Below the pieces are notes generated by a model. That model had not been told where the DNA came from. It saw nothing but the letters and a program-made list of their open reading frames with translations, and did not search any database. 64,000 nt of DNA from Proteiniphilum saccharofermentans (GTDB lineage: Bacteria; Bacteroidota; Bacteroidia; Bacteroidales; Dysgonomonadaceae): contig NZ_LT605205.1 of NCBI RefSeq assembly GCF_900095135.1, positions 682,001-746,000 of the forward strand. Direction: 5' to 3'. The position numbers were made by a program, and so were the translations under genes. Shown here piece by piece: positions 1 through 64,000 of this stretch (positions are counted from its first letter, which is position 1; the number at the start of each line of letters is the position of its first letter).

Positions 1-330
1 GATGGGGATAAGTGCGGAGAAGAGACCGAACCAGTCATTTACCAACCTTTCAGCCATATAGGCACCTCCCGCGCCTGTCCAGTTATCTATATCGGATGTA
101 CCTGAACGGACGACCTCCATGTATGTTTTGTTTATTACTTTACTTTGGTCGGCTGCGCCGGTAAAGAAGAATGATATAATGGCGAGCAGCATAAAGATGC
201 CGATGAAGGCGACAATCACCCCCCAAATGAAATGCACCCGTTCATTCTTCAAAAAGGAAACGATTTTCTTCTTTTGACCTTGTTTTGGTTTCTGTCTTGG
301 GCTTTGCCTTTTTCTCTTTCTTTTGGCCAT
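1..330 (-). CDS. ftsK: DNA translocase FtsK, N-terminal part (runs off the window)
   Basis: FtsK is the cell-division DNA pump that clears and unlinks chromosome termini at the septum. Only the first 110 codons lie here; the gene continues beyond base 1. The start ATG is at 330-328. Residues 3-22 are a very basic cytoplasmic tail rich in Lys and Arg. Residues 34-56 form the first membrane helix, followed by the motif FFTGAADQS that is typical of Bacteroidota FtsK, and a second helix begins near residue 98 (WFGLFSALIPI). The motor domain is outside the window, so the call rests on the N-terminal pattern alone. A -7 promoter element lies 70 nt upstream. Confidence 0.8.
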   Translation of the reverse strand, partial: MAKRKRKRQSPRQKPKQGQKKKIVSFLKNERVHFIWGVIVAFIGIFMLLAIISFFFTGAADQSKVINKTYMEVVRSGTSDIDNWTGAGGAYMAERLVNDWFGLFSALIPI

Positions 331-400
331 ATAGGATTAATACATGAATTTCTACAATTATTTCAATTCCCTTAGCAAACGCTAAATGAAAGCTCTACTA

Positions 401-408
401 CAAAAATA
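401..408 (-). promoter_or_regulatory. -7 promoter element for ftsK
   Basis: Read on the minus strand this is TATTTTTG, an exact match to the Bacteroidota -7 consensus TAnnTTTG, 70 nt before the ftsK start. I see no good -33 TTG at the expected distance. Confidence 0.45.
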
Positions 409-469
409 CAAAAAAATGTCACATAACTGGTGGATATATGGAAACAGTATAAAAGCTGTATTTCTATTT

Positions 470-2311
470 TTACAGTCTTGCAACTTCCAGCGCTTTTTCT
501 AAATATTCATCCCGTCCTTCCCTTATAGCCTTGATGGTTTTATTTACCGGATAGTCGGGTTCAAAACCTTTTAGATAAAGTTGGTTCCCGTCGTGCTTCA
601 ATACTTTCATCCCTGTCCACATAACCCGGTAACCACATGGCAGGTTAATATAATTGACATTACCGTTACAGCCGGCTGTCAGTTCTCCTACGGTAGTTGC
701 CAGGTTGTAATGATCAATGATACCCATCATTGTTTCGCCTGCGCTTACAACTGAGGGATCATTGATTATGATAGATTTGGACTTAAAAAACGGTTGCTTA
801 GGTTGAACAGTCCAATTTGAGATATGAAATTCCACCTCTTTCCGGTCAGGATAAACGGTTTGCGGAACATTCCACCATGCAGAAGTAACCGGTTCTTCTA
901 TCAAGTAGGGCAGGATTTGAAAAAAACTCAATCTGCTGCTACCTCTTTGGTCATAAATTACAGCTTTTGCTTTGGCTAAAATGTCTTTTTTTTGTTCAAA
1001 TTCTTTTTCGGTGCAATTAGACATGTTGATATAATATATTCCGGATTCTATTTCAATAATCGTTTCGGACAAGTATTCTCGTCCATCTATCGGGTTGAAA
1101 ATTATGCTTCCATCCCTCGAATTTGCAACGATTAGGTTTTGTCCTTTACCGTCTCGCTCAATCAAAAGCCGGGTTCCGCCACCCAATTCAGGTTTGTTTT
1201 CCTTCTTATTATTCGCAAATTCAAATGTATGAATATTTATTGCATTGCCTTGATCCAGTTTGCCTCCCAAGATATTCAACGCCCTGTATCTCCGTAATTG
1301 GGGTGAGCCGGATATTATTTTTTCCTTTTCATCCAATGCATCCATAACTGATTTTCCGTCTATATCGAGGATGATATCACCTCGTTTTAAAGTGGTATCA
1401 TTTGAAGCTGTAATAACAATCTTATTTTCGATAAACTCTGTCCTTATCGGCAGAAGATACATCGGTTCTTCAAAAACAATCCCGTGTCCATCATCAATTT
1501 TCGAAATCATTTGGCTCAGTGTCACAAAAAAATCTTTCTTTCGTTTGTTGGTAAGCGTACTTTTTATTGTTTCTCCCAAAACTTCATTCCAGTCCGTATC
1601 AATTACATCGAAATATGGGAAAAAGTGTTGAAGCACATTCCATGTAATAATAACGCTTGCCAAATTTACCTGCGGATCGAAAAAATGCCCGTCGATATTT
1701 ATATTATCCAATTCAGATTGAAATCGGGCTAATGTTGGTTTATCTGTTTTGGGATAAGTAGAAATATCGTTCGTAAGTAAGGTCAAAGGAATCACACAAA
1801 TCAGGTTACTACCAATGGGTTCTTTAATGATTTCGCCAAATTGAGGTATACGGTCAAACATCGCTGTATCTATTTCGCTTTTATAAGTCCTTATACTATT
1901 GTAAATATTTGGTCGGTTATCCACGTAAACACCGTAATGTTGCCATGCTACCGGTTTTGCTTTTGGATCAGGAGAAAGAAGAATCTCAGGATCAAATATT
2001 TCCGGTTTTTGCGTTTCATAAATCTGTAATTCTTGCACTATTGGCGAGAAAAGTCGATAAAGAGTATCTCTCAATTCTGCACATGAATTGACATTTTCAA
2101 CTTTTTGAATGCCAAGAACGGCAAACTTGTCCCAATCTATTTCCTGTGCTTCGTCACTTGGATGAAACCATCGGGCATATCCATACAATCGAGAAAATGT
2201 TTCCAAGTTTTGAAGGAACATTCCCTGGTCTTGAGCAATATTGTCCGGTTTCCTTTTGCAACCTATACAAAATGTTACTAAGGCAATAATCAGTATTGTG
2301 CTAAATTTCAT
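470..2311 (-). CDS. S41 family peptidase, lipoprotein
   Basis: Predicted secreted serine peptidase of the tricorn/C-terminal-processing (S41) family, anchored in a membrane by lipid. An upstream ATG exists at 2344, but I start at 2311 because that places a classic lipoprotein signal at the N-terminus: hydrophobic stretch ending in FCIGC, with Cys18 as lipidation site. An S41 N-terminal helical region (ITWNVLQHFFPYFD) is followed by a PDZ-like segment (LKRGDIILDIDGKSV) and the catalytic core. The likely nucleophile is Ser523 in VVSAGETMMG. Length 613 aa fits multi-domain S41 lipoproteins. Its substrate is unknown. It lies downstream of the DUF2723 gene on the same strand with a gap of about 144 nt, so linkage is uncertain. 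Confidence 0.85.
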   Translation of the reverse strand: MKFSTILIIALVTFCIGCKRKPDNIAQDQGMFLQNLETFSRLYGYARWFHPSDEAQEIDWDKFAVLGIQKVENVNSCAELRDTLYRLFSPIVQELQIYETQKPEIFDPEILLSPDPKAKPVAWQHYGVYVDNRPNIYNSIRTYKSEIDTAMFDRIPQFGEIIKEPIGSNLICVIPLTLLTNDISTYPKTDKPTLARFQSELDNINIDGHFFDPQVNLASVIITWNVLQHFFPYFDVIDTDWNEVLGETIKSTLTNKRKKDFFVTLSQMISKIDDGHGIVFEEPMYLLPIRTEFIENKIVITASNDTTLKRGDIILDIDGKSVMDALDEKEKIISGSPQLRRYRALNILGGKLDQGNAINIHTFEFANNKKENKPELGGGTRLLIERDGKGQNLIVANSRDGSIIFNPIDGREYLSETIIEIESGIYYINMSNCTEKEFEQKKDILAKAKAVIYDQRGSSRLSFFQILPYLIEEPVTSAWWNVPQTVYPDRKEVEFHISNWTVQPKQPFFKSKSIIINDPSVVSAGETMMGIIDHYNLATTVGELTAGCNGNVNYINLPCGYRVMWTGMKVLKHDGNQLYLKGFEPDYPVNKTIKAIREGRDEYLEKALEVARL

Positions 2312-2455
2312 ATAGTTCAACTTATAATTATGACATATGTTCACCTAATTAGGATACGAGAAAGGATTTAAAGAATCTCTCTTAGTTTACTAATTCATTG
2401 GAACCTCGGAGCCTTATATTGGAAATGAACCTATATCTCGATAGTTGCAGATGTA

Positions 2456-5400
2456 TCATTTTTCTTCAGAATAATCTTTTAATAATCTCGGGCTGAATTG
2501 CTGCATCATGTTGAGCGCCTTCTGTATTGTCTCTTCTTCCATAGCCCGGTGTAACGTATCGTCGGCAGAGGTGGAATAGTATCCGCGTAACGAACTGTCG
2601 GTGATTTCTTTCAAGAGCGTGTCCCCAACATAGGGAATACCTGATGTATAGAACGTTTGCGCCCGTTGCAACAGGTCGTTGGCCATTATTCTGTATTTCT
2701 CTTTATCATATTGTTGGTAAATGTTTGTGATCTGTAACATGGGGGTGATGTTGTTCCATATCACATCGGAGAGGGAATTCGACAGTTGTACGGGGTTTAA
2801 CCGTACGAACCAGTCGAGGTTTTTATTGATCCTGTCGCTGATGTCGGCTATAAGCACTTCGCCCTTCTCTTTTTCGCCCAGACGGTAGTACGCCCTGGCA
2901 AAAATTATCCCGTCAGTACCGTAAGCTACGGCTGAAGAGGGAATCATGGTTGTGACTTTATCCAGTGCTGTGAGCGCTTTTTCGTTCTCTCCCTCATCAA
3001 TCAGGGTGTCGATCAGTTGTGTGAAAGAAAGGCGGTAGGAGGAAAGCATCCCCCGGCTGGTTTCATCGAAGTAGATATCCGGATTCTTTTCAAGCCCTCC
3101 CCACCTGAATTTGTTCACCATATTGTCGTATGCGGCTTCTATATTCACTCCGTTATAAAGAGGCGTACCGGGCACCACCTGATAAGTAAGGCCGTTGAGC
3201 GAGAAGTTGCGGTTTTTCAGGTTCATATAGAGCGAAGGGGTGACGGTGGTTGCGAAATGGACGGGGCGCTGCCAGTGACCGTCATTGATATTGTCGAGCA
3301 TCTCCAGGATCATCTGCTCACTAAAAGAGACATACGACTTACCTTTAAGATCAATATACATCTTGTCCGAGGGTTTTGCCGCAAGGCTTTTCCAGTTTAC
3401 CCGCGCAGTATCCACATCTAACGAAAGAACATTGCCCGGGATAACAAGCATATCATCGATATTGTAAAGTTGAGTCATCGGTTTGTTTTGTCCCGTCTTC
3501 AGGTTCTCCATCGTCTGCTTCAGGGAAAGCGTGTCTTTAAAGGCATTCACATCGAAATAGGATCCGAAAGAAATGGATGGGATATTATTCTGACGAAGTA
3601 TATCTTCCTGTGCCTGACGTGTAATAATAAGTGCAGCACTTCCCTCTTTGCCAGCATACTGCTGAGGTGTCCAATTGATGGGAAGTGGTTCCGATTTGTA
3701 TGCCTGACGCAACAGTTGGGCCACATACCATTCCGTCTGGAGGAAGCTGAGGTTGGTGACCCGCACGTCGGTACGGAAGCCTTCTGTTTCCTGCACGTAC
3801 CAGAGCGGGTAGGTGTCGTTGTCGCCATTGGTAAAGAGAATGGCGTTCTCACCCACGCAGCTCAGGAAATTCATGCCGGTATCCCTTGCCAGTGTCCTTC
3901 CCGAACGGTCGTGGTCGTCCCAGTTCTGCGACGCCATCTGTACAGGGACGCAGAGGGTTGCCACTGTGGCAAGTGCCGTGGCGGCAATGGTATTCTTTAT
4001 ATATTTCCTCAGGAAGTAGCTGATACCGGCCACTCCCATCCCCACCCAGATGGTGAAGGCATAGAAAGAACCTGCGTAAGCGTAGTCGCGCTCTCTCACT
4101 TCGAACGGGGTCTGGTTAAGGTAGAGGATGATGGCCAGGCCGGTCATAAAGAATAGTAGAAAGACCACGGTGAAACTCTGTTTCCCCTTATTTTTCAGTT
4201 GTAACTGGTAAAGGATACCGATGATACCGAGCAGCAGCGGAAGCATATAGTATTTGTTATGTCCCTTGTTGTCAACAATGTCGGGTGCGACCTCATCCTG
4301 CGGCCCCAGGCCCAGTACATGCTCATCGAAGAAAGGAATTCCGGTGATCCAGTTGCCGGCGGTAATGCTGCCGTGGCCTTGTATATCGTTCTGCCTGCCG
4401 GAGAAATTCCACATGAAATAGCGCCAGTACATGTGGTTGACCTGGTAGCTGAAAAGGAATTTCAGGTTCTGCCGGAAAGTGGGCTTTTGGTTCAGGTTGG
4501 TTACACCGCTCCATTGTTCATATCCCATGCTATGGTTCCTGAACGACGGGTTCCCGGAGTGCGAATGCATCCTGGGAAGCAGCATGGTATTGGTGTATTT
4601 ATAGTTGATAGATGTCACTTTCTTTTCGTATCGGTCTTTTTGTTCGGGCGAAGTTTTCACTACCGGCCGATAGGACGTACGTTCACTCTCTACAATATAC
4701 GATCCGTCGGCATTCCTTGCCGGTTGAGAGGCATAAGTAGTTCCGTAGAGAAGAGGTCTCTGTCCGTACTGTTCGCGGCTCAGCATACCTCCGAGCGAAA
4801 AGATATTCTCCGGCGAGTTCAGGTCGAGCGGAGGATTGGCGTTGGAGCGGATAGGGATTATAGCATAGGCTGAGAAACCTATAACGATGACCATCAGGCA
4901 GGTTGCCGCAAGATTGATAAATCTGACCTCTAATTTTTTGTGTCTGAATGCAAAATAGAGGCCTGCGGCAATGAGTAATACCCATAGCCAGGCATTGCTG
5001 CCGATGAAAAGGATTCCTGTCATACCCAGGCTGATAAAGAAAGCAGTCCTGGCACGGCGTTCCTGCCCTTTTGTGGAGAACGTTTCATAGAGTGTCCATC
5101 CGATCACGCCAAACAGGAGAACAATATAGACAAGTGTGCCTGTATGGTATGAAAATCCCAACGTGTTCACAAAGAATAGTTCGAACCATCCACCCACTTT
5201 GGTGAAACCGGGGATTATCCCCCACATTAATATAGCGATAAGCCCGAAGGATAACAGAAGGGCCTTGATCCCGCCTTTCCAGTCGGGAGCCTCATTCTTC
5301 TTGAAGTAGTAGACCAGTACGATAGCCGGGATACACAACAGGTTAAGCAGGTGCACGCCGATAGATAACCCCATGACATAGGCGATCAGCACGATCCACT

Positions 5401-5932
5401 TGTCGGAATGGGGCTTATCGGCATTATCCTCCCATTTGAGGATCAGCCAGAACACCAGGGCGGTGAGCATGGATGAGAAGGCGTATACTTCACCTTCCAC
5501 GGCCGAGAACCAGAACGTGTCGGAAAAAGTGTAGACCAGCGCACCTACAAGGCCGCTGCCGATCACCGCGATAGTTTGGCCTATGCTGTATTCGTATTCT
5601 CCACCTTCTTTTGCAATCACAAGTTTACGGGTCAGATGGGTGATAGTCCAGAAAAGGAACAGGATGGTGAACGCGCTCATCAATGCCGACATGATATTGA
5701 CCATTTTAGCTACCTGCGACGGATCCTGTGTTAACTGGGTGAAGAGATTGCCCACCAGCATGAAAATAGGTGCGCCGGGGGGATGACCCACTTCCAGCTT
5801 ATAGGCCTGGGTGATGAACTCTCCACAGTCCCAGAAACTGGCCGTGGGTTCAATAGTCATTAAATATACGATTGCAGATACAAGAAAGACGCTCCAGCCT
5901 GATATTGAATTAATTAGTTTGTATCCCTTCAT
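2456..5932 (-). CDS. DUF2723 / TMEM260-like membrane glycosyltransferase (GT117)
   Basis: Large (1158 aa) polytopic membrane protein of the DUF2723 family, classed with GT-C glycosyltransferases; the human relative TMEM260 is a protein O-mannosyltransferase. The first loop after the N-terminal helix carries FWDCGEF followed by GHPPGAP, the acidic first-loop signature expected of GT-C enzymes that use a lipid-linked sugar donor. About a dozen hydrophobic segments fill residues 10-640. The C-terminal third is soluble and partly TPR-like (residues about 950-1158). In Bacteroidota such proteins are thought to modify secreted proteins; the actual donor and acceptor are not shown by the sequence. 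The start ATG fits the hydrophobic N-terminus. Identification of family is strong, function is by homology. Confidence 0.85.
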   Translation of the reverse strand: MKGYKLINSISGWSVFLVSAIVYLMTIEPTASFWDCGEFITQAYKLEVGHPPGAPIFMLVGNLFTQLTQDPSQVAKMVNIMSALMSAFTILFLFWTITHLTRKLVIAKEGGEYEYSIGQTIAVIGSGLVGALVYTFSDTFWFSAVEGEVYAFSSMLTALVFWLILKWEDNADKPHSDKWIVLIAYVMGLSIGVHLLNLLCIPAIVLVYYFKKNEAPDWKGGIKALLLSFGLIAILMWGIIPGFTKVGGWFELFFVNTLGFSYHTGTLVYIVLLFGVIGWTLYETFSTKGQERRARTAFFISLGMTGILFIGSNAWLWVLLIAAGLYFAFRHKKLEVRFINLAATCLMVIVIGFSAYAIIPIRSNANPPLDLNSPENIFSLGGMLSREQYGQRPLLYGTTYASQPARNADGSYIVESERTSYRPVVKTSPEQKDRYEKKVTSINYKYTNTMLLPRMHSHSGNPSFRNHSMGYEQWSGVTNLNQKPTFRQNLKFLFSYQVNHMYWRYFMWNFSGRQNDIQGHGSITAGNWITGIPFFDEHVLGLGPQDEVAPDIVDNKGHNKYYMLPLLLGIIGILYQLQLKNKGKQSFTVVFLLFFMTGLAIILYLNQTPFEVRERDYAYAGSFYAFTIWVGMGVAGISYFLRKYIKNTIAATALATVATLCVPVQMASQNWDDHDRSGRTLARDTGMNFLSCVGENAILFTNGDNDTYPLWYVQETEGFRTDVRVTNLSFLQTEWYVAQLLRQAYKSEPLPINWTPQQYAGKEGSAALIITRQAQEDILRQNNIPSISFGSYFDVNAFKDTLSLKQTMENLKTGQNKPMTQLYNIDDMLVIPGNVLSLDVDTARVNWKSLAAKPSDKMYIDLKGKSYVSFSEQMILEMLDNINDGHWQRPVHFATTVTPSLYMNLKNRNFSLNGLTYQVVPGTPLYNGVNIEAAYDNMVNKFRWGGLEKNPDIYFDETSRGMLSSYRLSFTQLIDTLIDEGENEKALTALDKVTTMIPSSAVAYGTDGIIFARAYYRLGEKEKGEVLIADISDRINKNLDWFVRLNPVQLSNSLSDVIWNNITPMLQITNIYQQYDKEKYRIMANDLLQRAQTFYTSGIPYVGDTLLKEITDSSLRGYYSTSADDTLHRAMEEETIQKALNMMQQFSPRLLKDYSEEK

Positions 5933-6161
5933 CTTAGGTTCGTTTTACATGATATGCAAAGATAAGAAAACCATAAAGAATACTGTTCAAATTCAATAGA
6001 ATTGGGATCAAAGTAGACTAAAATATAAGTTCCTGTGTTGTGAATTACGAAAAAAAAACAATAGAACTCACCCCTTCCTGAACTATCTGAAGGGCGTTAG
6101 TTTTTCGCAAAAAAGACTTTTTAAAGTGGACTCATATTTGTATCTTTCAAAAGTAAATACT

Positions 6162-6245
6162 ATGGGAATGAAAAAATAATTAAAACAAGTGGGGTGCCTA
6201 TTATTGCTATTCTGTTTATGGGACTCTCTTCCTTTACAGCTCTTT
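6162..6245 (+). pseudogene. Frameshifted signal-peptide remnant
   Basis: The ATG at 6168 is followed by only six A's and a TAA stop. If one A is restored, the frame reads MKKIIKTSGVPIIAILFMGL followed by SSFTA, a textbook Sec signal peptide, and then stops at once in the 3' end of the oppositely oriented S41 gene (whose stop is at 6234-6236). I read this as the 5' end of a lost secreted-protein gene. The remaining intergenic DNA, 5933-6161, is AT-rich with poly-A runs and a weak stem (CCCTTC...GAAGGG near 6071-6096); nothing else is recognised in it. Confidence 0.45.
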
Positions 6246-7724
6246 TGCAATAATTAAGGCCTGCTCATAAACGGTATCGATATTATTTTGAATACTTTCT
6301 ATGGTAGGTTCAGTAAGCTGATCAATACGTACGCCTACCCGTTGTGTGGGTGTCAAATCAAGGTAGTAAATACCAATACCGGAAAAAGTGGTTGTGACTT
6401 TCCCTGGAAATTCAAAGAATGTAACATTGCCATCTGCCCCGGACATAGAATTTCCCACGGTGATGATGTTTGGATTTGCCTGTAATGCCATGACGGTATA
6501 TTCAGCATAACTGGCAGTATATTCATTGACCAAAACGATAACACGACCTTTAAAATATTTTTTATCTCCAATTTTCCGGGAAGTAGATTTACAATACCGT
6601 ACCATGCCGGGAAACCTTGTATCAGGATAAGTTGTATAGGCGAAAAAAGAATCAGGAGGGACAAACGCGTCTGTCAAATTGGCTATTAATCGGCCATTGG
6701 GATAACATCTTAGATCCAGAATAATAACAGCAGCAGACTGGATAGGTTTATAATTTTTATTGAAATTCTTTGGAGTGGCTGACTCCAAATTAAAATACAC
6801 TATACTGTTATTGACCCATTTATATAATTTATTTTTTCGATTTTGTTTTTCAATATTTAATTCTTGCTGAAACAGATCATATGCTGTATGGTTTCTTGAT
6901 TTGACAGTGATTGTATCATTCATTCTTAAGAGTGTAAATACTGTAGTAGTGTCACTTCTCGACAAGACAGCATTGCACCCGAATGATTGATTCGACCATT
7001 TGTTCCCTCCGCATACATATTGGAGTAAATTGTCGTATAAACCCCGTATGGCATTGTTATCCACTTTTAATACAATATCTCCAATTTGAAAATCCTGGGA
7101 TGGAAGTTGGGGAACTCTTATTTTGTGAATAATAAAAGTATCGTTGATACAATTCATCCTAAAATTTGGGCGATAACTGCCAAAAACATAGGTGTCTATT
7201 GTGGGCGGAATAGAAGCATGAGTGTCTCTCAATTCATTGGTTAACCGGTATATCGATTGGCGATAAGTGGTATCCGCATCGGCAACACGAAAACGGGGTA
7301 TTGCATCATACAGCGCTTCATCCCAACTTTTATCCATGTAGTTCTTGGAAACATAAAAATAGTTGATCATGTTCCAGTAGCGAAATAAGCCAACAAGCCG
7401 AATCGTTTCATCCGGAAATTCAGGATATACAGGTTCGTTGGTAAGACGAATAGTACCTATGTCTGATTTGTTATAAATAAAATGATTTATTTTTCCCGAG
7501 TGGGAATGAAAAATATTTTCTAATTTTCGTTGGATATCCCTATTCAAACAGATTGAATCCTGCATCCAGTCATTGTTGATAAGGTTATAATCTTTTATGT
7601 CAGGATAAGGATTGGTTCCTCCGTTTAAGGAGTTTTTCCTTATGGATGCAATAAGGTTATTAATAACTGCATGAAACGTTTTAGTATCCTGTGCCTGTAT
7701 GGCCTGAGGGATTGATCGTATCAA
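6234..7724 (-). CDS. S41 family peptidase lacking its 5' end
   Basis: Second S41-type peptidase, 496 aa from a TTG at 7724. It shows the S41 helical region (LVGLFRYWNMINYFY), a PDZ-like part (FQIGDIVLKVDNNAIRG) and the catalytic segment with nucleophile in NEYTASYAEYTV. Family members are secreted, yet no signal peptide is present. The reading frame stays open upstream to a TAA at 7857-7859, and those 45 codons look protein-like (for example YYLEFENSRPPHIDSLL), but they contain no ATG, only GTG at 7820 and TTG codons. The gene is therefore probably 5'-truncated or started by a rare codon. It is only a distant paralogue of the S41 gene at 470-2311. Confidence 0.65.
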   Translation of the reverse strand: MIRSIPQAIQAQDTKTFHAVINNLIASIRKNSLNGGTNPYPDIKDYNLINNDWMQDSICLNRDIQRKLENIFHSHSGKINHFIYNKSDIGTIRLTNEPVYPEFPDETIRLVGLFRYWNMINYFYVSKNYMDKSWDEALYDAIPRFRVADADTTYRQSIYRLTNELRDTHASIPPTIDTYVFGSYRPNFRMNCINDTFIIHKIRVPQLPSQDFQIGDIVLKVDNNAIRGLYDNLLQYVCGGNKWSNQSFGCNAVLSRSDTTTVFTLLRMNDTITVKSRNHTAYDLFQQELNIEKQNRKNKLYKWVNNSIVYFNLESATPKNFNKNYKPIQSAAVIILDLRCYPNGRLIANLTDAFVPPDSFFAYTTYPDTRFPGMVRYCKSTSRKIGDKKYFKGRVIVLVNEYTASYAEYTVMALQANPNIITVGNSMSGADGNVTFFEFPGKVTTTFSGIGIYYLDLTPTQRVGVRIDQLTEPTIESIQNNIDTVYEQALIIAKEL

Positions 7725-7826
7725 GAGACTGTCTATATGTGGGGGTCTTGAATTTTCAAATTCCAGATAATATTTTTATGAAGGAGCCAAATCATGTTTT
7801 TGTATATTTATATCTCTCACTGATAT

Positions 7827-7854
7827 CTCTTCAGGAAAACCTCTTCCTGAAGAG
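7827..7854. repeat. Perfect 11-bp inverted repeat upstream of the S41 gene
   Basis: CTCTTCAGGAA and TTCCTGAAGAG are separated by six bases. The hairpin lies in the open but startless extension of the S41 gene, so it may be a terminator or operator rather than coding. No T-run follows it on either strand. The rest of 7860-7988 holds nothing I recognise. Confidence 0.5.
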
Positions 7855-7988
7855 TATTAGTGTTGTTTAACTTTTTGGATGCAGCACTTTCTATGAAACA
7901 TCAGAAAAACAATGGAAAAGGACGGATCGGTTAGTAAGGGCATACGATAACGAGTGGTGAAAATATAATACGGTTAATCTTTTCTATA

Positions 7989-8035
7989 ATTACTTGCTAA
8001 TCTGAAATAAATTACTTATCTTTGACATTAGTAAT
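7989..8035 (+). promoter_or_regulatory. higBA promoter with candidate operator half-sites
   Basis: TATCTTTG at 8017-8024 is an exact -7 element, and TTG at 7994-7996 sits 20 nt upstream as -33. The half-site ATTACT occurs at 7989-7994 and 8011-8016 and its complement AGTAAT at 8030-8035, so both promoter elements are bracketed. Autorepression by the HigA antitoxin is the usual arrangement for this family. Confidence 0.6.
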
Positions 8036-8048
8036 GTGAAATGATAGT

Positions 8049-8324
8049 ATGATTATTTCATTTGGTTCAAAGGATACTGAAAAAATATGGGATGGAGGGC
8101 GTGTCAAAAAGATGCCTGTTGAAATTCAACAAATCGGTCGAAGAAAATTAAGAATGCTTAATAACTCGCAAAATTTATCCGATTTGAGAATCCCTCCATC
8201 CAACCGACTTGAAAAATTACAGGGTTCTGACTTCTATAGCATCAGGATTAATGACCAATGGAGAATTGTTTTTCAGTGGATTGATAATAATGCACACGAT
8301 GTTGAGATAATGGATTATCATTAA
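8049..8324 (+). CDS. higB: HigB-type toxin (RelE/ParE superfamily)
   Basis: Ribosome-associated mRNA interferase toxin of the HigB branch, 91 aa. The conserved C-terminal pattern of the family is present: IPPSNRLEKLQG, then YSIRINDQWRIVFQW and a final VEIMDYH, corresponding to the beta-strands that carry the catalytic and mRNA-contact residues. The toxin gene precedes the antitoxin, which is the hallmark order of hig loci; the gap is 17 nt. Expression is expected from the promoter at 7989-8035 and to be repressed by the HigA product. Such pairs are common in accessory regions, and the neighbouring broken genes fit that picture. Confidence 0.9.
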   Translation: MIISFGSKDTEKIWDGGRVKKMPVEIQQIGRRKLRMLNNSQNLSDLRIPPSNRLEKLQGSDFYSIRINDQWRIVFQWIDNNAHDVEIMDYH

Positions 8325-8341
8325 AGCCTGGAGGATTAAAA

Positions 8342-8644
8342 ATGGATAGATTAGCAAACATACATCCTGGAGAGATTTTAATAGAGGAGTTCTTAAACCC
8401 TCTTGGGATAACAGCATACAGATTATCTAAAGACACAGATATTCCGCAGACACGAATTTCTCAAATTATAAAAGGGAAAAGAAGAATCACTGCTGATACA
8501 GCACTCAGATTAGCATCCTATTTTGGGACAACAGCTAAATTCTGGCTTGGATTACAGGATGATTATGATATTGAGGAAGAGCGCGAAAGTAAAAAAGAAA
8601 TATTGATAAGAATAAAGAAAAACGCACCACAACGTGCGGTATAG
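8342..8644 (+). CDS. higA: HigA-type antitoxin, XRE-family HTH
   Basis: Antitoxin and repressor partner of HigB, 100 aa. It opens with the family motif HPGEILIEEFLNPLGI, followed by an XRE helix-turn-helix around residues 20-50 (YRLSKDTDIPQTRISQIIKG), and the usual ITADTALRLASYFGTTAKFW block at 51-70 that forms the dimer interface. It neutralises the toxin by direct binding and with it represses the operon. Starts 17 nt after the toxin gene; the two are almost certainly cotranscribed. Confidence 0.9.
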   Translation: MDRLANIHPGEILIEEFLNPLGITAYRLSKDTDIPQTRISQIIKGKRRITADTALRLASYFGTTAKFWLGLQDDYDIEEERESKKEILIRIKKNAPQRAV

Positions 8645-8673
8645 CCAAGTATTTATACTATTCAGCATTTTTC

Positions 8674-8886
8674 CTATTTTTTCTTACCTACCAGATAAAT
8701 ACCTCCGATAAGGAGAATAACAGTCCCGGCCAGTTGAATGTAGGCCGTCTGTTTGGAGCCTTTGTCTTCTGCTAAGAATGATGCCGATAATTGTTCTTCC
8801 TGCGATGTATGGAATAATCTTACCTGCTTAAAAGCGGAAGGTCCGCGAATCACTTCGCAGACCTTCCTTGTTAACACAATCTTCAT
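8674..8886 (-). CDS. Small hypothetical membrane protein
   Basis: A 70-aa protein I do not recognise. It has a polar N-terminal half and one C-terminal hydrophobic helix (about residues 49-66, YIQLAGTVILLIGGIYLVG) ending in KKK, so it would be a tail-anchored or single-pass membrane protein. It follows tpx by 8 nt on the same strand and is probably cotranscribed with it, which is the main reason to believe it is real. No function can be proposed. Confidence 0.5.
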   Translation of the reverse strand: MKIVLTRKVCEVIRGPSAFKQVRLFHTSQEEQLSASFLAEDKGSKQTAYIQLAGTVILLIGGIYLVGKKK

Positions 8887-8894
8887 GAAACAAA

Positions 8895-9395
8895 CTACAC
8901 TATCGAGTTGATTGCAGAATGATAATCCGGCTCCTGTGCAATCTCGGGAACCAGTTCGGTATATACTACTTTCCCATCACGATCCACTATTACCACAGCG
9001 CGGGCCAAAAGTCCTTTTAATGGGCCGTCGCTCATTAGCAGTCCGTAATTTTCGGCGAATGATTTGTCGCGGAAACAAGAAAGTGTAACAACATTTTCAA
9101 TGCCTTCAGCCGCACAGAATCTCCCGGCAGCAAAGGGCAGGTCGGCAGAAATACAAAGCACTACCGTATCTTTTAATGAAGCGGCTTCCTGGTTGAAGCG
9201 ACGCACAGAGGCGGCACATACTCCGGTATCGATACTCGGGAAAATATTGAGAACAACATTTTTTCCTCTGAAGTCCGATAATTTAGCTTCGGAAAGATCT
9301 CCCTTTACCAACGTAAAATCGGGTGCAGCCACACCTTTTTGGGGCAGCTCTCCGGTTGTGTGAACGGGATTGCCTTTAAATGTAATACTTGCCAT
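8895..9395 (-). CDS. tpx: Thiol peroxidase Tpx
   Basis: Atypical 2-Cys peroxiredoxin that reduces hydrogen and lipid peroxides with thioredoxin. Length 166 aa is normal. The peroxidatic cysteine is Cys60 in IDTGVCAASVRRF and the resolving cysteine is Cys94 in RFCAAEGIENV, the spacing that defines Tpx rather than AhpC or BCP. The N-terminal beta-hairpin (ITFKGNPVHTTGELP) is also characteristic. Probably heads a two-gene unit with the small membrane protein that follows. The 240 nt upstream contain an 11-bp direct repeat that might be a regulatory site. Confidence 0.95.
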   Translation of the reverse strand: MASITFKGNPVHTTGELPQKGVAAPDFTLVKGDLSEAKLSDFRGKNVVLNIFPSIDTGVCAASVRRFNQEAASLKDTVVLCISADLPFAAGRFCAAEGIENVVTLSCFRDKSFAENYGLLMSDGPLKGLLARAVVIVDRDGKVVYTELVPEIAQEPDYHSAINSIV

Positions 9396-9499
9396 TATAT
9401 TATTGCTTATTTAAAATTGTTCAATTTCATTAGTCATTTTGAGTCGCCTTTGCTCCTCGATTTTCAATTTTCGCTATGGGAAAGTTCAAGTATGCTAAT

Positions 9500-9551
9500 C
9501 GAAAACATTCAAACAAGTTTGACTTTCTCATTTAGCTTAACGAAAACATTC
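9500..9551. repeat. Two direct copies of CGAAAACATTC upstream of tpx
   Basis: Identical 11-mers at 9500-9510 and 9541-9551, 41 bp apart (about four helical turns) with similar bases before each (GCTAAT and GCTTAA). They lie 105-156 nt upstream of the tpx start. A regulator site is possible but unproven. Confidence 0.35.
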
Positions 9552-9637
9552 TTAATTGTCCTTTTTCTGTAATCTCTAAACAAAAAGTTGGTTTAAATGT
9601 TCATGGCTATGACATTTTTAACTTTAAATGCAAGTTA

Positions 9638-12460
9638 TTATAACTCCTCTTTGAGATAAACCGCAGTATAACTTTTTCCGTTATTGACAATCTCTTCGGG
9701 AGTTCCTTTAGCGAGGATCTGACCTCCTCTTTCTCCTCCTTCCGGCCCCAGATCGATGATATAATCGGCACATTTGATAATATCGAGATTATGTTCGATG
9801 ACAATCACGGTATTGCCCTTATCTACCAATTTGTTCAATACTCCCAGAAGTACGCGAATATCTTCAAAGTGTAACCCTGTAGTGGGTTCGTCCAACACAT
9901 AAAGGGTATTCCCAGTATCGATACGGGCCAGCTCGGTAGCCAATTTCACCCGCTGGCTTTCTCCCCCCGACAAGGTGGTGGAGGATTGTCCCAGTTTGAT
10001 ATATCCTAATCCGACTTCTTGCAAAACTTTTATTTTATGTAATATGGTCGGCACATTTTCGAAAAAATCCACTGCCTCGTTGATGGTCATGTCCAGTACA
10101 TCGGCTATCGATTTTCCTTTAAACCGTACTTCCAGTGTTTCACGGTTATACCGTTTACCATGACACTCTTCGCAGGGGACCATTACATCGGGCAGGAAAT
10201 TCATTTCAATGGTTTTATATCCGTTCCCGCCGCATTTTTCACAACGACCTCCTTTCACATTAAAGGAAAACCGTCCCGGTTTGTAACCTCTGATCTTGGC
10301 TTCGGGCATTCCGGCAAACAGCAGGCGGATATCGGAAAAGACTCCGGTGTAGGTTGCCGGGTTGGAGCGGGGCGTACGGCCTATGGGGGACTGGTCTACA
10401 CTTACTATTTTGTCGAGATGTTCGATCCCTTTCACAGATTTATAGGGCAGGGGATCTTTTAACGAGCGATAAAATTTCTGGCTGAGAATGGGTTGCAGTG
10501 TCTCGTTGATCAATGTCGATTTCCCGCTGCCGGAAACGCCGGTTACGCAGATAAGAGTACCGAGGGGGAACATTGCCGTCACATTTTTCAGGTTGTTACC
10601 CGATGCTCCTTCGATAATGAGTTTCTTGCCACTTCCTTCCCTCCTTTTTTCGGGAATGGCGATTTCTAACTTGCCATTCAGGTAGTTGGAGGTAAGTGTG
10701 TTTCTTTTCAGCATTTCTGAAGGAAGGCCTTCGAATACCACATCACCCCCCTTTTGACCGGCAAAAGGCCCCATATCGACTATATAATCGGATGCCAGCA
10801 TCATATCTTTGTCGTGTTCCACCACTACCACCGAGTTACCCGAATCCCGCAGTTTCTTCAGCGAGTCGATCAGGCGGTGGTTATCGCGTTGGTGGAGCCC
10901 GATACTGGGCTCGTCGAGTATATAAAGCACATTTACCAGTTGCGATCCGATCTGGGTAGCCAGACGGATACGCTGGCTCTCACCACCGGATAGGGATGCC
11001 GATGAACGGGAGAGAGACAGGTATCCCAGTCCCACATCCAGCAGGAACTGGAGACGTGAAAGGATCTCTTTCTTGATCTCTCCGGCGATAAGGCGTTGCT
11101 TCTCCGTTATATCTGTTTCTGAAGAAATAATCCATTGATACAGCGATTGGATATCCATTTCTGCCAACTCGGCAATATTTTTTCCGTTGATCTTGAAATG
11201 GAGTGCTTCCTTGTTGAGCCGTTGCCCGTGACATTCGGGGCAGACCGAGGTGGTGATGAACTGGCCTGCCCATTTTTGGGCGGTAGCCGAAGCTTCATCT
11301 TCCTGCTGCATCTCAATATATTTGGTGACCCCTTCGTAGGAGACCATATAATTGGAGTTTCCCAGCGACTCGTTTTTTATTTTGAGTCGCTCATCGGTAC
11401 CATACATGATCTCATCGATAGCTTCCTGGGGGATATCTTTGATCGGTGTTTTCAGTGTCACCCCATATTTCTCGCAGATGGCTGCGATTTGCCAGAAGAG
11501 CAGGTTGCTTCGTTCCTTCCCGAGTGGTGCAATACCTCCTCCTGCAATGCTGAGATTGGGATCGGGGATGACCTTTTCGACATCGATCTGATCGACCGAA
11601 CCGATACCCTTGCAGCGGGGACAGGCTCCCTGTGGTGAATTGAAAGAAAAATTATGGGGTGCAGGTTCATTATACGAAAGACCGGTGGTCGGGCACATAA
11701 GGCTGCGACTGTAATGGCGCACTTCCCCGGCTTCTACATCCTGTATAAGGATCAGGCCGGAACCCTGCTTCATGGCGGTACGTACGCTGCTTTGCAATTT
11801 ATCTGCAAACTTATTGGATACAACCAGCTTATCGATGAGTATCTCGATATTGTGGTTTTTATATCTGTCCACACGCATGCCGGGCATGATTTCCCTGATT
11901 TCACCGTCGACCCTCACATTGAGATATCCTTTTTTCCGGATCTGTTCAAACAGCTCCTTATAGTGTCCTTTCCTGTTTCTCACCACCGGAGCGAGGATAT
12001 AGATCTTTTTACCGATATATTTCTCTAATATCAGTTCCAGTATCTGGCTGTCGGTATATTTCACCATTTTCTCTCCGGTGATATAGGAGTATGCTTCACC
12101 GGCACGGGCATAAAGCAGGCGGAGAAAGTCATATACTTCAGTAGTGGTACCAACGGTAGAACGTGGATTTTTATTGGTGGTCTTCTGTTCAATGGAAATG
12201 ACCGGGCTTAAGCCTGTGATCTTGTCCACGTCAGGACGTTCCATCTTGCCCAGAAATCCACGGGCGTAAGCCGAGAAAGTCTCTATATAGCGACGCTGTC
12301 CCTCGGCAAAGATGGTGTCGAATGCAAGCGATGATTTCCCGCTGCCACTCAATCCGGTGATTACCGTGAGAGAGTCGCGGGGGATCGTTACGTCAATATT
12401 TTTTAAGTTATGTACGCGTGCGCCGTACACCTCTATTATCTGTTCAGTTTCGGATGCCAT
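9638..12460 (-). CDS. uvrA: Excinuclease ABC subunit A
   Basis: Damage-recognition ATPase of nucleotide excision repair. The product is 940 aa from the ATG at 12460 (MASETEQ); an in-frame ATG at 12484 would overlap the upstream gene by 16 nt, so I prefer the shorter form, which starts 8 nt after that gene. Both ABC modules are seen: Walker A GLSGSGKSS near the N-terminus and VSGSGKSTL in the second half, each with an LSGGESQR signature. Zinc-binding cysteine pairs occur as CPRCKG, CPECHG, CEKCGG and CEECHG. Everything needed for activity appears intact. It follows the transglycosylase gene closely and may be cotranscribed with it. Confidence 0.97.
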   Translation of the reverse strand: MASETEQIIEVYGARVHNLKNIDVTIPRDSLTVITGLSGSGKSSLAFDTIFAEGQRRYIETFSAYARGFLGKMERPDVDKITGLSPVISIEQKTTNKNPRSTVGTTTEVYDFLRLLYARAGEAYSYITGEKMVKYTDSQILELILEKYIGKKIYILAPVVRNRKGHYKELFEQIRKKGYLNVRVDGEIREIMPGMRVDRYKNHNIEILIDKLVVSNKFADKLQSSVRTAMKQGSGLILIQDVEAGEVRHYSRSLMCPTTGLSYNEPAPHNFSFNSPQGACPRCKGIGSVDQIDVEKVIPDPNLSIAGGGIAPLGKERSNLLFWQIAAICEKYGVTLKTPIKDIPQEAIDEIMYGTDERLKIKNESLGNSNYMVSYEGVTKYIEMQQEDEASATAQKWAGQFITTSVCPECHGQRLNKEALHFKINGKNIAELAEMDIQSLYQWIISSETDITEKQRLIAGEIKKEILSRLQFLLDVGLGYLSLSRSSASLSGGESQRIRLATQIGSQLVNVLYILDEPSIGLHQRDNHRLIDSLKKLRDSGNSVVVVEHDKDMMLASDYIVDMGPFAGQKGGDVVFEGLPSEMLKRNTLTSNYLNGKLEIAIPEKRREGSGKKLIIEGASGNNLKNVTAMFPLGTLICVTGVSGSGKSTLINETLQPILSQKFYRSLKDPLPYKSVKGIEHLDKIVSVDQSPIGRTPRSNPATYTGVFSDIRLLFAGMPEAKIRGYKPGRFSFNVKGGRCEKCGGNGYKTIEMNFLPDVMVPCEECHGKRYNRETLEVRFKGKSIADVLDMTINEAVDFFENVPTILHKIKVLQEVGLGYIKLGQSSTTLSGGESQRVKLATELARIDTGNTLYVLDEPTTGLHFEDIRVLLGVLNKLVDKGNTVIVIEHNLDIIKCADYIIDLGPEGGERGGQILAKGTPEEIVNNGKSYTAVYLKEEL

Positions 12461-12468
12461 AATCTTTT

Positions 12469-13446
12469 TTATTTCACTACCCATGCCGGATTATGAACCT
12501 TAGGGCTTTCCCCTTTCTTGTAGTACAGGTCTTCCTGTGTGGGAATAAGCAGGGTGTAGGTCTTGCCCGACGGGTTGCTCAGGCTGGTATTTCGTAGCCA
12601 TGAGTTGAAGTCTTTCAACTGCGCATAGGTGATGTTGTGTTGTTTGGCAAAAGTTGCCAGGTCGGGTATAGAGGAAGATACCTTCACCTCTTTGAACTGC
12701 ATGGGTTTATAGAGATGATCCGGCCTTATAACGAATCCGTATTGCTGCGGATTTTCGAAGATCTGTTTGATGGCAAGCATGCGGTAGTAATAGCGGGAAG
12801 TCTCTTCCACCAACCAGAGGTCGAGCGAATCGTCTACCCCCTGGTCTCTTAACCCGTTAGTGATACGCGCTTGTCCTCCGTTATATGACAGGGCGGCGGC
12901 ACTCCATGAACCGTGGTTGCGGTAGGCCTCTTTCAGATAGCGACAGGCGGCCACAGTCGATTTTTCTACGTGATAACGTTCGTCGACATCAGTCCTTGTT
13001 TCAAGACCGTATTGTTTGCCCGTACTTTGGAGGAACTGCCAAAGTCCTGCCGCACGGGCGGGGGAGACTGCCCTGGGATCGAGGCTGCTTTCTATTACCG
13101 CCAGATATTTCAGGTCGTCGGGAACCCCTTGTTGTTTAAGGATTGGTTCAATGATCGGGAAGAAGCGGTTGGCCCTTTTGAAAAGGAGTAGGGTGGTGGA
13201 ATGGAAGTAGGTGAAACTATTCAGTTCCCGGTCCATCCGTTCCCGTTTATCATAGCGGTCAAAAGTGATCTGTTCTCCTGCAAATTCCATACTTTCCGGA
13301 ATGGCTACCGAGGCTGTCATGGAGAGTACCAATGGTCTTTCCGATTCGGTTTTCTCGATGTTATTTCCCGATGTGAGGGCTATGAATAATACCCCCAATC
13401 CTATTATCAATATTGAGAAAGAGATCAATAGTGCCGATTTCTTCAT
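12469..13446 (-). CDS. MltD-like membrane-anchored lytic transglycosylase
   Basis: Peptidoglycan-cleaving lytic transglycosylase, 325 aa. Residues 5-25 form an N-terminal membrane anchor or uncleaved signal. The SLT domain covers about residues 95-220, with the catalytic Glu119 in LAVIESSLDP and the conserved AGLWQFLQSTGKQYGL and ALSYNGGQ motifs. A C-terminal LysM-like segment (about 265-315, LATFAKQHNITYAQLKDFN ... LLIP) should bind glycan. Its substrate is cell-wall murein in the periplasm. It is followed directly by uvrA; that pairing has no obvious functional logic. Confidence 0.88.
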   Translation of the reverse strand: MKKSALLISFSILIIGLGVLFIALTSGNNIEKTESERPLVLSMTASVAIPESMEFAGEQITFDRYDKRERMDRELNSFTYFHSTTLLLFKRANRFFPIIEPILKQQGVPDDLKYLAVIESSLDPRAVSPARAAGLWQFLQSTGKQYGLETRTDVDERYHVEKSTVAACRYLKEAYRNHGSWSAAALSYNGGQARITNGLRDQGVDDSLDLWLVEETSRYYYRMLAIKQIFENPQQYGFVIRPDHLYKPMQFKEVKVSSSIPDLATFAKQHNITYAQLKDFNSWLRNTSLSNPSGKTYTLLIPTQEDLYYKKGESPKVHNPAWVVK

Positions 13447-13517
13447 TCTTTATTTAGCTTTGTGAATTCTTATAATATTTTTCCGGCGAGTGGGTGCCGG
13501 TATATTTTTGAGTAGAA

Positions 13518-13525
13518 CAAAGATA
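13518..13525 (-). promoter_or_regulatory. -7 promoter element for the transglycosylase-uvrA unit
   Basis: Minus-strand TATCTTTG, exact consensus, 72 nt upstream of the ATG at 13446. A -33 TTG is not evident. The rest of 13526-13698 shows no recognisable feature. Confidence 0.5.
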
Positions 13526-13698
13526 ATCGTTTTTTTGGAAATTTGGAAATGAGCAGTGAGAACTCAGATTTTTCATATATATTCGCACTTCGTGTTATTC
13601 GGCTTTGCCGATATTCATTCGCTCTGCTTATGTTTAACAACAGAGCAACAACTGAATAACAATCGAATAATAACTTTATTGCTTTATTCTAAAAGAAT

Positions 13699-16683
13699 AT
13701 GAAACTAAAAACGCCAGGGTCAGTAATTAAGGCACATGATATAAACCGGTTCAGATTCCGGGATACCCCGTTTGTGAAGTTGATGAACAAACGTATTTTC
13801 AATATATTGATGGTGGCTTCCAGGTATGATATGTTCATCCTGGAAGACGACGGTCGTGTCGATGAACAGATTTTCAATGAGTATACCTCACTCAACCTCC
13901 GCTATCCGCCGCGTTTTACACAGGTTGGGAGCAGTAAGGAGGCACTGGCAGAGTTGAAACAGAATCGTTATGAGTTGATCATCTGCATGCCCAACATGGA
14001 CAATAGTGATACTTTCGATCTGGCGAAGCAAATCAAAGCGCGCTACCCGGATATTCCTGTAGTGTTGCTCACACCTTTCTCCAAAGCGGTCACACAATCG
14101 TTACGGAAGTCAGATCTGAGCGGTATCGATTACGTATTCAGTTGGTTGGGGGATACGGATCTGTTGTTGGCTATCATCAAGATTATTGAAGACCGGATGA
14201 ATGTGGAACACGACGTAAAGACGGTCGGTGTACAGACTGTAATGTTGGTGGAAGATTCCGTTCGTTTCTATTCAACGGCATTACCATTGCTTTATAAGTT
14301 TGTGCTCAGTGAATCGAAAGAGTTCTCGAAGGAGGCCCTCAACGACCACCTGAGAATGCTCCGCATGCGCGGACGTCCAAAGATACTGCTTGCCCGTAAC
14401 TATGAGGAGGCAATCACCTATTACAAAAAGTATGGTGATAATATGCTGGGTGTGATCAGTGATATGAGTTTCAATATTGAAGGGGAGAAGGATAAATTAG
14501 CCGGCAAGCGGCTCGGTGAATGGATCAGGAAGAAAGACCGTTATATCCCGATTATTTATGCTTCTTCGGAGTCGGAAAACCGGAAATATGCAGCCGATGT
14601 GGATGCTGTATTTATTGATAAAAATTCCAAGACTTTTCCACAGGATCTGCGTAAAGCAATCAAAGAGAATCTGGGTTTTGGAGACTTCATTATAACCGAT
14701 CCCATTACCAAACAAGAGATATTCCGGATCAAGAATCTGAAGGAATTGCAAATGAATATCCGTAATATTCCTGATGATGCTTTATATTACCACCTTTCAA
14801 GAAATCATTTTTCCAGGTTTTTTTATTCCCGTGCCATGTTTCCCGTAGCGGAGATGCTCAAGAAGATAGATGTTTCGGAATATGCCAATATGCATGATGC
14901 AAGAGAACTTATTTATGCCACTATCGTGCAATACAGGCGTATGAAGAATACCGGAGTGGTAGCTGTTTTCGAGAAAGACCGATTCGACCAGTATTCGAAC
15001 TTTGCCCGTATCGGAGAGGGTTCACTCGGGGGTAAAGGAAGAGGATTGGCTTTTATCGGTTATATGGTGAAAACCCATCTGGAGTTAAATAATAATCACA
15101 ACTTTCCTGTGACTACTCCGAAGACGGTGGTGCTTTGTACCGATATCTTCGATGAATTCATGGAGGCCAATAATCTCTATCCGATGGCCCTTGCGGATCT
15201 GGAAGACGAGATGATCCTGAAGCATTTTCTTGCTGCCAAACTTCCGAAGCGGTTGGTGAGTGATTTTCTTGTGTTCTTTGATGCGATAGAGACGCCTATT
15301 GCCATCCGTTCTTCAAGTTTGCTGGAGGACTCACAGTATCAGCCTTTCGCCGGTATTTATTCCACTTACATGATCCCTTATGTGAATGATAAATATGAGA
15401 TGGTGCGTCTACTCAGCAATGCTATCAAGGCAGTATATGCTTCTGTTTTCTATAAGGATAGCAAGGCCTATATGTCTGCAACGCAAAACCTGATCGATCA
15501 GGAGAAGATGGCGATTGTCCTGCAGGAGGTGGTGGGATCGCAATACGGAAACCTGTTCTATCCTGCCATTTCAGGGGTAGCCCGTTCCCTTAACTATTAT
15601 CCTATCGGCAATGAAAAACCGGAAGATGGTATTGTGAGTATGGCATTTGGATTGGGGAAATATATTATGGATGGGCTTATGGGACTCCGTTTTTCCCCAC
15701 TCCATGCATCTAATATTCTGCAATTGAGCTCGCTCGATCTGGCGTTGAGTGATACCCAGACCCGTTTCTATGCCCTTGACCTGAATTCGGAGATAAAGGA
15801 TTTTATGATTGATGATGGTTTTAATCTTTTGAAACTTCGACTCAAAGAGGCAGAAAAAGAAGGGCCACTCAGGTATGTGGCTTCTACTTATGATCCTCAG
15901 GATCAGATTATACGGGATGGATATTATGAAGGAGGTCGTAAGATTATCTCCTTTGCCAATATTCTACAGCATGAAATGTTTCCACTTTCGGAGATCCTGG
16001 ATAAACTCCTGAAAGCAGGACAGAAGGAGATGGGGCGTCCCGTAGAGATAGAATTTGCCGTGGATATTGAGGACAATCAGTTTGCTTCTTTTTATGTATT
16101 ACAGATCCGACCCATTGTAGACAACAAGGAGGTGGTGCATGAGAACCTCGAAGAGGTGGAAATAGCCAATACTATACTATTTTCAAAGAATGCCCTTGGA
16201 AACGGAATATCAAACGATGTATATGACGTGGTTTATGTGAAAACTGCGGCTTTTAACGCTTCCAGGAATCCACTGATAGCTCGTGAGATTGAGTCCCTGA
16301 ATAGCAGGTTCGCAGCTGAAGGAACCAATTATGTGCTGGTTGGTCCGGGTCGCTGGGGTTCTTCCGATCCCTGGCTGGGTATCCCGGTGAAATGGCCGCA
16401 TATTAGTCAGGCAAGGGTAATTGTGGAGTCGGGAATGGAGAATTACCGTATAGAACCGAGCCAGGGGACTCATTTTTTCCAGAATCTAACTTCCTTTGGC
16501 GTGGGATATTTTACAGTGAATCCCTTTGCCGAAAATGATGGATTTTTTGATGAGGAATTTCTCAATTCGCAATCCTCCGTCTATGAGACGGAATTTATCC
16601 GTCAGGTACATTTCGACCAGCCGGTGGTCATCAAAATAAATGGTAAAAAAAGAGCGGGAGTAGTGATGAAACCGGGAAAATGA
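13699..16683 (+). CDS. Receiver-like / PEP-synthase ATP-binding domain hybrid protein
   Basis: A 994-aa protein that joins signalling-type and PEP-synthase-type parts. Residues about 30-165 and 185-340 resemble response-regulator receiver folds (ILMVASRYDMFILEDDG; ELIICMPNMD; later TVMLVEDS and YIPIIYASSES). From about residue 435 comes the pyruvate/PEP-dikinase N-terminal ATP-grasp domain: GEGSLGGKGRGLAFIGY, TPIAIRSSSLLEDS, and the final FYVLQIRPI. The swivelling phosphohistidine domain and the PEP-binding barrel of true PpsA are missing; instead about 180 residues of unknown type follow (VLVGPGRWGSSDPWLGIPV). So it probably binds ATP but cannot be a complete PEP synthase. The role is unknown; conserved in Bacteroidota as far as I recall. 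Confidence 0.75.
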   Translation: MKLKTPGSVIKAHDINRFRFRDTPFVKLMNKRIFNILMVASRYDMFILEDDGRVDEQIFNEYTSLNLRYPPRFTQVGSSKEALAELKQNRYELIICMPNMDNSDTFDLAKQIKARYPDIPVVLLTPFSKAVTQSLRKSDLSGIDYVFSWLGDTDLLLAIIKIIEDRMNVEHDVKTVGVQTVMLVEDSVRFYSTALPLLYKFVLSESKEFSKEALNDHLRMLRMRGRPKILLARNYEEAITYYKKYGDNMLGVISDMSFNIEGEKDKLAGKRLGEWIRKKDRYIPIIYASSESENRKYAADVDAVFIDKNSKTFPQDLRKAIKENLGFGDFIITDPITKQEIFRIKNLKELQMNIRNIPDDALYYHLSRNHFSRFFYSRAMFPVAEMLKKIDVSEYANMHDARELIYATIVQYRRMKNTGVVAVFEKDRFDQYSNFARIGEGSLGGKGRGLAFIGYMVKTHLELNNNHNFPVTTPKTVVLCTDIFDEFMEANNLYPMALADLEDEMILKHFLAAKLPKRLVSDFLVFFDAIETPIAIRSSSLLEDSQYQPFAGIYSTYMIPYVNDKYEMVRLLSNAIKAVYASVFYKDSKAYMSATQNLIDQEKMAIVLQEVVGSQYGNLFYPAISGVARSLNYYPIGNEKPEDGIVSMAFGLGKYIMDGLMGLRFSPLHASNILQLSSLDLALSDTQTRFYALDLNSEIKDFMIDDGFNLLKLRLKEAEKEGPLRYVASTYDPQDQIIRDGYYEGGRKIISFANILQHEMFPLSEILDKLLKAGQKEMGRPVEIEFAVDIEDNQFASFYVLQIRPIVDNKEVVHENLEEVEIANTILFSKNALGNGISNDVYDVVYVKTAAFNASRNPLIAREIESLNSRFAAEGTNYVLVGPGRWGSSDPWLGIPVKWPHISQARVIVESGMENYRIEPSQGTHFFQNLTSFGVGYFTVNPFAENDGFFDEEFLNSQSSVYETEFIRQVHFDQPVVIKINGKKRAGVVMKPGK

Positions 16684-16898
16684 TTTGTTTTGGCTTTATG
16701 TTTTGATAGTTAGATTGTTGCGGAATGAAATCGAGCTGATTTTTGCCGTTAACAGGAGTTAAGAGTGGGTTATCTGTGGTTAAAATTTATGTAACCATGC
16801 AACGTTTCCATGTCTGTATTCGTCTCTCCTTATGTGTACACGAGATCTCAAACCACACAGATTACACTATTTTTTAACTATTAAAAAAGAGAGTTATT

Positions 16899-17651
16899 AT
16901 GAAAAGAATTTCTATTTATCTATTGAGCCTGATGGTATCAGGCGCGTTTTTCGTGGCATGTGACGATGATGAAAGTAATGGCAAATTGACTTTCGATAAG
17001 AATAGCGTTGAAGTGATTATTGGTGAGGAAGATGCCGTGAAAGTGAGCGGCGGGGTAGCTCCTTATGAAGCGACGCCGGCCGATGAAACGGTTGCCGAAG
17101 CAACGGTAAGTGGCAGTGATATAACTATCAAGGGTCTAAAAGAAGGCAATACCACGGTAAAGGTGACCGATAAGAACGGCCTGGAGGCTGTCATAGCCGT
17201 TGCCGTGAAAGCGGATCCCTATGAGGAAGAAAAAGAAGATGCCACCGTACGGATCAAATGGGATACCTATGAGAAGATAGAAGGTACGGATGAGGGAACT
17301 TTTACGCTTACTAAGGACGCTGAAACCAAAACTGTTACTTATTCATGGACGAATGAAGAGGAAAATGAGTCTTTGGTACTGATATTTACTGACGCTGAAG
17401 ACAAAATAGGCGGTAACGGTGATGGAGAAGAAACTGCTTCTGTAAAAGCGGAAAATTCCGAACCGGTAGGGAAACTCACAGTAACGGTGGAAGGGGAAGA
17501 TCCCGTTGATTACGACGTGACTGCTTGGAGCCTTTTGCAAGCTCAACCAGCAGACGATGAAGAAGGAACTCCCGATACTTACTGGATCGCCTTTACGGCA
17601 GATGGTAAAACCGGACTCTGTGTAGCTCCGTTGACAGTGGAAACAGAATAA
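16899..17651 (+). CDS. Ig-like (BIG2-type) lipoprotein
   Basis: A 250-aa surface or periplasmic lipoprotein. The signal ends in FFVAC with Cys21 lipidated, followed by DDDES, an acidic stretch that in Bacteroidota favours export to the cell surface. Residues about 30-108 read as a bacterial Ig-like domain (DITIKGLKEGNTTVKVTDKNG). The remainder is strongly acidic and beta-rich with no family that I recognise. It is followed by a strong terminator and so is probably transcribed alone. Function unknown; a binding or adhesion role is only a guess. Confidence 0.75.
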   Translation: MKRISIYLLSLMVSGAFFVACDDDESNGKLTFDKNSVEVIIGEEDAVKVSGGVAPYEATPADETVAEATVSGSDITIKGLKEGNTTVKVTDKNGLEAVIAVAVKADPYEEEKEDATVRIKWDTYEKIEGTDEGTFTLTKDAETKTVTYSWTNEEENESLVLIFTDAEDKIGGNGDGEETASVKAENSEPVGKLTVTVEGEDPVDYDVTAWSLLQAQPADDEEGTPDTYWIAFTADGKTGLCVAPLTVETE

Positions 17652-17673
17652 TAAAAAGTTTATTTTTTACTTT

Positions 17674-17728
17674 ACCGGTATCTTCTTTCAATGCATGCTA
17701 TGGAAGAAGATACCGGTTTTCGGTTTTT
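17674..17728 (+). terminator. Rho-independent terminator
   Basis: Perfect 14-bp stem, ACCGGTATCTTCTT (17674-17687) with AAGAAGATACCGGT (17704-17717), 16-nt loop, followed by TTTCGGTTTTT. It ends the lipoprotein gene. Confidence 0.85.
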
Positions 17729-17840
17729 GCCGGTCACTCCCCTTCATTGCCCTATCCCCTTTTTAATCAAAACAAAAAGTTTCTGAAATTGTTAAATGGA
17801 TAGTTGATTCTTGATCCAATTATTCGCAAACAACACCCCT

Positions 17841-20800
17841 ATGAATAAAATTTTCCTCACACTGCTCCTTGTGGCACTTGCTTCAGGAGTTTTTTCCCAG
17901 ACTAACCGACCAATGAACAGAGACCATTATACAAACGAATGGGCAAAAGTAGCCGAATTTGAAAAGAAATCACTTCCCCGGTCAGCTTCGGCTACCGTAA
18001 ATGCTATTTTGCAACAGGCTGTAAAGGATAAAAACAGTCCTCAAATCATCAAGGCCTTGATCCATCAGGGAAAGTATGACCTGACGCTGGATGCACAAAA
18101 TGATACGCTTATCTTCCGGAATCTGAATGAAATGCTGGGGAAAAGCGGCAGTGTAGTAGAAAAATCGGTATTGCACTCCATGCTGGCAGAGTTGTACCTG
18201 CAATACTATCAAAAAGACCGGTGGAATATCGACCAGCGTACCTATTTAGGGGATTTTGTGCCGGCCGACATGAAGGAGTGGACACGCAATATCTTCTTCA
18301 ACAAAGCCGTGGAACACTTGGATGCTTCTGTTGCTGCTGAGGAGGAACTGGTGGAGGCGAAAGTGGAATCTTATGCTGCTGTGGTAGAATTGGGCAAGGC
18401 TTCGAGACGGTTTTACCCTACCATGTATGACTTTTTGGCGCGGCGTGCCATAGAACTATCGGGGCAAGTCAATCAGGATGAAGACCTGAACCGTGTGCTG
18501 GCAAGGAAGAATATCTCGCAGGAGTCGTTGTTTGCTCCGGCAGATGAGTTTGTGAAATTGTCGTTCACTCCCCAACAGGCAGAATATGGATTATTGGTAC
18601 TCGAAAATTATAAAAAGCTGTTGAGTTCCCTGTTGCAGCGAAATATGGATAGTTCGGTTTTGCTGGTCGAACTGGAAAAATCGGATTATTTGAGGGGTCT
18701 CTATTATTCTACATATATTTCTCTGGCACGCCCGGCATTGGAGAAGTTACTGGCAAAATGGGAAGGGAACGAAATGAGTGTGGAAATTATCGACAAGCTA
18801 TCTCAATTTTATTTACACGAAGTCGATCTGACCAATGCAGAAGATACAATTCAACGGAGAGAGAAGACAGGAGAGGTATATGAATTACTGAAAAAAACAA
18901 TAGCGGATTTCCCGAAATACGAACGGATATCGATACTTCAAAACAGGTTATCGCAACTTACACAGCCGGCTTTTACAGTTACAGGAGCGGGTACTTTCCC
19001 TAAAGAGGGTAATAAAGAGTTAAAAGTGAATTTCAAAAATATACGGTCACTCACCGCAAAGCTGTATCGCATTAACTCACCCATAGAGATGTTGGAAGAG
19101 AAATCGAAAGTGCGAGGCCAGATAGCCGGAAAACGTGTATTGATCAAGGAAATACCTATATCTTTGCCGGATACACCTGAATACTGGCATGGAGAAACAA
19201 CGTTTACGGTCAATCCCGGAGGTTTCGGTAGCTATATGTTGACTTTCAGTTCTTCACCTGAAACCAATGATGCCCGAGGATCAGATTATTATTTTTCAGT
19301 CTCTGATATGGCTGTTTTCACCAGAGGATCTTCTGATAATCAATATGATTTTTTCGTGGTGGACAGAACGACCGGTATTCCTGTTCCTAATGCCAAAGTC
19401 GATATTTATAAACTGCCGGGTAACTGGAACAATTCGCAGCTTACGTTGGATCAATCAATCATTACCAATGAATTAGGATTGGCTGTGTATAATAAAAAAA
19501 TTCCCAATAACGATGTCTTTTATCATGCTGTTTCAGGGAATGACAAAGGCTCCGCATTGAATCGATTGCCATCGGCTTTTTATAGTTACTCCGACCGGAA
19601 GATCGAATCGCGGGAAATGACAAATATTTTCACTGACCGAAGCCTCTACAGGCCGGGACAGACAGTTTATTTTAAGGCGATACAGGTTCGGGGAGGTGCC
19701 GGTGAGCAATCCGTTATTACCGGTAAACCTATTGAGATTGTATTGAGAGATGCCAATCGCAGGGAAATATCGAAGCAAACCATAACGACGAACGAATTTG
19801 GTTCTATAGCAGGTGAATTTGTGTTACCGCAAGGTGTACTGCCGGGACATTTTACGATCGGATCCGGAGAGGGAACTGTGGGTTTCCGGGTAGAGGAATA
19901 CAAACGCCCTACCTTTGAGGTGAGATTCGATAAAATAGAGAAAACATATAAATTCGGTGAGGAGATCACACTCAAAGGAAAAGCAGTAAGTTTTTCAGGT
20001 ATCAGCCTTCAACAAGCGAATGTGGAGTATGATATTACGCGAATGCAAATGTGGTGGAGGATATGGAATGGAAGAACTATAGACCACTATACGTCAGGCA
20101 GTGTAACCACCGGGGAGGATGGTGGTTTTGAGATTACTTTTACTCCGGAAAAACCTGATAGCCAATCTTCTTCTAAAGTGGTTTATTCGTTTGAAGTGGC
20201 AGTTACGGTGACCGATATTAACGGCGAAACACAAACGGCTTCTTATACAGTGACGGTGGGAGATGTCTCCATGATGTTATCGCTGGATATACCCGATAGG
20301 TGGGCAAAGGAAAGTGATGAAAAGATCATTATTTCAGCCAAAAATCTGGATGATAACGATGTGGTAGCCGGCGGAACTTACCGGATTTTTTCCCTTCAGG
20401 AGAATGACTCTATCCGTCAATCGGAAGCAGAGGGGGAATTCAAGACAGGTGACCAGCCGGAATTGAAAAAACGACTGACGGGTTTGCCATCGGGAAAATA
20501 CCGTGTGAAACTGGAATCGAAAGACGACAGGGGAAATTCCATTGAGACAGAAAAAGATATTATTCTCTTTTCTTATTCCGATAAGCGCCCGCCAATAAAA
20601 ACCAACGAATGGTTTATACAAAAAAACAGCAATTTCTCACGCGAGAAAGACGCGGAAATGATACTGGGAGTATCTGACAAAGTGCATGTCTTGTATGAAT
20701 TATGGCAGGAGGATAAATTGCTGGATCGGAAATGGATCGGATTGGATAATGAAAACCGGCTCTTTTCGATCCCCTATAAAGAACAATACAAGGAAGGTGT

Positions 20801-23750
20801 CACCCTGATGCTTACCTATGTAAAGGATGGAAAGTTCTATGCCCATAAGGTGGATCTCCTTCCTGAAAAAGAGAAGAAGGAACTAAAAGTGAAATTAGAT
20901 GTGTTCCGTGACAAGATCCGCCCCGGCGCGGAAGAGGAATGGCGGATCACGGTAACCGGTGCGGATAATAATCCCGCATTGGCAGAGGTGCTGGCGTCGA
21001 TGTATGATTTTTCGCTCGACAATATTTCTCCATCACAAACATGGAATTTCTATCCCTTCTCGTATACACGCTATTTCTCGAGGATGGGATTCACGAGTGA
21101 TCAATCGTTCCATGCCGTTACGGCCCATAGTAATATACCCGTGCAGTGGAAGAATGTTACAGCTTTTGAGTTCGACCGTTTTAACTGGTTCGGTTACTCG
21201 CTGTTCTACTCCGGGAGGATTATGCTGAGAGGAGCCAGAACAGGAGCAGTACAAACACAGGCATATTCGCTACAAGCAAAGTCCGTAGACGAAGCGTTGA
21301 TGGTTCAGGATGTGTTGGCTGAAGAAGAAATAGAAATAATGGCTCGTTATTCCACACCTCCGCCGCCTCCTGCACCTCCCGCACCTGTCTCCGGAGAGCC
21401 CGGGCAAGAAAATGAAGCCCTTCAGATACGGCGCAATTTTAACGAAACCGCTTTCTTCTTCCCCCATCTTAGAACCAATGAGAAAGGGGAGACGCAAATT
21501 GCTTTTACAGTCCCTGAGAGCAATACAAAGTGGCGTTTCCGTGTATTGGCACACGATAAGAAGTTGAATACCGGAAAAGCGGAAGCTTTTACCGTGTCTC
21601 AAAAAGAGCTGATGGTGACGCCCAATATGCCGCGTTTCCTACGTCACGGCGACAGGACGGCAATTTCTACCAAGATATCCAATCTTTCGGATGGTGCAAT
21701 TAACGGTAGCGTGAAGCTGGAATTCTTCAATCCTCTCACAGAAGAGATCATCAATGATATATCGTTTGAGAACCGGGAACAGGCATTTTCCTTAGAGCAA
21801 GGCGCCTCTTCCGATGCATGGTGGACATTTGATGTGCCGACCGATATCGATATTCTTGGTATCCGGATCGTAGCACGAAGCGAACAGTTCAGCGACGGCG
21901 AGCAACATGCGTTGGCGGTGCTCCCCAACCGGATGCTGGTGACCGAAAGCATGCGGATGGATCTGAGCGGGGAGCAGACGAAAGAGTTCACCATGGACAG
22001 GTTGATCGACAGATCGTCCAACACCATACAAGATTACCGGTTGACGCTTGAGTTTACCTCCAATCCCGCCTGGTATGCGGTACAGGCTTTGCCTGTATTG
22101 GGAGAACCGGAGAGCGACAATGCGGTCTCATGGTTTGCCTCCTATTATGCCAATTCATTGGGTGCACATATCGGAGAGGCATTTCCGAAGGTGAAAGCGA
22201 TGATAGAGGCATGGAAAAAACAGGGTGGCAGTAAAGAGACGCTCCTCTCAAACCTTGAGAAGAATCAGGAGTTAAAGAGCGTGTTACTGGAAGAAACTCC
22301 CTGGGTGCTGGAAGCCCGGAGCGAATTAGAACAGAAAGAGCGACTGTCGTTGCTGTTCGACCTGAACCGTAGCCGCAACCTTACCACGACGGCTATTGGC
22401 AAACTGCAGGATCTGCAAACCAATCAGGGCGGATGGAGTTGGTTCAAGGGCTTCAATCCGAGTGTAAGCATTACGCAATATATCCTTTACGGATTTTATC
22501 AGTTAAAAGAACTGGATGCTGCGGAGTTCTCGCAAGAGATCCTTTCAATGCAGGAGAAAGCAGTTTTTTATATCGATACTGAAGCCCAACGCCGCTTCGA
22601 GGCGCTGAAGAAATACAATAAAGAGTGGAAGAATATCAAAACCATTTCCACCACCGACCTTGAGTATCTCTATGTGCGCTCCGGTTATACCGCGTATCCG
22701 TTGGACAAGGAAGGGAAAGAGATGACCGACTTTTATCTTTCTGTCGTCGAAAAGAACTGGACACAATACGGATTATATGAGCGCTCATTGATTGCCATGC
22801 TGATGGGTCGGCAAGGGAAAACGGGTGTGGTGGAAAGTATTTTGAAATCTTTTCGTGAACACGCTGCCAATTCGGAGGAGATGGGCATGTATTGGGCAAA
22901 TAATCGTGCGCGGGTATTTATGTCGCAATCGGCTGTTTCGGTGCATACCTTTATCATGGACGCTTTCCGTATCGGAGGAGCTAAAGCCTATGAAATGGAC
23001 GAAATGAAGCGTTGGCTCCTGAAACAGAAACAGACACAGTTGTGGGAAACTACCCATGCTACGGCAGATGCCGTATATACGCTATTGAATACCGGAAGCG
23101 ATTGGTTCTCTACAGAAGGAGAAACAACCGTTACATTGGGTAAACTGCGTGTGGAACCTGAGAACAAGGATCTGGGTAGTGGCTACTTTAAGGAGTCGTG
23201 GTACCGTACCGAGGTAACTCCTGAAATGGGTAAGGTTACGGTGGCGCATCAGGGAAATACTCCTGCATGGGGCGCACTTTACTGGCAATATTTCGAAGAT
23301 ATGGACAAGATCGAAAAAACCGATGCTTCTCTCGACATCGAAAAACAACTCTTCGTGGAGCAGACTACCGTATTCGGATCGCAATTGGTGCAGATTACGG
23401 AGGATAGCCCATTGGAGGTAGGAGATAAGGTGGTTGTACGTCTGACTCTACGGAGCGATCGCGATCTGGAGTTTGTCCATTTGAAAGATATGCGTGCAGC
23501 TGCTTTTGAGCCGGTCAACCAGATTTCAGCTATGAGGTGGCAGAACGGGATTCCCTATTATCAGACATCGAAAGACGCCTCTACCGGCTTCTATTTCGAT
23601 AACCTGCCCCGGGGTACCTATCTGTTTGAGTATGCGGTGTATGTGAGCCGGCCGGGCAGCTATTCCAACGGCATCACCACCATTCAGAGTATGTATGCCC
23701 CTGAGTTCACCTCACATACCGCCGGAATGAGAATTATTGTTAAAGAATAA
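17841..23750 (+). CDS. Alpha-2-macroglobulin family protein (no thioester)
   Basis: Very large secreted protein, 1969 aa from the ATG at 17841, which begins a signal peptide (MNKIFLTLLLVALASGVFSQ); an in-frame ATG at 17811 would bury it. The MG-type beta-sandwich domains include the typical SLYRPGQTVYFKAIQVRGG (MG2) and VEEYKRPTFEVRFDK segments. Next comes a proline-rich linker at about residue 1170 (STPPPPPAPPAPVSG), then the alpha-2-macroglobulin core (FFFPHLRTNEKGETQIAF) and the TNQGGWSWFKG part of the helical thioester domain. No CxEQ thioester and essentially no cysteine is visible, so any protease trapping must be non-covalent. Bacterial relatives are thought to protect the envelope from proteases. 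Confidence 0.88.
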   Translation: MNKIFLTLLLVALASGVFSQTNRPMNRDHYTNEWAKVAEFEKKSLPRSASATVNAILQQAVKDKNSPQIIKALIHQGKYDLTLDAQNDTLIFRNLNEMLGKSGSVVEKSVLHSMLAELYLQYYQKDRWNIDQRTYLGDFVPADMKEWTRNIFFNKAVEHLDASVAAEEELVEAKVESYAAVVELGKASRRFYPTMYDFLARRAIELSGQVNQDEDLNRVLARKNISQESLFAPADEFVKLSFTPQQAEYGLLVLENYKKLLSSLLQRNMDSSVLLVELEKSDYLRGLYYSTYISLARPALEKLLAKWEGNEMSVEIIDKLSQFYLHEVDLTNAEDTIQRREKTGEVYELLKKTIADFPKYERISILQNRLSQLTQPAFTVTGAGTFPKEGNKELKVNFKNIRSLTAKLYRINSPIEMLEEKSKVRGQIAGKRVLIKEIPISLPDTPEYWHGETTFTVNPGGFGSYMLTFSSSPETNDARGSDYYFSVSDMAVFTRGSSDNQYDFFVVDRTTGIPVPNAKVDIYKLPGNWNNSQLTLDQSIITNELGLAVYNKKIPNNDVFYHAVSGNDKGSALNRLPSAFYSYSDRKIESREMTNIFTDRSLYRPGQTVYFKAIQVRGGAGEQSVITGKPIEIVLRDANRREISKQTITTNEFGSIAGEFVLPQGVLPGHFTIGSGEGTVGFRVEEYKRPTFEVRFDKIEKTYKFGEEITLKGKAVSFSGISLQQANVEYDITRMQMWWRIWNGRTIDHYTSGSVTTGEDGGFEITFTPEKPDSQSSSKVVYSFEVAVTVTDINGETQTASYTVTVGDVSMMLSLDIPDRWAKESDEKIIISAKNLDDNDVVAGGTYRIFSLQENDSIRQSEAEGEFKTGDQPELKKRLTGLPSGKYRVKLESKDDRGNSIETEKDIILFSYSDKRPPIKTNEWFIQKNSNFSREKDAEMILGVSDKVHVLYELWQEDKLLDRKWIGLDNENRLFSIPYKEQYKEGVTLMLTYVKDGKFYAHKVDLLPEKEKKELKVKLDVFRDKIRPGAEEEWRITVTGADNNPALAEVLASMYDFSLDNISPSQTWNFYPFSYTRYFSRMGFTSDQSFHAVTAHSNIPVQWKNVTAFEFDRFNWFGYSLFYSGRIMLRGARTGAVQTQAYSLQAKSVDEALMVQDVLAEEEIEIMARYSTPPPPPAPPAPVSGEPGQENEALQIRRNFNETAFFFPHLRTNEKGETQIAFTVPESNTKWRFRVLAHDKKLNTGKAEAFTVSQKELMVTPNMPRFLRHGDRTAISTKISNLSDGAINGSVKLEFFNPLTEEIINDISFENREQAFSLEQGASSDAWWTFDVPTDIDILGIRIVARSEQFSDGEQHALAVLPNRMLVTESMRMDLSGEQTKEFTMDRLIDRSSNTIQDYRLTLEFTSNPAWYAVQALPVLGEPESDNAVSWFASYYANSLGAHIGEAFPKVKAMIEAWKKQGGSKETLLSNLEKNQELKSVLLEETPWVLEARSELEQKERLSLLFDLNRSRNLTTTAIGKLQDLQTNQGGWSWFKGFNPSVSITQYILYGFYQLKELDAAEFSQEILSMQEKAVFYIDTEAQRRFEALKKYNKEWKNIKTISTTDLEYLYVRSGYTAYPLDKEGKEMTDFYLSVVEKNWTQYGLYERSLIAMLMGRQGKTGVVESILKSFREHAANSEEMGMYWANNRARVFMSQSAVSVHTFIMDAFRIGGAKAYEMDEMKRWLLKQKQTQLWETTHATADAVYTLLNTGSDWFSTEGETTVTLGKLRVEPENKDLGSGYFKESWYRTEVTPEMGKVTVAHQGNTPAWGALYWQYFEDMDKIEKTDASLDIEKQLFVEQTTVFGSQLVQITEDSPLEVGDKVVVRLTLRSDRDLEFVHLKDMRAAAFEPVNQISAMRWQNGIPYYQTSKDASTGFYFDNLPRGTYLFEYAVYVSRPGSYSNGITTIQSMYAPEFTSHTAGMRIIVKE

Positions 23751-23771
23751 ACAAGCTTTAAACGAATTTGT

Positions 23772-23779
23772 TACTTTTG
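23772..23779 (+). promoter_or_regulatory. -7 promoter element for the DUF1573 gene
   Basis: TACTTTTG, exact consensus, about 107 nt before the ATG. No -33 TTG at the usual distance. Confidence 0.4.
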
Positions 23780-23886
23780 TGTCTTTAGATATTGAGAAAA
23801 TTGCAATTCTCAAAATGAAGAGGGTGATGAAACTGATATATTTTGAATAAAGGTTCCATACACCGAAACAAAAATAAAATGATCAT

Positions 23887-24276
23887 ATGATGAAGAAGGT
23901 AAGTTTAATAGTATTATTTGCCGTTTTGGTGAGTGGCATGGCTTTTGCACAGCAGAAACCGGAAATGGATTTTAAGAGAACAGAACATAATTTCGGGACT
24001 ATCAAAGAAGAGATAGGCTCGGTTTCCACGCAGTTTGAATTTACCAATACAGGCAAGAGTCCTCTTATTATACAACGGGTATCGGCATCGTGCGGATGTA
24101 CCACTCCCAGTTATACAAAAGAGCCGGTGTTGCCGGGTAAAAAGGGAACCATTTCCGCCACTTATTCCACCGTACGTCGTCCAGGTACATTTAACAAAAC
24201 GATCAGAGTGTACACGAATGTTCCCGATACGGTATACGTACTCACTATTAAAGGGAACGTAACGCCCAAACAATAA
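23887..24276 (+). CDS. DUF1573 domain protein
   Basis: A 129-aa exported protein. The N-terminal signal peptide (VSLIVLFAVLVSGMAFAQQ) is followed by one DUF1573 domain, an Ig-like ASPM/Hydin-related fold, with its usual HNFGTIKEE, FEFTNTGKSPLII and SASCGCT motifs. Function of the family is not established; such proteins are abundant in Bacteroidota envelopes. The ATG at 23887 and a second at 23890 are both possible starts. A short terminator-like hairpin follows at 24302. Confidence 0.88.
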   Translation: MMKKVSLIVLFAVLVSGMAFAQQKPEMDFKRTEHNFGTIKEEIGSVSTQFEFTNTGKSPLIIQRVSASCGCTTPSYTKEPVLPGKKGTISATYSTVRRPGTFNKTIRVYTNVPDTVYVLTIKGNVTPKQ

Positions 24277-24288
24277 ATGCCGCTTCGA

Positions 24289-24319
24289 TTGATAATACAG
24301 GCCGAATGAGCTATCTTTG
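24289..24319 (+). promoter_or_regulatory. Promoter of meaB
   Basis: -33 TTG at 24289-24291 and -7 TATCTTTG at 24312-24319, spaced 20 nt. The -7 element lies in the loop of the hairpin that ends the preceding gene. Confidence 0.65.
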
Positions 24320-24340
24320 CAGGAGTTCATTCGGTTTTTT
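24302..24340 (+). terminator. Hairpin with T-run ending the DUF1573 gene
   Basis: CCGAATGA (24302-24309) pairs with TCATTCGG (24327-24334), directly followed by six T's. The 17-nt loop holds the meaB -7 element. Confidence 0.55.
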
Positions 24341-24354
24341 AATTTGCTTACAAT

Positions 24355-25455
24355 ATGATGGAACATCCCGAGAATGATCCGAGATATAAGGGACTTATTG
24401 TCAATAAAGGTGTTGTCCGCCCGCCCAGTGTGAATCCTTATTTACAGAAAAGGACAAAAGAACATGAGCGTTCTGTGACGGAATATGCAGAAGGTATTTT
24501 GTCAGGCAACAGGGTAGTGCTCAGTCAGGCTGTGACACTGGTGGAGAGTTCACGACCCGAACATCAGGAGAAAGCGCAGGCTATTATTGAACAGTGTCTC
24601 CCTTATGCCGGTAATTCAATCCGTGTGGGTATAACAGGCGTTCCCGGAGCCGGGAAAAGTACCTCTATTGATGCATTCGGGATGCATCTGTTGCGAAACG
24701 GACATAAATTAGCGGTACTGGCTATTGACCCTTCGAGTGAGCGGTCGAAGGGGAGTATCCTTGGAGATAAGACAAGGATGGAGAAACTCTCTTTAGAGCA
24801 GAATGCCTTTATCCGCCCTTCTCCTTCAGCGGGATCCCTGGGAGGTGTGGCGCGCAAGACCCGCGAAACGATTGTCCTTTGTGAAGCGGCCGGATTTGAT
24901 TATGTATTTGTGGAAACCGTGGGAGTAGGGCAGTCGGAGACAGCAGTCCACTCCATGGTGGATTTCTTTTTACTGATCCAGCTTGCCGGTACGGGTGATG
25001 AGTTACAGGGTATCAAACGTGGGATCATGGAGATGGCCGACGGCATTGTGATTAATAAAGCTGATGGAGACAATATTGAAAAAGCCAAGATGGCCCAGCG
25101 TCATTTCAGCAATGCGCTGCACCTTTTTCCACTTCCGGATTCGGGGTGGGTACCCAAAGTGCTGACTTATTCCGGATACTATAACCTGGGTATTGCGGAA
25201 GTATGGGAGATGGTGCACAAGTATATCGATTTTGTGAGGGAAAACGGTTATTTCGAACGTAAACGGCAACAACAGGCGAAATACTGGATGTATGAAACCA
25301 TTAACGAGCAGTTGAGGAACAGCTTTTACCGTGATCCGGAGATTGACCGGTTATTACAAAAACTGGAGGATGATGTCCTTGGTAACCGGAAAAGCTCCTT
25401 TATCGCAGCCAGGGAAGCGCTTGACAAATATTTTGAATTGTTTCTCAGGCAATGA
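24355..25455 (+). CDS. meaB: Methylmalonyl-CoA mutase-associated GTPase MeaB
   Basis: G3E-family GTPase (ArgK/MeaB, 366 aa) that loads and protects adenosylcobalamin in methylmalonyl-CoA mutase, an enzyme of the succinate/propionate pathway used by Bacteroidales. Walker A is ITGVPGAGKST at about residues 93-103. Further G3E hallmarks are AIDPSSERSKGSILGDKTRM, the switch-like VETVGVGQSE, and the base-recognition NKADGDN. The C-terminal helices complete the dimer region. The mutase itself is not in this window. Two adjacent ATGs (24355, 24358) are possible. Its own promoter is at 24289-24319. Confidence 0.95.
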   Translation: MMEHPENDPRYKGLIVNKGVVRPPSVNPYLQKRTKEHERSVTEYAEGILSGNRVVLSQAVTLVESSRPEHQEKAQAIIEQCLPYAGNSIRVGITGVPGAGKSTSIDAFGMHLLRNGHKLAVLAIDPSSERSKGSILGDKTRMEKLSLEQNAFIRPSPSAGSLGGVARKTRETIVLCEAAGFDYVFVETVGVGQSETAVHSMVDFFLLIQLAGTGDELQGIKRGIMEMADGIVINKADGDNIEKAKMAQRHFSNALHLFPLPDSGWVPKVLTYSGYYNLGIAEVWEMVHKYIDFVRENGYFERKRQQQAKYWMYETINEQLRNSFYRDPEIDRLLQKLEDDVLGNRKSSFIAAREALDKYFELFLRQ

Positions 25456-25522
25456 ATAGCGGTTCGATTCCGCTGTGCGCTACTTCTCCGGATAATGTGT
25501 CGATGCCCGATATTTTTTCATT

Positions 25523-26242
25523 TTACTCCCCTTCCGCCATATTATGGAACACATTCTGGACATCCTCGTCCTCCTCAAATTTTTCCAGTAATTTCTCGAT
25601 CTGAGCACGTTGCTCTTCGTTGAGATCTTTGGTGTCGCGCGGAATGCGCTCGAACTCGGCTGAATGAATTTCAAAGCCGTTTTCTTCCAGATAACTCTGG
25701 ATTTCGGAATAGGACTTGAAGTCGCCGTAGAGAAGAATATCCTCCTCATCAGCCTCTACCTCATCCACACCATAATCGATCAGTTCCAGTTCCAGGTCTT
25801 CCAACGAAATACCATCTTTAGGTGCAATTTTGAATACGCACTTATGGTCGAATAAAAATTCCAGGCTGCCGGAAGTACCCAATGAACCCCCATGTTTATT
25901 GAAATAGCTGCGGACGTTCGCCACGGTACGCGTGGGATTGTCGGTTGCTGTTTCCACTACAATCGCGATGCCATAAGGCCCGTATCCTTCATATACCACT
26001 TCCTTATAATCAGAATGATCCTTGTCGGTCGCCTTTTTGATGGCACGCTCCACGTTGTCTTTCGGCATATTCTCTTTCTTCGCCTGCTGTATCAACACAC
26101 GTAAGCGGGGATTGGTATCGGCATCAGGGCCACCTTCACGGGCGGCAATAGTGATCTGTTTCCCTAATTTAGTGAATACGCGGGCCATATTTCCCCAGCG
26201 TTTCATCTTGGTCGCTTTTCTATATTCAAATGCTCTTCCCAT
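25523..26242 (-). CDS. yebC: YebC/PmpR family protein
   Basis: A 239-aa member of the YebC family, known as transcriptional regulators and more recently as translation factors that relieve ribosome stalling at proline-rich stretches. The family core is clear: KRWGNMARVFTKLGKQIT at the N-terminus, KENMPKDNVERAIKKA, YEGYGPYGIAIVVE and FNKHGGSLGTSGSLEFLF. Compared with the shorter classical start, it has an extra N-terminal MGRAFEYRKATK, also seen in Bacteroidota. It lies downstream of pheT on the same strand, separated by 155 nt of low-complexity DNA. Confidence 0.93.
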   Translation of the reverse strand: MGRAFEYRKATKMKRWGNMARVFTKLGKQITIAAREGGPDADTNPRLRVLIQQAKKENMPKDNVERAIKKATDKDHSDYKEVVYEGYGPYGIAIVVETATDNPTRTVANVRSYFNKHGGSLGTSGSLEFLFDHKCVFKIAPKDGISLEDLELELIDYGVDEVEADEEDILLYGDFKSYSEIQSYLEENGFEIHSAEFERIPRDTKDLNEEQRAQIEKLLEKFEEDEDVQNVFHNMAEGE

Positions 26243-26281
26243 ATTGTTTATATATCCTTTTATCTAATAGTATTAAAATTC

Positions 26282-26366
26282 TAATTACCAATTACTAATT
26301 ACCAATTACCAATTTTACCAGAAATTTTCACTTTTAATTCTTCACTCTTCACTCTTCATTTTTCTC
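26282..26366. repeat. Low-complexity tandem repeats between pheT and yebC
   Basis: ATTACCAATT-type units are repeated with small variations from about 26282 to 26318, then TTCACTCTTCACTCTTCA (period 7) at about 26340-26358. Read on the minus strand the adjoining DNA gives GGACTGGGGAGACT near 26385-26400, similar in flavour to the 9-bp repeat inside the SNF2 helicase gene. Confidence 0.6.
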
Positions 26367-26397
26367 CCTTTTTCCCAATCATCAAGTCTCCCCAGTC

Positions 26398-28860
26398 CTA
26401 TCTCAACTGAGCCCCCAATTCCTCTTCCAGACTTTTTTGGATCCTCTGCATTACGTTGTCGATCTGTTTATCGTTAAGCGTCTTTTCTTCGTCCTGTAAC
26501 AGGAAGTTGACCGCATAGGATTTTTTGCCTTCAGGCAGGTTTTTTCCTTCATAGACATCAAAGAGTGATACCTGTTTCAGCAGTTTCTTTTCCGATTTGA
26601 GGGCAATCTGGCGGATTTGGGCAAAGGTGATCTTTTTGTCGATCAGCAGTGCCAGGTCTCTGCTTACGGCCGGGAATCTGGCTATTTCGGAAAAGCGTAC
26701 CGATTGTTTTTCGGATTCTTTCATCAGCAAATCCCAATTCATCTCGGCGAAGAATACCTCCGTATCGATATCGAACTTTTTGCATATCTTAGGAGAAACA
26801 ATGCCAAAGAAACCTATGGTGCGTTTGTGTGTTTTGACACTCATACCGGCAAAAAGGAGTTCGTTTCGTTCTGTTTCAAAGAACACCTGATTCCCACTGA
26901 TCCCCATTCTTTTCAGGATATTTTCCACATGCGCTTTCAACTCGAAGACGGAACTTTGTTCACCGGCTGCCGCCCAATTCTTATGGGTACGTTTACCACA
27001 TATCCATAGTCCGATATGAAATTCTTCGGAATATGGGGCAAGAACATTCTCTTCGCTCTTTTTGGCGGCATTAAAGAAATAGCAGTTGCCGAATTCATAG
27101 AACCGGAGGTCGCCATGTTTGCGGTTGCGGTTGTAAGCAATGCTCTCCAATCCCCCGAAAAGTAATGTCTGTCGCATCACGTTGAGGTCATTGCTTAGCG
27201 GATTTACCAGCGGTACGCAGTGTGAGGCAGGATAAGTTTCGAAGCTCTCATAATAACTTTTTTTAGTAAGAGAGTTATTCAATATCTCGTTAAATCCGTT
27301 TGCCGTAAGTTGTTCAGAGATGAGTGTCTGCAATTTCTGCTTGCGGTCCGCAGGCATTTGAATGGAAAGATTCGCCTTTAATGAGTCGCTGATCTCCACA
27401 TTGTTGTATCCATAGATGCGGAGGATATCTTCAATTACATCCACATCGCGCGTTACATCCACACGGTAAGTGGGGATACGTAGGGTGAGTTCGTTCTCTG
27501 TCTCGTTTTCTATTTCAATCTCCAGACTGTGCAAGATATTTCTGACTGTCTCTTTCGGTATTTCTTTTCCTATCAGCTTGTTTGTTTTATCGTAAGGGAG
27601 GCTTACCTGTGCTCTTTCAACAGGTACAGGGTAAATATCCCTTACTTCACCCTCTATTGTACCGCCTGCCAGTTCCTTTACCAGCATGGCTGCCCGTTTC
27701 AATACATAGACTGTATTGGCCGGATCGGTACCCCGTTCGAAACGGAATGAAGAGTCGGTGTTCAGCCCATGTCGACGGGCAGTTTTCCGTACCCATGTGG
27801 GATTGAAATAGGCTGATTCCAGGAATATATCGGTCGTCTTTTCGGTTACGCCCGACTCCAATCCTCCGAAGACGCCGGCAATACACATTCCCTCTTCCGC
27901 ATTACAGATCATCAGGTCGTTCCCGCTCAGTTCACGTTCTTCTTCATCCAATGTGATGAATTTGGTCTTTTCGGGCATGGTGCGTATCACCACTTCGTTT
28001 CCGGTGATATATGCAGCATCGAATGCATGCATCGGATGTCCCGTCTCGTGGAGTACGAAATTGGTGATATCTACGATATTGTTGATGGGACGAAGCCCGA
28101 TCAATAATAATTTATTCTTCAGCCAGTCGGGGCTTTCTTTCACTGTCACATCACGGATAGTCAGTCCCGAGTAACGTGGGCAGGCTTCCCTGTTCTCCAC
28201 GATCACTTCGATACCGCCTTCCTGAGAGTCAACGGCAAATTCTTCCACAGACGGTTTTGTAAGTTTATAAGGTTTACCTGCCTGTTCCAACCATGCTGCC
28301 AGGTCGCGTGCCACGCCAAAGTGGGAGGCAGCATCTATACGGTTGGGGGTTATGTCTACTTCCAGTACATAATCACTCTTTATATTATAGTACTCTTTAG
28401 CAGGCATTCCTACTTTTGCTTCATCAGGCAAGACAATAATACCATCATGAGAAGTGCCTATCCCGATCTCGTCTTCGGCACAGATCATGCCGAACGACTC
28501 TTCTCCACGAATCTTGGAACGCTTTATCGTGAACACATCATCATCCGAATACAATTTCGTGCCGATGGTGGCAACCACTACTTTCTGGCCGGCTGCCACG
28601 TTGGGTGCACCACAGACGATTTTCAATGGTTCTTCACCGTTGCCGATATCTACGGTTGTCAGGTGCAGATGGTCTGAGTCAGGGTGGGATACGCATGTCA
28701 GCACTTCCCCGATCACTAAACCTTCCAATCCCCCTTTGATGGTTTGTATCTCTTCCACACTCCCGGTCTCCAGTCCTATGGAGGTGAGTGCATCGGCTGT
28801 CTCTTGTGGCGACAAATCAAATTGAAGGTACTCTTTGAGCCAGTTGTACGAAATGTTCAT
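26398..28860 (-). CDS. pheT: Phenylalanyl-tRNA synthetase beta subunit
   Basis: Beta chain (820 aa) of the alpha2-beta2 enzyme that charges tRNA-Phe. Domain order is normal: N-terminal MNISYNWLKEYL, EMAP-II-like tRNA-binding domain (about 40-150, containing HPDSDHLHLTTVD and VCGAPNVAAGQKV), B3/B4 editing domain (about 215-390), B5, catalytic-like core and the C-terminal anticodon-binding FDX-ACB fold (about 725-820, ARFPAVSRDLALL). pheS is not beside it, as often in Bacteroidota. Expected to be transcribed from the -7 element at 29068-29075, giving a leader of about 200 nt full of repeats. Confidence 0.96.
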   Translation of the reverse strand: MNISYNWLKEYLQFDLSPQETADALTSIGLETGSVEEIQTIKGGLEGLVIGEVLTCVSHPDSDHLHLTTVDIGNGEEPLKIVCGAPNVAAGQKVVVATIGTKLYSDDDVFTIKRSKIRGEESFGMICAEDEIGIGTSHDGIIVLPDEAKVGMPAKEYYNIKSDYVLEVDITPNRIDAASHFGVARDLAAWLEQAGKPYKLTKPSVEEFAVDSQEGGIEVIVENREACPRYSGLTIRDVTVKESPDWLKNKLLLIGLRPINNIVDITNFVLHETGHPMHAFDAAYITGNEVVIRTMPEKTKFITLDEEERELSGNDLMICNAEEGMCIAGVFGGLESGVTEKTTDIFLESAYFNPTWVRKTARRHGLNTDSSFRFERGTDPANTVYVLKRAAMLVKELAGGTIEGEVRDIYPVPVERAQVSLPYDKTNKLIGKEIPKETVRNILHSLEIEIENETENELTLRIPTYRVDVTRDVDVIEDILRIYGYNNVEISDSLKANLSIQMPADRKQKLQTLISEQLTANGFNEILNNSLTKKSYYESFETYPASHCVPLVNPLSNDLNVMRQTLLFGGLESIAYNRNRKHGDLRFYEFGNCYFFNAAKKSEENVLAPYSEEFHIGLWICGKRTHKNWAAAGEQSSVFELKAHVENILKRMGISGNQVFFETERNELLFAGMSVKTHKRTIGFFGIVSPKICKKFDIDTEVFFAEMNWDLLMKESEKQSVRFSEIARFPAVSRDLALLIDKKITFAQIRQIALKSEKKLLKQVSLFDVYEGKNLPEGKKSYAVNFLLQDEEKTLNDKQIDNVMQRIQKSLEEELGAQLR

Positions 28861-28892
28861 TCTTCTAAAATTGCAATGGGATTTATGCGGAT

Positions 28893-29013
28893 TAAAACAG
28901 ATTAAATCTTACTGATACAGATCGATTCAGATTGATTTAGATCGATTCAGATTGATTTAGATTGATTTAGATTGAAAAAGATTGATGATCGTTTGGTTTT
29001 TCAATCTGTTTTA
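28893..29013 (-). repeat. pheT leader: period-10 tandem array inside an inverted repeat
   Basis: Seven 10-bp units of consensus yAGATyGATT run from 28918 to 28987. They are enclosed by TAAAACAGATTAAA (28893-28906) and its near-perfect complement TTCAATCTGTTTTA (29000-29013; 13 of 14 pair, the last as G-U). On the pheT transcript this would be a long stem capped by the array. Between 29076 and 29350 I see nothing else. Confidence 0.6.
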
Positions 29014-29067
29014 AATCAATATCAACCTGTTAAAATCCGGAATCCTGATTCTTTTTGAAATAAGGTT

Positions 29068-29075
29068 CAAAATTA
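29068..29075 (-). promoter_or_regulatory. -7 promoter element for pheT
   Basis: Minus-strand TAATTTTG, exact consensus, 208 nt from the ATG; places the repeat array in the transcribed leader. No clear -33. Confidence 0.45.
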
Positions 29076-29353
29076 CAAAAAAAAGCGATAACCTCTCTAT
29101 ATTTGGATTCAAGATTTCAGATTAGTCAATGATTGCCACACCACCATAACCGAAATATGAATGAAACTTTCAGTTAATTCAAGTTTCGTATGTCGTATGA
29201 TTGTAGAACTTATCTAATATTATGTCGAAATCACTCTGCTTTTTACTTGCAATGATATAGGAAATTTTTTTCTGTGAAGAAAATCCTTGTGTTTTATAAA
29301 ATTGCGTCAGATTAAACCGGAAGAGATGAGGAATCCTGAAGTTACAAAAAATA

Positions 29354-29385
29354 TTTTGATATTAAAACCAATATCATTACCTTTG
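29354..29385 (+). promoter_or_regulatory. hicAB promoter with palindromic operator
   Basis: -33 TTTTG at 29354-29358 and -7 TACCTTTG at 29378-29385, spaced 19 nt. Between them lies TGATATT (29357-29363), six bases, then AATATCA (29370-29376), a perfect two-fold palindrome filling the spacer. This is the natural site for the HTH-containing HicB antitoxin to block transcription. Confidence 0.7.
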
Positions 29386-29412
29386 TGCAGTAATAATTAA
29401 GCGACAGAAGAA

Positions 29413-29583
29413 ATGAAGTACCATGAACTTGAAAAGAAACTGAAGAAAGCAGGTTGTTATCCGGCAGGTAGTATGAACGGGCATCCGTTATGGTACAGTC
29501 CTATAACCGGAAAGTATTTCAAAATGAGCCATCACGATAAACAGGAAGTGGCTTTGGGAACATTAAATTTTAATCCCCATTAA
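29413..29583 (+). CDS. hicA: HicA-type toxin
   Basis: A 56-aa mRNA interferase toxin with the double-stranded-RNA-binding-like HicA fold. It has the family pattern: an N-terminal helix (YHELEKKLKKAGCY), the catalytic histidine position (His24 in GSMNGHPLWYS), then PITGKYFKMSHHDKQEVALGTLN, where the conserved GTL closes the domain. The usual G-S-H-H motif is altered so that the single likely catalytic His is three residues further along, as in the GSNHxxWYSP branch. It precedes the antitoxin by 11 nt. Confidence 0.88.
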   Translation: MKYHELEKKLKKAGCYPAGSMNGHPLWYSPITGKYFKMSHHDKQEVALGTLNFNPH

Positions 29584-29594
29584 AGAAGAATAGT

Positions 29595-30005
29595 ATGAAA
29601 ACAGTAAAAGCATTTATAGAGAGGTCTTCTGAGGGCGGTTACAGCGTGTATGTAGATTTAAACGAGAAATCGCTGAATTACGGAATACATGGTACTGGCA
29701 GGACTGCAAGAGAGGCTGTTGAAGATTTTATATCAGCATATAAAACAATGAAAGAGTTTTATAGGAATAAAGGTCTGGAGTTTGTGGAAGCTGGATTCGA
29801 ATATGTATATGATACGGCATCGTTTATCCAGTTCTATAGCAGCTACTTCACTCTCGCCGGATTATCCCGTCTGACAGGTATTAATCAGGGACAGTTGAGC
29901 CATTACGTGAATGGAACACGTAATCCAAGTAAAAGGACAATTGAGAAGATAGACAGTTCTATTCAGGATTTCGCTAAGAATCTAAGTCAAGTTCAAGTCG
30001 TTTAA
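29595..30005 (+). CDS. hicB: HicB-type antitoxin with C-terminal HTH
   Basis: A 136-aa antitoxin. Residues 1-60 are the degenerate RNase-H-like HicB domain (IERSSEGGYSVYVDL ... GYGxTAREAVEDF-like segment TGRTAREAVEDF). Residues about 84-120 form an XRE-type helix-turn-helix (LAGLSRLTGINQGQLSHYV), which should bind the palindrome in the promoter at 29357-29376. It pairs with the HicA toxin and is followed by a good terminator, so the locus is a closed two-gene unit. Confidence 0.88.
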   Translation: MKTVKAFIERSSEGGYSVYVDLNEKSLNYGIHGTGRTAREAVEDFISAYKTMKEFYRNKGLEFVEAGFEYVYDTASFIQFYSSYFTLAGLSRLTGINQGQLSHYVNGTRNPSKRTIEKIDSSIQDFAKNLSQVQVV

Positions 30006-30035
30006 TTATTATACCCTACGATTCTTGACTACTAT

Positions 30036-30062
30036 CGCCCCGGATATCCAGGGCGGTTTTTA
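30036..30062 (+). terminator. Rho-independent terminator after hicAB
   Basis: CGCCCCGGAT (30036-30045) pairs with ATCCAGGGCG (30046-30055) apart from one C-A mismatch, then GTTTTTAAT. Ends the hicAB transcript. Confidence 0.7.
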
Positions 30063-30179
30063 ATAAGTATATCGTGCGTATATTTTTTACACTGGAAGAG
30101 GTCCGGAGTTTTGTATTTACAAACAAGTGCGAAACATTCGTAAATTTATATGCGAAACCAAAGTCAGTTAATTTTTTGC

Positions 30180-30187
30180 TAACTTTG
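30180..30187 (+). promoter_or_regulatory. -7 promoter element for the SNF2 helicase gene
   Basis: TAACTTTG, exact consensus, 79 nt upstream of the ATG at 30266. No convincing -33. Confidence 0.45.
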
Positions 30188-30265
30188 TTTTTTCTATGCG
30201 TTGAGTGTCGTTTGACGGCGGTATTTTTCGCCTGACTTGTAGATATAAATGAAAACAATCATATA

Positions 30266-33200
30266 ATGACGAATAGAGGCATGGCTGAGTCGCTTATCAT
30301 AACCTTGATCCATCATCCCAAATTCGGTTATATGCTTCAACCTTCGTTTGCATTGTTCCGGCATGAAACTGAAGTATATACCATTGTTGAAATAGCAAGC
30401 ACTTCCTCTTCGGCTTTTTCCTTATTGGGCAATGATGAGCAGGAGATTGTGAAGAGTGCTGAACGGTATGCCGATAAAAACTTAATGTTATCCTATTCAC
30501 GTGAGAAAAGTGAAGCCGCTTTCCTGCAAAAGGTGACAGAAAAGGATATCGACCTCTATATCCGTCCGTTTATAGAACACCGGCATAGGGAGATTAGGGC
30601 ATTGATCCTGAAAACAAATATCCCGGTCTTTATCCGTAACAAGATACAAATCCGGGATTTCCGTATAAACCAAGCGTTGGAGTTGATGAAAGCGCCCTCA
30701 CGGATGGTATTTATTTTTCGGAACAAGGAAACATTCACCTATACGGCCAAAGTGCAGAATGGAAAATCAGAGATTACACTCGATGGCCGTTTTTTTGCCC
30801 CGCTTGTCTCAAGCCCCGCCCTTGCGGTGATCGGTAGTCAATTGCATCATTTTATGGATATTGATGCTAAAAAGCTGATCCCCTTTTTTAGTAAAAAACA
30901 GATAGAAGTCCCGGCGAACAGTGTAGCTGATTATATTCGCAAGTTTGTAGTGCAATGTGTGAAAAACTATGAGACAATAGGGGAAGGGGTGACTATTTTC
31001 GAGCAGAAACATAACCCGGTAGCGGTGTTGACACTTGAGAAAGGAATGGATTTGCTCCCCGTGCTCAATCTGCGGTTTCAATATGGCGATAAACTTTTTT
31101 CTATCGATAAGCCCTATAAGAAAGAGGTGGAACTACATGATAATGAAGGAGACTTTTCTATCGGCTGGTATTATCGTGATAGAGATTGGGAAGAGAGGCA
31201 TATACAAATGCTCACCGATTCAGGATTATATAAAACTCCCACCGGACATTTTGTGACGACAGCAATGGTCGCAAATCTCCCTGATCGATTGGATCATACA
31301 GATAAAAATGATACCGGGCCTTCAGGAGTGGTGGAGTGGTTGAACCTGCACAGCGACTTGCTGAAAAATTTCGAATTAAGGCAGTCGTTCGGCAAGCTAC
31401 TATATTATACGGGTGAGATCGGGTTACAAATGGATGTCAATGACACCAACGATTGGTTCGATATTCATTGTGTGGCATGTTTTGGTGAGGTGGCAATACC
31501 TTTTGTAAAGTTTAAGGATCTTATTCTTAATGACATCCGTGAATATGTTTTACCGGACGGACGGATCGCCATACTGCCCCGGGAGTGGTTCATGCGTTTT
31601 AGAGAAATGTTCAGGTACGGTATCGTTTCAGATAATGATATTCGTCTTTCCAATTATTACTTTCGCGTGAAAGAACTGGTGGAAAACGGCCGGTTTTCAG
31701 ACAAAAACGGAGAGTGGCGGCCACAGCACGTCATAGAAATGCCGAAAAAACTGAAAGCCACTTTGAGGCCCTATCAGGAAACCGGTTTCCATTGGTTGGT
31801 TTATTTGTATGAGAACGGATTCGGAGGCTGTCTCGCAGATGATATGGGATTGGGAAAAACATTGCAAACCATTGCTTTATTGCTTCATATCTATGACAAA
31901 GCGCCTGTAATGGCGAAGATAAAGGAGAAGGTGTCACGGCAGCTTTCCCTCTTTGATGAACCTCTTTTCCGAGGAGACGGGAGGGACTGGGAAGATGTGG
32001 GAGATGTGGGAGAACGGGGAGACCGGGAAGACCGGGAAGGCCGGAGAGACCGGGAACATAAAGGAAACTGTGTGGGAGACAGGATCCCGCCTTCGTTAAT
32101 TGTAATGCCCACTTCACTAATCCACAACTGGATGAATGAGTTGGAGAAATTTGCTCCATCCCTCAACGTGTATGTCCATACCGGGAATACCCGTCTTCAA
32201 GGGGATAGATTTGCCAAATCCGTCTCCGATAACCACATCGTCTTAACCACTTACGGGATTATCCGGCAGGACATTCATTTCTTATCCGATTATCCCTTCC
32301 ACTACCTGATCCTGGATGAGAGCCAATATATCAAAAACCCCTCTTCTCAGATTTTTTCTGCTGTCAAGCGGCTATCTTCGGCCTATAAACTCGCTTTGAC
32401 AGGAACGCCGGTTGAAAACTCTCTTTCGGACTTGTGGGCACAAATGGATTTTCTGAATGATAACATTCTTGGAAAACAGGGAGAATTCAAGATGCGTTTC
32501 CGGGAAGCAGATGTGGTGAATGATGAGTGGGAGCGGCAACAGTTGCTGAAAATTATTGATCCTTTTATCTTGCGCCGGTCTAAAGAAGAGGTCGCACCGG
32601 AACTACCGCCCCTGACCGATGAAATTATTTACTGTGAGATGGAGGATGACCAGGCCCTGCTTTATAACGAGGAAAAGAACAAGATCCGGAATTTACTGAT
32701 GGAACAATATAAGGAGGACAACCGATTGTATAGCACAGCCGCGTTGAGTAGCCTTATGCGTTTACGGCTTCTTGCCAATCATCCAAAGATATCGATGCCG
32801 GATTATGAAGGATCTTCCTCCAAACTGGAACAGGTTATGGCGCAGTCGGATATACTTTTTTCGGAGAATCATAAAGTATTGATTTTTTCCTCGTTTGTGA
32901 AGCATCTTGAAATTATTGCCAGCCGGTTTGATAACCGTGGATGGCGCTATGCGTGGCTGACCGGGAGCACGGTCAACCGGGAGGCGGTGATTGACCGGTT
33001 TAATTCTGATGGAGATGTCAGGGCGTTCTTTATCTCGCTCAAAGCGGGAGGAACCGGGTTGAACCTGACTGCCGCGGATTATGTATTTATCATAGACCCG
33101 TGGTGGAATCCGGCGGCAGAGATGCAGGCGGTAAGCCGTGCCCATCGAATTGGGCAGGAGAGGAAAGTGACCCTTTACCGGTTTATCACAAAGGGTACGA

Positions 33201-33304
33201 TCGAAGAAAAAATTCAGCGGCTGCAACGGTATAAAAAAGCATTGACGGATGCACTTGTCAAGCCGCAACTCTCAATGACGGAGATACAAGAGTTGTTGGA
33301 TTAA
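30266..33304 (+). CDS. SNF2/RapA-family DEAD/DEAH helicase
   Basis: A 1012-aa SWI2/SNF2-type ATPase, a DNA translocase that remodels protein-DNA or RNA-polymerase complexes. The N-terminal 480 residues are a Bacteroidota-type leader with no recognised catalytic motif. Helicase motifs: Q-like RPYQETGFHWL, Walker A DDMGLGKT (about residue 525), motif Ia SLIVMPTSLIHNW, Walker B-type ILDESQYIKN, motif III ALTGTPVEN, motif V SLKAGGTGLNLTAADYVF and motif VI SRAHRIGQ. Between motifs I and Ia sits an extra charged insert with a 9-bp DNA repeat (residues 575-598). The PIF1-like helicase gene follows 107 nt downstream. Confidence 0.92.
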   Translation: MTNRGMAESLIITLIHHPKFGYMLQPSFALFRHETEVYTIVEIASTSSSAFSLLGNDEQEIVKSAERYADKNLMLSYSREKSEAAFLQKVTEKDIDLYIRPFIEHRHREIRALILKTNIPVFIRNKIQIRDFRINQALELMKAPSRMVFIFRNKETFTYTAKVQNGKSEITLDGRFFAPLVSSPALAVIGSQLHHFMDIDAKKLIPFFSKKQIEVPANSVADYIRKFVVQCVKNYETIGEGVTIFEQKHNPVAVLTLEKGMDLLPVLNLRFQYGDKLFSIDKPYKKEVELHDNEGDFSIGWYYRDRDWEERHIQMLTDSGLYKTPTGHFVTTAMVANLPDRLDHTDKNDTGPSGVVEWLNLHSDLLKNFELRQSFGKLLYYTGEIGLQMDVNDTNDWFDIHCVACFGEVAIPFVKFKDLILNDIREYVLPDGRIAILPREWFMRFREMFRYGIVSDNDIRLSNYYFRVKELVENGRFSDKNGEWRPQHVIEMPKKLKATLRPYQETGFHWLVYLYENGFGGCLADDMGLGKTLQTIALLLHIYDKAPVMAKIKEKVSRQLSLFDEPLFRGDGRDWEDVGDVGERGDREDREGRRDREHKGNCVGDRIPPSLIVMPTSLIHNWMNELEKFAPSLNVYVHTGNTRLQGDRFAKSVSDNHIVLTTYGIIRQDIHFLSDYPFHYLILDESQYIKNPSSQIFSAVKRLSSAYKLALTGTPVENSLSDLWAQMDFLNDNILGKQGEFKMRFREADVVNDEWERQQLLKIIDPFILRRSKEEVAPELPPLTDEIIYCEMEDDQALLYNEEKNKIRNLLMEQYKEDNRLYSTAALSSLMRLRLLANHPKISMPDYEGSSSKLEQVMAQSDILFSENHKVLIFSSFVKHLEIIASRFDNRGWRYAWLTGSTVNREAVIDRFNSDGDVRAFFISLKAGGTGLNLTAADYVFIIDPWWNPAAEMQAVSRAHRIGQERKVTLYRFITKGTIEEKIQRLQRYKKALTDALVKPQLSMTEIQELLD
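31988..32059 (+). repeat. 9-bp coding minisatellite in the SNF2 helicase
   Basis: Eight imperfect 9-bp units (types GTGGGAGAT and CGGGAAGAC) encode the triplets WED-VGD-VGE-RGD-RED-REG-RRD-REH. The G-rich strand contrasts with surrounding DNA. It keeps the frame and falls in a surface loop between helicase motifs I and Ia. Confidence 0.85.
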
Positions 33305-33410
33305 CAGGTCCAATCCCTCTTTTATGTCGCATATAGAGTTGGAGACATGTAGGGTTGAGAAAATGATATTCTATTGGAAAAGGAGTTTTTGATGAAAAAA
33401 ACAACTGCAA

Positions 33411-35870
33411 ATGGACAATAACAAATTAGCATTTGATTTTGCACTTCACACCAATCGTAATTTGTTTATTACCGGAAAAGCAGGTACGGGAAAAACTACT
33501 TTCCTTCGTCGCCTGAAAGAGATATCCGGAAAGCAAATGGCGGTGGTGGCGCCTACGGGCGTAGCGGCGATCAATGCGGGTGGGACTACTATCCATTCTT
33601 TTTTTCAATTGCCGCTTACCCCTTTCTTTCCCACACCTGAAGGACGGAAACAATTGATCAGCCAAACAAGGATGCGGGGACATCGACGGCGGGTATTACA
33701 GGAGTTGGAATTGCTGGTGATCGATGAGATAAGTATGGTGCGGGCCGATCTGCTGGATGCGATTGATGCTTCCTTGCGCCATTTCCGATACAGGAGTGAC
33801 CAGCTTTTTGGCGGGGTACAGGTCATTTTTATCGGTGATATGTTCCAGCTCTCACCTGTAGCGAAAGAAGATGAGTGGCGTTTACTATCGGAATATTATC
33901 AGAGTCCCTATTTCTTCCATAGCCGGGCGATTATGCAGGACCCGCCTGTCTATATTGAATTTGAGAAAATTTACCGTCAGACAAACAGCGATTTTATACG
34001 GGTATTAAATGAGATCCGGAACGATTGTCTTTCCCCTGAAAGCTTCCGGATGCTCGAAAGTCGTTATGATCCGCTGTTTACACCCAGGGATGAAGATGAC
34101 TATATTGTCCTCACTACACATAACTACAAAGCGGATCAGATCAATACCCGTGAATTGGTGAAATTAAAGGGGAAAGCCCATAAGTTTTCTGCCAAGATCG
34201 AAGGTGATTACCCCGAGAAGAACTACCCCACCGAGCCGGAATTGGAACTGAAACCCGGTGCAAAGGTGATGTTCCTTAGGAATGATACCGAGACAGCTCG
34301 TTTCTATAATGGTAAAACAGGTGTGGTCGATAGAATTGATGGAGACACTATTATTGTGTGTTGTGATGGGAATGAGTATATCGAGGTGGAACGTACCCAG
34401 TGGGAGAATATCGGTTATTCGGCCAATCCCGAGACAAAACAGATAGAGGAAAACACATTGGGGCGTTTTATACAATATCCTTTACGTCTGGCATGGGCTA
34501 TTACGATCCATAAAAGCCAGGGGCTTACCTTTGACAAAGTGATGATCGATGCCGGACAAGCCTTTGCACCGGGGCAGATATATGTGGCATTGAGCCGGTG
34601 CCGCTCGTTGGAAGGCATTGTACTATTGAGCAAGATACATCCTGATAGTATCCGTAATGACCATCAGATTATAGACCATGAGAAGAATAAGCTGACCGTT
34701 GATGTGCTTGAAAACCAGTTGGAAGAGTCGCGCAATGCTTACCGTTCCCATCTTTTGTTGTCAATTTTCGATTTTATGGGCATTTTGACACAAGTCAGGC
34801 GTTTGTCGTCGAAAATCAAGGAGTGGGGAGAGTCCTTCAACGATGAGACGCAGTCCTACTTGCGAAATATCCAACAACAATTGGAAGAGACAGAGCAGGT
34901 AGCGGCTAAATTTCAGGTACAGTTGAACTCAATTATTCGTCAGCAGCCCCTTAGGGAAGACTATTTAAAAGACCGGTTAAGCGCTGCTGGTGATTTCTTT
35001 ATGGAGAAGATAGACCTGTTGATAGAGGAACTGCGGCAATCTCCTGCTTCGACCGATAGCCGTGCACATGCCGCCGAGTATAACGAAGCAATACAGGATG
35101 TTTTTTCCGATCTGGCATTGAAGAAGCATCTACTCGGTAAATTCAAATCCGATACAACAATTGAGGCCTATTTTGAAGCGAAAAACAATTTCAGGCTTCC
35201 CTCCTTTAGTGTGAATGCTTATGCTATATCGGCCTCCACAAAATCCGGCCTGTCGCATCCCGGTTTATACCGTCTGCTGGTAGAGGAACGGAATAATATC
35301 TGTGGACCACGGGACCTGCCAATTTATTTGGTAGCTGGCAGTAAGACGCTCTATGAGATGGCGGAATATTTGCCTCAAAATAAAAAGGAACTACTCCAAA
35401 TCAGCGGATTCGGGCCGGCCAAAGTAGAGAAATATGGGCCGGCTTTCTTATCGATCATTCAGGATTATTGTAAAAGGCACGGCTTAGAGTTGCGTTTAGC
35501 GGAGAAAGGAGTATCCAGGCGAAAGCAAAAGGAAAAGAAAGAGAAAAAAGAAAAGAAAAAGAAAGGTGACAGCCGGCGACTTAGTTTGGAAATGTTCCGT
35601 TCCGGAAAAACCATTGAAGGAATAGCCGAAGAACGAAATCTGGCTGTATCTACTATCGGTACGCATCTTGCAAAATATGTGGAGACAGGCGAGTTGGTCA
35701 TTACCGACTTTATTCCACGGGAACGGTTGCGTCTGGCCGAGGAGAAGTTGAGGACTGCTTCGCCCGACGCCCCCGTATATTACACATTGCAACCTGATTT
35801 TTCGAATACCGAAATCATGATGATACTTGCACATAAAAGAAGAGGAGGCTCCGAGAGTTCATTTCCGTAA
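33411..35870 (+). CDS. PIF1-like helicase with HRDC and C-terminal HTH domains
   Basis: An 819-aa superfamily 1B helicase. Walker A is ITGKAGTGKTT (about residue 22-30), followed by VVAPTGVAAINAGGTTIHS, Walker B LLVIDEISMV, GDMFQLSPV, and the UvrD_C_2-like TIHKSQGLTFDKV with YVALSRCRS. After about residue 445 is a coiled-coil-rich linker, then an HRDC-type nucleic-acid-binding segment (about 610-690, LPIYLVAGSKTLYEMAEYLP ... ISGFGPAKVEKYG). A lysine/glutamate-rich tether (about 702-722) leads to a winged-helix-like HTH (GIAEERNLAVSTIGTHLAKYV). The HRDC-HTH tail resembles that of RecQ helicases, here on a PIF1 motor. Likely acts on DNA or G-quadruplex structures; partner unknown. Confidence 0.9.
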   Translation: MDNNKLAFDFALHTNRNLFITGKAGTGKTTFLRRLKEISGKQMAVVAPTGVAAINAGGTTIHSFFQLPLTPFFPTPEGRKQLISQTRMRGHRRRVLQELELLVIDEISMVRADLLDAIDASLRHFRYRSDQLFGGVQVIFIGDMFQLSPVAKEDEWRLLSEYYQSPYFFHSRAIMQDPPVYIEFEKIYRQTNSDFIRVLNEIRNDCLSPESFRMLESRYDPLFTPRDEDDYIVLTTHNYKADQINTRELVKLKGKAHKFSAKIEGDYPEKNYPTEPELELKPGAKVMFLRNDTETARFYNGKTGVVDRIDGDTIIVCCDGNEYIEVERTQWENIGYSANPETKQIEENTLGRFIQYPLRLAWAITIHKSQGLTFDKVMIDAGQAFAPGQIYVALSRCRSLEGIVLLSKIHPDSIRNDHQIIDHEKNKLTVDVLENQLEESRNAYRSHLLLSIFDFMGILTQVRRLSSKIKEWGESFNDETQSYLRNIQQQLEETEQVAAKFQVQLNSIIRQQPLREDYLKDRLSAAGDFFMEKIDLLIEELRQSPASTDSRAHAAEYNEAIQDVFSDLALKKHLLGKFKSDTTIEAYFEAKNNFRLPSFSVNAYAISASTKSGLSHPGLYRLLVEERNNICGPRDLPIYLVAGSKTLYEMAEYLPQNKKELLQISGFGPAKVEKYGPAFLSIIQDYCKRHGLELRLAEKGVSRRKQKEKKEKKEKKKKGDSRRLSLEMFRSGKTIEGIAEERNLAVSTIGTHLAKYVETGELVITDFIPRERLRLAEEKLRTASPDAPVYYTLQPDFSNTEIMMILAHKRRGGSESSFP

Positions 35871-35876
35871 ACAATA

Positions 35877-35908
35877 AAGGGTGGAAGCTCACGGAGAGTT
35901 CCACCCTT
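35877..35908. terminator. Terminator between convergent genes
   Basis: AAGGGTGGAA (35877-35886) and TTCCACCCTT (35899-35908), 12-nt loop. A and T tracts are short (AATAA before, ATTAT after), so it may act in both directions between the helicase and pgk. Confidence 0.65.
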
Positions 35909-36034
35909 ATTATCTTTACTCTTAAGAAACAAGAGCCAAGAATCAAGATACAAGACTGATTTCTTTGCTACAAGGCTTTGTTCATTTGTTTTTCTAAATA
36001 GTGCACTATTTTGAAGTACTACTAATGGGGAAGA

Positions 36035-37294
36035 TCAATACCCCCTTATTGCTTTGATTCCCGGAAGCACTTTGCCTTCGATCATTTCGAGCAGGGCACC
36101 GCCGCCGGTAGAAACATACGATACTTCATCTGCCTGTCCGAATTTATTGACGCAAGCTACAGAGTCGCCACCTCCTACCAGTGAGAAAGCTCCTTTTTTG
36201 GTGGCATCTACAATGGCATCGGAAACAGCGCGTGATCCTCTGTCGAAATTGTCGAATTCGAATACGCCGACCGGTCCGTTCCATAAGATAGTTTTGGAGT
36301 TTTTAATCACTTCGGCGAAAGCTTTTTCCGATTCGGGGCCGATGTCAAGGCCTTCCCACCCGTCGGGTATCTCTTTTACGGATGCAAAACCGGTCTTGGC
36401 GTCATTACTGAAGCTGTCCGCAATTTTTGCATCGGTAGCCAGTACCAGGTTTACACCTTTTTCTTTTGCCAGTTCCACAAGTTCTTTCGCCAGATCCAGT
36501 TTATCGTTCTCTACGATAGAGTCTCCGATTTTTCCTCCGAATGCTTTGGCAAAAGTATAGGTCATTCCTCCGGCGAGGATCAGATTGTCTACCTTATCCA
36601 GCAGGTTCTTGATAATCTCTATTTTGGTAGATACCTTTGAACCTCCCATAATAGCTGTGAAAGGACGTTGTGTTTCATTCATCACTTTCTCAACAGCAGT
36701 GATTTCGTTTTGCAACAGGTATCCGAACAGCTTATTGTTGGCGTCGAAATGGTCGGCAATCAGTGCTGTGGAAGCATGGGCACGGTGTGCTGTCCCGAAA
36801 GCGTCATTTACATATACATCGGCATAAGAAGCCAATTTTTTGGTGAATTCTTTCTGAGATTCTTTCACCTCTTTTTTTGCTTTCGCAGTTTCTTCTTCAG
36901 TAGCGTCTGCGGCTAAGCGGGGTTTGCCTTCTTCTTCCGCATAAAAACGGAGATTTTCGAGTAACAATGCTTCACCGGGACGTAATGCAGCGGCTTTGGC
37001 TTCGGCTTCTTCACCTATGCAGTCGTTGGCGAACTGTACATCCACTCCTAACAGTTCCGATACACGGGGAAGGATATGTTTGAGCGAAAATTTATCGGTT
37101 GGTCCTTTCGGTCTGCCTAAATGCGATCCTATGATTACACTGCCTCCATCCTTCAGAATTTTTTTCAATGTAGGAATAGCAGCGCGGATACGTGTATCGT
37201 CGGTGATGTTGAAATTCTCATCGAGAGGAACATTGAAGTCCACACGCACAAATGCCTTTTTACCGGCAAAATTAAAAGTGTCCATTGTTTGCAT
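36035..37294 (-). CDS. pgk: Phosphoglycerate kinase
   Basis: Glycolytic enzyme (419 aa) converting 1,3-bisphosphoglycerate and ADP to 3-phosphoglycerate and ATP. The N-terminal signature [14 protein letters not shown] and the substrate-binding GSHLGRPKG are intact, as are [22 protein letters not shown] and the C-terminal nucleotide motif LVGGGDSVA. The start MQTMDTFNF matches the form usual in Bacteroidales, so I keep the first ATG rather than the one three codons in. Single gene with its own -7 element at 37359; a terminator lies beyond its 3' end at 35877-35908. Confidence 0.97.
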
Positions 37295-37358
37295 AGTTCA
37301 GTATATTTTATAAAAAGTTTTGCGAAATAACCCAATTACGGCAATGCCGAATAAAGTG

Positions 37359-37391
37359 CAAAGTTACAAAAAATATGGAATTTTTTCCATA
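37359..37391 (-). promoter_or_regulatory. pgk promoter with adjoining palindrome
   Basis: Minus-strand TAACTTTG at 37359-37366 is an exact -7 element, 65 nt upstream of the ATG. TATGGAA (37374-37380), four T's and TTCCATA (37385-37391) form a perfect palindrome where the -33 region should be; it could be an operator or the end of the upstream osmC transcript. Confidence 0.5.
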
Positions 37392-37408
37392 ATAGCTGTA
37401 GGGAAAAT

Positions 37409-37831
37409 TCAGGAGTTCTTTATCACCACTTCGCAGGTTACAGGTACCGCTTTTTTATACATGGCCAATACACCGCAATAGTTGTCGAACGAGAGTTTAC
37501 ATGCCCGTTCCAGTTTTTCTTTCGGAAGATTATCCCCTTCAAATTCGTAGATTACTTTTAGTGATGTATATTGTTTAGGATGTTCTTCGCTCATTTCTGC
37601 GTCGATACGTATATCAAAACTCTTCAGGTCGATTCTCATCTTGCGGACAATTTCCACCACATCCAGTCCCGTACATCCTGCGGCTGCAATCAAAAGTAAC
37701 CTCTTCGGCCTTGGCCCCTCATCATTGCCTCCTGCTTCTTCCGCCAGATCAATAGTAATCTTGTGTCCGTCGATCTCGGTATCGAAAATATTATTTTTTC
37801 TCCAAACTGTTTGAATAGAATGCATTGCCAT
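37409..37831 (-). CDS. OsmC family protein
   Basis: A 140-aa OsmC/Ohr-type protein; the family reduces organic peroxides through a pair of cysteines. The core LLIAAAGCTGLDVVEIV carries the first conserved cysteine, and the second is in SFDNYCGVLAMYKKAVP, so both redox residues are present. The segment between matches the YhfA/OsmC branch more than Ohr (inference). A possible physiological link with tpx elsewhere in the window is only thematic. Followed 114 nt later by pgk on the same strand. Confidence 0.88.
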   Translation of the reverse strand: MAMHSIQTVWRKNNIFDTEIDGHKITIDLAEEAGGNDEGPRPKRLLLIAAAGCTGLDVVEIVRKMRIDLKSFDIRIDAEMSEEHPKQYTSLKVIYEFEGDNLPKEKLERACKLSFDNYCGVLAMYKKAVPVTCEVVIKNS

Positions 37832-38011
37832 TTTAGCTCTCTCTTTAATGATTATCCAACTATCTAATTAAAACAAATTATTTTCCCTTTTGGTTCGGAA
37901 GATGAAAAAGTAAATTTTTAAGGTGTTAAGTTCGTTATTATGATTAAATTTATGTCAAAAAGATAATCATTTAATTGCAAATTGCTATTTTTGTATAAAA
38001 ATTATGTAGAT

Positions 38012-39055
38012 ATGATTGATAGAAATACGAATGTACTCCTTATTTACACAGGCGGGACTATCGGAATGGTAGAAAATGTAGAAACAGGTGCTCTCGAACC
38101 GTTTAATTTCAGTCATCTTCGCTCTAACATGCCGGAGATAAAGCGATTGAATTTCAATGTGGAAACCTACCTGTTTGATCCTCCCATTGATTCATCGGAT
38201 ATGTCTCCTTCGATCTGGCAACAAATAGTTAAAGTGATTGAAGATCATTATGATGAATATGACGGATTCGTGATTCTTCATGGTACAGATACGATGGCTT
38301 ATACTGCTTCAGCACTAAGTCTGATGCTGGGTAATCTTACCAAACCGGTAATCCTGACCGGATCACAACTTCCTATCGGTAAACTCCGGACGGACGGGAA
38401 GGAGAATCTTATTACCGCTCTTGAGATTGCAGCCGACAAAAATGCTATCGGCCGTCCTATCGTTCCTGAGCTGTGCATTTATATGCAAAACCTGCTGATG
38501 CGGGGAAACCGTACTACTAAGGTCAATGCCGATCACTTCAGTGCTTTCAATAGTCCCAACTATCCTTATCTGGCCGAGGCGGGCCTGGATATCCGGTACA
38601 ATGACCAATTCATCCTCAAGCCCGATTACGAAAAGCCGGTATACTTCAATTATGCGATGGATTCCCATGTGGTGATCCTGAAACTATTTCCCGGTATTTC
38701 CGAGGAGTCGGTGCGGGCACATCTCGGAATTCCCGGCCTGAAAGGGGTTGTATTGGAAACATATGGCACAGGGAACTCTCCTATTCATCCATGGTTTACG
38801 GACTTATTGCAGGATGCAATAGAGCGGGGTATTGTGATTTTGAATGTTACCCAGTGCCTCTATGGAGGTGTAGAGATGCATCGTTATGAAAACGGACAAC
38901 GTCTGGAGAAATTGGGTGCAGTGAGCGGACACGATATCACTACCGAAGCTGCTCTTGCCAAGCTGATGATCCTTTTCGGGGAGGGTAAAACGCCGGCCGA
39001 AGTAAGCCGCCTGATGTCTGTCTCCCTCCGTGGTGAATTGACGGTGAGAGGATAA
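38012..39055 (+). CDS. ansA: Type I L-asparaginase
   Basis: Cytoplasmic asparaginase (347 aa) hydrolysing asparagine to aspartate and ammonia. The first active-site threonine is in IYTGGTIGM (about Thr16) and the second in the HGTDTMAYTAS block; the conserved TGSQLPIGKLRTDGKENL and VLETYGTGN follow. No signal peptide, which fits type I rather than periplasmic type II. I start at the ATG at 38012; an in-frame TTG at 37982 is unlikely because the -7 element TATTTTTG at 37986-37993 overlaps it. The leader would thus be very short. Confidence 0.93.
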   Translation: MIDRNTNVLLIYTGGTIGMVENVETGALEPFNFSHLRSNMPEIKRLNFNVETYLFDPPIDSSDMSPSIWQQIVKVIEDHYDEYDGFVILHGTDTMAYTASALSLMLGNLTKPVILTGSQLPIGKLRTDGKENLITALEIAADKNAIGRPIVPELCIYMQNLLMRGNRTTKVNADHFSAFNSPNYPYLAEAGLDIRYNDQFILKPDYEKPVYFNYAMDSHVVILKLFPGISEESVRAHLGIPGLKGVVLETYGTGNSPIHPWFTDLLQDAIERGIVILNVTQCLYGGVEMHRYENGQRLEKLGAVSGHDITTEAALAKLMILFGEGKTPAEVSRLMSVSLRGELTVRG

Positions 39056-39155
39056 GGAATTTATGTGAAATATTTGGGTTATTAGATATGGGGTGAAAAT
39101 TATGTTGTATATTTATTGCCAGGATAGGGGAGATTCATCGAAGTAGTTCAGGAAT

Positions 39156-39572
39156 ATGCAACATGAAGACTATATAATCCGTGAAATAAAAAAGTTTGGA
39201 CTGATAATAAGTGCCTTCCGGAATATGCTTTTTGGAGATGGGGAGAATCTTGCAATAACTATAGAGAATAAAGTGGATGAAGCAAAGGGGATGCTTCTGG
39301 ACGAAATTAACTTTGACCTGGAGATGTTTCTGCATCTAAACGATGAAAAAACAAGTGAATATTTATTGGGTTTTGACGGCTTCAATACTGAAAATATAGA
39401 ATCCTTGGCAAATGCTATGGCAGAAATAGGTTTTAATGCCCAATACGGGAGTTCCAGGAAATATTTGGAGAAAGCATTGCAGCTTTATAGATTCTGTAGT
39501 TTGAAAGATAATACTTATTCAATTGAACGAGAGATAAATATCATGGCAATAAATAATGAACTTCAAAAATGA
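39156..39572 (+). CDS. Conserved hypothetical protein (DUF6483-like?)
   Basis: A 138-aa soluble, helix-rich protein without signal or membrane segment. The N-terminus HEDYIIREIKKFGLIISAF resembles the DUF6483 family (a short YIxRxI helix followed by leucine-rich helices), but I am not certain of this. The C-terminal part (KYLEKALQLYRFCSLKDNTYS) reads like a TPR-type helical hairpin. Its base composition is AT-rich and similar to the intergenic DNA around it. It lies 100 nt after ansA on the same strand. Function unknown. Confidence 0.55.
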   Translation: MQHEDYIIREIKKFGLIISAFRNMLFGDGENLAITIENKVDEAKGMLLDEINFDLEMFLHLNDEKTSEYLLGFDGFNTENIESLANAMAEIGFNAQYGSSRKYLEKALQLYRFCSLKDNTYSIEREINIMAINNELQK

Positions 39573-39738
39573 TCAACAACTAATAATGACACTATTATTT
39601 AAAAAGCTCAATTTCAAACAACATAAAGCAAGTTATATGGTTTAGTCGAATACATCTGCCAAGCCGATTTGCGAAAGTTGAGTAAGACAACAAGTGATTC
39701 ACTCTTGGAAGAGGGGAATGAATATAAAACTGATTGTA

Positions 39739-41850
39739 ATGAGATATTTAATTTTAACACTGACATTCTTATTGTGCATAACGGATCTGGCAGCACAAAA
39801 GCCCGTCAAAGTAGCCTGTGTGGGTAATAGTATCACCTATGGTGCCGGAATTATAAACCGTGAAAAAAATTGTTATCCTGCACAACTCCAGGCATATCTG
39901 GGTGATAATTGGGAAGTGAGAAATTTTGGAGTATCTGGCAGGACAACTCTTTCCAAAGGTGATCACCCTTATATAGAGACGGATGCTTACCAACAATCTT
40001 TATCTTATCAACCGGATATAGTTCTGATTAAGTTAGGGACTAACGACACTAAACCCCAGAATTGGAAGTACAAAGAGGATTTTCTAAAAGACTATCAGAC
40101 ACTTATTGATAGTTATAGGGCGTTGGGATCTCATCCCCGTGTTGTTTTACTTACGCCGGTACGTTGTTTCTTGCCGGAGGGCTCTTCTATCAACTCACAA
40201 CTGATAGAGAAAGAAGTGCGCCCCATGCTTGAAGAACTGGCCTGGAGAAATGATCTGGAGATCATCAACATGTTCAATATATTTGGGGATGATTGGAAAT
40301 CCTATCTTATGCCTGATAAACTACATCCTTCATCTATCGGAGCAGGAGTCATGGCAAAGAAGATATATAATTTCCTCACTTTGAATTCTTCTCTTCAGGC
40401 AAAATCTATTGAGTCGGTCGTACCGCGTGATGCACAAAAATTCAACTTTCATGGTTATCAGGGGTATGAATTCTATGATAAAGGTGTACTTTGTAAAGTG
40501 GTCAAACCATATATAGAAGCCGAAGGGAGGCCATGGGTAATTCGTGCACGTTTCTGGAATCATGAACCTCAGACAGATATCGATCTGTTGGAACAGGGGT
40601 TCTATATCACTTATTGTGATGTAACAGATATGTATGGATCCGATAAGGCTGTTAGACGATGGGATCGATTCTATAAAAAGATGGTCAAAGCCGGATTTAA
40701 CAAGAAAGTAGTACTTGAGGGAATGAGCCGTGGCGGTTTAATTGTGTATAACTGGGCAGCAAAAAATGCGGATAAAGTGGCATGTATTTATGCCGATGCA
40801 CCGGTAATGGATATTAAAAGCTGGCCGATGGGAAAAGGAGGATCTACCGGATCGGTAAATGATACCCGGAAGCTTTTGGCTGCTTACGGTTTTAAAAACG
40901 AAGGAGAAGCACTTGCATGGAAGCGTAACCCGCTGGATTACGCTTCGGTCATAGCAAAAGCGAAAATTCCTGTGATCCATGTAGTAGGAGATGCTGATGC
41001 AGTAGTGCCGGTGGATGAAAATACAGCTGTTTTTGAACAACAGATGAATAAGTTGAATGCTCCGATTACTGTAATTCATAAACCGGCTGTAGGACATCAT
41101 CCTCATTCCCTGAATAACCCCGAAATGATTGTCCGTTTTATCCTTACTGCTACCGGACGAAATAAAAATGATTGCGTACATCCTGTCCCGGGAAATGAAT
41201 TCCGTACGACAGCGGGTTGGGTTGAAGGGGCAGATTGGTATGGAGTCGCTGAAGAGATCACAGAGACCTTACAGGGTAAGAAATTGAAACTGCTTTTGTT
41301 AGGTAATTCTATAACACAAGCCTGGGGCGGTACACGTAAAGCCATTACCAATTTTAAGGGCAAGCAGGCTATGGATGATGCCATCGGTGAAGGGGTATGG
41401 GAAAGTGCCGGTATTTCGGGTGACCGGACCCAACATCTCTTATGGCGTCTCCAACATGGCAATTACAATGTTTGTAGGCCTGAGAATGTGGTCATAGCTA
41501 TTGGTATTAATAATTTAGGAGGGACGGATACTCCGGAAGATACTGCAGAAGGGATTATAGCTGTGGCGAATGAAGCCCGGAGACAATTCCCCAACTCTCA
41601 TATTATCCTTTTAGGCCCTTATCCTGCCGGTAAGGAAAAGCAGGCTGCATTACGTATTAAATGTGATAGAGTTCATGACATCTTAAGTACATACCCATTT
41701 CATCAGCTAGAATATGTCAATCCTACCGGTTGGTATGTTGATGATAACGAAACAATCAGAGAGGGGCTCTATGGCAATGATTATATCCACATGACAAGTG
41801 AAGGATATAAAATCACAGCGGAAAAGATTGCAACACTTATACGAAAATAA
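39739..41850 (+). CDS. Secreted triple hydrolase: SGNH - alpha/beta-hydrolase - SGNH
   Basis: A 703-aa exported protein with three hydrolase units. The start at 39739 gives a signal peptide (MRYLILTLTFLLCITDLAAQ); ATGs at 39694 and 39718 are also in frame. Unit 1, residues about 21-220: SGNH/GDSL esterase with Ser31 in VGNSITYG, GTND at 100-103, and Asp193/His196 in DKLHPS. Unit 2, about 235-475: alpha/beta-hydrolase with Ser330 in GMSRGGL, acid in VGDADAVVP (about 418) and His453/454 in VGHHPHS. Unit 3, about 515-703: second SGNH esterase with Ser524 in GNSITQAW, GINN and Asp681/His684 in NDYIHM. Likely deacetylates or de-esterifies plant or host glycans; no polysaccharide-utilisation genes adjoin it. 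Confidence 0.85.
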   Translation: MRYLILTLTFLLCITDLAAQKPVKVACVGNSITYGAGIINREKNCYPAQLQAYLGDNWEVRNFGVSGRTTLSKGDHPYIETDAYQQSLSYQPDIVLIKLGTNDTKPQNWKYKEDFLKDYQTLIDSYRALGSHPRVVLLTPVRCFLPEGSSINSQLIEKEVRPMLEELAWRNDLEIINMFNIFGDDWKSYLMPDKLHPSSIGAGVMAKKIYNFLTLNSSLQAKSIESVVPRDAQKFNFHGYQGYEFYDKGVLCKVVKPYIEAEGRPWVIRARFWNHEPQTDIDLLEQGFYITYCDVTDMYGSDKAVRRWDRFYKKMVKAGFNKKVVLEGMSRGGLIVYNWAAKNADKVACIYADAPVMDIKSWPMGKGGSTGSVNDTRKLLAAYGFKNEGEALAWKRNPLDYASVIAKAKIPVIHVVGDADAVVPVDENTAVFEQQMNKLNAPITVIHKPAVGHHPHSLNNPEMIVRFILTATGRNKNDCVHPVPGNEFRTTAGWVEGADWYGVAEEITETLQGKKLKLLLLGNSITQAWGGTRKAITNFKGKQAMDDAIGEGVWESAGISGDRTQHLLWRLQHGNYNVCRPENVVIAIGINNLGGTDTPEDTAEGIIAVANEARRQFPNSHIILLGPYPAGKEKQAALRIKCDRVHDILSTYPFHQLEYVNPTGWYVDDNETIREGLYGNDYIHMTSEGYKITAEKIATLIRK

Positions 41851-41958
41851 ATACCCGAAGAAGAAGGCTAAAATCAAACTTTCCGGTAGTTAATTTGTGA
41901 ACAATCTAGCACAGTGTACGTTCATTTCTGTATATATAGATGAATAAAATTGTTGGCA

Positions 41959-42465
41959 ATGAAATATTTATTTGTAGCAATAACACTGTTGTTGGTGAGT
42001 GCGGTTTTTGGTCAATCCGATCCTCAAAAAAACAGTGAAGTAGCATTGCAAAGAGATACAACAATCTCAAATTCCAATTACGACAAGGCATTGGCCGTGA
42101 AGTTGGGTGCAGATGACTACGGGATGAAAAGTTACTTCTTTGTTATCCTGAAGACGGGGACGAATACTACTACAGACAGAGACTTTATTAGCGAAAATTT
42201 CAGAGGCCATTTAGATAATATCCAAAGACTGACGCAAGAAGGGAAATTGGTTGTGGCAGGCCCATTAGGGCAGAATGAAAATAGCTACAGGGGAATTTTT
42301 ATTCTGAACAATATTGATTCAGCGGAGGAAGCGCGAGGGTTATTACTCACTGATCCCGCTATCAAAAGCGGATTGTTGAATTTTGAGATTTTCACTTGGT
42401 ATGGTTCCGCTGCGTTACCCGAATATTTGCCCGTTTCCGATAAAATATGGGAAGTCAATCCTTGA
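41959..42465 (+). CDS. YCII-domain protein with signal peptide
   Basis: A 168-aa exported protein. I start at 41959 so that a signal peptide (MKYLFVAITLLLVSAVFGQ) is at the N-terminus; an ATG at 41950 adds three residues. Residues about 58-150 form a YCII/ferredoxin-like domain (YFFVILKTG ... HLDNIQRLTQEGKLVVAGPLG ... GIFILNNIDSAEEARGLLLTDP), a fold found in small enzymes and stand-alone proteins of unclear role. A secreted form is unusual, as most YCII proteins are cytoplasmic. The preceding hydrolase gene ends 108 nt upstream. Confidence 0.75.
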   Translation: MKYLFVAITLLLVSAVFGQSDPQKNSEVALQRDTTISNSNYDKALAVKLGADDYGMKSYFFVILKTGTNTTTDRDFISENFRGHLDNIQRLTQEGKLVVAGPLGQNENSYRGIFILNNIDSAEEARGLLLTDPAIKSGLLNFEIFTWYGSAALPEYLPVSDKIWEVNP

Positions 42466-42559
42466 CAATAATCGATATTCCGTTAGGTTAATCTATTGGT
42501 TGATGAACTGGTAGAAGAAAGATCGTTGCGAATCGTAAGAAATTAATAAAAGATAATTT

Positions 42560-42831
42560 ATGGCAGAGTTAAAGACAAAACAGCATAATGGAGATGTTCA
42601 CGAGTTTATCGACTCGTTTGCCGATACGGAGCAAAAGAAAAAGGATAGTTTTGATCTCTTGAAACTGATGCAGGATTGTACAGGTTTTGACCCCAAAATG
42701 TGGGAGAATCCATTATCGGATTCGGAAGTTATCATTACAAATCGGAAAGAAGCCGTCAGGAGGGGGATTGGCCGTTTGTTGCAACGGACACGCGACCATT
42801 CAATTCGATACTAAACCGTTCTCCTTGGTAA
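42560..42831 (+). pseudogene. DUF1801 gene, frameshifted and truncated
   Basis: The first 50 codons encode the N-terminus of a DUF1801 protein (MAELKTKQHNGDVHEFIDSF ... DCTGFDPKMWENP). Near 42710-42712 one base is missing: the original frame then gives a non-family tail to 42814, while the next frame continues correctly as IIGFGSYHYKSERSRQEGDW before diverging and ending at a TAA at 42829-42831. The C-terminal half of the usual ~140-aa protein is gone. From 42832 to 43055 I see no gene or RNA. Confidence 0.75.
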
Positions 42832-43055
42832 CGAGAGCCAATAGGCTAAGTCAAATAATAGTAGATAAGCCTGTTATTTTCCGGGCGGAATGCCGCAAAA
42901 AAGCAAATAAACGTTTACTCCCCGTCATCATTAAGTATATGAGATTACTCTCTGTCACATGACCTTCATTAGTATAATGACAAGGGGGTAACATCAGTAA
43001 AATTTGTTTTATATGTTTGTGTTCCTTCATTTTTCTTTTTCTAAGAGGGTTTTTC

Positions 43056-43063
43056 TATCTTTG
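43056..43063 (+). promoter_or_regulatory. -7 promoter element for the GH15 gene
   Basis: TATCTTTG, exact consensus, 40 nt upstream of the ATG at 43104. The -33 region is T-rich without a clear TTG. Confidence 0.5.
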
Positions 43064-43103
43064 TTTTATAGAGAAGATATAGGAACCCGTAAAATTGATT
43101 GGA

Positions 43104-44900
43104 ATGAAAAATTTGGATTACGGAATAATCGGGAATTGCCGCACCGCGGCATTGGTATCGAAAACCGGGAGTATTGACTGGTTCTGTCTCCCTGATTTCG
43201 ACTCTCCTTCAGTCTTTGCAAAACTATTGGACGAAGAAAAGGGAGGTAGTTTTCATTTTGAGGTGTCGGATGAATATACCATTACCCAGAGTTATCACGG
43301 CCATACCAATATGCTATTGACAAGATTTGATTCGCCTGAAAACGGATTTATCGTATTTGATTATATGCCCCGTTATCAGACTGAAGCAAACCGCTATTAC
43401 ATGCCGCCGGAGATTCACCGCTACATACGCGTCACCAGAGGACGTCCTGTGGTCAGGATAATATATGATCCGAAGATCAATTATGCCCGCGAAGAAGTCC
43501 GCCATGAAATAGTGGGGAGTTATATCAAAACGCATTCAGCAGAAGATTCAGAAGATAAAATCTATCTCTATAGCAGTTTTGATCCGGAAGTAGTGATCAG
43601 CCGTGAGGAGATTGAGCTGACCGGACATCATTTCTTTCTTTTGTCGTATAACCAGAAATTAATGACTGTGGATATCAACCGTATCCTGTTGGAGTATGAA
43701 CGCACGAAAGTGTATTGGCTCAATTTCGTGAATCGCTCCAGGGATTATCTGCAATACAACGACATGATCAAACGTAGCCTGCTTGTGCTTAGATTGTTGT
43801 CATACCAGGAATCGGGAGCCATGTTGGCAGCGGTGACTACCAGCCTGCCCGAAAGCATCGGGGAAAACAGGAACTGGGATTACCGCTTCTGTTGGCTGCG
43901 AGATGCTTCTATGTCGATAGATACGCTGCTGTTTATGAAGCAGCGGGCAACGGCAGAGCGTTTTATTGGTTTTGTGAAACGTATCCTGAAATCATCGCGT
44001 AACGAGACCATCCAGATCATGTATGGCATCCGTGGTGAACGTGAACTGACGGAAGAGGAACTGCCCCATTTGAGCGGTTACGAGGGATCACGCCCCGTAA
44101 GGATCGGGAATGCAGCCTATTACCAGGAACAGAACGACTCTATCGGTTATCTCCTGGATGTCATTTATAAATACTATCTCTATTTTCCGGGAACGCTGGA
44201 TGAAGTAGAGGAGATATGGGAGATCATCAAGAATCTGGTGCGCTCGGTATTGGCTGCGTGGGACAAACCGGACAGAAGCATCTGGGAATTCCGTACAAGG
44301 AAGATGCATTTTGTCTTTTCGAAAGTGATGAGTTGGGTAGCTGTTGACAGGGCATCGCTGATTGCCGAACTGTTGCACAGGGATAGCTATGCCGAGAAAT
44401 GGCGCCGGGAAGCGGATATGATTAAGGCGGAAGTACATGAAAAGGGATGGAACGAAGAATTGCAATGTTTTACGCAGGCCTATGGTAATACCGATTACGA
44501 CTCTTCGTTGTTGCTTATGCAGTTCTATGACTTTATCGAACCCGATAACGAACGGTATGTAAAGACTGTGAAAGCCATTAAAAAGCACCTCTATCATGAG
44601 GGACTTATGTACCGTTATAAAGCAGAAGATGATTTCGGTGTGCCTACCTCTTCATTCACTATTTGCACTTTTTGGCTGATCGAGGCGCTTTATAAGATCG
44701 GAGAAATAGAGGAGGCGCGTGAAATATTTGAGAAGATGATATCCTATTCCAACCATCTGGGACTCTACAGTGAAGATCTCGATTTTAAGACCAAACGTCA
44801 GTTAGGCAACTTCCCGCAGGCTTATTCACACCTTGCATTTATTAACACAGCAGTGCTGTTCTCGGAGGAGAAGCACCTTTCCAAATTTATTCGTCCGTAA
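43104..44900 (+). CDS. Glycoside hydrolase family 15 (probable trehalase/glucoamylase)
   Basis: A 598-aa cytoplasmic GH15 enzyme; starts at the ATG 43104 (MKNLDYGIIGNCRTAALVSK), not the TTG nine bases earlier. The N-terminal super-beta-sandwich (GSIDWFCLPDFDSPSVFAKL) precedes the (alpha/alpha)6 barrel with GENRNWDYRFCWLRDASM, the GH15 substrate-binding block, and the C-terminal LYSEDLDFKTKRQLGNFPQA, which holds the second catalytic acid. GH15 includes glucoamylases and trehalases. Being convergent with an OtsA-OtsB trehalose synthesis gene two genes away, trehalase activity is the better guess. Its 3' end overlaps that of the MscS gene by 14 nt. Confidence 0.9.
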   Translation: MKNLDYGIIGNCRTAALVSKTGSIDWFCLPDFDSPSVFAKLLDEEKGGSFHFEVSDEYTITQSYHGHTNMLLTRFDSPENGFIVFDYMPRYQTEANRYYMPPEIHRYIRVTRGRPVVRIIYDPKINYAREEVRHEIVGSYIKTHSAEDSEDKIYLYSSFDPEVVISREEIELTGHHFFLLSYNQKLMTVDINRILLEYERTKVYWLNFVNRSRDYLQYNDMIKRSLLVLRLLSYQESGAMLAAVTTSLPESIGENRNWDYRFCWLRDASMSIDTLLFMKQRATAERFIGFVKRILKSSRNETIQIMYGIRGERELTEEELPHLSGYEGSRPVRIGNAAYYQEQNDSIGYLLDVIYKYYLYFPGTLDEVEEIWEIIKNLVRSVLAAWDKPDRSIWEFRTRKMHFVFSKVMSWVAVDRASLIAELLHRDSYAEKWRREADMIKAEVHEKGWNEELQCFTQAYGNTDYDSSLLLMQFYDFIEPDNERYVKTVKAIKKHLYHEGLMYRYKAEDDFGVPTSSFTICTFWLIEALYKIGEIEEAREIFEKMISYSNHLGLYSEDLDFKTKRQLGNFPQAYSHLAFINTAVLFSEEKHLSKFIRP

Positions 44901-45978
44901 CAGCTGGAGTCCCTTTTTCTCCCGTAGCGGCAGAGTTGATCTTTGCAAATGAACCGGGATAGTACCGATTGATAAAATCGATCAGTTTTTCGCGGACAGC
45001 TACCCGGAGATCCCAATTGCTGGATGAGTTGTTACTGCTGACCAATACCCTTATCTCTTTGTACCACTGCTTGCTTTCGGTGACTTGGATGTTATGGACA
45101 CGTCCATCCCAATTGGGGTCATCTTCCACTATGCGTGCCAGTTCTTCACGCAATGGTTCCAGAGGCAGGTCGTAAGAGACATACAGGAATACTGTTCCCA
45201 ATATATCGGAAGTGGTTCTTGTCCAATTTTGTATGGGGTTGTTCAAGAAATAATCGATAGGTATGATTAACCGTCGCTCATCCCAGATCTTTACCACGGC
45301 GTATGTGATATTGATTTCTTCAATACGCCCCCATTCTCCCTCGATGACTACTACATCATCCAGTCTGACCGGCTGTGTAAAAGCAATCTGGATACCGGAG
45401 AATATCTGTCCGAAACTACGTTGGGCTGCGAATCCTATAATGATCCCCGCCACTCCTGCCGAAGCCAGCAGGCTGACACCCAGTTGCCTGACTGAATCGA
45501 TGGTCATCAGTGCTATCGAAAAGAAGATAAAGGCTGTGAGTATGATCGTGATCCTCTCGATCATACTCATCTGTGTAAGCCTCTTCCTAGCTTCAAGATT
45601 ATTGGGATTATTGATGTCGAGCTTGTTCTGCCAATAATGAAAGGTACCCCTGATAATCTGTACAATTATCCATCCGAGTGTGAGAATCAGCAATATCCGG
45701 CTTATTTTCTGTAAGACTTCAAAAGTGCGTGCATCTTCCTGTAACAGCGTACTGAATATATTTAATAATATAGCGAAAATGATCCATATCCCGGGAACTC
45801 TGAAAAGGCGGACAATAAAATCATCAATGTGGCTTTTACTTTTTTGTGTCCGAATCCTCCATTTCCTGATGATAAAATTAAAAACAAGGACCAGTATGAT
45901 GAATAATGCAATAAATAGCAATGCAATAAATGGGTATCGTAGTGAACTGTTGGGGATAAGATGGTCAATAAAATCCAT
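44887..45978 (-). CDS. MscS-type mechanosensitive channel
   Basis: A 363-aa small-conductance mechanosensitive ion channel that opens on hypo-osmotic shock to release solutes. Four to five hydrophobic helices occupy residues 12-190. The pore-lining helix and MscS beta domain are seen as GVSLLASAGVAGIIIGFAAQ, followed by RLDDVVVIEGEWGRIEEIN and WDERRLIIPIDYFLNNPIQNW. The soluble C-terminal vestibule runs to about 345. It is 10 nt downstream of the trehalose synthase gene and certainly in one operon with it, linking solute synthesis and emergency release. Confidence 0.92.
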   Translation of the reverse strand: MDFIDHLIPNSSLRYPFIALLFIALFIILVLVFNFIIRKWRIRTQKSKSHIDDFIVRLFRVPGIWIIFAILLNIFSTLLQEDARTFEVLQKISRILLILTLGWIIVQIIRGTFHYWQNKLDINNPNNLEARKRLTQMSMIERITIILTAFIFFSIALMTIDSVRQLGVSLLASAGVAGIIIGFAAQRSFGQIFSGIQIAFTQPVRLDDVVVIEGEWGRIEEINITYAVVKIWDERRLIIPIDYFLNNPIQNWTRTTSDILGTVFLYVSYDLPLEPLREELARIVEDDPNWDGRVHNIQVTESKQWYKEIRVLVSSNNSSSNWDLRVAVREKLIDFINRYYPGSFAKINSAATGEKGTPAVTDE

Positions 45979-45988
45979 AGGGAGATTG

Positions 45989-48157
45989 TTATTTAATTAA
46001 GTTGGATAAAAATGGAATTACAGATGACTGTAAAGGGAGACGATATTTCGCTGCAGGAGAGAAATTACCTACCTTGATGCTGATACCACCCGGAGGAAGT
46101 ACCCTGAACATATCTTCATCAGTAGTGTCATCGCCCATAGCCAGGACAAAATCATACTCTCCGTGTTCAAGCCTGCGCAACACTTCACTTCCCTTGGTGA
46201 AATCGGGTGGTTTGACCTCTACGATCTTATTTCCGGGAACAATCTGCAGGTTCAACCTGGAGCAGGGACCGATCAAGGCGTTGATCAGCTGCTGTGCCCT
46301 CAGTTCGGCAAGCCAAACATCCACCTTGCGATAGTGCCACACCAGTGAAGTATCTTTTTTCTCCAGATGAGAGCGGGGTGTTTTGTCGATCGTATGCTGG
46401 ATGATATCAATAATTTCGCCGTCCCATTCTATTTCCTCCTGCATATTCTTATGCCACTTCCCCTCTTCCTTGTAAAACATACCATGTTCAGCGGCAAAAT
46501 CGAGGTTAACTCCCTGAAACCATTGATCGAGCACCTGGCGGTTCCTGCCACTGTTGATCACCACCTTGTTTTTCTTGTCGGCAGTCATCTCTTGTAGAAG
46601 CGCTAACAATTTGGTTGAAGGTATGGCATCTTCCGGTTTTTTGACGAACGGGGCGAGTGTGCCATCGTAATCCAGCAAGATCAAGCGTGAGGAGGCATCA
46701 TCATAGGCCTTCTTAATCTGATTGAGCTGCCGCTTTCCTACAATCTTTTGCAGTATTTCTTTATTTTGGGTTTTTATGGACTGTAGTTCTTTTACAAAAT
46801 CGTTCGCCCATTTCTTGACTGATTGCTTCGATATCCGTTTCTGCATATTCTGCAGCCTCGCCTTCTTCTCCTGTTCAGGCATCCGCAATGCCTCCAGAAT
46901 CGCACTCTCGATCTCGTCGCTATCATTAGGGTTGATGGTGATGGCATCTTGCAATTCAATGGCAGCCCCGGCCATTTCGCTGAGGATAAGTACACCGCTA
47001 TGGCTGTTCTTGGTAGCCAGATATTCCTTGGCCACCAAATTCATTCCGTCGCGCAGAGGAGTTACCAAGGCAATTCCGGAGACGTCATACATGGCGATCA
47101 ACTCCTCGAAGGAGAAGCCGCGGTAGAAATAATGGATCGGTGTCCATTCCAATCTGGAATATAAACCGTTGATCTCGCCAATAGTCTGGTCGATCTTGGT
47201 CTTCAGGTCGGCATAGATATCCACATTATCTCGGGATGGAACCACTATCATCGCCAGCGATACTTTTTCGTGATATTCCGGATTATGTTCCAGGAATTGC
47301 TTGAATCCCTGTAGACGATGCAGGATACCCTTACTGTAGTCGAGACGGTCCACCGAAAGTATCACAGTGGTGTCGCCCAGCTCCTGGCGAAGTATTTCCG
47401 ACTTTTCCCTCACTGCCGGCAGGGCCGGTGCGTGATGGTATTGTTCATAATTGATACCCATCGGGAAAGCATCCACATGTACTATACGGTCTTGCAGGTT
47501 GATCTCATCGAGACTACAGTTCAGGTCGAGTACACGATAAATGGCACTGATGAAATGCCGCATATAGTCATGCGTGTGAAAACCGATCAGATCGGCGCCA
47601 AGCAGACCCTCCAGTATCACTTTCCTTTGTGGGAGTACTCTGAAGAGTTCGTAGGATGGAAAAGGAATATGGTGAAAATAGCCGATATTTGCATCCGGCT
47701 TTTCGGTACGGATCATTTTAGGCAATAGCATCAGCTGATAATCCTGCACCCATATCATGTCATCTTTTTCAATAAAAGGGATAGTTTCTTTGCAGAACAG
47801 TCGGTTTACCTCCTGGTATGCTTCCCAATACTCTGTCTTGTATTCTATATAAGAGAAAAAGTAATGACAAAGAGGCCAGATCGTACTGTTGCTATACCCT
47901 TCGTAATAGTTTTCAATCTGATCGGCAGAGAGGAAAACCGGATGGAAATTCATTTCATGCAGTCTTTCCGAGATCTCCTGCTTCTCGTTTTCATCCTCAG
48001 AGTGAATGCCGGGCCATCCAACCCAATATATGTCGGAATCAGTCTCTAATGATCCGAGACCCGTAGCGAGGCCTCCCTCACTCCTGACGATACAAAAACC
48101 CTCTTCTTCTCTCTCAATTTTAACAGGTAACCTGTTGGCTATAATTATTATCTTCAT
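45989..48157 (-). CDS. otsA-otsB: Trehalose-6-phosphate synthase/phosphatase fusion (OtsA-OtsB)
   Basis: A 722-aa bifunctional enzyme making trehalose from UDP-glucose and glucose-6-phosphate. The start at 48157 (MKIIIIANRLPVKIEREEEG) is the conserved N-terminus of GT20 enzymes; an in-frame ATG at 48271 would add 38 unlikely residues. The GT20 half (1-480) has WVGWPGIH, DMIWVQDYQLMLLP, GFHTHDYMRHF, VDRLDYSKGI and the donor site RDGMNLVAKEYLA. The HAD phosphatase half starts with the nucleophile Asp496 in LLDYDGTLAP and includes VVINSGR and LAMGDDTTDEDMF. Both active sites look intact. First gene of an operon with the MscS channel. Confidence 0.96.
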   Translation of the reverse strand: MKIIIIANRLPVKIEREEEGFCIVRSEGGLATGLGSLETDSDIYWVGWPGIHSEDENEKQEISERLHEMNFHPVFLSADQIENYYEGYSNSTIWPLCHYFFSYIEYKTEYWEAYQEVNRLFCKETIPFIEKDDMIWVQDYQLMLLPKMIRTEKPDANIGYFHHIPFPSYELFRVLPQRKVILEGLLGADLIGFHTHDYMRHFISAIYRVLDLNCSLDEINLQDRIVHVDAFPMGINYEQYHHAPALPAVREKSEILRQELGDTTVILSVDRLDYSKGILHRLQGFKQFLEHNPEYHEKVSLAMIVVPSRDNVDIYADLKTKIDQTIGEINGLYSRLEWTPIHYFYRGFSFEELIAMYDVSGIALVTPLRDGMNLVAKEYLATKNSHSGVLILSEMAGAAIELQDAITINPNDSDEIESAILEALRMPEQEKKARLQNMQKRISKQSVKKWANDFVKELQSIKTQNKEILQKIVGKRQLNQIKKAYDDASSRLILLDYDGTLAPFVKKPEDAIPSTKLLALLQEMTADKKNKVVINSGRNRQVLDQWFQGVNLDFAAEHGMFYKEEGKWHKNMQEEIEWDGEIIDIIQHTIDKTPRSHLEKKDTSLVWHYRKVDVWLAELRAQQLINALIGPCSRLNLQIVPGNKIVEVKPPDFTKGSEVLRRLEHGEYDFVLAMGDDTTDEDMFRVLPPGGISIKVGNFSPAAKYRLPLQSSVIPFLSNLIK

Positions 48158-48233
48158 GTTTTGTTTAAGACTTTTAGAGCCAAGATTCAAGCACAAAGGC
48201 TCATTGATATATTGACCCTGCTTCACGAAATTG

Positions 48234-48271
48234 GGGACAACCTGTCCCGATTTCCCGATAAATTGGGACAA
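48234..48271. repeat. Alternating GGGACA / TGTCCC motifs beside the left repeat
   Basis: GGGACA at 48234-48239, TGTCCC at 48243-48248 and GGGACA at 48265-48270; the outer two sit in similar contexts (AAATTGGGGACAA and AAATTGGGACAAG). They can fold as alternative hairpins. They lie just outside the 49-bp repeat, in otsA-otsB leader DNA. Confidence 0.5.
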
Positions 48272-48297
48272 GTGGCCGGGATTGGCTTATTGATTAT

Positions 48298-48346
48298 AAC
48301 ATCCTATTTCCATGAAAGATTAAATTTTAACTTGTTTTTGCTATTT
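48298..48346 (+). repeat. Left 49-bp direct repeat of the island
   Basis: Begins AACATCCTATTTCCATGAAA and ends TTTTTGCTATTT. It matches 62228-62276 at 48 of 49 positions (G at 48314, A at 62244), same orientation; similarity stops abruptly on both sides. Confidence 0.95.
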
Positions 48347-48377
48347 TATGACTTGAAATTGCATACCCTGCGTGTGC

Positions 48378-48443
48378 TTTTACCTTTTGTCCGATACTTT
48401 TTACGATTTGCCCGTTCGGTTTTGTCACGAAACCTTACTTTCG
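48378..48443 (+). promoter_or_regulatory. Operator/promoter of the export operon (copy 1)
   Basis: Contains box 1 ACCTTTTGTCCGA (48382-48394), box 2 ATTTGCCCGTT (48406-48416) and a near-consensus -7 element TACTTTCG (48436-48443). Ungapped 52/66 identity to 57442-57507, with the same distances: 24 nt between box starts and 19 nt from box 2 to -7. Confidence 0.75.
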
Positions 48444-48529
48444 TTCTTATAAAACAGGAGAGGTTTTAATCTCAAATGTATGTTTTGAAAAGAGTAACCT
48501 CTCATTCGTTTGTAAATTGGTAAAGAAAG

Positions 48530-48925
48530 ATGAAATTTTCCACACTCACGGTATCATTCTCCATAGTGGCACTTCTATGCCTGCTCTTTTTGTTTTCCTG
48601 TGACCGAGACGAAGAAGAACCGGTTTATCTGGGGAAATGGGTGCTTGAGAAAGCGGAGCCGCGCATTGACGACAGTTACTTCCAGTCTTACATCCATATT
48701 AAGGAGGACAAATCGTTCGAGCTTTACGATAGTAGCCGGGAGCTGTTGATAACCGGTCGTCCCGAGCATTTCTCAGTGAAGGGGTTCAAGCTCACACTTA
48801 CGGATCCCGCCAGCGGGGAGAGATATCTCTTTACCATTATCAGCCGAAAAGAAGACATGCTAATACTGCGCACCTCTGTTTTCGGTAACGAGACTACATT
48901 AACGATGCACAAAATTTCCAATTAA
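48530..48925 (+). CDS. Lipocalin-like lipoprotein
   Basis: A 131-aa lipoprotein; the signal ends LLFLFSC with Cys24 lipidated, followed by DRDEEE, which suggests surface or outer-membrane sorting. The rest is a small all-beta domain opening with YLGKWVLEKAEP and continuing in strands such as SFELYDSS, FSVKGFKLTLTDP and LILRTSVFGNETTLTM, the style of Bacteroidota lipocalin-like lipoproteins that bind hydrophobic ligands. It is the first gene of the export operon, 13 nt before the TolC gene, so a role in handling the lipidic product or pump cargo is a reasonable inference but is not proven. Confidence 0.7.
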   Translation: MKFSTLTVSFSIVALLCLLFLFSCDRDEEEPVYLGKWVLEKAEPRIDDSYFQSYIHIKEDKSFELYDSSRELLITGRPEHFSVKGFKLTLTDPASGERYLFTIISRKEDMLILRTSVFGNETTLTMHKISN

Positions 48926-48938
48926 ATCCCTCCCCGCT

Positions 48939-50255
48939 ATGCCTTTCACTGGTATAATACGAAACACAAAATATTTGCAACTGGCCGTCATTGCTCTCCT
49001 CCTGTCGTTGACCTTCTTCCCGGCAAATGCGCAGGGCGACTTCACGCTGGAGGGATGTCGGGCGATGGCCCGCTCTGTGTTCTCGGCTGAAATGCAGAGA
49101 GAACAGATCTCCCAATCGGCTGCCTTCCGACAGCAGCTCCTGAAAAAAATGATCACCCCGGATGTGTCGGCCTTCGCTTACGGGGCTTACCTCTCGGAAG
49201 TACCCGATCCCACTGCTGCCTTCGAATATGCATTTGATGTCTCTCCCGCTCCGCATGAAAGGCTCAAAGCCGGACTGTTCCTCTCCCAACGGATATATGA
49301 TGGAGGAGAGTACCGGTTGAAGAAGGAAGAAATCAGATTGGACAGAGATATAGAAGAGCAAAAGGCGGAAGAGTCATTACTGCAAATCGACAATCTTGTC
49401 GATGAGGTTTTCTTCGGAATCATACTTGTCCATAAGGGATTGCAAGCGCTCGAAACACAACGGGAGATCGTTTCTCTGGCATGGAACGACGTACAGTCGC
49501 TTGTCGGAGAAGGAAAATTCCTTAAAAAAGATTTGCTCCAAGCCGAAATGGCATTGATTGATGTGGAGACCCGCATCGAAGAGTTGAGAGCCGAAGAGCA
49601 TAGATACCGCCGGATACTTTCGGAATTGCTGGGGCAGGAAATTGGCGCCGATGACCGGTTGGTCGACCCTGTCTGTGATGATCAAGGAGAAGAATTTACC
49701 GATCCGGCTTTTCTTCAACTCGATCTGCAAGAGGCGAAAATTGAACTGACACGTGATCTCTCTCGTACGGCAGCGCTGCCCAAAGTCCGTCTTTTCGGCT
49801 CGGTGGGCTATGGCAAGCCCGGACTGAACTTTTTTGAAAACCGTTTCGATTGGTTTGGCGGTGTAGGACTGCTGCTACAAGTGCCTATCACCGTATGGCG
49901 CGATCATGCTCGCGAAGAAAAAATCCTGCAAATCGAATCGGACCGGTTACGCATATACCGCAACAACCTCCAAAAAAAGCGCGATATAATCAAAGCGGCA
50001 CATTCGGGAGAAATATACCGGTATGAGACCCTTGAAAATCGACAGATTATTCTCCTTGAAAAGAAGGGGCAAATCAGGCAACAGATGGAGATCTTGCTGA
50101 GGGAGGGAGAAGTCTCTTTGTCGGACTATCTTGCTGCCCTCGGCGAAGAAACCGCTGCGAAGATCAAACTCCAGCTCTATGCCATCCACAAGACGAAAGA
50201 GACAATAAAACGGAACCGTATGCTTGTTAACCACTCAAATTATTCTGAAAAATGA
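48939..50255 (+). CDS. TolC-family outer membrane efflux channel
   Basis: A 438-aa outer-membrane factor forming the exit duct of a tripartite pump. Signal peptide about residues 10-32 (ending FFPANAQ). Long alpha-helical, charged segments dominate (for example REIVSLAWNDVQSLVGEG and KKDLLQAEMALIDVETRIEEL), interrupted by strand regions such as FEYAFDVSPAPHERLKAGLF, giving the two-repeat pattern of the family. Slightly shorter than E. coli TolC. Its stop overlaps the next start by 4 nt (ATGA), coupling it to the HlyD-like adaptor. Confidence 0.88.
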   Translation: MPFTGIIRNTKYLQLAVIALLLSLTFFPANAQGDFTLEGCRAMARSVFSAEMQREQISQSAAFRQQLLKKMITPDVSAFAYGAYLSEVPDPTAAFEYAFDVSPAPHERLKAGLFLSQRIYDGGEYRLKKEEIRLDRDIEEQKAEESLLQIDNLVDEVFFGIILVHKGLQALETQREIVSLAWNDVQSLVGEGKFLKKDLLQAEMALIDVETRIEELRAEEHRYRRILSELLGQEIGADDRLVDPVCDDQGEEFTDPAFLQLDLQEAKIELTRDLSRTAALPKVRLFGSVGYGKPGLNFFENRFDWFGGVGLLLQVPITVWRDHAREEKILQIESDRLRIYRNNLQKKRDIIKAAHSGEIYRYETLENRQIILLEKKGQIRQQMEILLREGEVSLSDYLAALGEETAAKIKLQLYAIHKTKETIKRNRMLVNHSNYSEK

Positions 50256-51169
50256 GAAAAAACGCACTCCAGAACCTGCTTGCCGCATTTATAATCATTT
50301 TGTCGAGTTGCTCGGAGGCAGATCGACCGGCAGCTTATGGGCATTTCGAGGCACGTGAATGGATCGTTTCCGCTGCCGGAAGTGGTAAAATCCTCTGGCT
50401 CGACATAGAAGAGGGCGATGCGCTCACGAAAGGGCAACCGGTCGGTCAGATCGATACCGCGGAACTGTCACTGCAGAAGATCCACCTCGACAATCAAATT
50501 GTGAATCTCCGTGCCTCGTTACCGGATGTGGGACTACAGATCGGGACGTTGAAAGAGAAAAAGAATGTCGCTGAAAAAGAGTACCTGAGGGTTGATAGAT
50601 TGGTGCAATCGGGTGCTGCCGACCGAAAAAAACTGGACCAGATTGAGGATGAGCTGGCGCTTGTAGACCGGCAGATTGCTGCCGCATTGTCGTCACTGCA
50701 CCGTGAAACGGCTGCCATCCTCGCCCAGATAGAAGCACTCGAAATGCAACGCGATATCACTACGCACCGCATCCAAGAGTGCGCTATCGTGAATCCCGAG
50801 AAGGGAAGAGTGGCGTTGCAATTTGCCAAGAGGCACGGATTTACCGCTTCCGGGCATCCACTCTATAAACTGATTGACACTGGTGAAATGACCCTCCATA
50901 GTTGGTTCCCGGGAGAGCTGCTTCCACAACTCTCAATCGGAGGCGAAGTGAAAGTGGCCATAGACCATCCCTACGGGAAAATGAAATATCATGTCGGGAA
51001 GATCTGCCATATCGCCGAAAAACCGGAATTTACACCAGGCCAGGTGCAGACCCGGCAAAACCGGGCTCTATTGTTCTATCATGTGAAGATCAACGTGACA
51101 AATGATGGTACGATTAAGCCGGGGATGCCGGCCGAGATTTATCTCCTGAATTTATCCCCTGAGGAATGA
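50252..51169 (+). CDS. HlyD/YbhG-like periplasmic adaptor, lipoprotein
   Basis: A 305-aa membrane-fusion protein joining the inner-membrane ABC transporter to the TolC channel. N-terminal lipobox LSSC (Cys20). The first half-lipoyl motif (GSGKILWLDIEEGDALTKGQPV) is followed by a helical hairpin of about 100 residues (LDNQIVNLRASL ... AALSSLHRETAAIL) and the second lipoyl half (CAIVNPEKGRVALQFAKRHG), then a beta-barrel domain ending with IKPGMPAEIYL. This order is that of YbhG/EmrA-type adaptors. It overlaps both neighbours by 4 nt. Confidence 0.88.
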   Translation: MRKNALQNLLAAFIIILSSCSEADRPAAYGHFEAREWIVSAAGSGKILWLDIEEGDALTKGQPVGQIDTAELSLQKIHLDNQIVNLRASLPDVGLQIGTLKEKKNVAEKEYLRVDRLVQSGAADRKKLDQIEDELALVDRQIAAALSSLHRETAAILAQIEALEMQRDITTHRIQECAIVNPEKGRVALQFAKRHGFTASGHPLYKLIDTGEMTLHSWFPGELLPQLSIGGEVKVAIDHPYGKMKYHVGKICHIAEKPEFTPGQVQTRQNRALLFYHVKINVTNDGTIKPGMPAEIYLLNLSPEE

Positions 51170-52089
51170 TTGAGGCGCGACACATATCGAAACATTTCCG
51201 CAGCCGGCAGGTTCTGTGCGACTTGAACTTTTCCGTCGAAAAGGGTGAGATCCTGTGCCTGGTAGGCGCTAACGGTGCGGGGAAGTCGACCCTCTTCAAT
51301 ATCATCGCCACGCTTGACGATGAATATGAAGGTCTTCTCCAAATCCGCGGGGTAAATGTACGGGAAAATAAACGGCAGGTGAGGGAGATCATCGGCTATG
51401 TGCCGGGACGGTTTTCCCTCTATGGCGAGCTGACCGTTGCAGAGAACCTCTCCTTTTTTGCGTCGGCTTATGGTTGTAATCCATACGAAGCACATCAGCG
51501 TTCTTCCGGCCTGTGGCGCCATCTGGAGGCCTCTTCACGCAAGCAGGCCAAATACCTGTCGGGCGGGATGAAGCAGAAATTGGGAGTATGCTGTGCCCTG
51601 GCGCATGACCCGCACCTGCTCCTGCTCGATGAACCGACCACCGGGATTGATCCCTTTTCGCGCCACCTGTTATGGGAAGAGCTTAGATCGCTCCAGAAAA
51701 GTGGGATGACCATTCTTGTCAGTACGCATTATCTCGAAGAGGCGGCTATTGCCGACCGTGTTTTGTTCATCCATGAAGGGCGACAACTGAAGCTCGGTCC
51801 TCCTGATAAGATAGTGGCTTCATACCCCCGGCAGCTGTTTACCCTCGGTGGGTATCCCGTACAGCCATTGTTTCACTCGATGAAAGAGCTGCCGGGCGTC
51901 ATCAACTGTTACATCCGTGGCGAGCATGTTTATATCACCGTTGACGAAAATATTTTGCTTGAGACGATAGGGGTATTCGCTGCCGGAAAAGGATTCGAAA
52001 AAGTGGAGATAGCACAGCTCCCGGCCGACATGGAAGATGTCTTTATCGATTGTCTGGCCACGAATGGAGGAGGGAGCATCTCATGCTAA
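51166..52089 (+). CDS. ABC transporter ATPase 1 (YbhF-like)
   Basis: A 307-aa nucleotide-binding subunit powering the export pump. Walker A GANGAGKST at about residues 34-42, signature LSGGMKQK, Walker B LLLLDEPTTGID, and the H-loop STHYLEEA are all present. A C-terminal extension of about 80 residues after the catalytic domain (PPDKIVASYPRQLFTLGG) is typical of drug-export ABC ATPases. In E. coli YbhF two such domains are fused; here they are separate genes side by side. Start overlaps the adaptor gene by 4 nt. Confidence 0.93.
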   Translation: MIEARHISKHFRSRQVLCDLNFSVEKGEILCLVGANGAGKSTLFNIIATLDDEYEGLLQIRGVNVRENKRQVREIIGYVPGRFSLYGELTVAENLSFFASAYGCNPYEAHQRSSGLWRHLEASSRKQAKYLSGGMKQKLGVCCALAHDPHLLLLDEPTTGIDPFSRHLLWEELRSLQKSGMTILVSTHYLEEAAIADRVLFIHEGRQLKLGPPDKIVASYPRQLFTLGGYPVQPLFHSMKELPGVINCYIRGEHVYITVDENILLETIGVFAAGKGFEKVEIAQLPADMEDVFIDCLATNGGGSISC

Positions 52090-52799
52090 ATATTCGTACC
52101 GATAGGCTGACGCGCGATTTCGGCACACTCAGGGCTGTCGATAATGTCTCGATTGAGGCTGGTCGGGGTGAGATCATCGGCTTGCTGGGTGCCAATGGCG
52201 CAGGCAAGTCGACATTGATACGGATGCTTTGCGGGCTGGTAAAGCCCACTTCCGGAAGGGGTGAAGTGGTAGGGTTTGATATCGTCCGGCAAGGAGCGAA
52301 GATCAGACGAAAAATAGGTTATATGGGGCAGCAATCGACGCTGTTTGAAGATCTGACCGTACGTGAGAACATCGAATTCTATGCGGCCGTTTACGGGATG
52401 AGCCGCCGCGAAACCCGTAACCGGATGAACGAGTTGATGCACGATCTCCGTATTGGACGCTATGCCGATAAACGGATAGCCACCTTACCCTCGGGCTGGC
52501 GACAGATGTTGGCTTTCTCAACGGCGATGTTGCACCGTCCCGAAGTGGTTTTCCTCGACGAACCGACCAGCGGCCTCGACGCCATCAGCCGTCGCGAGCT
52601 ATGGAACCGCATCTCTCTGGAAGCCGGAACAGGCACGACCGTGATGGTAAGTACCCATTACCTTGACGAAGCGTTCTACTGCACCCGCCTCATCATCTTG
52701 GAGGAGGGAAAGGTGAGGGTATGCGGAAAGACGGAAACAGTAAAATCCGCCGGAGGCGCCGACGGGCTGACACACTATTTTATTCATCACGAAGCATGA
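52083..52799 (+). CDS. ABC transporter ATPase 2
   Basis: A 238-aa second nucleotide-binding subunit. I start at 52083 (MLNIRTDRLTRDF), overlapping the previous stop by 7 nt; an ATG at 52050 would add an unlikely extension. Walker A GANGAGKST, Walker B VVFLDEPTSGLD and H-loop STHYLDEA are intact, but the signature reads LPSGWRQM in place of LSGGQ, a divergence that often marks one degenerate site in a heterodimeric ABC pump. Ends with a 4-nt overlap into the first permease. Confidence 0.92.
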   Translation: MLNIRTDRLTRDFGTLRAVDNVSIEAGRGEIIGLLGANGAGKSTLIRMLCGLVKPTSGRGEVVGFDIVRQGAKIRRKIGYMGQQSTLFEDLTVRENIEFYAAVYGMSRRETRNRMNELMHDLRIGRYADKRIATLPSGWRQMLAFSTAMLHRPEVVFLDEPTSGLDAISRRELWNRISLEAGTGTTVMVSTHYLDEAFYCTRLIILEEGKVRVCGKTETVKSAGGADGLTHYFIHHEA

Positions 52800-53917
52800 A
52801 AAGGGGGAAAAATATAGTGGCCATTGTACGAAAGGAGGCGCTTCTTATCTGGCGTGATAAGTTGAGTGTAGCGATTCTTTTCCTCTTACCCGCGCTGATT
52901 CTCCTCGTTTTCGGTGTTGTTTTATCCTTCGAAATCAAAGAGCTCCATATCGCCGTCATCAACGAACGGCACGAGCCGGCCGTAGAACGGCTATTCGCCC
53001 AGATAGAGGCGTCGAGCAGCTTTCATATAGTGAAACGGCTTCACCATTCCGGCGAAATAGCCGCTGCCTTTGGGAGGGATGATATCCGGATGGTGATCGT
53101 CGCCCCCGGCGGCTTCACCCGCCAATTAGCAACCGGACAATATCCCGATATATCTCTTTTTATTGATGCTTCCGATCCCAAGCTGGCGCTGGCGGCTACG
53201 AGTATCGCCCGTAAGATAATAACGGCTTTCGTACAGGAGGAGCTCCCTGAAATGAGGCCGCTGCAAAAGCAGCCGGTAGCGCGCTTCCTCTACAATCCCG
53301 GATTGCGGAAAGAGACGGCGTCGGTTCCCGGGTTGATGATGATTATTTTTATTCTTATTTCTTCTATCATGCTTAGCATCAGCTTTGTCGGGGAAAAAGA
53401 GCGGGGGACTGACAAGATGTTGGCGATGACGCCCTTTTCAACTTTCGATATCGTGTTGGGGAAATCGCTGCCTTACCTCGCCATTACGATTTTCCACATC
53501 TTCTCGGTGTGGGGTGTCAGTTATTTTATTTTTCATATCCATATAGCAGGCAACCCGATACTTTTCTTGGCGCTCAACCTGCTGTTCGCAGTCAACTCGA
53601 TGGCCTTCGGCCTGTTGATCGCTTCACTGGTGGATCGGCAGCTTGAAGTGGCTATCATCTGCTGGTTGTTCCTTTTCATTCCGAACGTCTTCATGTCGGG
53701 CTTCATTTTCCCGCTCATGTCGATGCCCGCTCTTTTCCGGTGGGTCGCATGGATACTACCCGGCACGTCGTTCATCGAAGCATATAGAAATATTGTTTTT
53801 AAAGGTGTAGGGTTGCAAGGCAATGCGCTGCCGTTCGCATTACTCCTATCTCAATTGGTGCTGCTTTTGCTGGCCTCCCGTAAAGGACTGGTGAAGCGGT
53901 CGGGAGGATACAGATGA
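52796..53917 (+). CDS. ABC-2 type permease 1
   Basis: A 373-aa membrane subunit (start MKRGKNIVAIVRKEALLIWR at 52796, overlapping the ATPase stop). One N-terminal helix (about 25-46) is followed by a periplasmic domain of about 120 residues (HIAVINERHEPAVERLF), then five C-terminal helices between about 185 and 365, with the ABC-2 motif MLSISFVGEKERGTDKMLAMTP before the second group. This is the YbhS/YbhR layout. Forms the translocation pathway with permease 2. Confidence 0.9.
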   Translation: MKRGKNIVAIVRKEALLIWRDKLSVAILFLLPALILLVFGVVLSFEIKELHIAVINERHEPAVERLFAQIEASSSFHIVKRLHHSGEIAAAFGRDDIRMVIVAPGGFTRQLATGQYPDISLFIDASDPKLALAATSIARKIITAFVQEELPEMRPLQKQPVARFLYNPGLRKETASVPGLMMIIFILISSIMLSISFVGEKERGTDKMLAMTPFSTFDIVLGKSLPYLAITIFHIFSVWGVSYFIFHIHIAGNPILFLALNLLFAVNSMAFGLLIASLVDRQLEVAIICWLFLFIPNVFMSGFIFPLMSMPALFRWVAWILPGTSFIEAYRNIVFKGVGLQGNALPFALLLSQLVLLLLASRKGLVKRSGGYR

Positions 53918-54993
53918 ATATATTGTTTGCCGCCATAAAAAAAGAGATCAGGCAACTGAAACGCAATGTTTCGTTGCTGGTGATCATTGGTGCCAGTCCA
54001 TTGCTCATCATGGGTATTATTCCGTTTTCGATAGAGAAGCGGGTGAAGATCAGCCTCTCCGTTGTTGATTGCGACAATAGTGCTGCCAGCCGTATCATGA
54101 CCTATCGAGTGAAAGCTTCTCCCTATTTCGTGAAGGTGACGGAAATGGAGAGGGTGGAAGAGGCGCTCGATCGGGTCAAAGAGAACAAAAGTGATATGGT
54201 GATGATACTCCCCGAAAAGATGGAGCGTGACGCCGGAGAAGTAGAGGCAGCACCACTGAGTATCGCTCTTGATGGTACGCACACGCTGAACGCCCAAAGC
54301 CACTTTGCCTTCCTGGAGCAAATGCTGCAATATGATCTCTCCGAGGGGGAGATCCCCTCTCAGCTACACCAAAACCTGCTCTTCAACCCCTCCCTCGACG
54401 GGCGGATGTGGTTTATTGTCTCATTGCTGGTTTTGCTGGTCACACTTATCGGTGCCTGCCTTGTCACCCTCGATATAGTGAGCGAAAAAGAGTCGGGTAT
54501 ATGGGAGCAGTTACAGGCAACGCCGCTTTCTCTTACCGTTTATATCGTCTCGAAGATGGTTGTATTCGCGGTGGCCGGCCTGTTTGTCCTGGGTGTCGGC
54601 CTACTTCTATGCCACTCTTTTTTTGGCTTTGCCTTGGCGGGACGGTGGTATGTTTTCTGGCTGTTGGCATTAGCGTTCCTGTGGCCAATGCTCATGATTG
54701 GTATTGGTATTGCATCGATATCCAAGAACCAGGTGCAGGCGATATACTTGCTGGTCTTCGTGCTCCTGACGATTATCCTGATGAGCAGCATGTTCTCCTT
54801 TCTGAATGCTATGCCTGGCTGGGCCAGGGCGACGCGGTTCGTCAACCCGCTCTATTTCATGCTCGATGCTTCGCGGCTGGTAGCGTTGAAAGGGTTCTCG
54901 CTTGCCGATGTGTGGTCGCAGTTCGCGGCACTGTGCATCCAGGGTGCGGTGCTATCGGTCTTGATCTTCCGGCGGATGGAACGGACAAAATAG
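53914..54993 (+). CDS. ABC-2 type permease 2
   Basis: A 359-aa partner permease, overlapping permease 1 by 4 nt. Same layout: N-terminal helix (about 22-40, LLVIIGASPLLIMGIIPF), periplasmic domain (about 45-165) and five to six helices from about 167 on. The ABC-2 signature LVTLIDIVSEKESGIWEQL-like block appears as LDIVSEKESGIWEQLQATPL. With permease 1, two ATPases, adaptor and TolC channel it completes an apparently functional tripartite exporter. Confidence 0.9.
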   Translation: MNILFAAIKKEIRQLKRNVSLLVIIGASPLLIMGIIPFSIEKRVKISLSVVDCDNSAASRIMTYRVKASPYFVKVTEMERVEEALDRVKENKSDMVMILPEKMERDAGEVEAAPLSIALDGTHTLNAQSHFAFLEQMLQYDLSEGEIPSQLHQNLLFNPSLDGRMWFIVSLLVLLVTLIGACLVTLDIVSEKESGIWEQLQATPLSLTVYIVSKMVVFAVAGLFVLGVGLLLCHSFFGFALAGRWYVFWLLALAFLWPMLMIGIGIASISKNQVQAIYLLVFVLLTIILMSSMFSFLNAMPGWARATRFVNPLYFMLDASRLVALKGFSLADVWSQFAALCIQGAVLSVLIFRRMERTK

Positions 54994-55014
54994 TGATAAA
55001 TAATATAAATTAAA

Positions 55015-55593
55015 ATGAGAAACAGTTACGAAACATTTCATGCCTTATGCCAAAGTAGAAGAAGCCACCGGAAATTCAGCCCCGAGCCGGTACCCGAAGA
55101 GATGATCGCGCAAATATTGGAGACCGCCGCTACGTCACCGTTTGCTTCAGGCAGGAAGAACTGGAAAATATTGGTTATCAGAGATAGAGATGTGTGCCGG
55201 GAGATGGTGGAGGCGATCCGACGGCAAACCGAACAAATGGCGGCCGACATGGAGCCGGAGATGGCGTCGATGTTCAGGCGTTATGTCTCAAACTTCACGC
55301 AGTTCGCAGATGTCTCCGCTTTATTGCTCCCCATATTCCGGGTCGCACCCGTAATGCGATCTCTCTTGCGCGACAGGCTGACACCCTCCCTGCAATGTTG
55401 GGAGCGCGACAATGCCGTGAAGTCGATTTCGTGTGTAGCCATGCTTATTCTGCTGGCTGCCGAGAGCCTGGGATTGGGTGCATGTTACATGACCGGCCCG
55501 CTCATCGCCGGTGAGGAGTTAGCACAGATTACCGGACTCTCTGCCGGACAAGAAATCGGCGCTATCATTCCAATTGGTTACCCGTTAAAATGA
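55015..55593 (+). CDS. Nitroreductase-family flavoprotein
   Basis: A 192-aa FMN-dependent oxidoreductase of the nitroreductase family. FMN-contact motif SRRSHRKFSPEPV at the N-terminus, AATSPFASGRKNWKILVI, and the C-terminal LLAAESLGLGACYMTGPL. The protein is compact, without the extra domains of characterised NfsA. It starts 21 nt after the permease gene and its stop overlaps the next gene by 4 nt, so it belongs to the export operon. In biosynthetic clusters such enzymes can dehydrogenate or reduce a product, but the substrate here is unknown. Confidence 0.88.
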   Translation: MRNSYETFHALCQSRRSHRKFSPEPVPEEMIAQILETAATSPFASGRKNWKILVIRDRDVCREMVEAIRRQTEQMAADMEPEMASMFRRYVSNFTQFADVSALLLPIFRVAPVMRSLLRDRLTPSLQCWERDNAVKSISCVAMLILLAAESLGLGACYMTGPLIAGEELAQITGLSAGQEIGAIIPIGYPLK

Positions 55594-56252
55594 TCATGTC
55601 GATGGAATTATTTGTCCACTCCTTTGTTTTCAACAACAAGAAAGAGAACAGCTATCTGCTGTGGAACCGGGCAGGAGAGTGTTTGCTGGTTGACCCGGGC
55701 TGCTCTACACCCTACGAGCAGGAATTGCTTACCGGATTCCTCTCCCGGAACAATCTCTATCCGAAGAGACTATTGCTTACGCATGGCCATTTTGACCATG
55801 TTGCCGGAGTACCATTCCTGATTCAAGAATATGGTTGTGAATGTTGGATGCACTCTGCTGAAGAAAAAGAACTCCAGCTATCCCGGACGTTGGCACCGAT
55901 GTATGAGTTTGAGACAGTTGAAGAGTTTCAAGTAGATCATCATTACGACGACAGCACCCAACTCTCTTTTGGTGGAATCTGCCTGAGAGTCATCCATATT
56001 CCGGGGCATACCGATGGTTCTGTCTGCCTGTTTGTGCCGGGCGGTCCTTACCTGTTCGCGGGTGATGCGCTGGTGAAAGGCAGCCTGGGCTTTGTCAATA
56101 ACAGTTATGGCGAGGTGCTGGCCCATCTCCAAAAAAAGATCTACCCGCTTCCGGATGAGACGATCATCCTTTACGGCCACGGACCCTCTTCCACGCTGGC
56201 TGAAGAGAAACAGACGAACCCCTTTTTCCATCGGATGAATCGGAAAAAGTAA
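55590..56252 (+). CDS. Metallo-beta-lactamase-fold hydrolase
   Basis: A 220-aa glyoxalase-II-like hydrolase. Metal ligands are visible: THGHFDH (HxHxDH), HIPGHTDG, GDAL with the bridging Asp, and YGHGPSS near the C-terminus. No signal peptide, so cytoplasmic. Enzymes of this fold hydrolyse thioesters among other bonds; next to an acyl-carrier-protein pathway a thioesterase role that releases the product is attractive, though this is inference. An alternative start at 55596 is possible. Last gene of the operon; it converges with the regulator gene 15 nt away. Confidence 0.88.
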   Translation: MIMSMELFVHSFVFNNKKENSYLLWNRAGECLLVDPGCSTPYEQELLTGFLSRNNLYPKRLLLTHGHFDHVAGVPFLIQEYGCECWMHSAEEKELQLSRTLAPMYEFETVEEFQVDHHYDDSTQLSFGGICLRVIHIPGHTDGSVCLFVPGGPYLFAGDALVKGSLGFVNNSYGEVLAHLQKKIYPLPDETIILYGHGPSSTLAEEKQTNPFFHRMNRKK

Positions 56253-56267
56253 TATCAATAAAGTAGA

Positions 56268-57362
56268 TCATTCTCTTTTCTCTGCCCGTCTCATTGACTT
56301 TGCACTACCAAAGCCGCTCTGTAGCGCAACCTCTTCTTTCGATAAACCGGGCTGTTCGGCGGTAAGACGACGAGCGTGTGCAAGACGGTGGCCGTTGACG
56401 AATTGCGAGAAGTTAACGCCGATATCGTTGTTGATCACCCGTGAAATATAGGTGCGGTTTGTACCTATTTCCCGCACTAAATCCCAAATGGTAAGATTTT
56501 CATTCAGATAAATCTGCTTATCCGTGAAAAGAGTTTCTATCTTCATTTGTAATGAACGCTGCTGTGCCGTAATTCCTTTGGCCGGAGGCTCTTCGTCCAT
56601 CTCATCATCCTTTCCACAGGTAAGCAATACTTGCCGCTGGCTGTTTCCGAGCAAGCCGATCCAGAACAGCATGCCTGTCAAAATCACCGACGGCGCGATC
56701 AGAAAAGAACTGTTCCCGGCAAAATTCTCCTTGCTGATTATCTCCATAACGATACAGGTGAAGATCGTAACCAGCAAAGTAACGTTCAACCACTGCACTT
56801 TACGCAACGAATATTCAGAGTTGGAATAAAAATTGGCAACCTTTTCGCTATTACGTCTTACCGCTATGATCGACAGCGACATGTATGCCATACCTTGCGT
56901 GACAAATACCACATTGACGAGATGTCTCATAATTTTCTGGTATAGGAAAATTCCGGTGACAGGGGGTTCCGATAGAGTAGGATACAAGAAACCGATGTAA
57001 TCCGCTTTCGACATGAAAAGTGTCCCGATGCCATAGAGTAGAAAAATAACAACCGGTAGTATCAGGAATTTGTAGTGTTGCCTCAACGAAAATCTGGGAT
57101 CAATTGCCAGCAACCGTACGTAGATATAATAGAGAGGAAAGGTCAGTAAATGGGCAAGGTAGTAGAGAGAGTCGGCATAGATATATAATTCAGGCAAGGG
57201 CAGATAGTACAATGTGTGAGATATGAAGATGATGAGCGACACGATCATAAACTTACCTAGGAACCATTTCGGCTCGTTTCCTCGCCTTTCCACAATATTA
57301 AGCACCACCGCCCAAAACAGGGTGGTATAGAGAGGACTTAATAAGAGAAATAGTTTGAACAT
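56268..57362 (-). CDS. Membrane-bound AraC-family regulator
   Basis: A 364-aa protein with about seven hydrophobic helices in residues 4-240 and a cytoplasmic AraC/XylS DNA-binding domain at about 280-364. The first HTH is ENLTIWDLVREIGTNRTYIS; the second begins EVALQSGFGSAKSMRRAEKRE and stops there, about 12-15 residues before the family's usual end. In the last codons the normal Phe is Glu, and one lost A would explain the early TGA. It is transcribed divergently from the fatty-acid operon and faces the operator boxes, so I infer that it senses an envelope signal and controls both island operons. Confidence 0.85.
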   Translation of the reverse strand: MFKLFLLLSPLYTTLFWAVVLNIVERRGNEPKWFLGKFMIVSLIIFISHTLYYLPLPELYIYADSLYYLAHLLTFPLYYIYVRLLAIDPRFSLRQHYKFLILPVVIFLLYGIGTLFMSKADYIGFLYPTLSEPPVTGIFLYQKIMRHLVNVVFVTQGMAYMSLSIIAVRRNSEKVANFYSNSEYSLRKVQWLNVTLLVTIFTCIVMEIISKENFAGNSSFLIAPSVILTGMLFWIGLLGNSQRQVLLTCGKDDEMDEEPPAKGITAQQRSLQMKIETLFTDKQIYLNENLTIWDLVREIGTNRTYISRVINNDIGVNFSQFVNGHRLAHARRLTAEQPGLSKEEVALQSGFGSAKSMRRAEKRE

Positions 57363-57387
57363 ATTGATAATATCTAATAGCCCAAGG

Positions 57388-57395
57388 CAAAATTA
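57388..57395 (-). promoter_or_regulatory. -7 promoter element of the AraC-type regulator gene
   Basis: Minus-strand TAATTTTG, exact consensus, 26 nt before the ATG at 57362. The operator boxes begin about 30 nt upstream, so the regulator could also control itself. Confidence 0.5.
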
Positions 57396-57425
57396 CAAAA
57401 AAATAATATAATAAATTATTTTTTT

Positions 57426-57507
57426 ATCTTTTGTCCGGATGTTTTACCTTTTGTCCGAATGTTTTTACAATTTGCCCGTTGGATTTAGCTTTGCATCCTT
57501 ACTTTTG
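57426..57507 (+). promoter_or_regulatory. Operator/promoter of the acyl-product operon (copy 2)
   Basis: Three direct boxes: ATCTTTTGTCCGGAT (57426-57440), ACCTTTTGTCCGAAT (57446-57460) and ATTTGCCCGTT (57470-57480), then -7 TACTTTTG (57500-57507, exact consensus). Boxes spaced 20 and 24 nt suit AraC-type direct-repeat binding. The last two boxes and -7 align without gaps to 48378-48443. Confidence 0.8.
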
Positions 57508-57556
57508 TTTTTTGAGAACAATATTTATTAACTTCATAATTTAGATAAAGCAAACT

Positions 57557-58090
57557 ATGAGAACAACGATTATTAAATTTTTATGGTTAATACCTGTGAT
57601 CTTATTGGCAGTATCATGTAGCCTAATCGAAAAACTTGACGACGTTGATTTCGACGTCACGATGCCGGTTACTTTCACGGTGATTGAAACGGCCAGTTCC
57701 CCATCGGGCAAGTCTTATTCCGATTCCGAAACGCTGAGCGTAGCCAATGACCCCGACGTGTTGAAATATGCCAAAAAAATTAAAAAATTTAAGGTGAATA
57801 AGGTTACTTACTCCATCTCGGGTGCCAATCCGGCCACGATAAAGCTAACCGACGGAAAAGTTGCGACCGGTAACGGAAAAACTATCGCAAGTGCTGCCAC
57901 CATCGACCTGTCGAATACCTCTGAAACCAATCTGACAACCGACAATAGTGGTATCTCCGAACTCTGTAAATCGTTACTTGAAAACAAGCAAGAGCAGATA
58001 ACACTCCAAGGAACGCTCTCATCAACTCCCGTCAGTTTCACGGTAAGATTGAAGTTTTATCTAACGGTCACGGCCAATGCTCTCGACTAA
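57557..58090 (+). CDS. Hypothetical lipoprotein of the acyl-product operon
   Basis: A 177-aa lipoprotein with lipobox LAVSC (Cys21). The mature part is beta-rich and Thr/Ser-rich (MPVTFTVIETASSPSGKSYS, ISGANPATIKLTDGK, and a final VSFTVRLKFYLTVTANALD), suggestive of an Ig-like or amphipathic beta fold. I do not recognise a family. It is the first gene after the operator/promoter at 57426-57507 with a leader of about 45 nt, and its stop overlaps an ATG of the next reading frame. Its position says it serves the same system, perhaps in the periplasm or outer membrane. Confidence 0.7.
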   Translation: MRTTIIKFLWLIPVILLAVSCSLIEKLDDVDFDVTMPVTFTVIETASSPSGKSYSDSETLSVANDPDVLKYAKKIKKFKVNKVTYSISGANPATIKLTDGKVATGNGKTIASAATIDLSNTSETNLTTDNSGISELCKSLLENKQEQITLQGTLSSTPVSFTVRLKFYLTVTANALD

Positions 58091-58146
58091 TGAATTTTAC
58101 AAATCTGACTTTACAAATATCATTTCATCAATTTAAATTCAACAAA

Positions 58147-58788
58147 ATGAAAAAGCTAAGTTTATTAATTGTCGCTTTATTACTTTTTACAGTAGCAGGT
58201 GTCCAGGCACAATCAGAGGGTGGCGATTTTGCCAAAAGAGGTGCAATCTTACTTAATCCTCAGTTGCTTAATGTGTCATATCAGAGCATGAAAATCAACA
58301 GCTCCGATAGTGATGCCAGCGATGGGGAGAAGTTATCGCAACTGGGTTTATCCGTCTCAGGTGGTTATGCCATTGCCGACAACCTGTTTATTCTTGCTCA
58401 GGTAGCCGGACAGTCATTACAATTGGGAAGTGATGATGCAACCAAAGTCTCTTTTTTCACTATCGGTGCTGGCGCCCGTTATTACATTGGTAAATTTTTC
58501 CTGGGCGGAGGTGTGCTTGCAAATAACGGTAAGATAAACATTGGTGGCTATTTTGACGACTTTGACGATATGGAGGTGAGCGGAGATGACCTCAGCACAA
58601 CCATTATCGGATATCGTGCTGAGGCAGGATATGCCATATTCCTGACTCCGTCGGTTGCCCTTGAACCATCGGTCAGTTATGGAGGCAAACTTACGGGAGG
58701 TGAAATAAAAGTCGGCGGTGAAAAAATGGACTCCAAAATTAAATACAACCAATTTGGTGTCAATCTCGGAGTAAGCATCTTCTTCTAA
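58147..58788 (+). CDS. Small outer-membrane beta-barrel protein
   Basis: A 213-aa porin-family barrel. I start at 58147, where a signal peptide begins (MKKLSLLIVALLLFTVAGVQ); an in-frame ATG at 58090 would add 19 residues before it. Alternating hydrophobic strands with glycines follow (LSVSGGYAIADNLFILAQVAG, FFTIGAGARYYIGKFFLGGG) and the protein ends in VNLGVSIFF, a terminal aromatic as required for Bam insertion. Eight to ten strands are likely, so a sensor, anchor or lipid-handling barrel rather than a large pore. Function in the system unknown. Confidence 0.85.
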   Translation: MKKLSLLIVALLLFTVAGVQAQSEGGDFAKRGAILLNPQLLNVSYQSMKINSSDSDASDGEKLSQLGLSVSGGYAIADNLFILAQVAGQSLQLGSDDATKVSFFTIGAGARYYIGKFFLGGGVLANNGKINIGGYFDDFDDMEVSGDDLSTTIIGYRAEAGYAIFLTPSVALEPSVSYGGKLTGGEIKVGGEKMDSKIKYNQFGVNLGVSIFF

Positions 58789-58794
58789 AAAAAC

Positions 58795-58842
58795 AACGGA
58801 AAGAAGGGGTTGTTTTTATTCTGAAAACGGCTCCTTTCTGTT
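58795..58842 (+). terminator. Imperfect hairpin between barrel gene and ACP gene
   Basis: AACGGAAAGAAG (58795-58806) pairs with CTCCTTTCTGTT (58831-58842) with one G-U and one mismatch, followed by TTGTTG. It may lower read-through into the enzyme genes. Confidence 0.35.
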
Positions 58843-58867
58843 TTGTTGAATCACAATTGTAAGCAAC

Positions 58868-59248
58868 ATGGAGATCGAATATAAATTAAGGGAATTACTG
58901 ATGCCGGTGCTGGGCATTGCTAACATCGAGGAGATACAACCTTCACATGCGCTTGTGAACGACCTGGGAGCCGAAAGCATCGACTTTGTTGAAATACTTT
59001 ACCTTATTGAAACCCATTTCGGGGTGAAAATACAGATACAGGAAATCACCATGGTTGACTATGCTTCGGTGGATACGTCCGTCGATGGCAAGGTAACCCA
59101 GGTGATCGCCGAGAAACTGAATCGCGACTTCAAGACCGATAAGTTCCATGAAGGGCAATCCGTACGCGATATTTACGAAAATTTCACGGTAGGTGATTTG
59201 TCCACTATCATCGCGTTGAAAACAGAGAAGCCAAAACAGGAAGCATGA
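58868..59248 (+). CDS. Acyl carrier protein, long form
   Basis: A 126-aa acyl carrier protein. The phosphopantetheine site is Ser37 in NDLGAESIDFVEILY, a good match to the DSxD-type motif (here ESID). The usual ACP is about 80 aa; this one carries an inserted segment of about 35 residues (DYASVDTSVDGKVTQVIAEK) before the last helix, as in some dedicated polyene-type ACPs. No phosphopantetheinyl transferase gene is in the window, so the modification must come from the host enzyme. Its stop overlaps the dehydratase start by 4 nt, showing dedicated partnership. Confidence 0.9.
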   Translation: MEIEYKLRELLMPVLGIANIEEIQPSHALVNDLGAESIDFVEILYLIETHFGVKIQIQEITMVDYASVDTSVDGKVTQVIAEKLNRDFKTDKFHEGQSVRDIYENFTVGDLSTIIALKTEKPKQEA

Positions 59249-59724
59249 GGTTTTATTTAATCGACCGGATTACGGAAGTTGCTCCGGCAAAATATGTAGA
59301 GGGATTGAAGCTCATCTCGATGAGCGACGATGTTTTTGACGAACATTTTCCCGGATACCCGGTTTTTCCCGGTTCCTTAATCCTGGAAGGCCTTGCCCAA
59401 ATGAGTGGATTATTTTTTGAATACTGCCTCAAGCAAGAGGGGGTAACCGGTAAACGGGCCGTGTTGACATTGGTCAACCGGATGAAATACCGTCGCCTTG
59501 TTATCCCGGGAGACTGCCTGCATTACCGTGCCGATGTGAAAGCATTTTACCCGGATGCGTACGCGACGGTAACCGTAAAAGCCACGTGCGAAGGGAAACG
59601 ATACGCTGAAGGCGAACTGTTTTTCAGTTTCTTAAACGACATCATGGATGAAGAAATGCAAAAAACAACCGATCGGCTGATGACACTGGCTTTCCGTAAC
59701 GCGCGGGTAATTTCGGAGAAATGA
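59245..59724 (+). CDS. FabZ-like 3-hydroxyacyl-ACP dehydratase
   Basis: A 159-aa single hot-dog-fold dehydratase. The catalytic His34 lies in DEHFPGYPVFPGSLILEGLA, with Glu48 as the second catalytic residue, followed by QMSG as in FabZ/FabA. It removes water from 3-hydroxyacyl-ACP to give trans-2-enoyl-ACP. No enoyl reductase gene is present in the operon, so double bonds made here could be kept, which would give an unsaturated or polyene-like chain (inference). Overlaps by 4 nt with both neighbours. Confidence 0.9.
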   Translation: MRFYLIDRITEVAPAKYVEGLKLISMSDDVFDEHFPGYPVFPGSLILEGLAQMSGLFFEYCLKQEGVTGKRAVLTLVNRMKYRRLVIPGDCLHYRADVKAFYPDAYATVTVKATCEGKRYAEGELFFSFLNDIMDEEMQKTTDRLMTLAFRNARVISEK

Positions 59725-60314
59725 GAGTGATATATAAGAAATATTTGCCCAAGGAGGAGATACCGGTTTATGACTACGCTCGAAACCGGAAATTGGTAAA
59801 ATATTATACCCGCGAGACCATGGCTGCAGTCGTGTCTGTCGCCTGCCTGTTTGAAGGGCGCGCTCCTGACCCCTGCATGCCCTTTTTCTACTCATCGGGT
59901 GAAACCGAAATGATTGATCTCTATCGCGGCATTGGTGACAGGATTACCAGCGTGGAAAAGGATTTCAGGTCAACCTGGTTTGTCGAGAATGTGGCCGTGT
60001 TGATCTCTCCGCTGGAACGGTTCAAAACGATGCGCAACACCACCGCCTGTTTAGTGGCCATCGAAAACGGATTGAAAGGGGATAATGGCGTGTTGTTAGC
60101 CTCGGCGTCCGGATTACTTTATTCGGCAATGTTCACCGAAACGGAGGGTACCGTACTTATTGGCGCCGGAAAATTGTATGCTGACGGAACGGTGGAATGC
60201 GGGTTTGCCGAAGGATTGCCCGCCGAATTTGCGACACACCCGTTACTCGACAGCCCCGGAGATGCCATCGAAATTTTTCAACCTTCAAAATCACCCGCTG
60301 TATGGCCGTCGTAA
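59721..60314 (+). CDS. Short ketosynthase-like protein without active site
   Basis: A 197-aa protein resembling the N-terminal-type ketosynthase family (PF13723) found in aryl-polyene clusters: AVVSVACLFEGRAPDPCMPF, FFYSSGETEMIDLYRGIGDR, and LVAIENGLKGDNGVLLASASGLLYSAMF. None of the Cys-His-His ketosynthase residues are present. By analogy it might be a chain-length or stabilising partner of the full ketosynthase that follows with a 13-nt overlap. This is homology-based and moderately sure; other possibilities remain open. Confidence 0.65.
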   Translation: MRVIYKKYLPKEEIPVYDYARNRKLVKYYTRETMAAVVSVACLFEGRAPDPCMPFFYSSGETEMIDLYRGIGDRITSVEKDFRSTWFVENVAVLISPLERFKTMRNTTACLVAIENGLKGDNGVLLASASGLLYSAMFTETEGTVLIGAGKLYADGTVECGFAEGLPAEFATHPLLDSPGDAIEIFQPSKSPAVWPS

Positions 60315-61498
60315 TCACCGGGTACGAAATACAATCGCCGTTGGGATGTACGTGCGAAGAAAGCTTTGCCAGCCTCCAGGCCGGTCTTTCCCGCGTGGGA
60401 AACATCCAAAGCTTCGATGCCGAAGGATTTCCCTTCAAGGCTGCCGGAGAGGTGAGAGAAAACGGGCAGGTGGTTGCAACGCCGTCGAATATTGACAGGA
60501 AAGTCTATTTTTTGGAGCGGGCACTCAGTCAGCTCATCGAAAACACCACCCTCGATGCACGCTACACCTCAGCCGAACGGATCATGAACATTGGTACCGG
60601 GATTGATTATATCGATATCGCTTCCTTTTTCAACCATCGGGAATACCGGCAACCGCCGGGATCGGAAACCACGTACTACAAAACGGCGGCACAAATTAAA
60701 AAAATGGCCTTCGAAAAGCAGGTATCCGGAGGCTGTAACATCTTTACAGCTGCTTGCGTGGCATCAGCCCAAGCCATCGGGCTGTCCTACCGGATGATCA
60801 AGCGCGGGATGAAACGCGCCATCCTGACTGGTGGCAGCGATTCGATGATCTCGTACGTGAACTACATGGGTTTTTATCTGCTTGGCGCCATGTCCACCGA
60901 TCCCAACCCGGCCACCGCCTGCAAGCCTTTCGATCGCCGGAGAAGCGGCACCGTGCTGGGCGAGGGTGCCGCCATGCTGTTGCTTGAAGAGAGCAGCTTG
61001 GCACGGGAAGAGGAGATACTGGCCAAAATTGTCGGTTACGGCTGCACCATGGATGCCTATGCCATCACCGACCCTGACCCGTCGGCACGGCAATTGGCAA
61101 AAGCCATCCGCTTGGCGCTGGAGGACGCGGCCCTCGCACCCGGGTTGATCGATTGTGTTCATCTCCACGGTACCGGAACGCCGAAAAATGCTCCTGCCGA
61201 GTACCTGGCTCTTCGCCAGGTGTTTGGAGAGCGTGTGGCCGAGCTGCCTGTCTATTCCATGAAAGGACAGACCGGTCACCTGGTTGGTTCGTGCACTGCC
61301 GTTGAGATGCTTGCTGTAATGCATTCCATCAGGGAGCAGGAGGTACCACCCACGCTGAACTTCACGGAGAGTGATCCGGAAGCACCGCTGTTTGTAGTGC
61401 GCGGAAAACCACTTTCCTTGCCAATAAGATACGTGCTGAAGTTGAACTCGTCGTTTGGCGGGCACAACACAGCCATCATCATTGAGAAATACCAATAA
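60302..61498 (+). CDS. 3-oxoacyl-ACP synthase (ketosynthase)
   Basis: A 398-aa FabF-type condensing enzyme; the ATG at 60302 (MAVVITGYEIQSPLG) is the natural start, while an in-frame ATG at 60197 lies within the preceding gene. The catalytic triad is complete: Cys152 in FTAACVASAQ, His289 in HLHGTGTPKNAPAE and His326 in KGQTGHLVGS. The Cys motif departs from TACSS. Elongates acyl-ACP with malonyl-ACP; neither an acyltransferase nor a malonyl loader is in the operon, so those steps rely on the host fatty-acid enzymes. Confidence 0.93.
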   Translation: MAVVITGYEIQSPLGCTCEESFASLQAGLSRVGNIQSFDAEGFPFKAAGEVRENGQVVATPSNIDRKVYFLERALSQLIENTTLDARYTSAERIMNIGTGIDYIDIASFFNHREYRQPPGSETTYYKTAAQIKKMAFEKQVSGGCNIFTAACVASAQAIGLSYRMIKRGMKRAILTGGSDSMISYVNYMGFYLLGAMSTDPNPATACKPFDRRRSGTVLGEGAAMLLLEESSLAREEEILAKIVGYGCTMDAYAITDPDPSARQLAKAIRLALEDAALAPGLIDCVHLHGTGTPKNAPAEYLALRQVFGERVAELPVYSMKGQTGHLVGSCTAVEMLAVMHSIREQEVPPTLNFTESDPEAPLFVVRGKPLSLPIRYVLKLNSSFGGHNTAIIIEKYQ

Positions 61499-61519
61499 GA
61501 GATATATTACCGGCTGATT

Positions 61520-62227
61520 ATGGGACAAATTGTCATTACCGGCGCGAGCTCCGCAATTGGATGGGCAATCGCTGAAGAGTTGTCGACAATCGGGAAACCC
61601 ATGCTTTTACAGGGGACCCGAAAGCACGAACTGCCGTTGAATGAACTGTCGGCAAACGCGGAGTTCGTGATGGCCGATTTTTCCTCGCCTGCCGCGCTGG
61701 AACACTTTATCTCCCGGTTGACCGATGTAGATATTTTAGTCAATGCGGCAGCCTGCACGATTACCGAACTACTTCCGCAAACCAGGGACGAGTCGATCGA
61801 CAAGATGATTGCCGTCAACATTGCCGCACTGGTAAAAATCTGCAAGGCAATTATTCCACCCATGTGTGCCAAAAGGTCGGGTGTCATCGTCAACATCACC
61901 TCGGTAGCAGCATCGAAGGTCTATCGGGGACAAAGTGTTTACGCCGGGACGAAAGCGTTCTCGGAGGCATTCTCGAAAGGAATTGCTGCCGAGTATGGTC
62001 GGAAAGGAGTGCGTTGCAACTGCGTGGCACCGGGATGCATCAATTCAGGAACATTAAAGCTCCTGGCCCATATTGCCAAAGACAAAATTAATCAATCCAA
62101 TGCCATGGCGAAGATGGGGGAACCGCGGGATGTGGCTGCCGCTGTCGCTTTTCTCTGCCGGGAAGAAAACGCGTTCATCAACGGCACGGTACTGCACGTC
62201 GACGGGGGACAGTGGATCGGTCTCTGA
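61520..62227 (+). CDS. FabG-like 3-oxoacyl-ACP reductase (SDR)
   Basis: A 235-aa short-chain dehydrogenase. Cofactor motif ITGASSAIG (the usual last glycine pattern GxxxGxG is GASSAIG), NAA at about 75-77, and catalytic residues Asn100, Ser128 (NITSVAAS), Tyr141 and Lys145 (YAGTK) are all there. C-terminal GTVLHVDGGQWIGL is typical of FabG. Expected to reduce 3-oxoacyl-ACP with NAD(P)H, completing the ketosynthase - reductase - dehydratase set. Ends one base before the right 49-bp repeat, so the island edge coincides with the end of the operon. Confidence 0.92.
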   Translation: MGQIVITGASSAIGWAIAEELSTIGKPMLLQGTRKHELPLNELSANAEFVMADFSSPAALEHFISRLTDVDILVNAAACTITELLPQTRDESIDKMIAVNIAALVKICKAIIPPMCAKRSGVIVNITSVAASKVYRGQSVYAGTKAFSEAFSKGIAAEYGRKGVRCNCVAPGCINSGTLKLLAHIAKDKINQSNAMAKMGEPRDVAAAVAFLCREENAFINGTVLHVDGGQWIGL

Positions 62228-62276
62228 AACATCCTATTTCCATAAAAGATTAAATTTTAACTTGTTTTTGCTATTT
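62228..62276 (+). repeat. Right 49-bp direct repeat of the island
   Basis: Begins AACATCCTATTTCCATAAAA and ends TTTTTGCTATTT; 48 of 49 identical to 48298-48346. It starts immediately after the stop codon of the FabG-like gene, and beyond it the nifJ leader begins. Confidence 0.95.
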
Positions 62277-62279
62277 GGG

Positions 62280-62317
62280 CTCTTTTTTTACATGATCCCG
62301 TGTGAACAAAAAAAGAG
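62280..62317. repeat. Inverted repeat just right of the island
   Basis: CTCTTTTTTT (62280-62289) and AAAAAAAGAG (62308-62317), with ACA and TGT continuing the stem inward. It could end transcripts leaving the island or lie in the nifJ leader. No consensus nifJ promoter was found in 62318-62427. Confidence 0.5.
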
Positions 62318-62411
62318 TATGGTTTGTTGTTTCCACTTTTTTATAGTAATTTCGTAGCTCAGATGGCAAGTAATTAATACTATATTAATTGAAATTAAGA
62401 TTATTTAGTAA

Positions 62412-64000
<1,589 letters not shown>

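Follow-up and report, generated by a model that had tools for sequence, protein, structure and literature searches.

This locus raises the question of how a block of 17 genes came to lie between two almost identical short repeats in the genome of Proteiniphilum saccharofermentans, a member of the Bacteroidales, and whether these repeats are a dedicated recombination site or a trace left by the insertion. The window, i.e. the whole stretch of DNA that was analysed, comprises 64,000 nucleotides (contig NZ_LT605205.1, positions 682,001 to 746,000), and coordinates refer to it. A sequence-only reading had described a gene block bounded by 49-bp direct repeats with sharp edges, and this description holds. 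The left copy (48298-48346, + strand) and the right copy (62228-62276, + strand) have the same orientation and are identical at 48 of 49 positions; the sole mismatch is G/A at position 17, where three relatives (G021, G010 and G007) also carry the G of the left copy. The starts of the two copies are 13,930 bp apart and the enclosed block (48347-62227) has a length of 13,881 bp. By eye, the sequences adjoining the two copies are unrelated both inside and outside the block, and the TGA that ends the last block gene is followed immediately by the right copy, as had been claimed. Under a simple composition model, about 1e-18 such repeat pairs are expected by chance in 64 kb. A 169-bp query around the left copy matched the 4,414,963-bp genome at these two places only, and a 193-bp query found one extra place, which is a promoter repeat within the block and not the 49-mer. 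The same promoter repeat was the only other family of direct repeats of at least 35 nt in the window (seed 14). The search for further copies proposed by the sequence-only reading thus argues against a widespread intergenic repeat.

The native left neighbour of the block was previously read as two genes, otsA and otsB; it is one fused trehalose gene, otsAB (45989-48157, - strand; NF011071, 995.8 bits, cut-off 634). On the right follows nifJ, a name taken over from the earlier reading (62427-63998, + strand, cut by the window end). As otsAB points away from the block and nifJ points away on the opposite side, the site is a divergent intergenic region. Its state in relatives was assessed in a sample of 39 genomes of the genus, 33 of which have a nifJ match and six of which have none, and every one of the 32 nifJ loci outside the genome studied here (G000) was read. 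At 29 of these 32 loci, otsAB adjoins nifJ without the block. The distance between the two genes is 203 to 533 bp in 27 measured relatives and around 256 bp in two more, and none of the 29 carries an island between them. In the remaining three genomes (G054, G014 and G048, with a completeness of 78%, 76% and 99%, respectively), no otsAB match was found anywhere, with G021 serving as positive control. The empty site that had been predicted is therefore present at 29 of the 32 loci across the genus, and the opposite case, in which all relatives carry the block, did not occur.

The 49-mer itself can be traced in these empty sites. If the flanks of G000 are joined, the 49 bp are followed by 25 bp up to a GTGAAC anchor, which is the same arrangement as in G021 and G007. 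In the 27 relatives that were aligned (two further loci, L074 and L075, were matched by pattern only), 23 to 40 of the 49 positions are identical; few boxes are conserved and the rest is poorly kept. Ungapped scoring of the same 27 regions gave 24 to 40 of 49 for the site versus 21 to 25 for the next-best place. The left copy runs on from a complete conserved element upstream of otsAB, with a TATAAC box starting at 48295, and the right copy starts three bases inside this box (TGA-AAC) and runs into the native upstream flank of nifJ. An exact TATAAC is present in 25 of the 27 relatives, and in G000 it is found solely beside the left copy. Judged from these alignments, the 49-mer is native DNA that overlies a conserved element upstream of otsAB. 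The two copies in G000 differ from each other at one of 49 positions, the best relative at nine. The closest partner of G000 in a nifJ tree is G012 (96/89), and this pair is joined by G021 and G010 (100/98); the sites of all three relatives are empty. The insertion is known from one strain, and the single substitution between the copies dates it only loosely.

The sequence-only reading further described two operons and their regulator. The block contains nine and seven genes on the + strand and one AraC-type regulator on the - strand; the gene spacing suggests that the + strand genes form two operons. Upstream of the first one lie two operator-like sites 21 bp apart (48378-48414, + strand). 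The first putative operon starts with a small putative lipoprotein recognised by eye (48530-48925), to which similar proteins exist at three of four homologous loci, followed by a TolC-type outer-membrane efflux protein (48939-50255, PF02321), an HlyD-type adaptor (50252-51169, PF13437), two ABC ATPases (51166-52089 and 52083-52799) and two ABC-2 permeases (52796-53917 and 53914-54993), the ATPases and permeases being assigned by Pfam search. A nitroreductase-family flavoenzyme (55015-55593, PF00881) and a metallo-beta-lactamase-fold hydrolase (55590-56252, PF00753) complete it. The regulator (56268-57362, - strand) has an HTH_18 domain at its C-terminus and, by eye, a hydrophobic N-terminal part. 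Three operator-like sites, 20 and 21 bp apart (57422-57478, + strand), separate it from the second putative operon. This encodes another small putative lipoprotein recognised by eye, which has no Pfam family (57557-58090), an outer-membrane beta-barrel protein (58147-58788, PF13505), an acyl carrier protein with its serine site (58868-59248), a FabZ-like dehydratase (59245-59724), the half-size ketosynthase-like protein p197 (59721-60314), a FabF-like ketosynthase with Cys-His motifs (60302-61498) and an SDR ketoreductase (61520-62227), which ends with its TGA directly in front of the right repeat. With up to three mismatches allowed, the five operator-like sites of the block are the only ones in the window. 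At the same threshold, one site was found at the homologous locus L071 and none at L072, L068 and L069, so they are not a common feature of such clusters.

By its gene content, the cargo is a predicted cluster for ketosynthase-type biosynthesis and ABC export with its own regulator. It looks self-contained: besides synthesis genes and a TolC-HlyD-ABC exporter, it has an AraC-type regulator, and both putative operons are preceded by matching tandem operator-like sites. The product is most likely a reduced, perhaps polyene-like acyl compound that would be made and exported. Aryl polyene clusters typically include the aryl starter enzymes ammonia-lyase and ligase. No ammonia-lyase, ligase or acyltransferase family was found among the 17 proteins in Pfam searches, and this mark of aryl polyene clusters is absent from the block. 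As far as the available text on the ApeO-ApeC system goes (PMC8358021), aryl polyene or highly reducing type II polyketide clusters share with the block a ketosynthase, an acyl carrier protein, a dehydratase, a ketoreductase and, possibly, a half-size ketosynthase-like partner; however, the block has one acyl carrier protein and one full ketosynthase and adds an ABC exporter, a nitroreductase and a metallo-beta-lactamase-fold hydrolase. p197 lacks the Cys and His motifs sought, and its fold weakly resembles that of the chain-length factor ApeC. Its best Foldseek matches are the chains 7f28_C and 7f28_A (E values of 7.5e-5 and 3.1e-4), with TM scores of only 0.42 and 0.36 for a model with a pLDDT of 75; chain length and the ApeO-ApeC literature suggest that both chains are ApeC. 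In a sequence search with p197, the best ketosynthase match reached 0.12 and the overall best match, an unrelated oxidase model, 0.086. A cispentacin-type cluster was rejected, as the dehydratase and the ketosynthase match the AmcE and AmcF models far below the cut-off.

The cargo differs in composition from its surroundings, and its marker is patchily distributed. Its G+C content is 49.2%, versus 42.3 to 45.3% in 69 overlapping windows of equal length on the left side of the block. The marker p197 is present in one of 39 genomes of the genus sample, four of 393 of the order sample and one of 395 of the phylum sample, with G000 counted in each. Homologous clusters were found at five further loci in a collection of genome contigs, all from Bacteroidales or Bacteroidia MAGs, which makes six together with G000. 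No match to p197 exists among 72,556 plasmid and 50,697 phage records, no locus was confirmed in viral contigs and a 32-base core has no exact viral match; a phage, plasmid or viral vector for the block was rejected on these grounds. Both flanks of the homologous cluster could be read at L071 and L072, the sequences of L066, L068 and L069 being without both flanked ends. Neither L071 nor L072 has a near-identical repeat bracketing its cluster: no direct repeat of at least 25 nt was found at L071, and L072 has four weak repeat families, one of which, with a length of 27 nt, occurs on both sides of the cluster with 70% and 85% identity to a middle copy and was taken as chance. Judged from these two loci, a flanking repeat is not a property of the cluster itself, and this also speaks against the earlier idea that the 49-mer is a special site for excision or integration.

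As had been noted before, no recombinase gene is visible in the block: Pfam searches of the 17 proteins recognised no recombinase, transposase or restriction-modification family. There are no terminal inverted repeats, the inverted ends matching at 10 of 40 positions, and together with the lack of a transposase family this led to a transposon being rejected. The internal inverted repeat of the 49-mer was matched or bettered by 974 of 1000 shuffles, and no hairpin exceeded the shuffles, which argues against an integron-like folded site. The likeness to dif (14 of 28 matches to an E. coli dif sequence) was equalled by 1150 of 2000 shuffles, and an Xer/dif module was rejected accordingly. A genome-wide search restricted to tyrosine recombinases yielded nine matches, eight of them over the Pfam cut-off; none lies in the block and the closest is around 184 kb away.

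Direct repeats at both ends and a one-copy empty site are the hallmarks of cis-mobilizable elements and of islands flanked by att sites, such as ICEs and IMEs, and the block shares both. It could accordingly be argued that the repeats represent attL and attR and the block a cis-mobilizable island or a decayed integrative element, integrated site-specifically by a recombinase that has since been lost or is encoded elsewhere in the genome. The anatomy with direct repeats, an empty site and foreign-looking cargo is classic for such elements, the genome does encode tyrosine recombinases, and the microcin H47 island of E. coli, a recombinase-less island of 12.6 kb between direct repeats, is described in the available excerpts as excising and integrating. 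However, no recombinase family was found in the block, no tyrosine recombinase within around 184 kb of it and no other element using the site, no further 49-mer exists in the genome, the 49-mer has no structure or dif likeness beyond that of shuffles, and there is no conserved att target. A dedicated recombination site is less likely because none of the relatives matches the site at more than 40 of 49 positions or has an island between otsAB and nifJ. As the site is intergenic and this poorly kept, an incoming att copy with 48/49 identity would need a source within the same species. We consider this explanation unlikely. The earlier assumption of a module inserted at a special short site is thereby split: the insertion is supported, the special site is not. 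Even less probable is that a circle, excised from another strain of the species together with one 49-mer, recombined with the single resident copy, either homologously or independently of RecA. This would yield near-identical repeats, and RecA-independent recombination between short direct repeats has been described in E. coli K12; yet it only sets their origin back to an earlier strain.

The remaining alternatives dispense with an insertion or with its link to the repeats. If the block were ancestral and relatives had lost it when one repeat recombined with the other, a single exact copy would remain; one study of three other species reports that direct repeats flank around 10% of small variable segments, for which deletion is given as one explanation (PMC2884548). 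But G012, the G021/G010 group and other lineages of the genus would each have had to lose it independently, the single copies of relatives show 9 to 26 differences from G000 whereas the two copies of G000 show one, the G+C content differs from that of the surroundings, and p197 is absent from the 38 other genomes of the genus. Given the genus-wide empty sites and the nifJ tree as well, this scenario was rejected as scarcely credible. It is also very improbable that the right copy serves as a functional second promoter or control element instead of being a by-product of the insertion; while the 49-mer covers the conserved element upstream of otsAB, the TATAAC box is missing its TAT at the right copy, and an element there would be directed back into the SDR gene.

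What the evidence favours is a horizontally acquired island of 13.9 kb, which was probably inserted between the divergent genes otsAB and nifJ on the branch leading to this species, duplicating 49 bp of the target. The island would have entered from elsewhere, and the 49 bp would have been copied from the target at the moment of insertion rather than brought along, perhaps because a long staggered break was filled in or because repair switched templates. The insertion was tolerated, as otsAB retains its complete upstream element and nifJ its own upstream sequence. On the best reading, this pattern fits an insertion with long target duplication, for which Nobusato et al. (2000) are said to be the source. 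The empty site in relatives and a native, target-derived repeat longer than transposon duplications are both found here, as is the lack of a transposase and of terminal inverted repeats, which belongs to the pattern in our own understanding of it. In the accessible parts of the literature, such insertions, recognised by comparison with a related genome and by target repeats longer than usual for transposons, are tied mainly to restriction-modification genes and Helicobacter pylori (PMC3031569, PMC1643837, PMC3154945, PMC4978471). In contrast, the present case is a biosynthesis-export island in the Bacteroidales with a 49-bp duplication and no restriction-modification gene, which are frequent but not obligatory in the pattern, among its 17. 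Two observations count against a target duplication, namely this lack, given that the reported cases are, in the excerpts available, mostly tied to such genes, and the position of the right inner edge exactly on a stop codon, which is neat for a random break. Microcin H47 is the other relevant comparison. In the available text, its island (around 13 kb) likewise has flanking direct repeats, no recombinase gene and a product-making cluster, other strains have empty sites, and PCR demonstrated both excision and integration; its repeats, however, are extensive and imperfect and occur widely in E. coli (PMC3191183, PMC5426353), whereas those described here are near-perfect, native, present twice in the genome and known from sequence alone.

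Taken together, the locus is best read as one more case of insertion with long target duplication, with a cargo that is not a restriction-modification system. Excision through the repeats is possible. It is tempting, if decidedly speculative, to propose a general recombinase-free route in the Bacteroidales, by which whole biosynthetic islands would be gained with duplication of around 50 bp of the landing site, the promoter of the neighbour would be kept and a scarless exit would be possible, making the islands reversible cassettes. The case is unusually clean: there is one insertion, sites across the genus are empty, the edges are exact to the base and the repeat is young. It also draws attention to a rare cluster for ketosynthase-type synthesis and export, with six loci in the collections searched. 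With it, the question of a recombinase-free entry of large gene blocks into chromosomes becomes testable in a cultured biogas bacterium.

The block between the fused otsAB gene (left) and nifJ (right), a gene island of 13,881 bp (48347..62227), is bounded by two 49-bp direct repeats (49-mers). As the sequence-only reading had described, the left copy (48298-48346) and the right copy (62228-62276) share the same orientation and are identical at 48 of 49 positions; a simple composition model rules out a chance origin of the pair. The flanks just inside and outside of both copies are unrelated by eye, and the TGA stop codon of the last block gene is followed by the right copy from the very next base. 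The genome carrying the window (G000) is one contig of 4,414,963 bases. The proposed search for further copies, using queries of 169 and 193 bp that span the left copy, revealed no third 49-mer in it. To the left of the block, positions 43095-48157 encode a GH15 protein whose N-terminal domain is trehalase-like, a mechanosensitive channel and the fused otsAB, which together look like an osmotic-stress group.

A comparison with related genomes, which the same reading had called for, uncovered empty sites, that is, otsAB adjoining nifJ without the block, at 29 of 32 other nifJ loci of the genus. The nifJ query gave a match in 33 of the 39 genomes of the genus, G000 counted; 29 of the other loci stem from the first search and three were fetched afterwards. 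At 27 of the first 29, otsAB starts 203-533 bp from nifJ in divergent orientation and without the block, and it lies approximately 256 bp from nifJ at two loci fetched later (L074 of genome G049 and L075 of G001). Genomes G054, G014 and G048 say nothing about the block because otsAB was not found anywhere in their assemblies, using a query that was positive in G021. Their nifJ genes (L029/L076, L036/L077 and L073, respectively) have a neighbour other than otsAB; at L073, this neighbour looks by eye like an asparaginase, comparable to that at window positions 38012-39055, as if the otsAB-bearing stretch had been lost. When 27 intergenic regions of relatives were aligned with the joined flanks of G000, the counterpart of the 49-mer was recognisable in all 27, with 23 to 40 of 49 positions alike and TATAAC, AAAGATTA and TTTAA as conserved boxes; the next-best place in each region reached 21-25 of 49 (ungapped). 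In the joined flanks, 25 bases separate the end of the site from a GTGAAC anchor. This distance and the site length of 49 bases are the same in G021 and G007; in most other relatives, the distance differs by a few bases. Relative to G021 and G007, the insertion thus deleted nothing and added the block and one extra 49-mer. The longest intergenic region among the relatives (533 bp) is found at L025 (G021) and L026 (G010). Between the site and nifJ, both contain some 200 additional bases in which GTTTTCGATAAG-like stretches recur; this appears to reflect an event separate from the block.

In a nifJ tree (single gene, 870 columns), G000 groups with G012 (96/89) and this pair with G021 and G010 (100/98); G012, G021 and G010 all have empty sites. 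The gene for p197, a half-size ketosynthase-like protein (59721..60314, + strand) used as a marker of the block, is present in only one of the 39 genus genomes. Gain in the G000 lineage is a far simpler reading than repeated loss, and the distribution of empty sites and p197 supports the proposal that the block is an inserted module. At the single position where the 49-mer copies differ, G021, G010 and G007 have the base of the left copy. Since the copies differ at one position and the best relative at nine, the insertion probably postdates the divergence from these relatives, an estimate with a wide error as it depends on one change only; gene conversion between the two copies is possible.

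The 17 genes of the block comprise two likely operons and one regulator. Operon 1 codes for a small lipoprotein, TolC, HlyD, two ABC ATPases, two ABC-2 permeases, a nitroreductase and an MBL-fold hydrolase, and operon 2 for a small lipoprotein, a beta-barrel protein, an ACP, a FabZ-like dehydratase, p197, a FabF-like ketosynthase and an SDR reductase. The sought motifs were found in the ACP, dehydratase, ketosynthase and reductase, and the Cys and His motifs sought in p197 were absent. The ketosynthase is closest to FabF enzymes among solved structures. For p197, neither Pfam nor NCBIfam gave a match at 1e-3; a scan of six p197 proteins that admitted E values up to 10 yielded FabF for two of them (best 0.12), and the top hit overall was an unrelated oxidase model (0.086). 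A p197 profile retrieved nothing significant among solved structures (best 0.63). The structure model, built from six sequences (pLDDT 75), is most similar to chains C and A of 7f28, whose lengths of 198 and 203 fit ApeC; because the TM-scores are low (0.42 and 0.36), this predicted likeness to ApeC is a lead. A 79-bp promoter repeat (48378-48456 and 57442-57520, 77% identical) with tandem operator-like sites precedes both operons, which are therefore probably controlled by one regulator. Five such sites (TTTTACCTTTTGTCCG, up to 3 mismatches) are located before the two operons at 48378, 48399, 57422, 57442 and 57463, in steps of 20-21 bp, and no others occur within the window at this threshold (<=3 mismatches); the block thus appears to have a regulon of its own. 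The sites are not retained in the relatives' clusters. The AraC-type regulator has some match in 28 of 39 genus genomes (G000 counted), many of them in the DNA-binding part only, and a second regulator of this type (G000:C1:1750694-1751803, about 1 Mb away) shares 30% identity with it over nearly the full length.

Outside the genus, p197 is rare: it was detected in 4 of 393 genomes of an order sample (G000 counted), in 1 of 395 genomes of a phylum sample, namely G000, and at five loci in a pattern-limited scan of genome_contigs. The latter are all metagenome-assembled (four Bacteroidales, one Bacteroidia), and three apparently correspond to genomes of the order sample. The p197 clusters have most genes in common, with 27-63% identity and changed order and orientation; those at L068 and L069 lie, by eye, next to a clpB-like gene. 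The clusters at L071 and L072 are not enclosed by near-identical direct repeats; L072 has one weak 27-nt repeat family with copies on both sides of the cluster. Plasmid and phage records gave no match, and none was confirmed in viral contigs.

How the block entered bears on the nature of the repeat, which had been regarded as a dedicated recombination site. This view was not supported: judged by the alignment, the 49-mer is native chromosome DNA, a poorly conserved intergenic sequence in which no inverted repeat, hairpin or dif likeness was found above shuffles. The 48/49 identity favours either resident DNA having been duplicated or the block having re-entered from the same species, because the site of a foreign island would not be expected to out-match the relatives at such a sequence. 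The extra copy would arise via staggered-break fill-in, template switching or another step. The block agrees with the pattern of "insertion with long target duplication", which the literature describes for restriction-modification genes (PMC3031569, PMC1643837, PMC3154945, PMC4978471). The block with its 49-bp repeats is real, well bounded and belongs to a known kind. Mobility of the block is possible by analogy, since the E. coli H47 island lies between direct repeats and lacks a recombinase, yet excises and integrates (PMC3191183, PMC5426353). A search of G000 for recombinases of the tyrosine type yielded nine matches, the nearest about 184 kb from the block.

The TATAAC box, which 25 of 27 relatives carry without mismatch, spans the left boundary of the 49-mer. 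The left copy adjoins the TAT of this box, whereas the right copy is truncated, as it is joined to TGA instead. The element covered by the 49-mer is situated upstream of otsAB, where it probably forms the promoter region of this gene. A plain insertion within the 49 bp would have split this element; owing to the duplication, otsAB retains the complete element and the conserved stretch in front of nifJ is intact, which may be the reason why the insertion survived.
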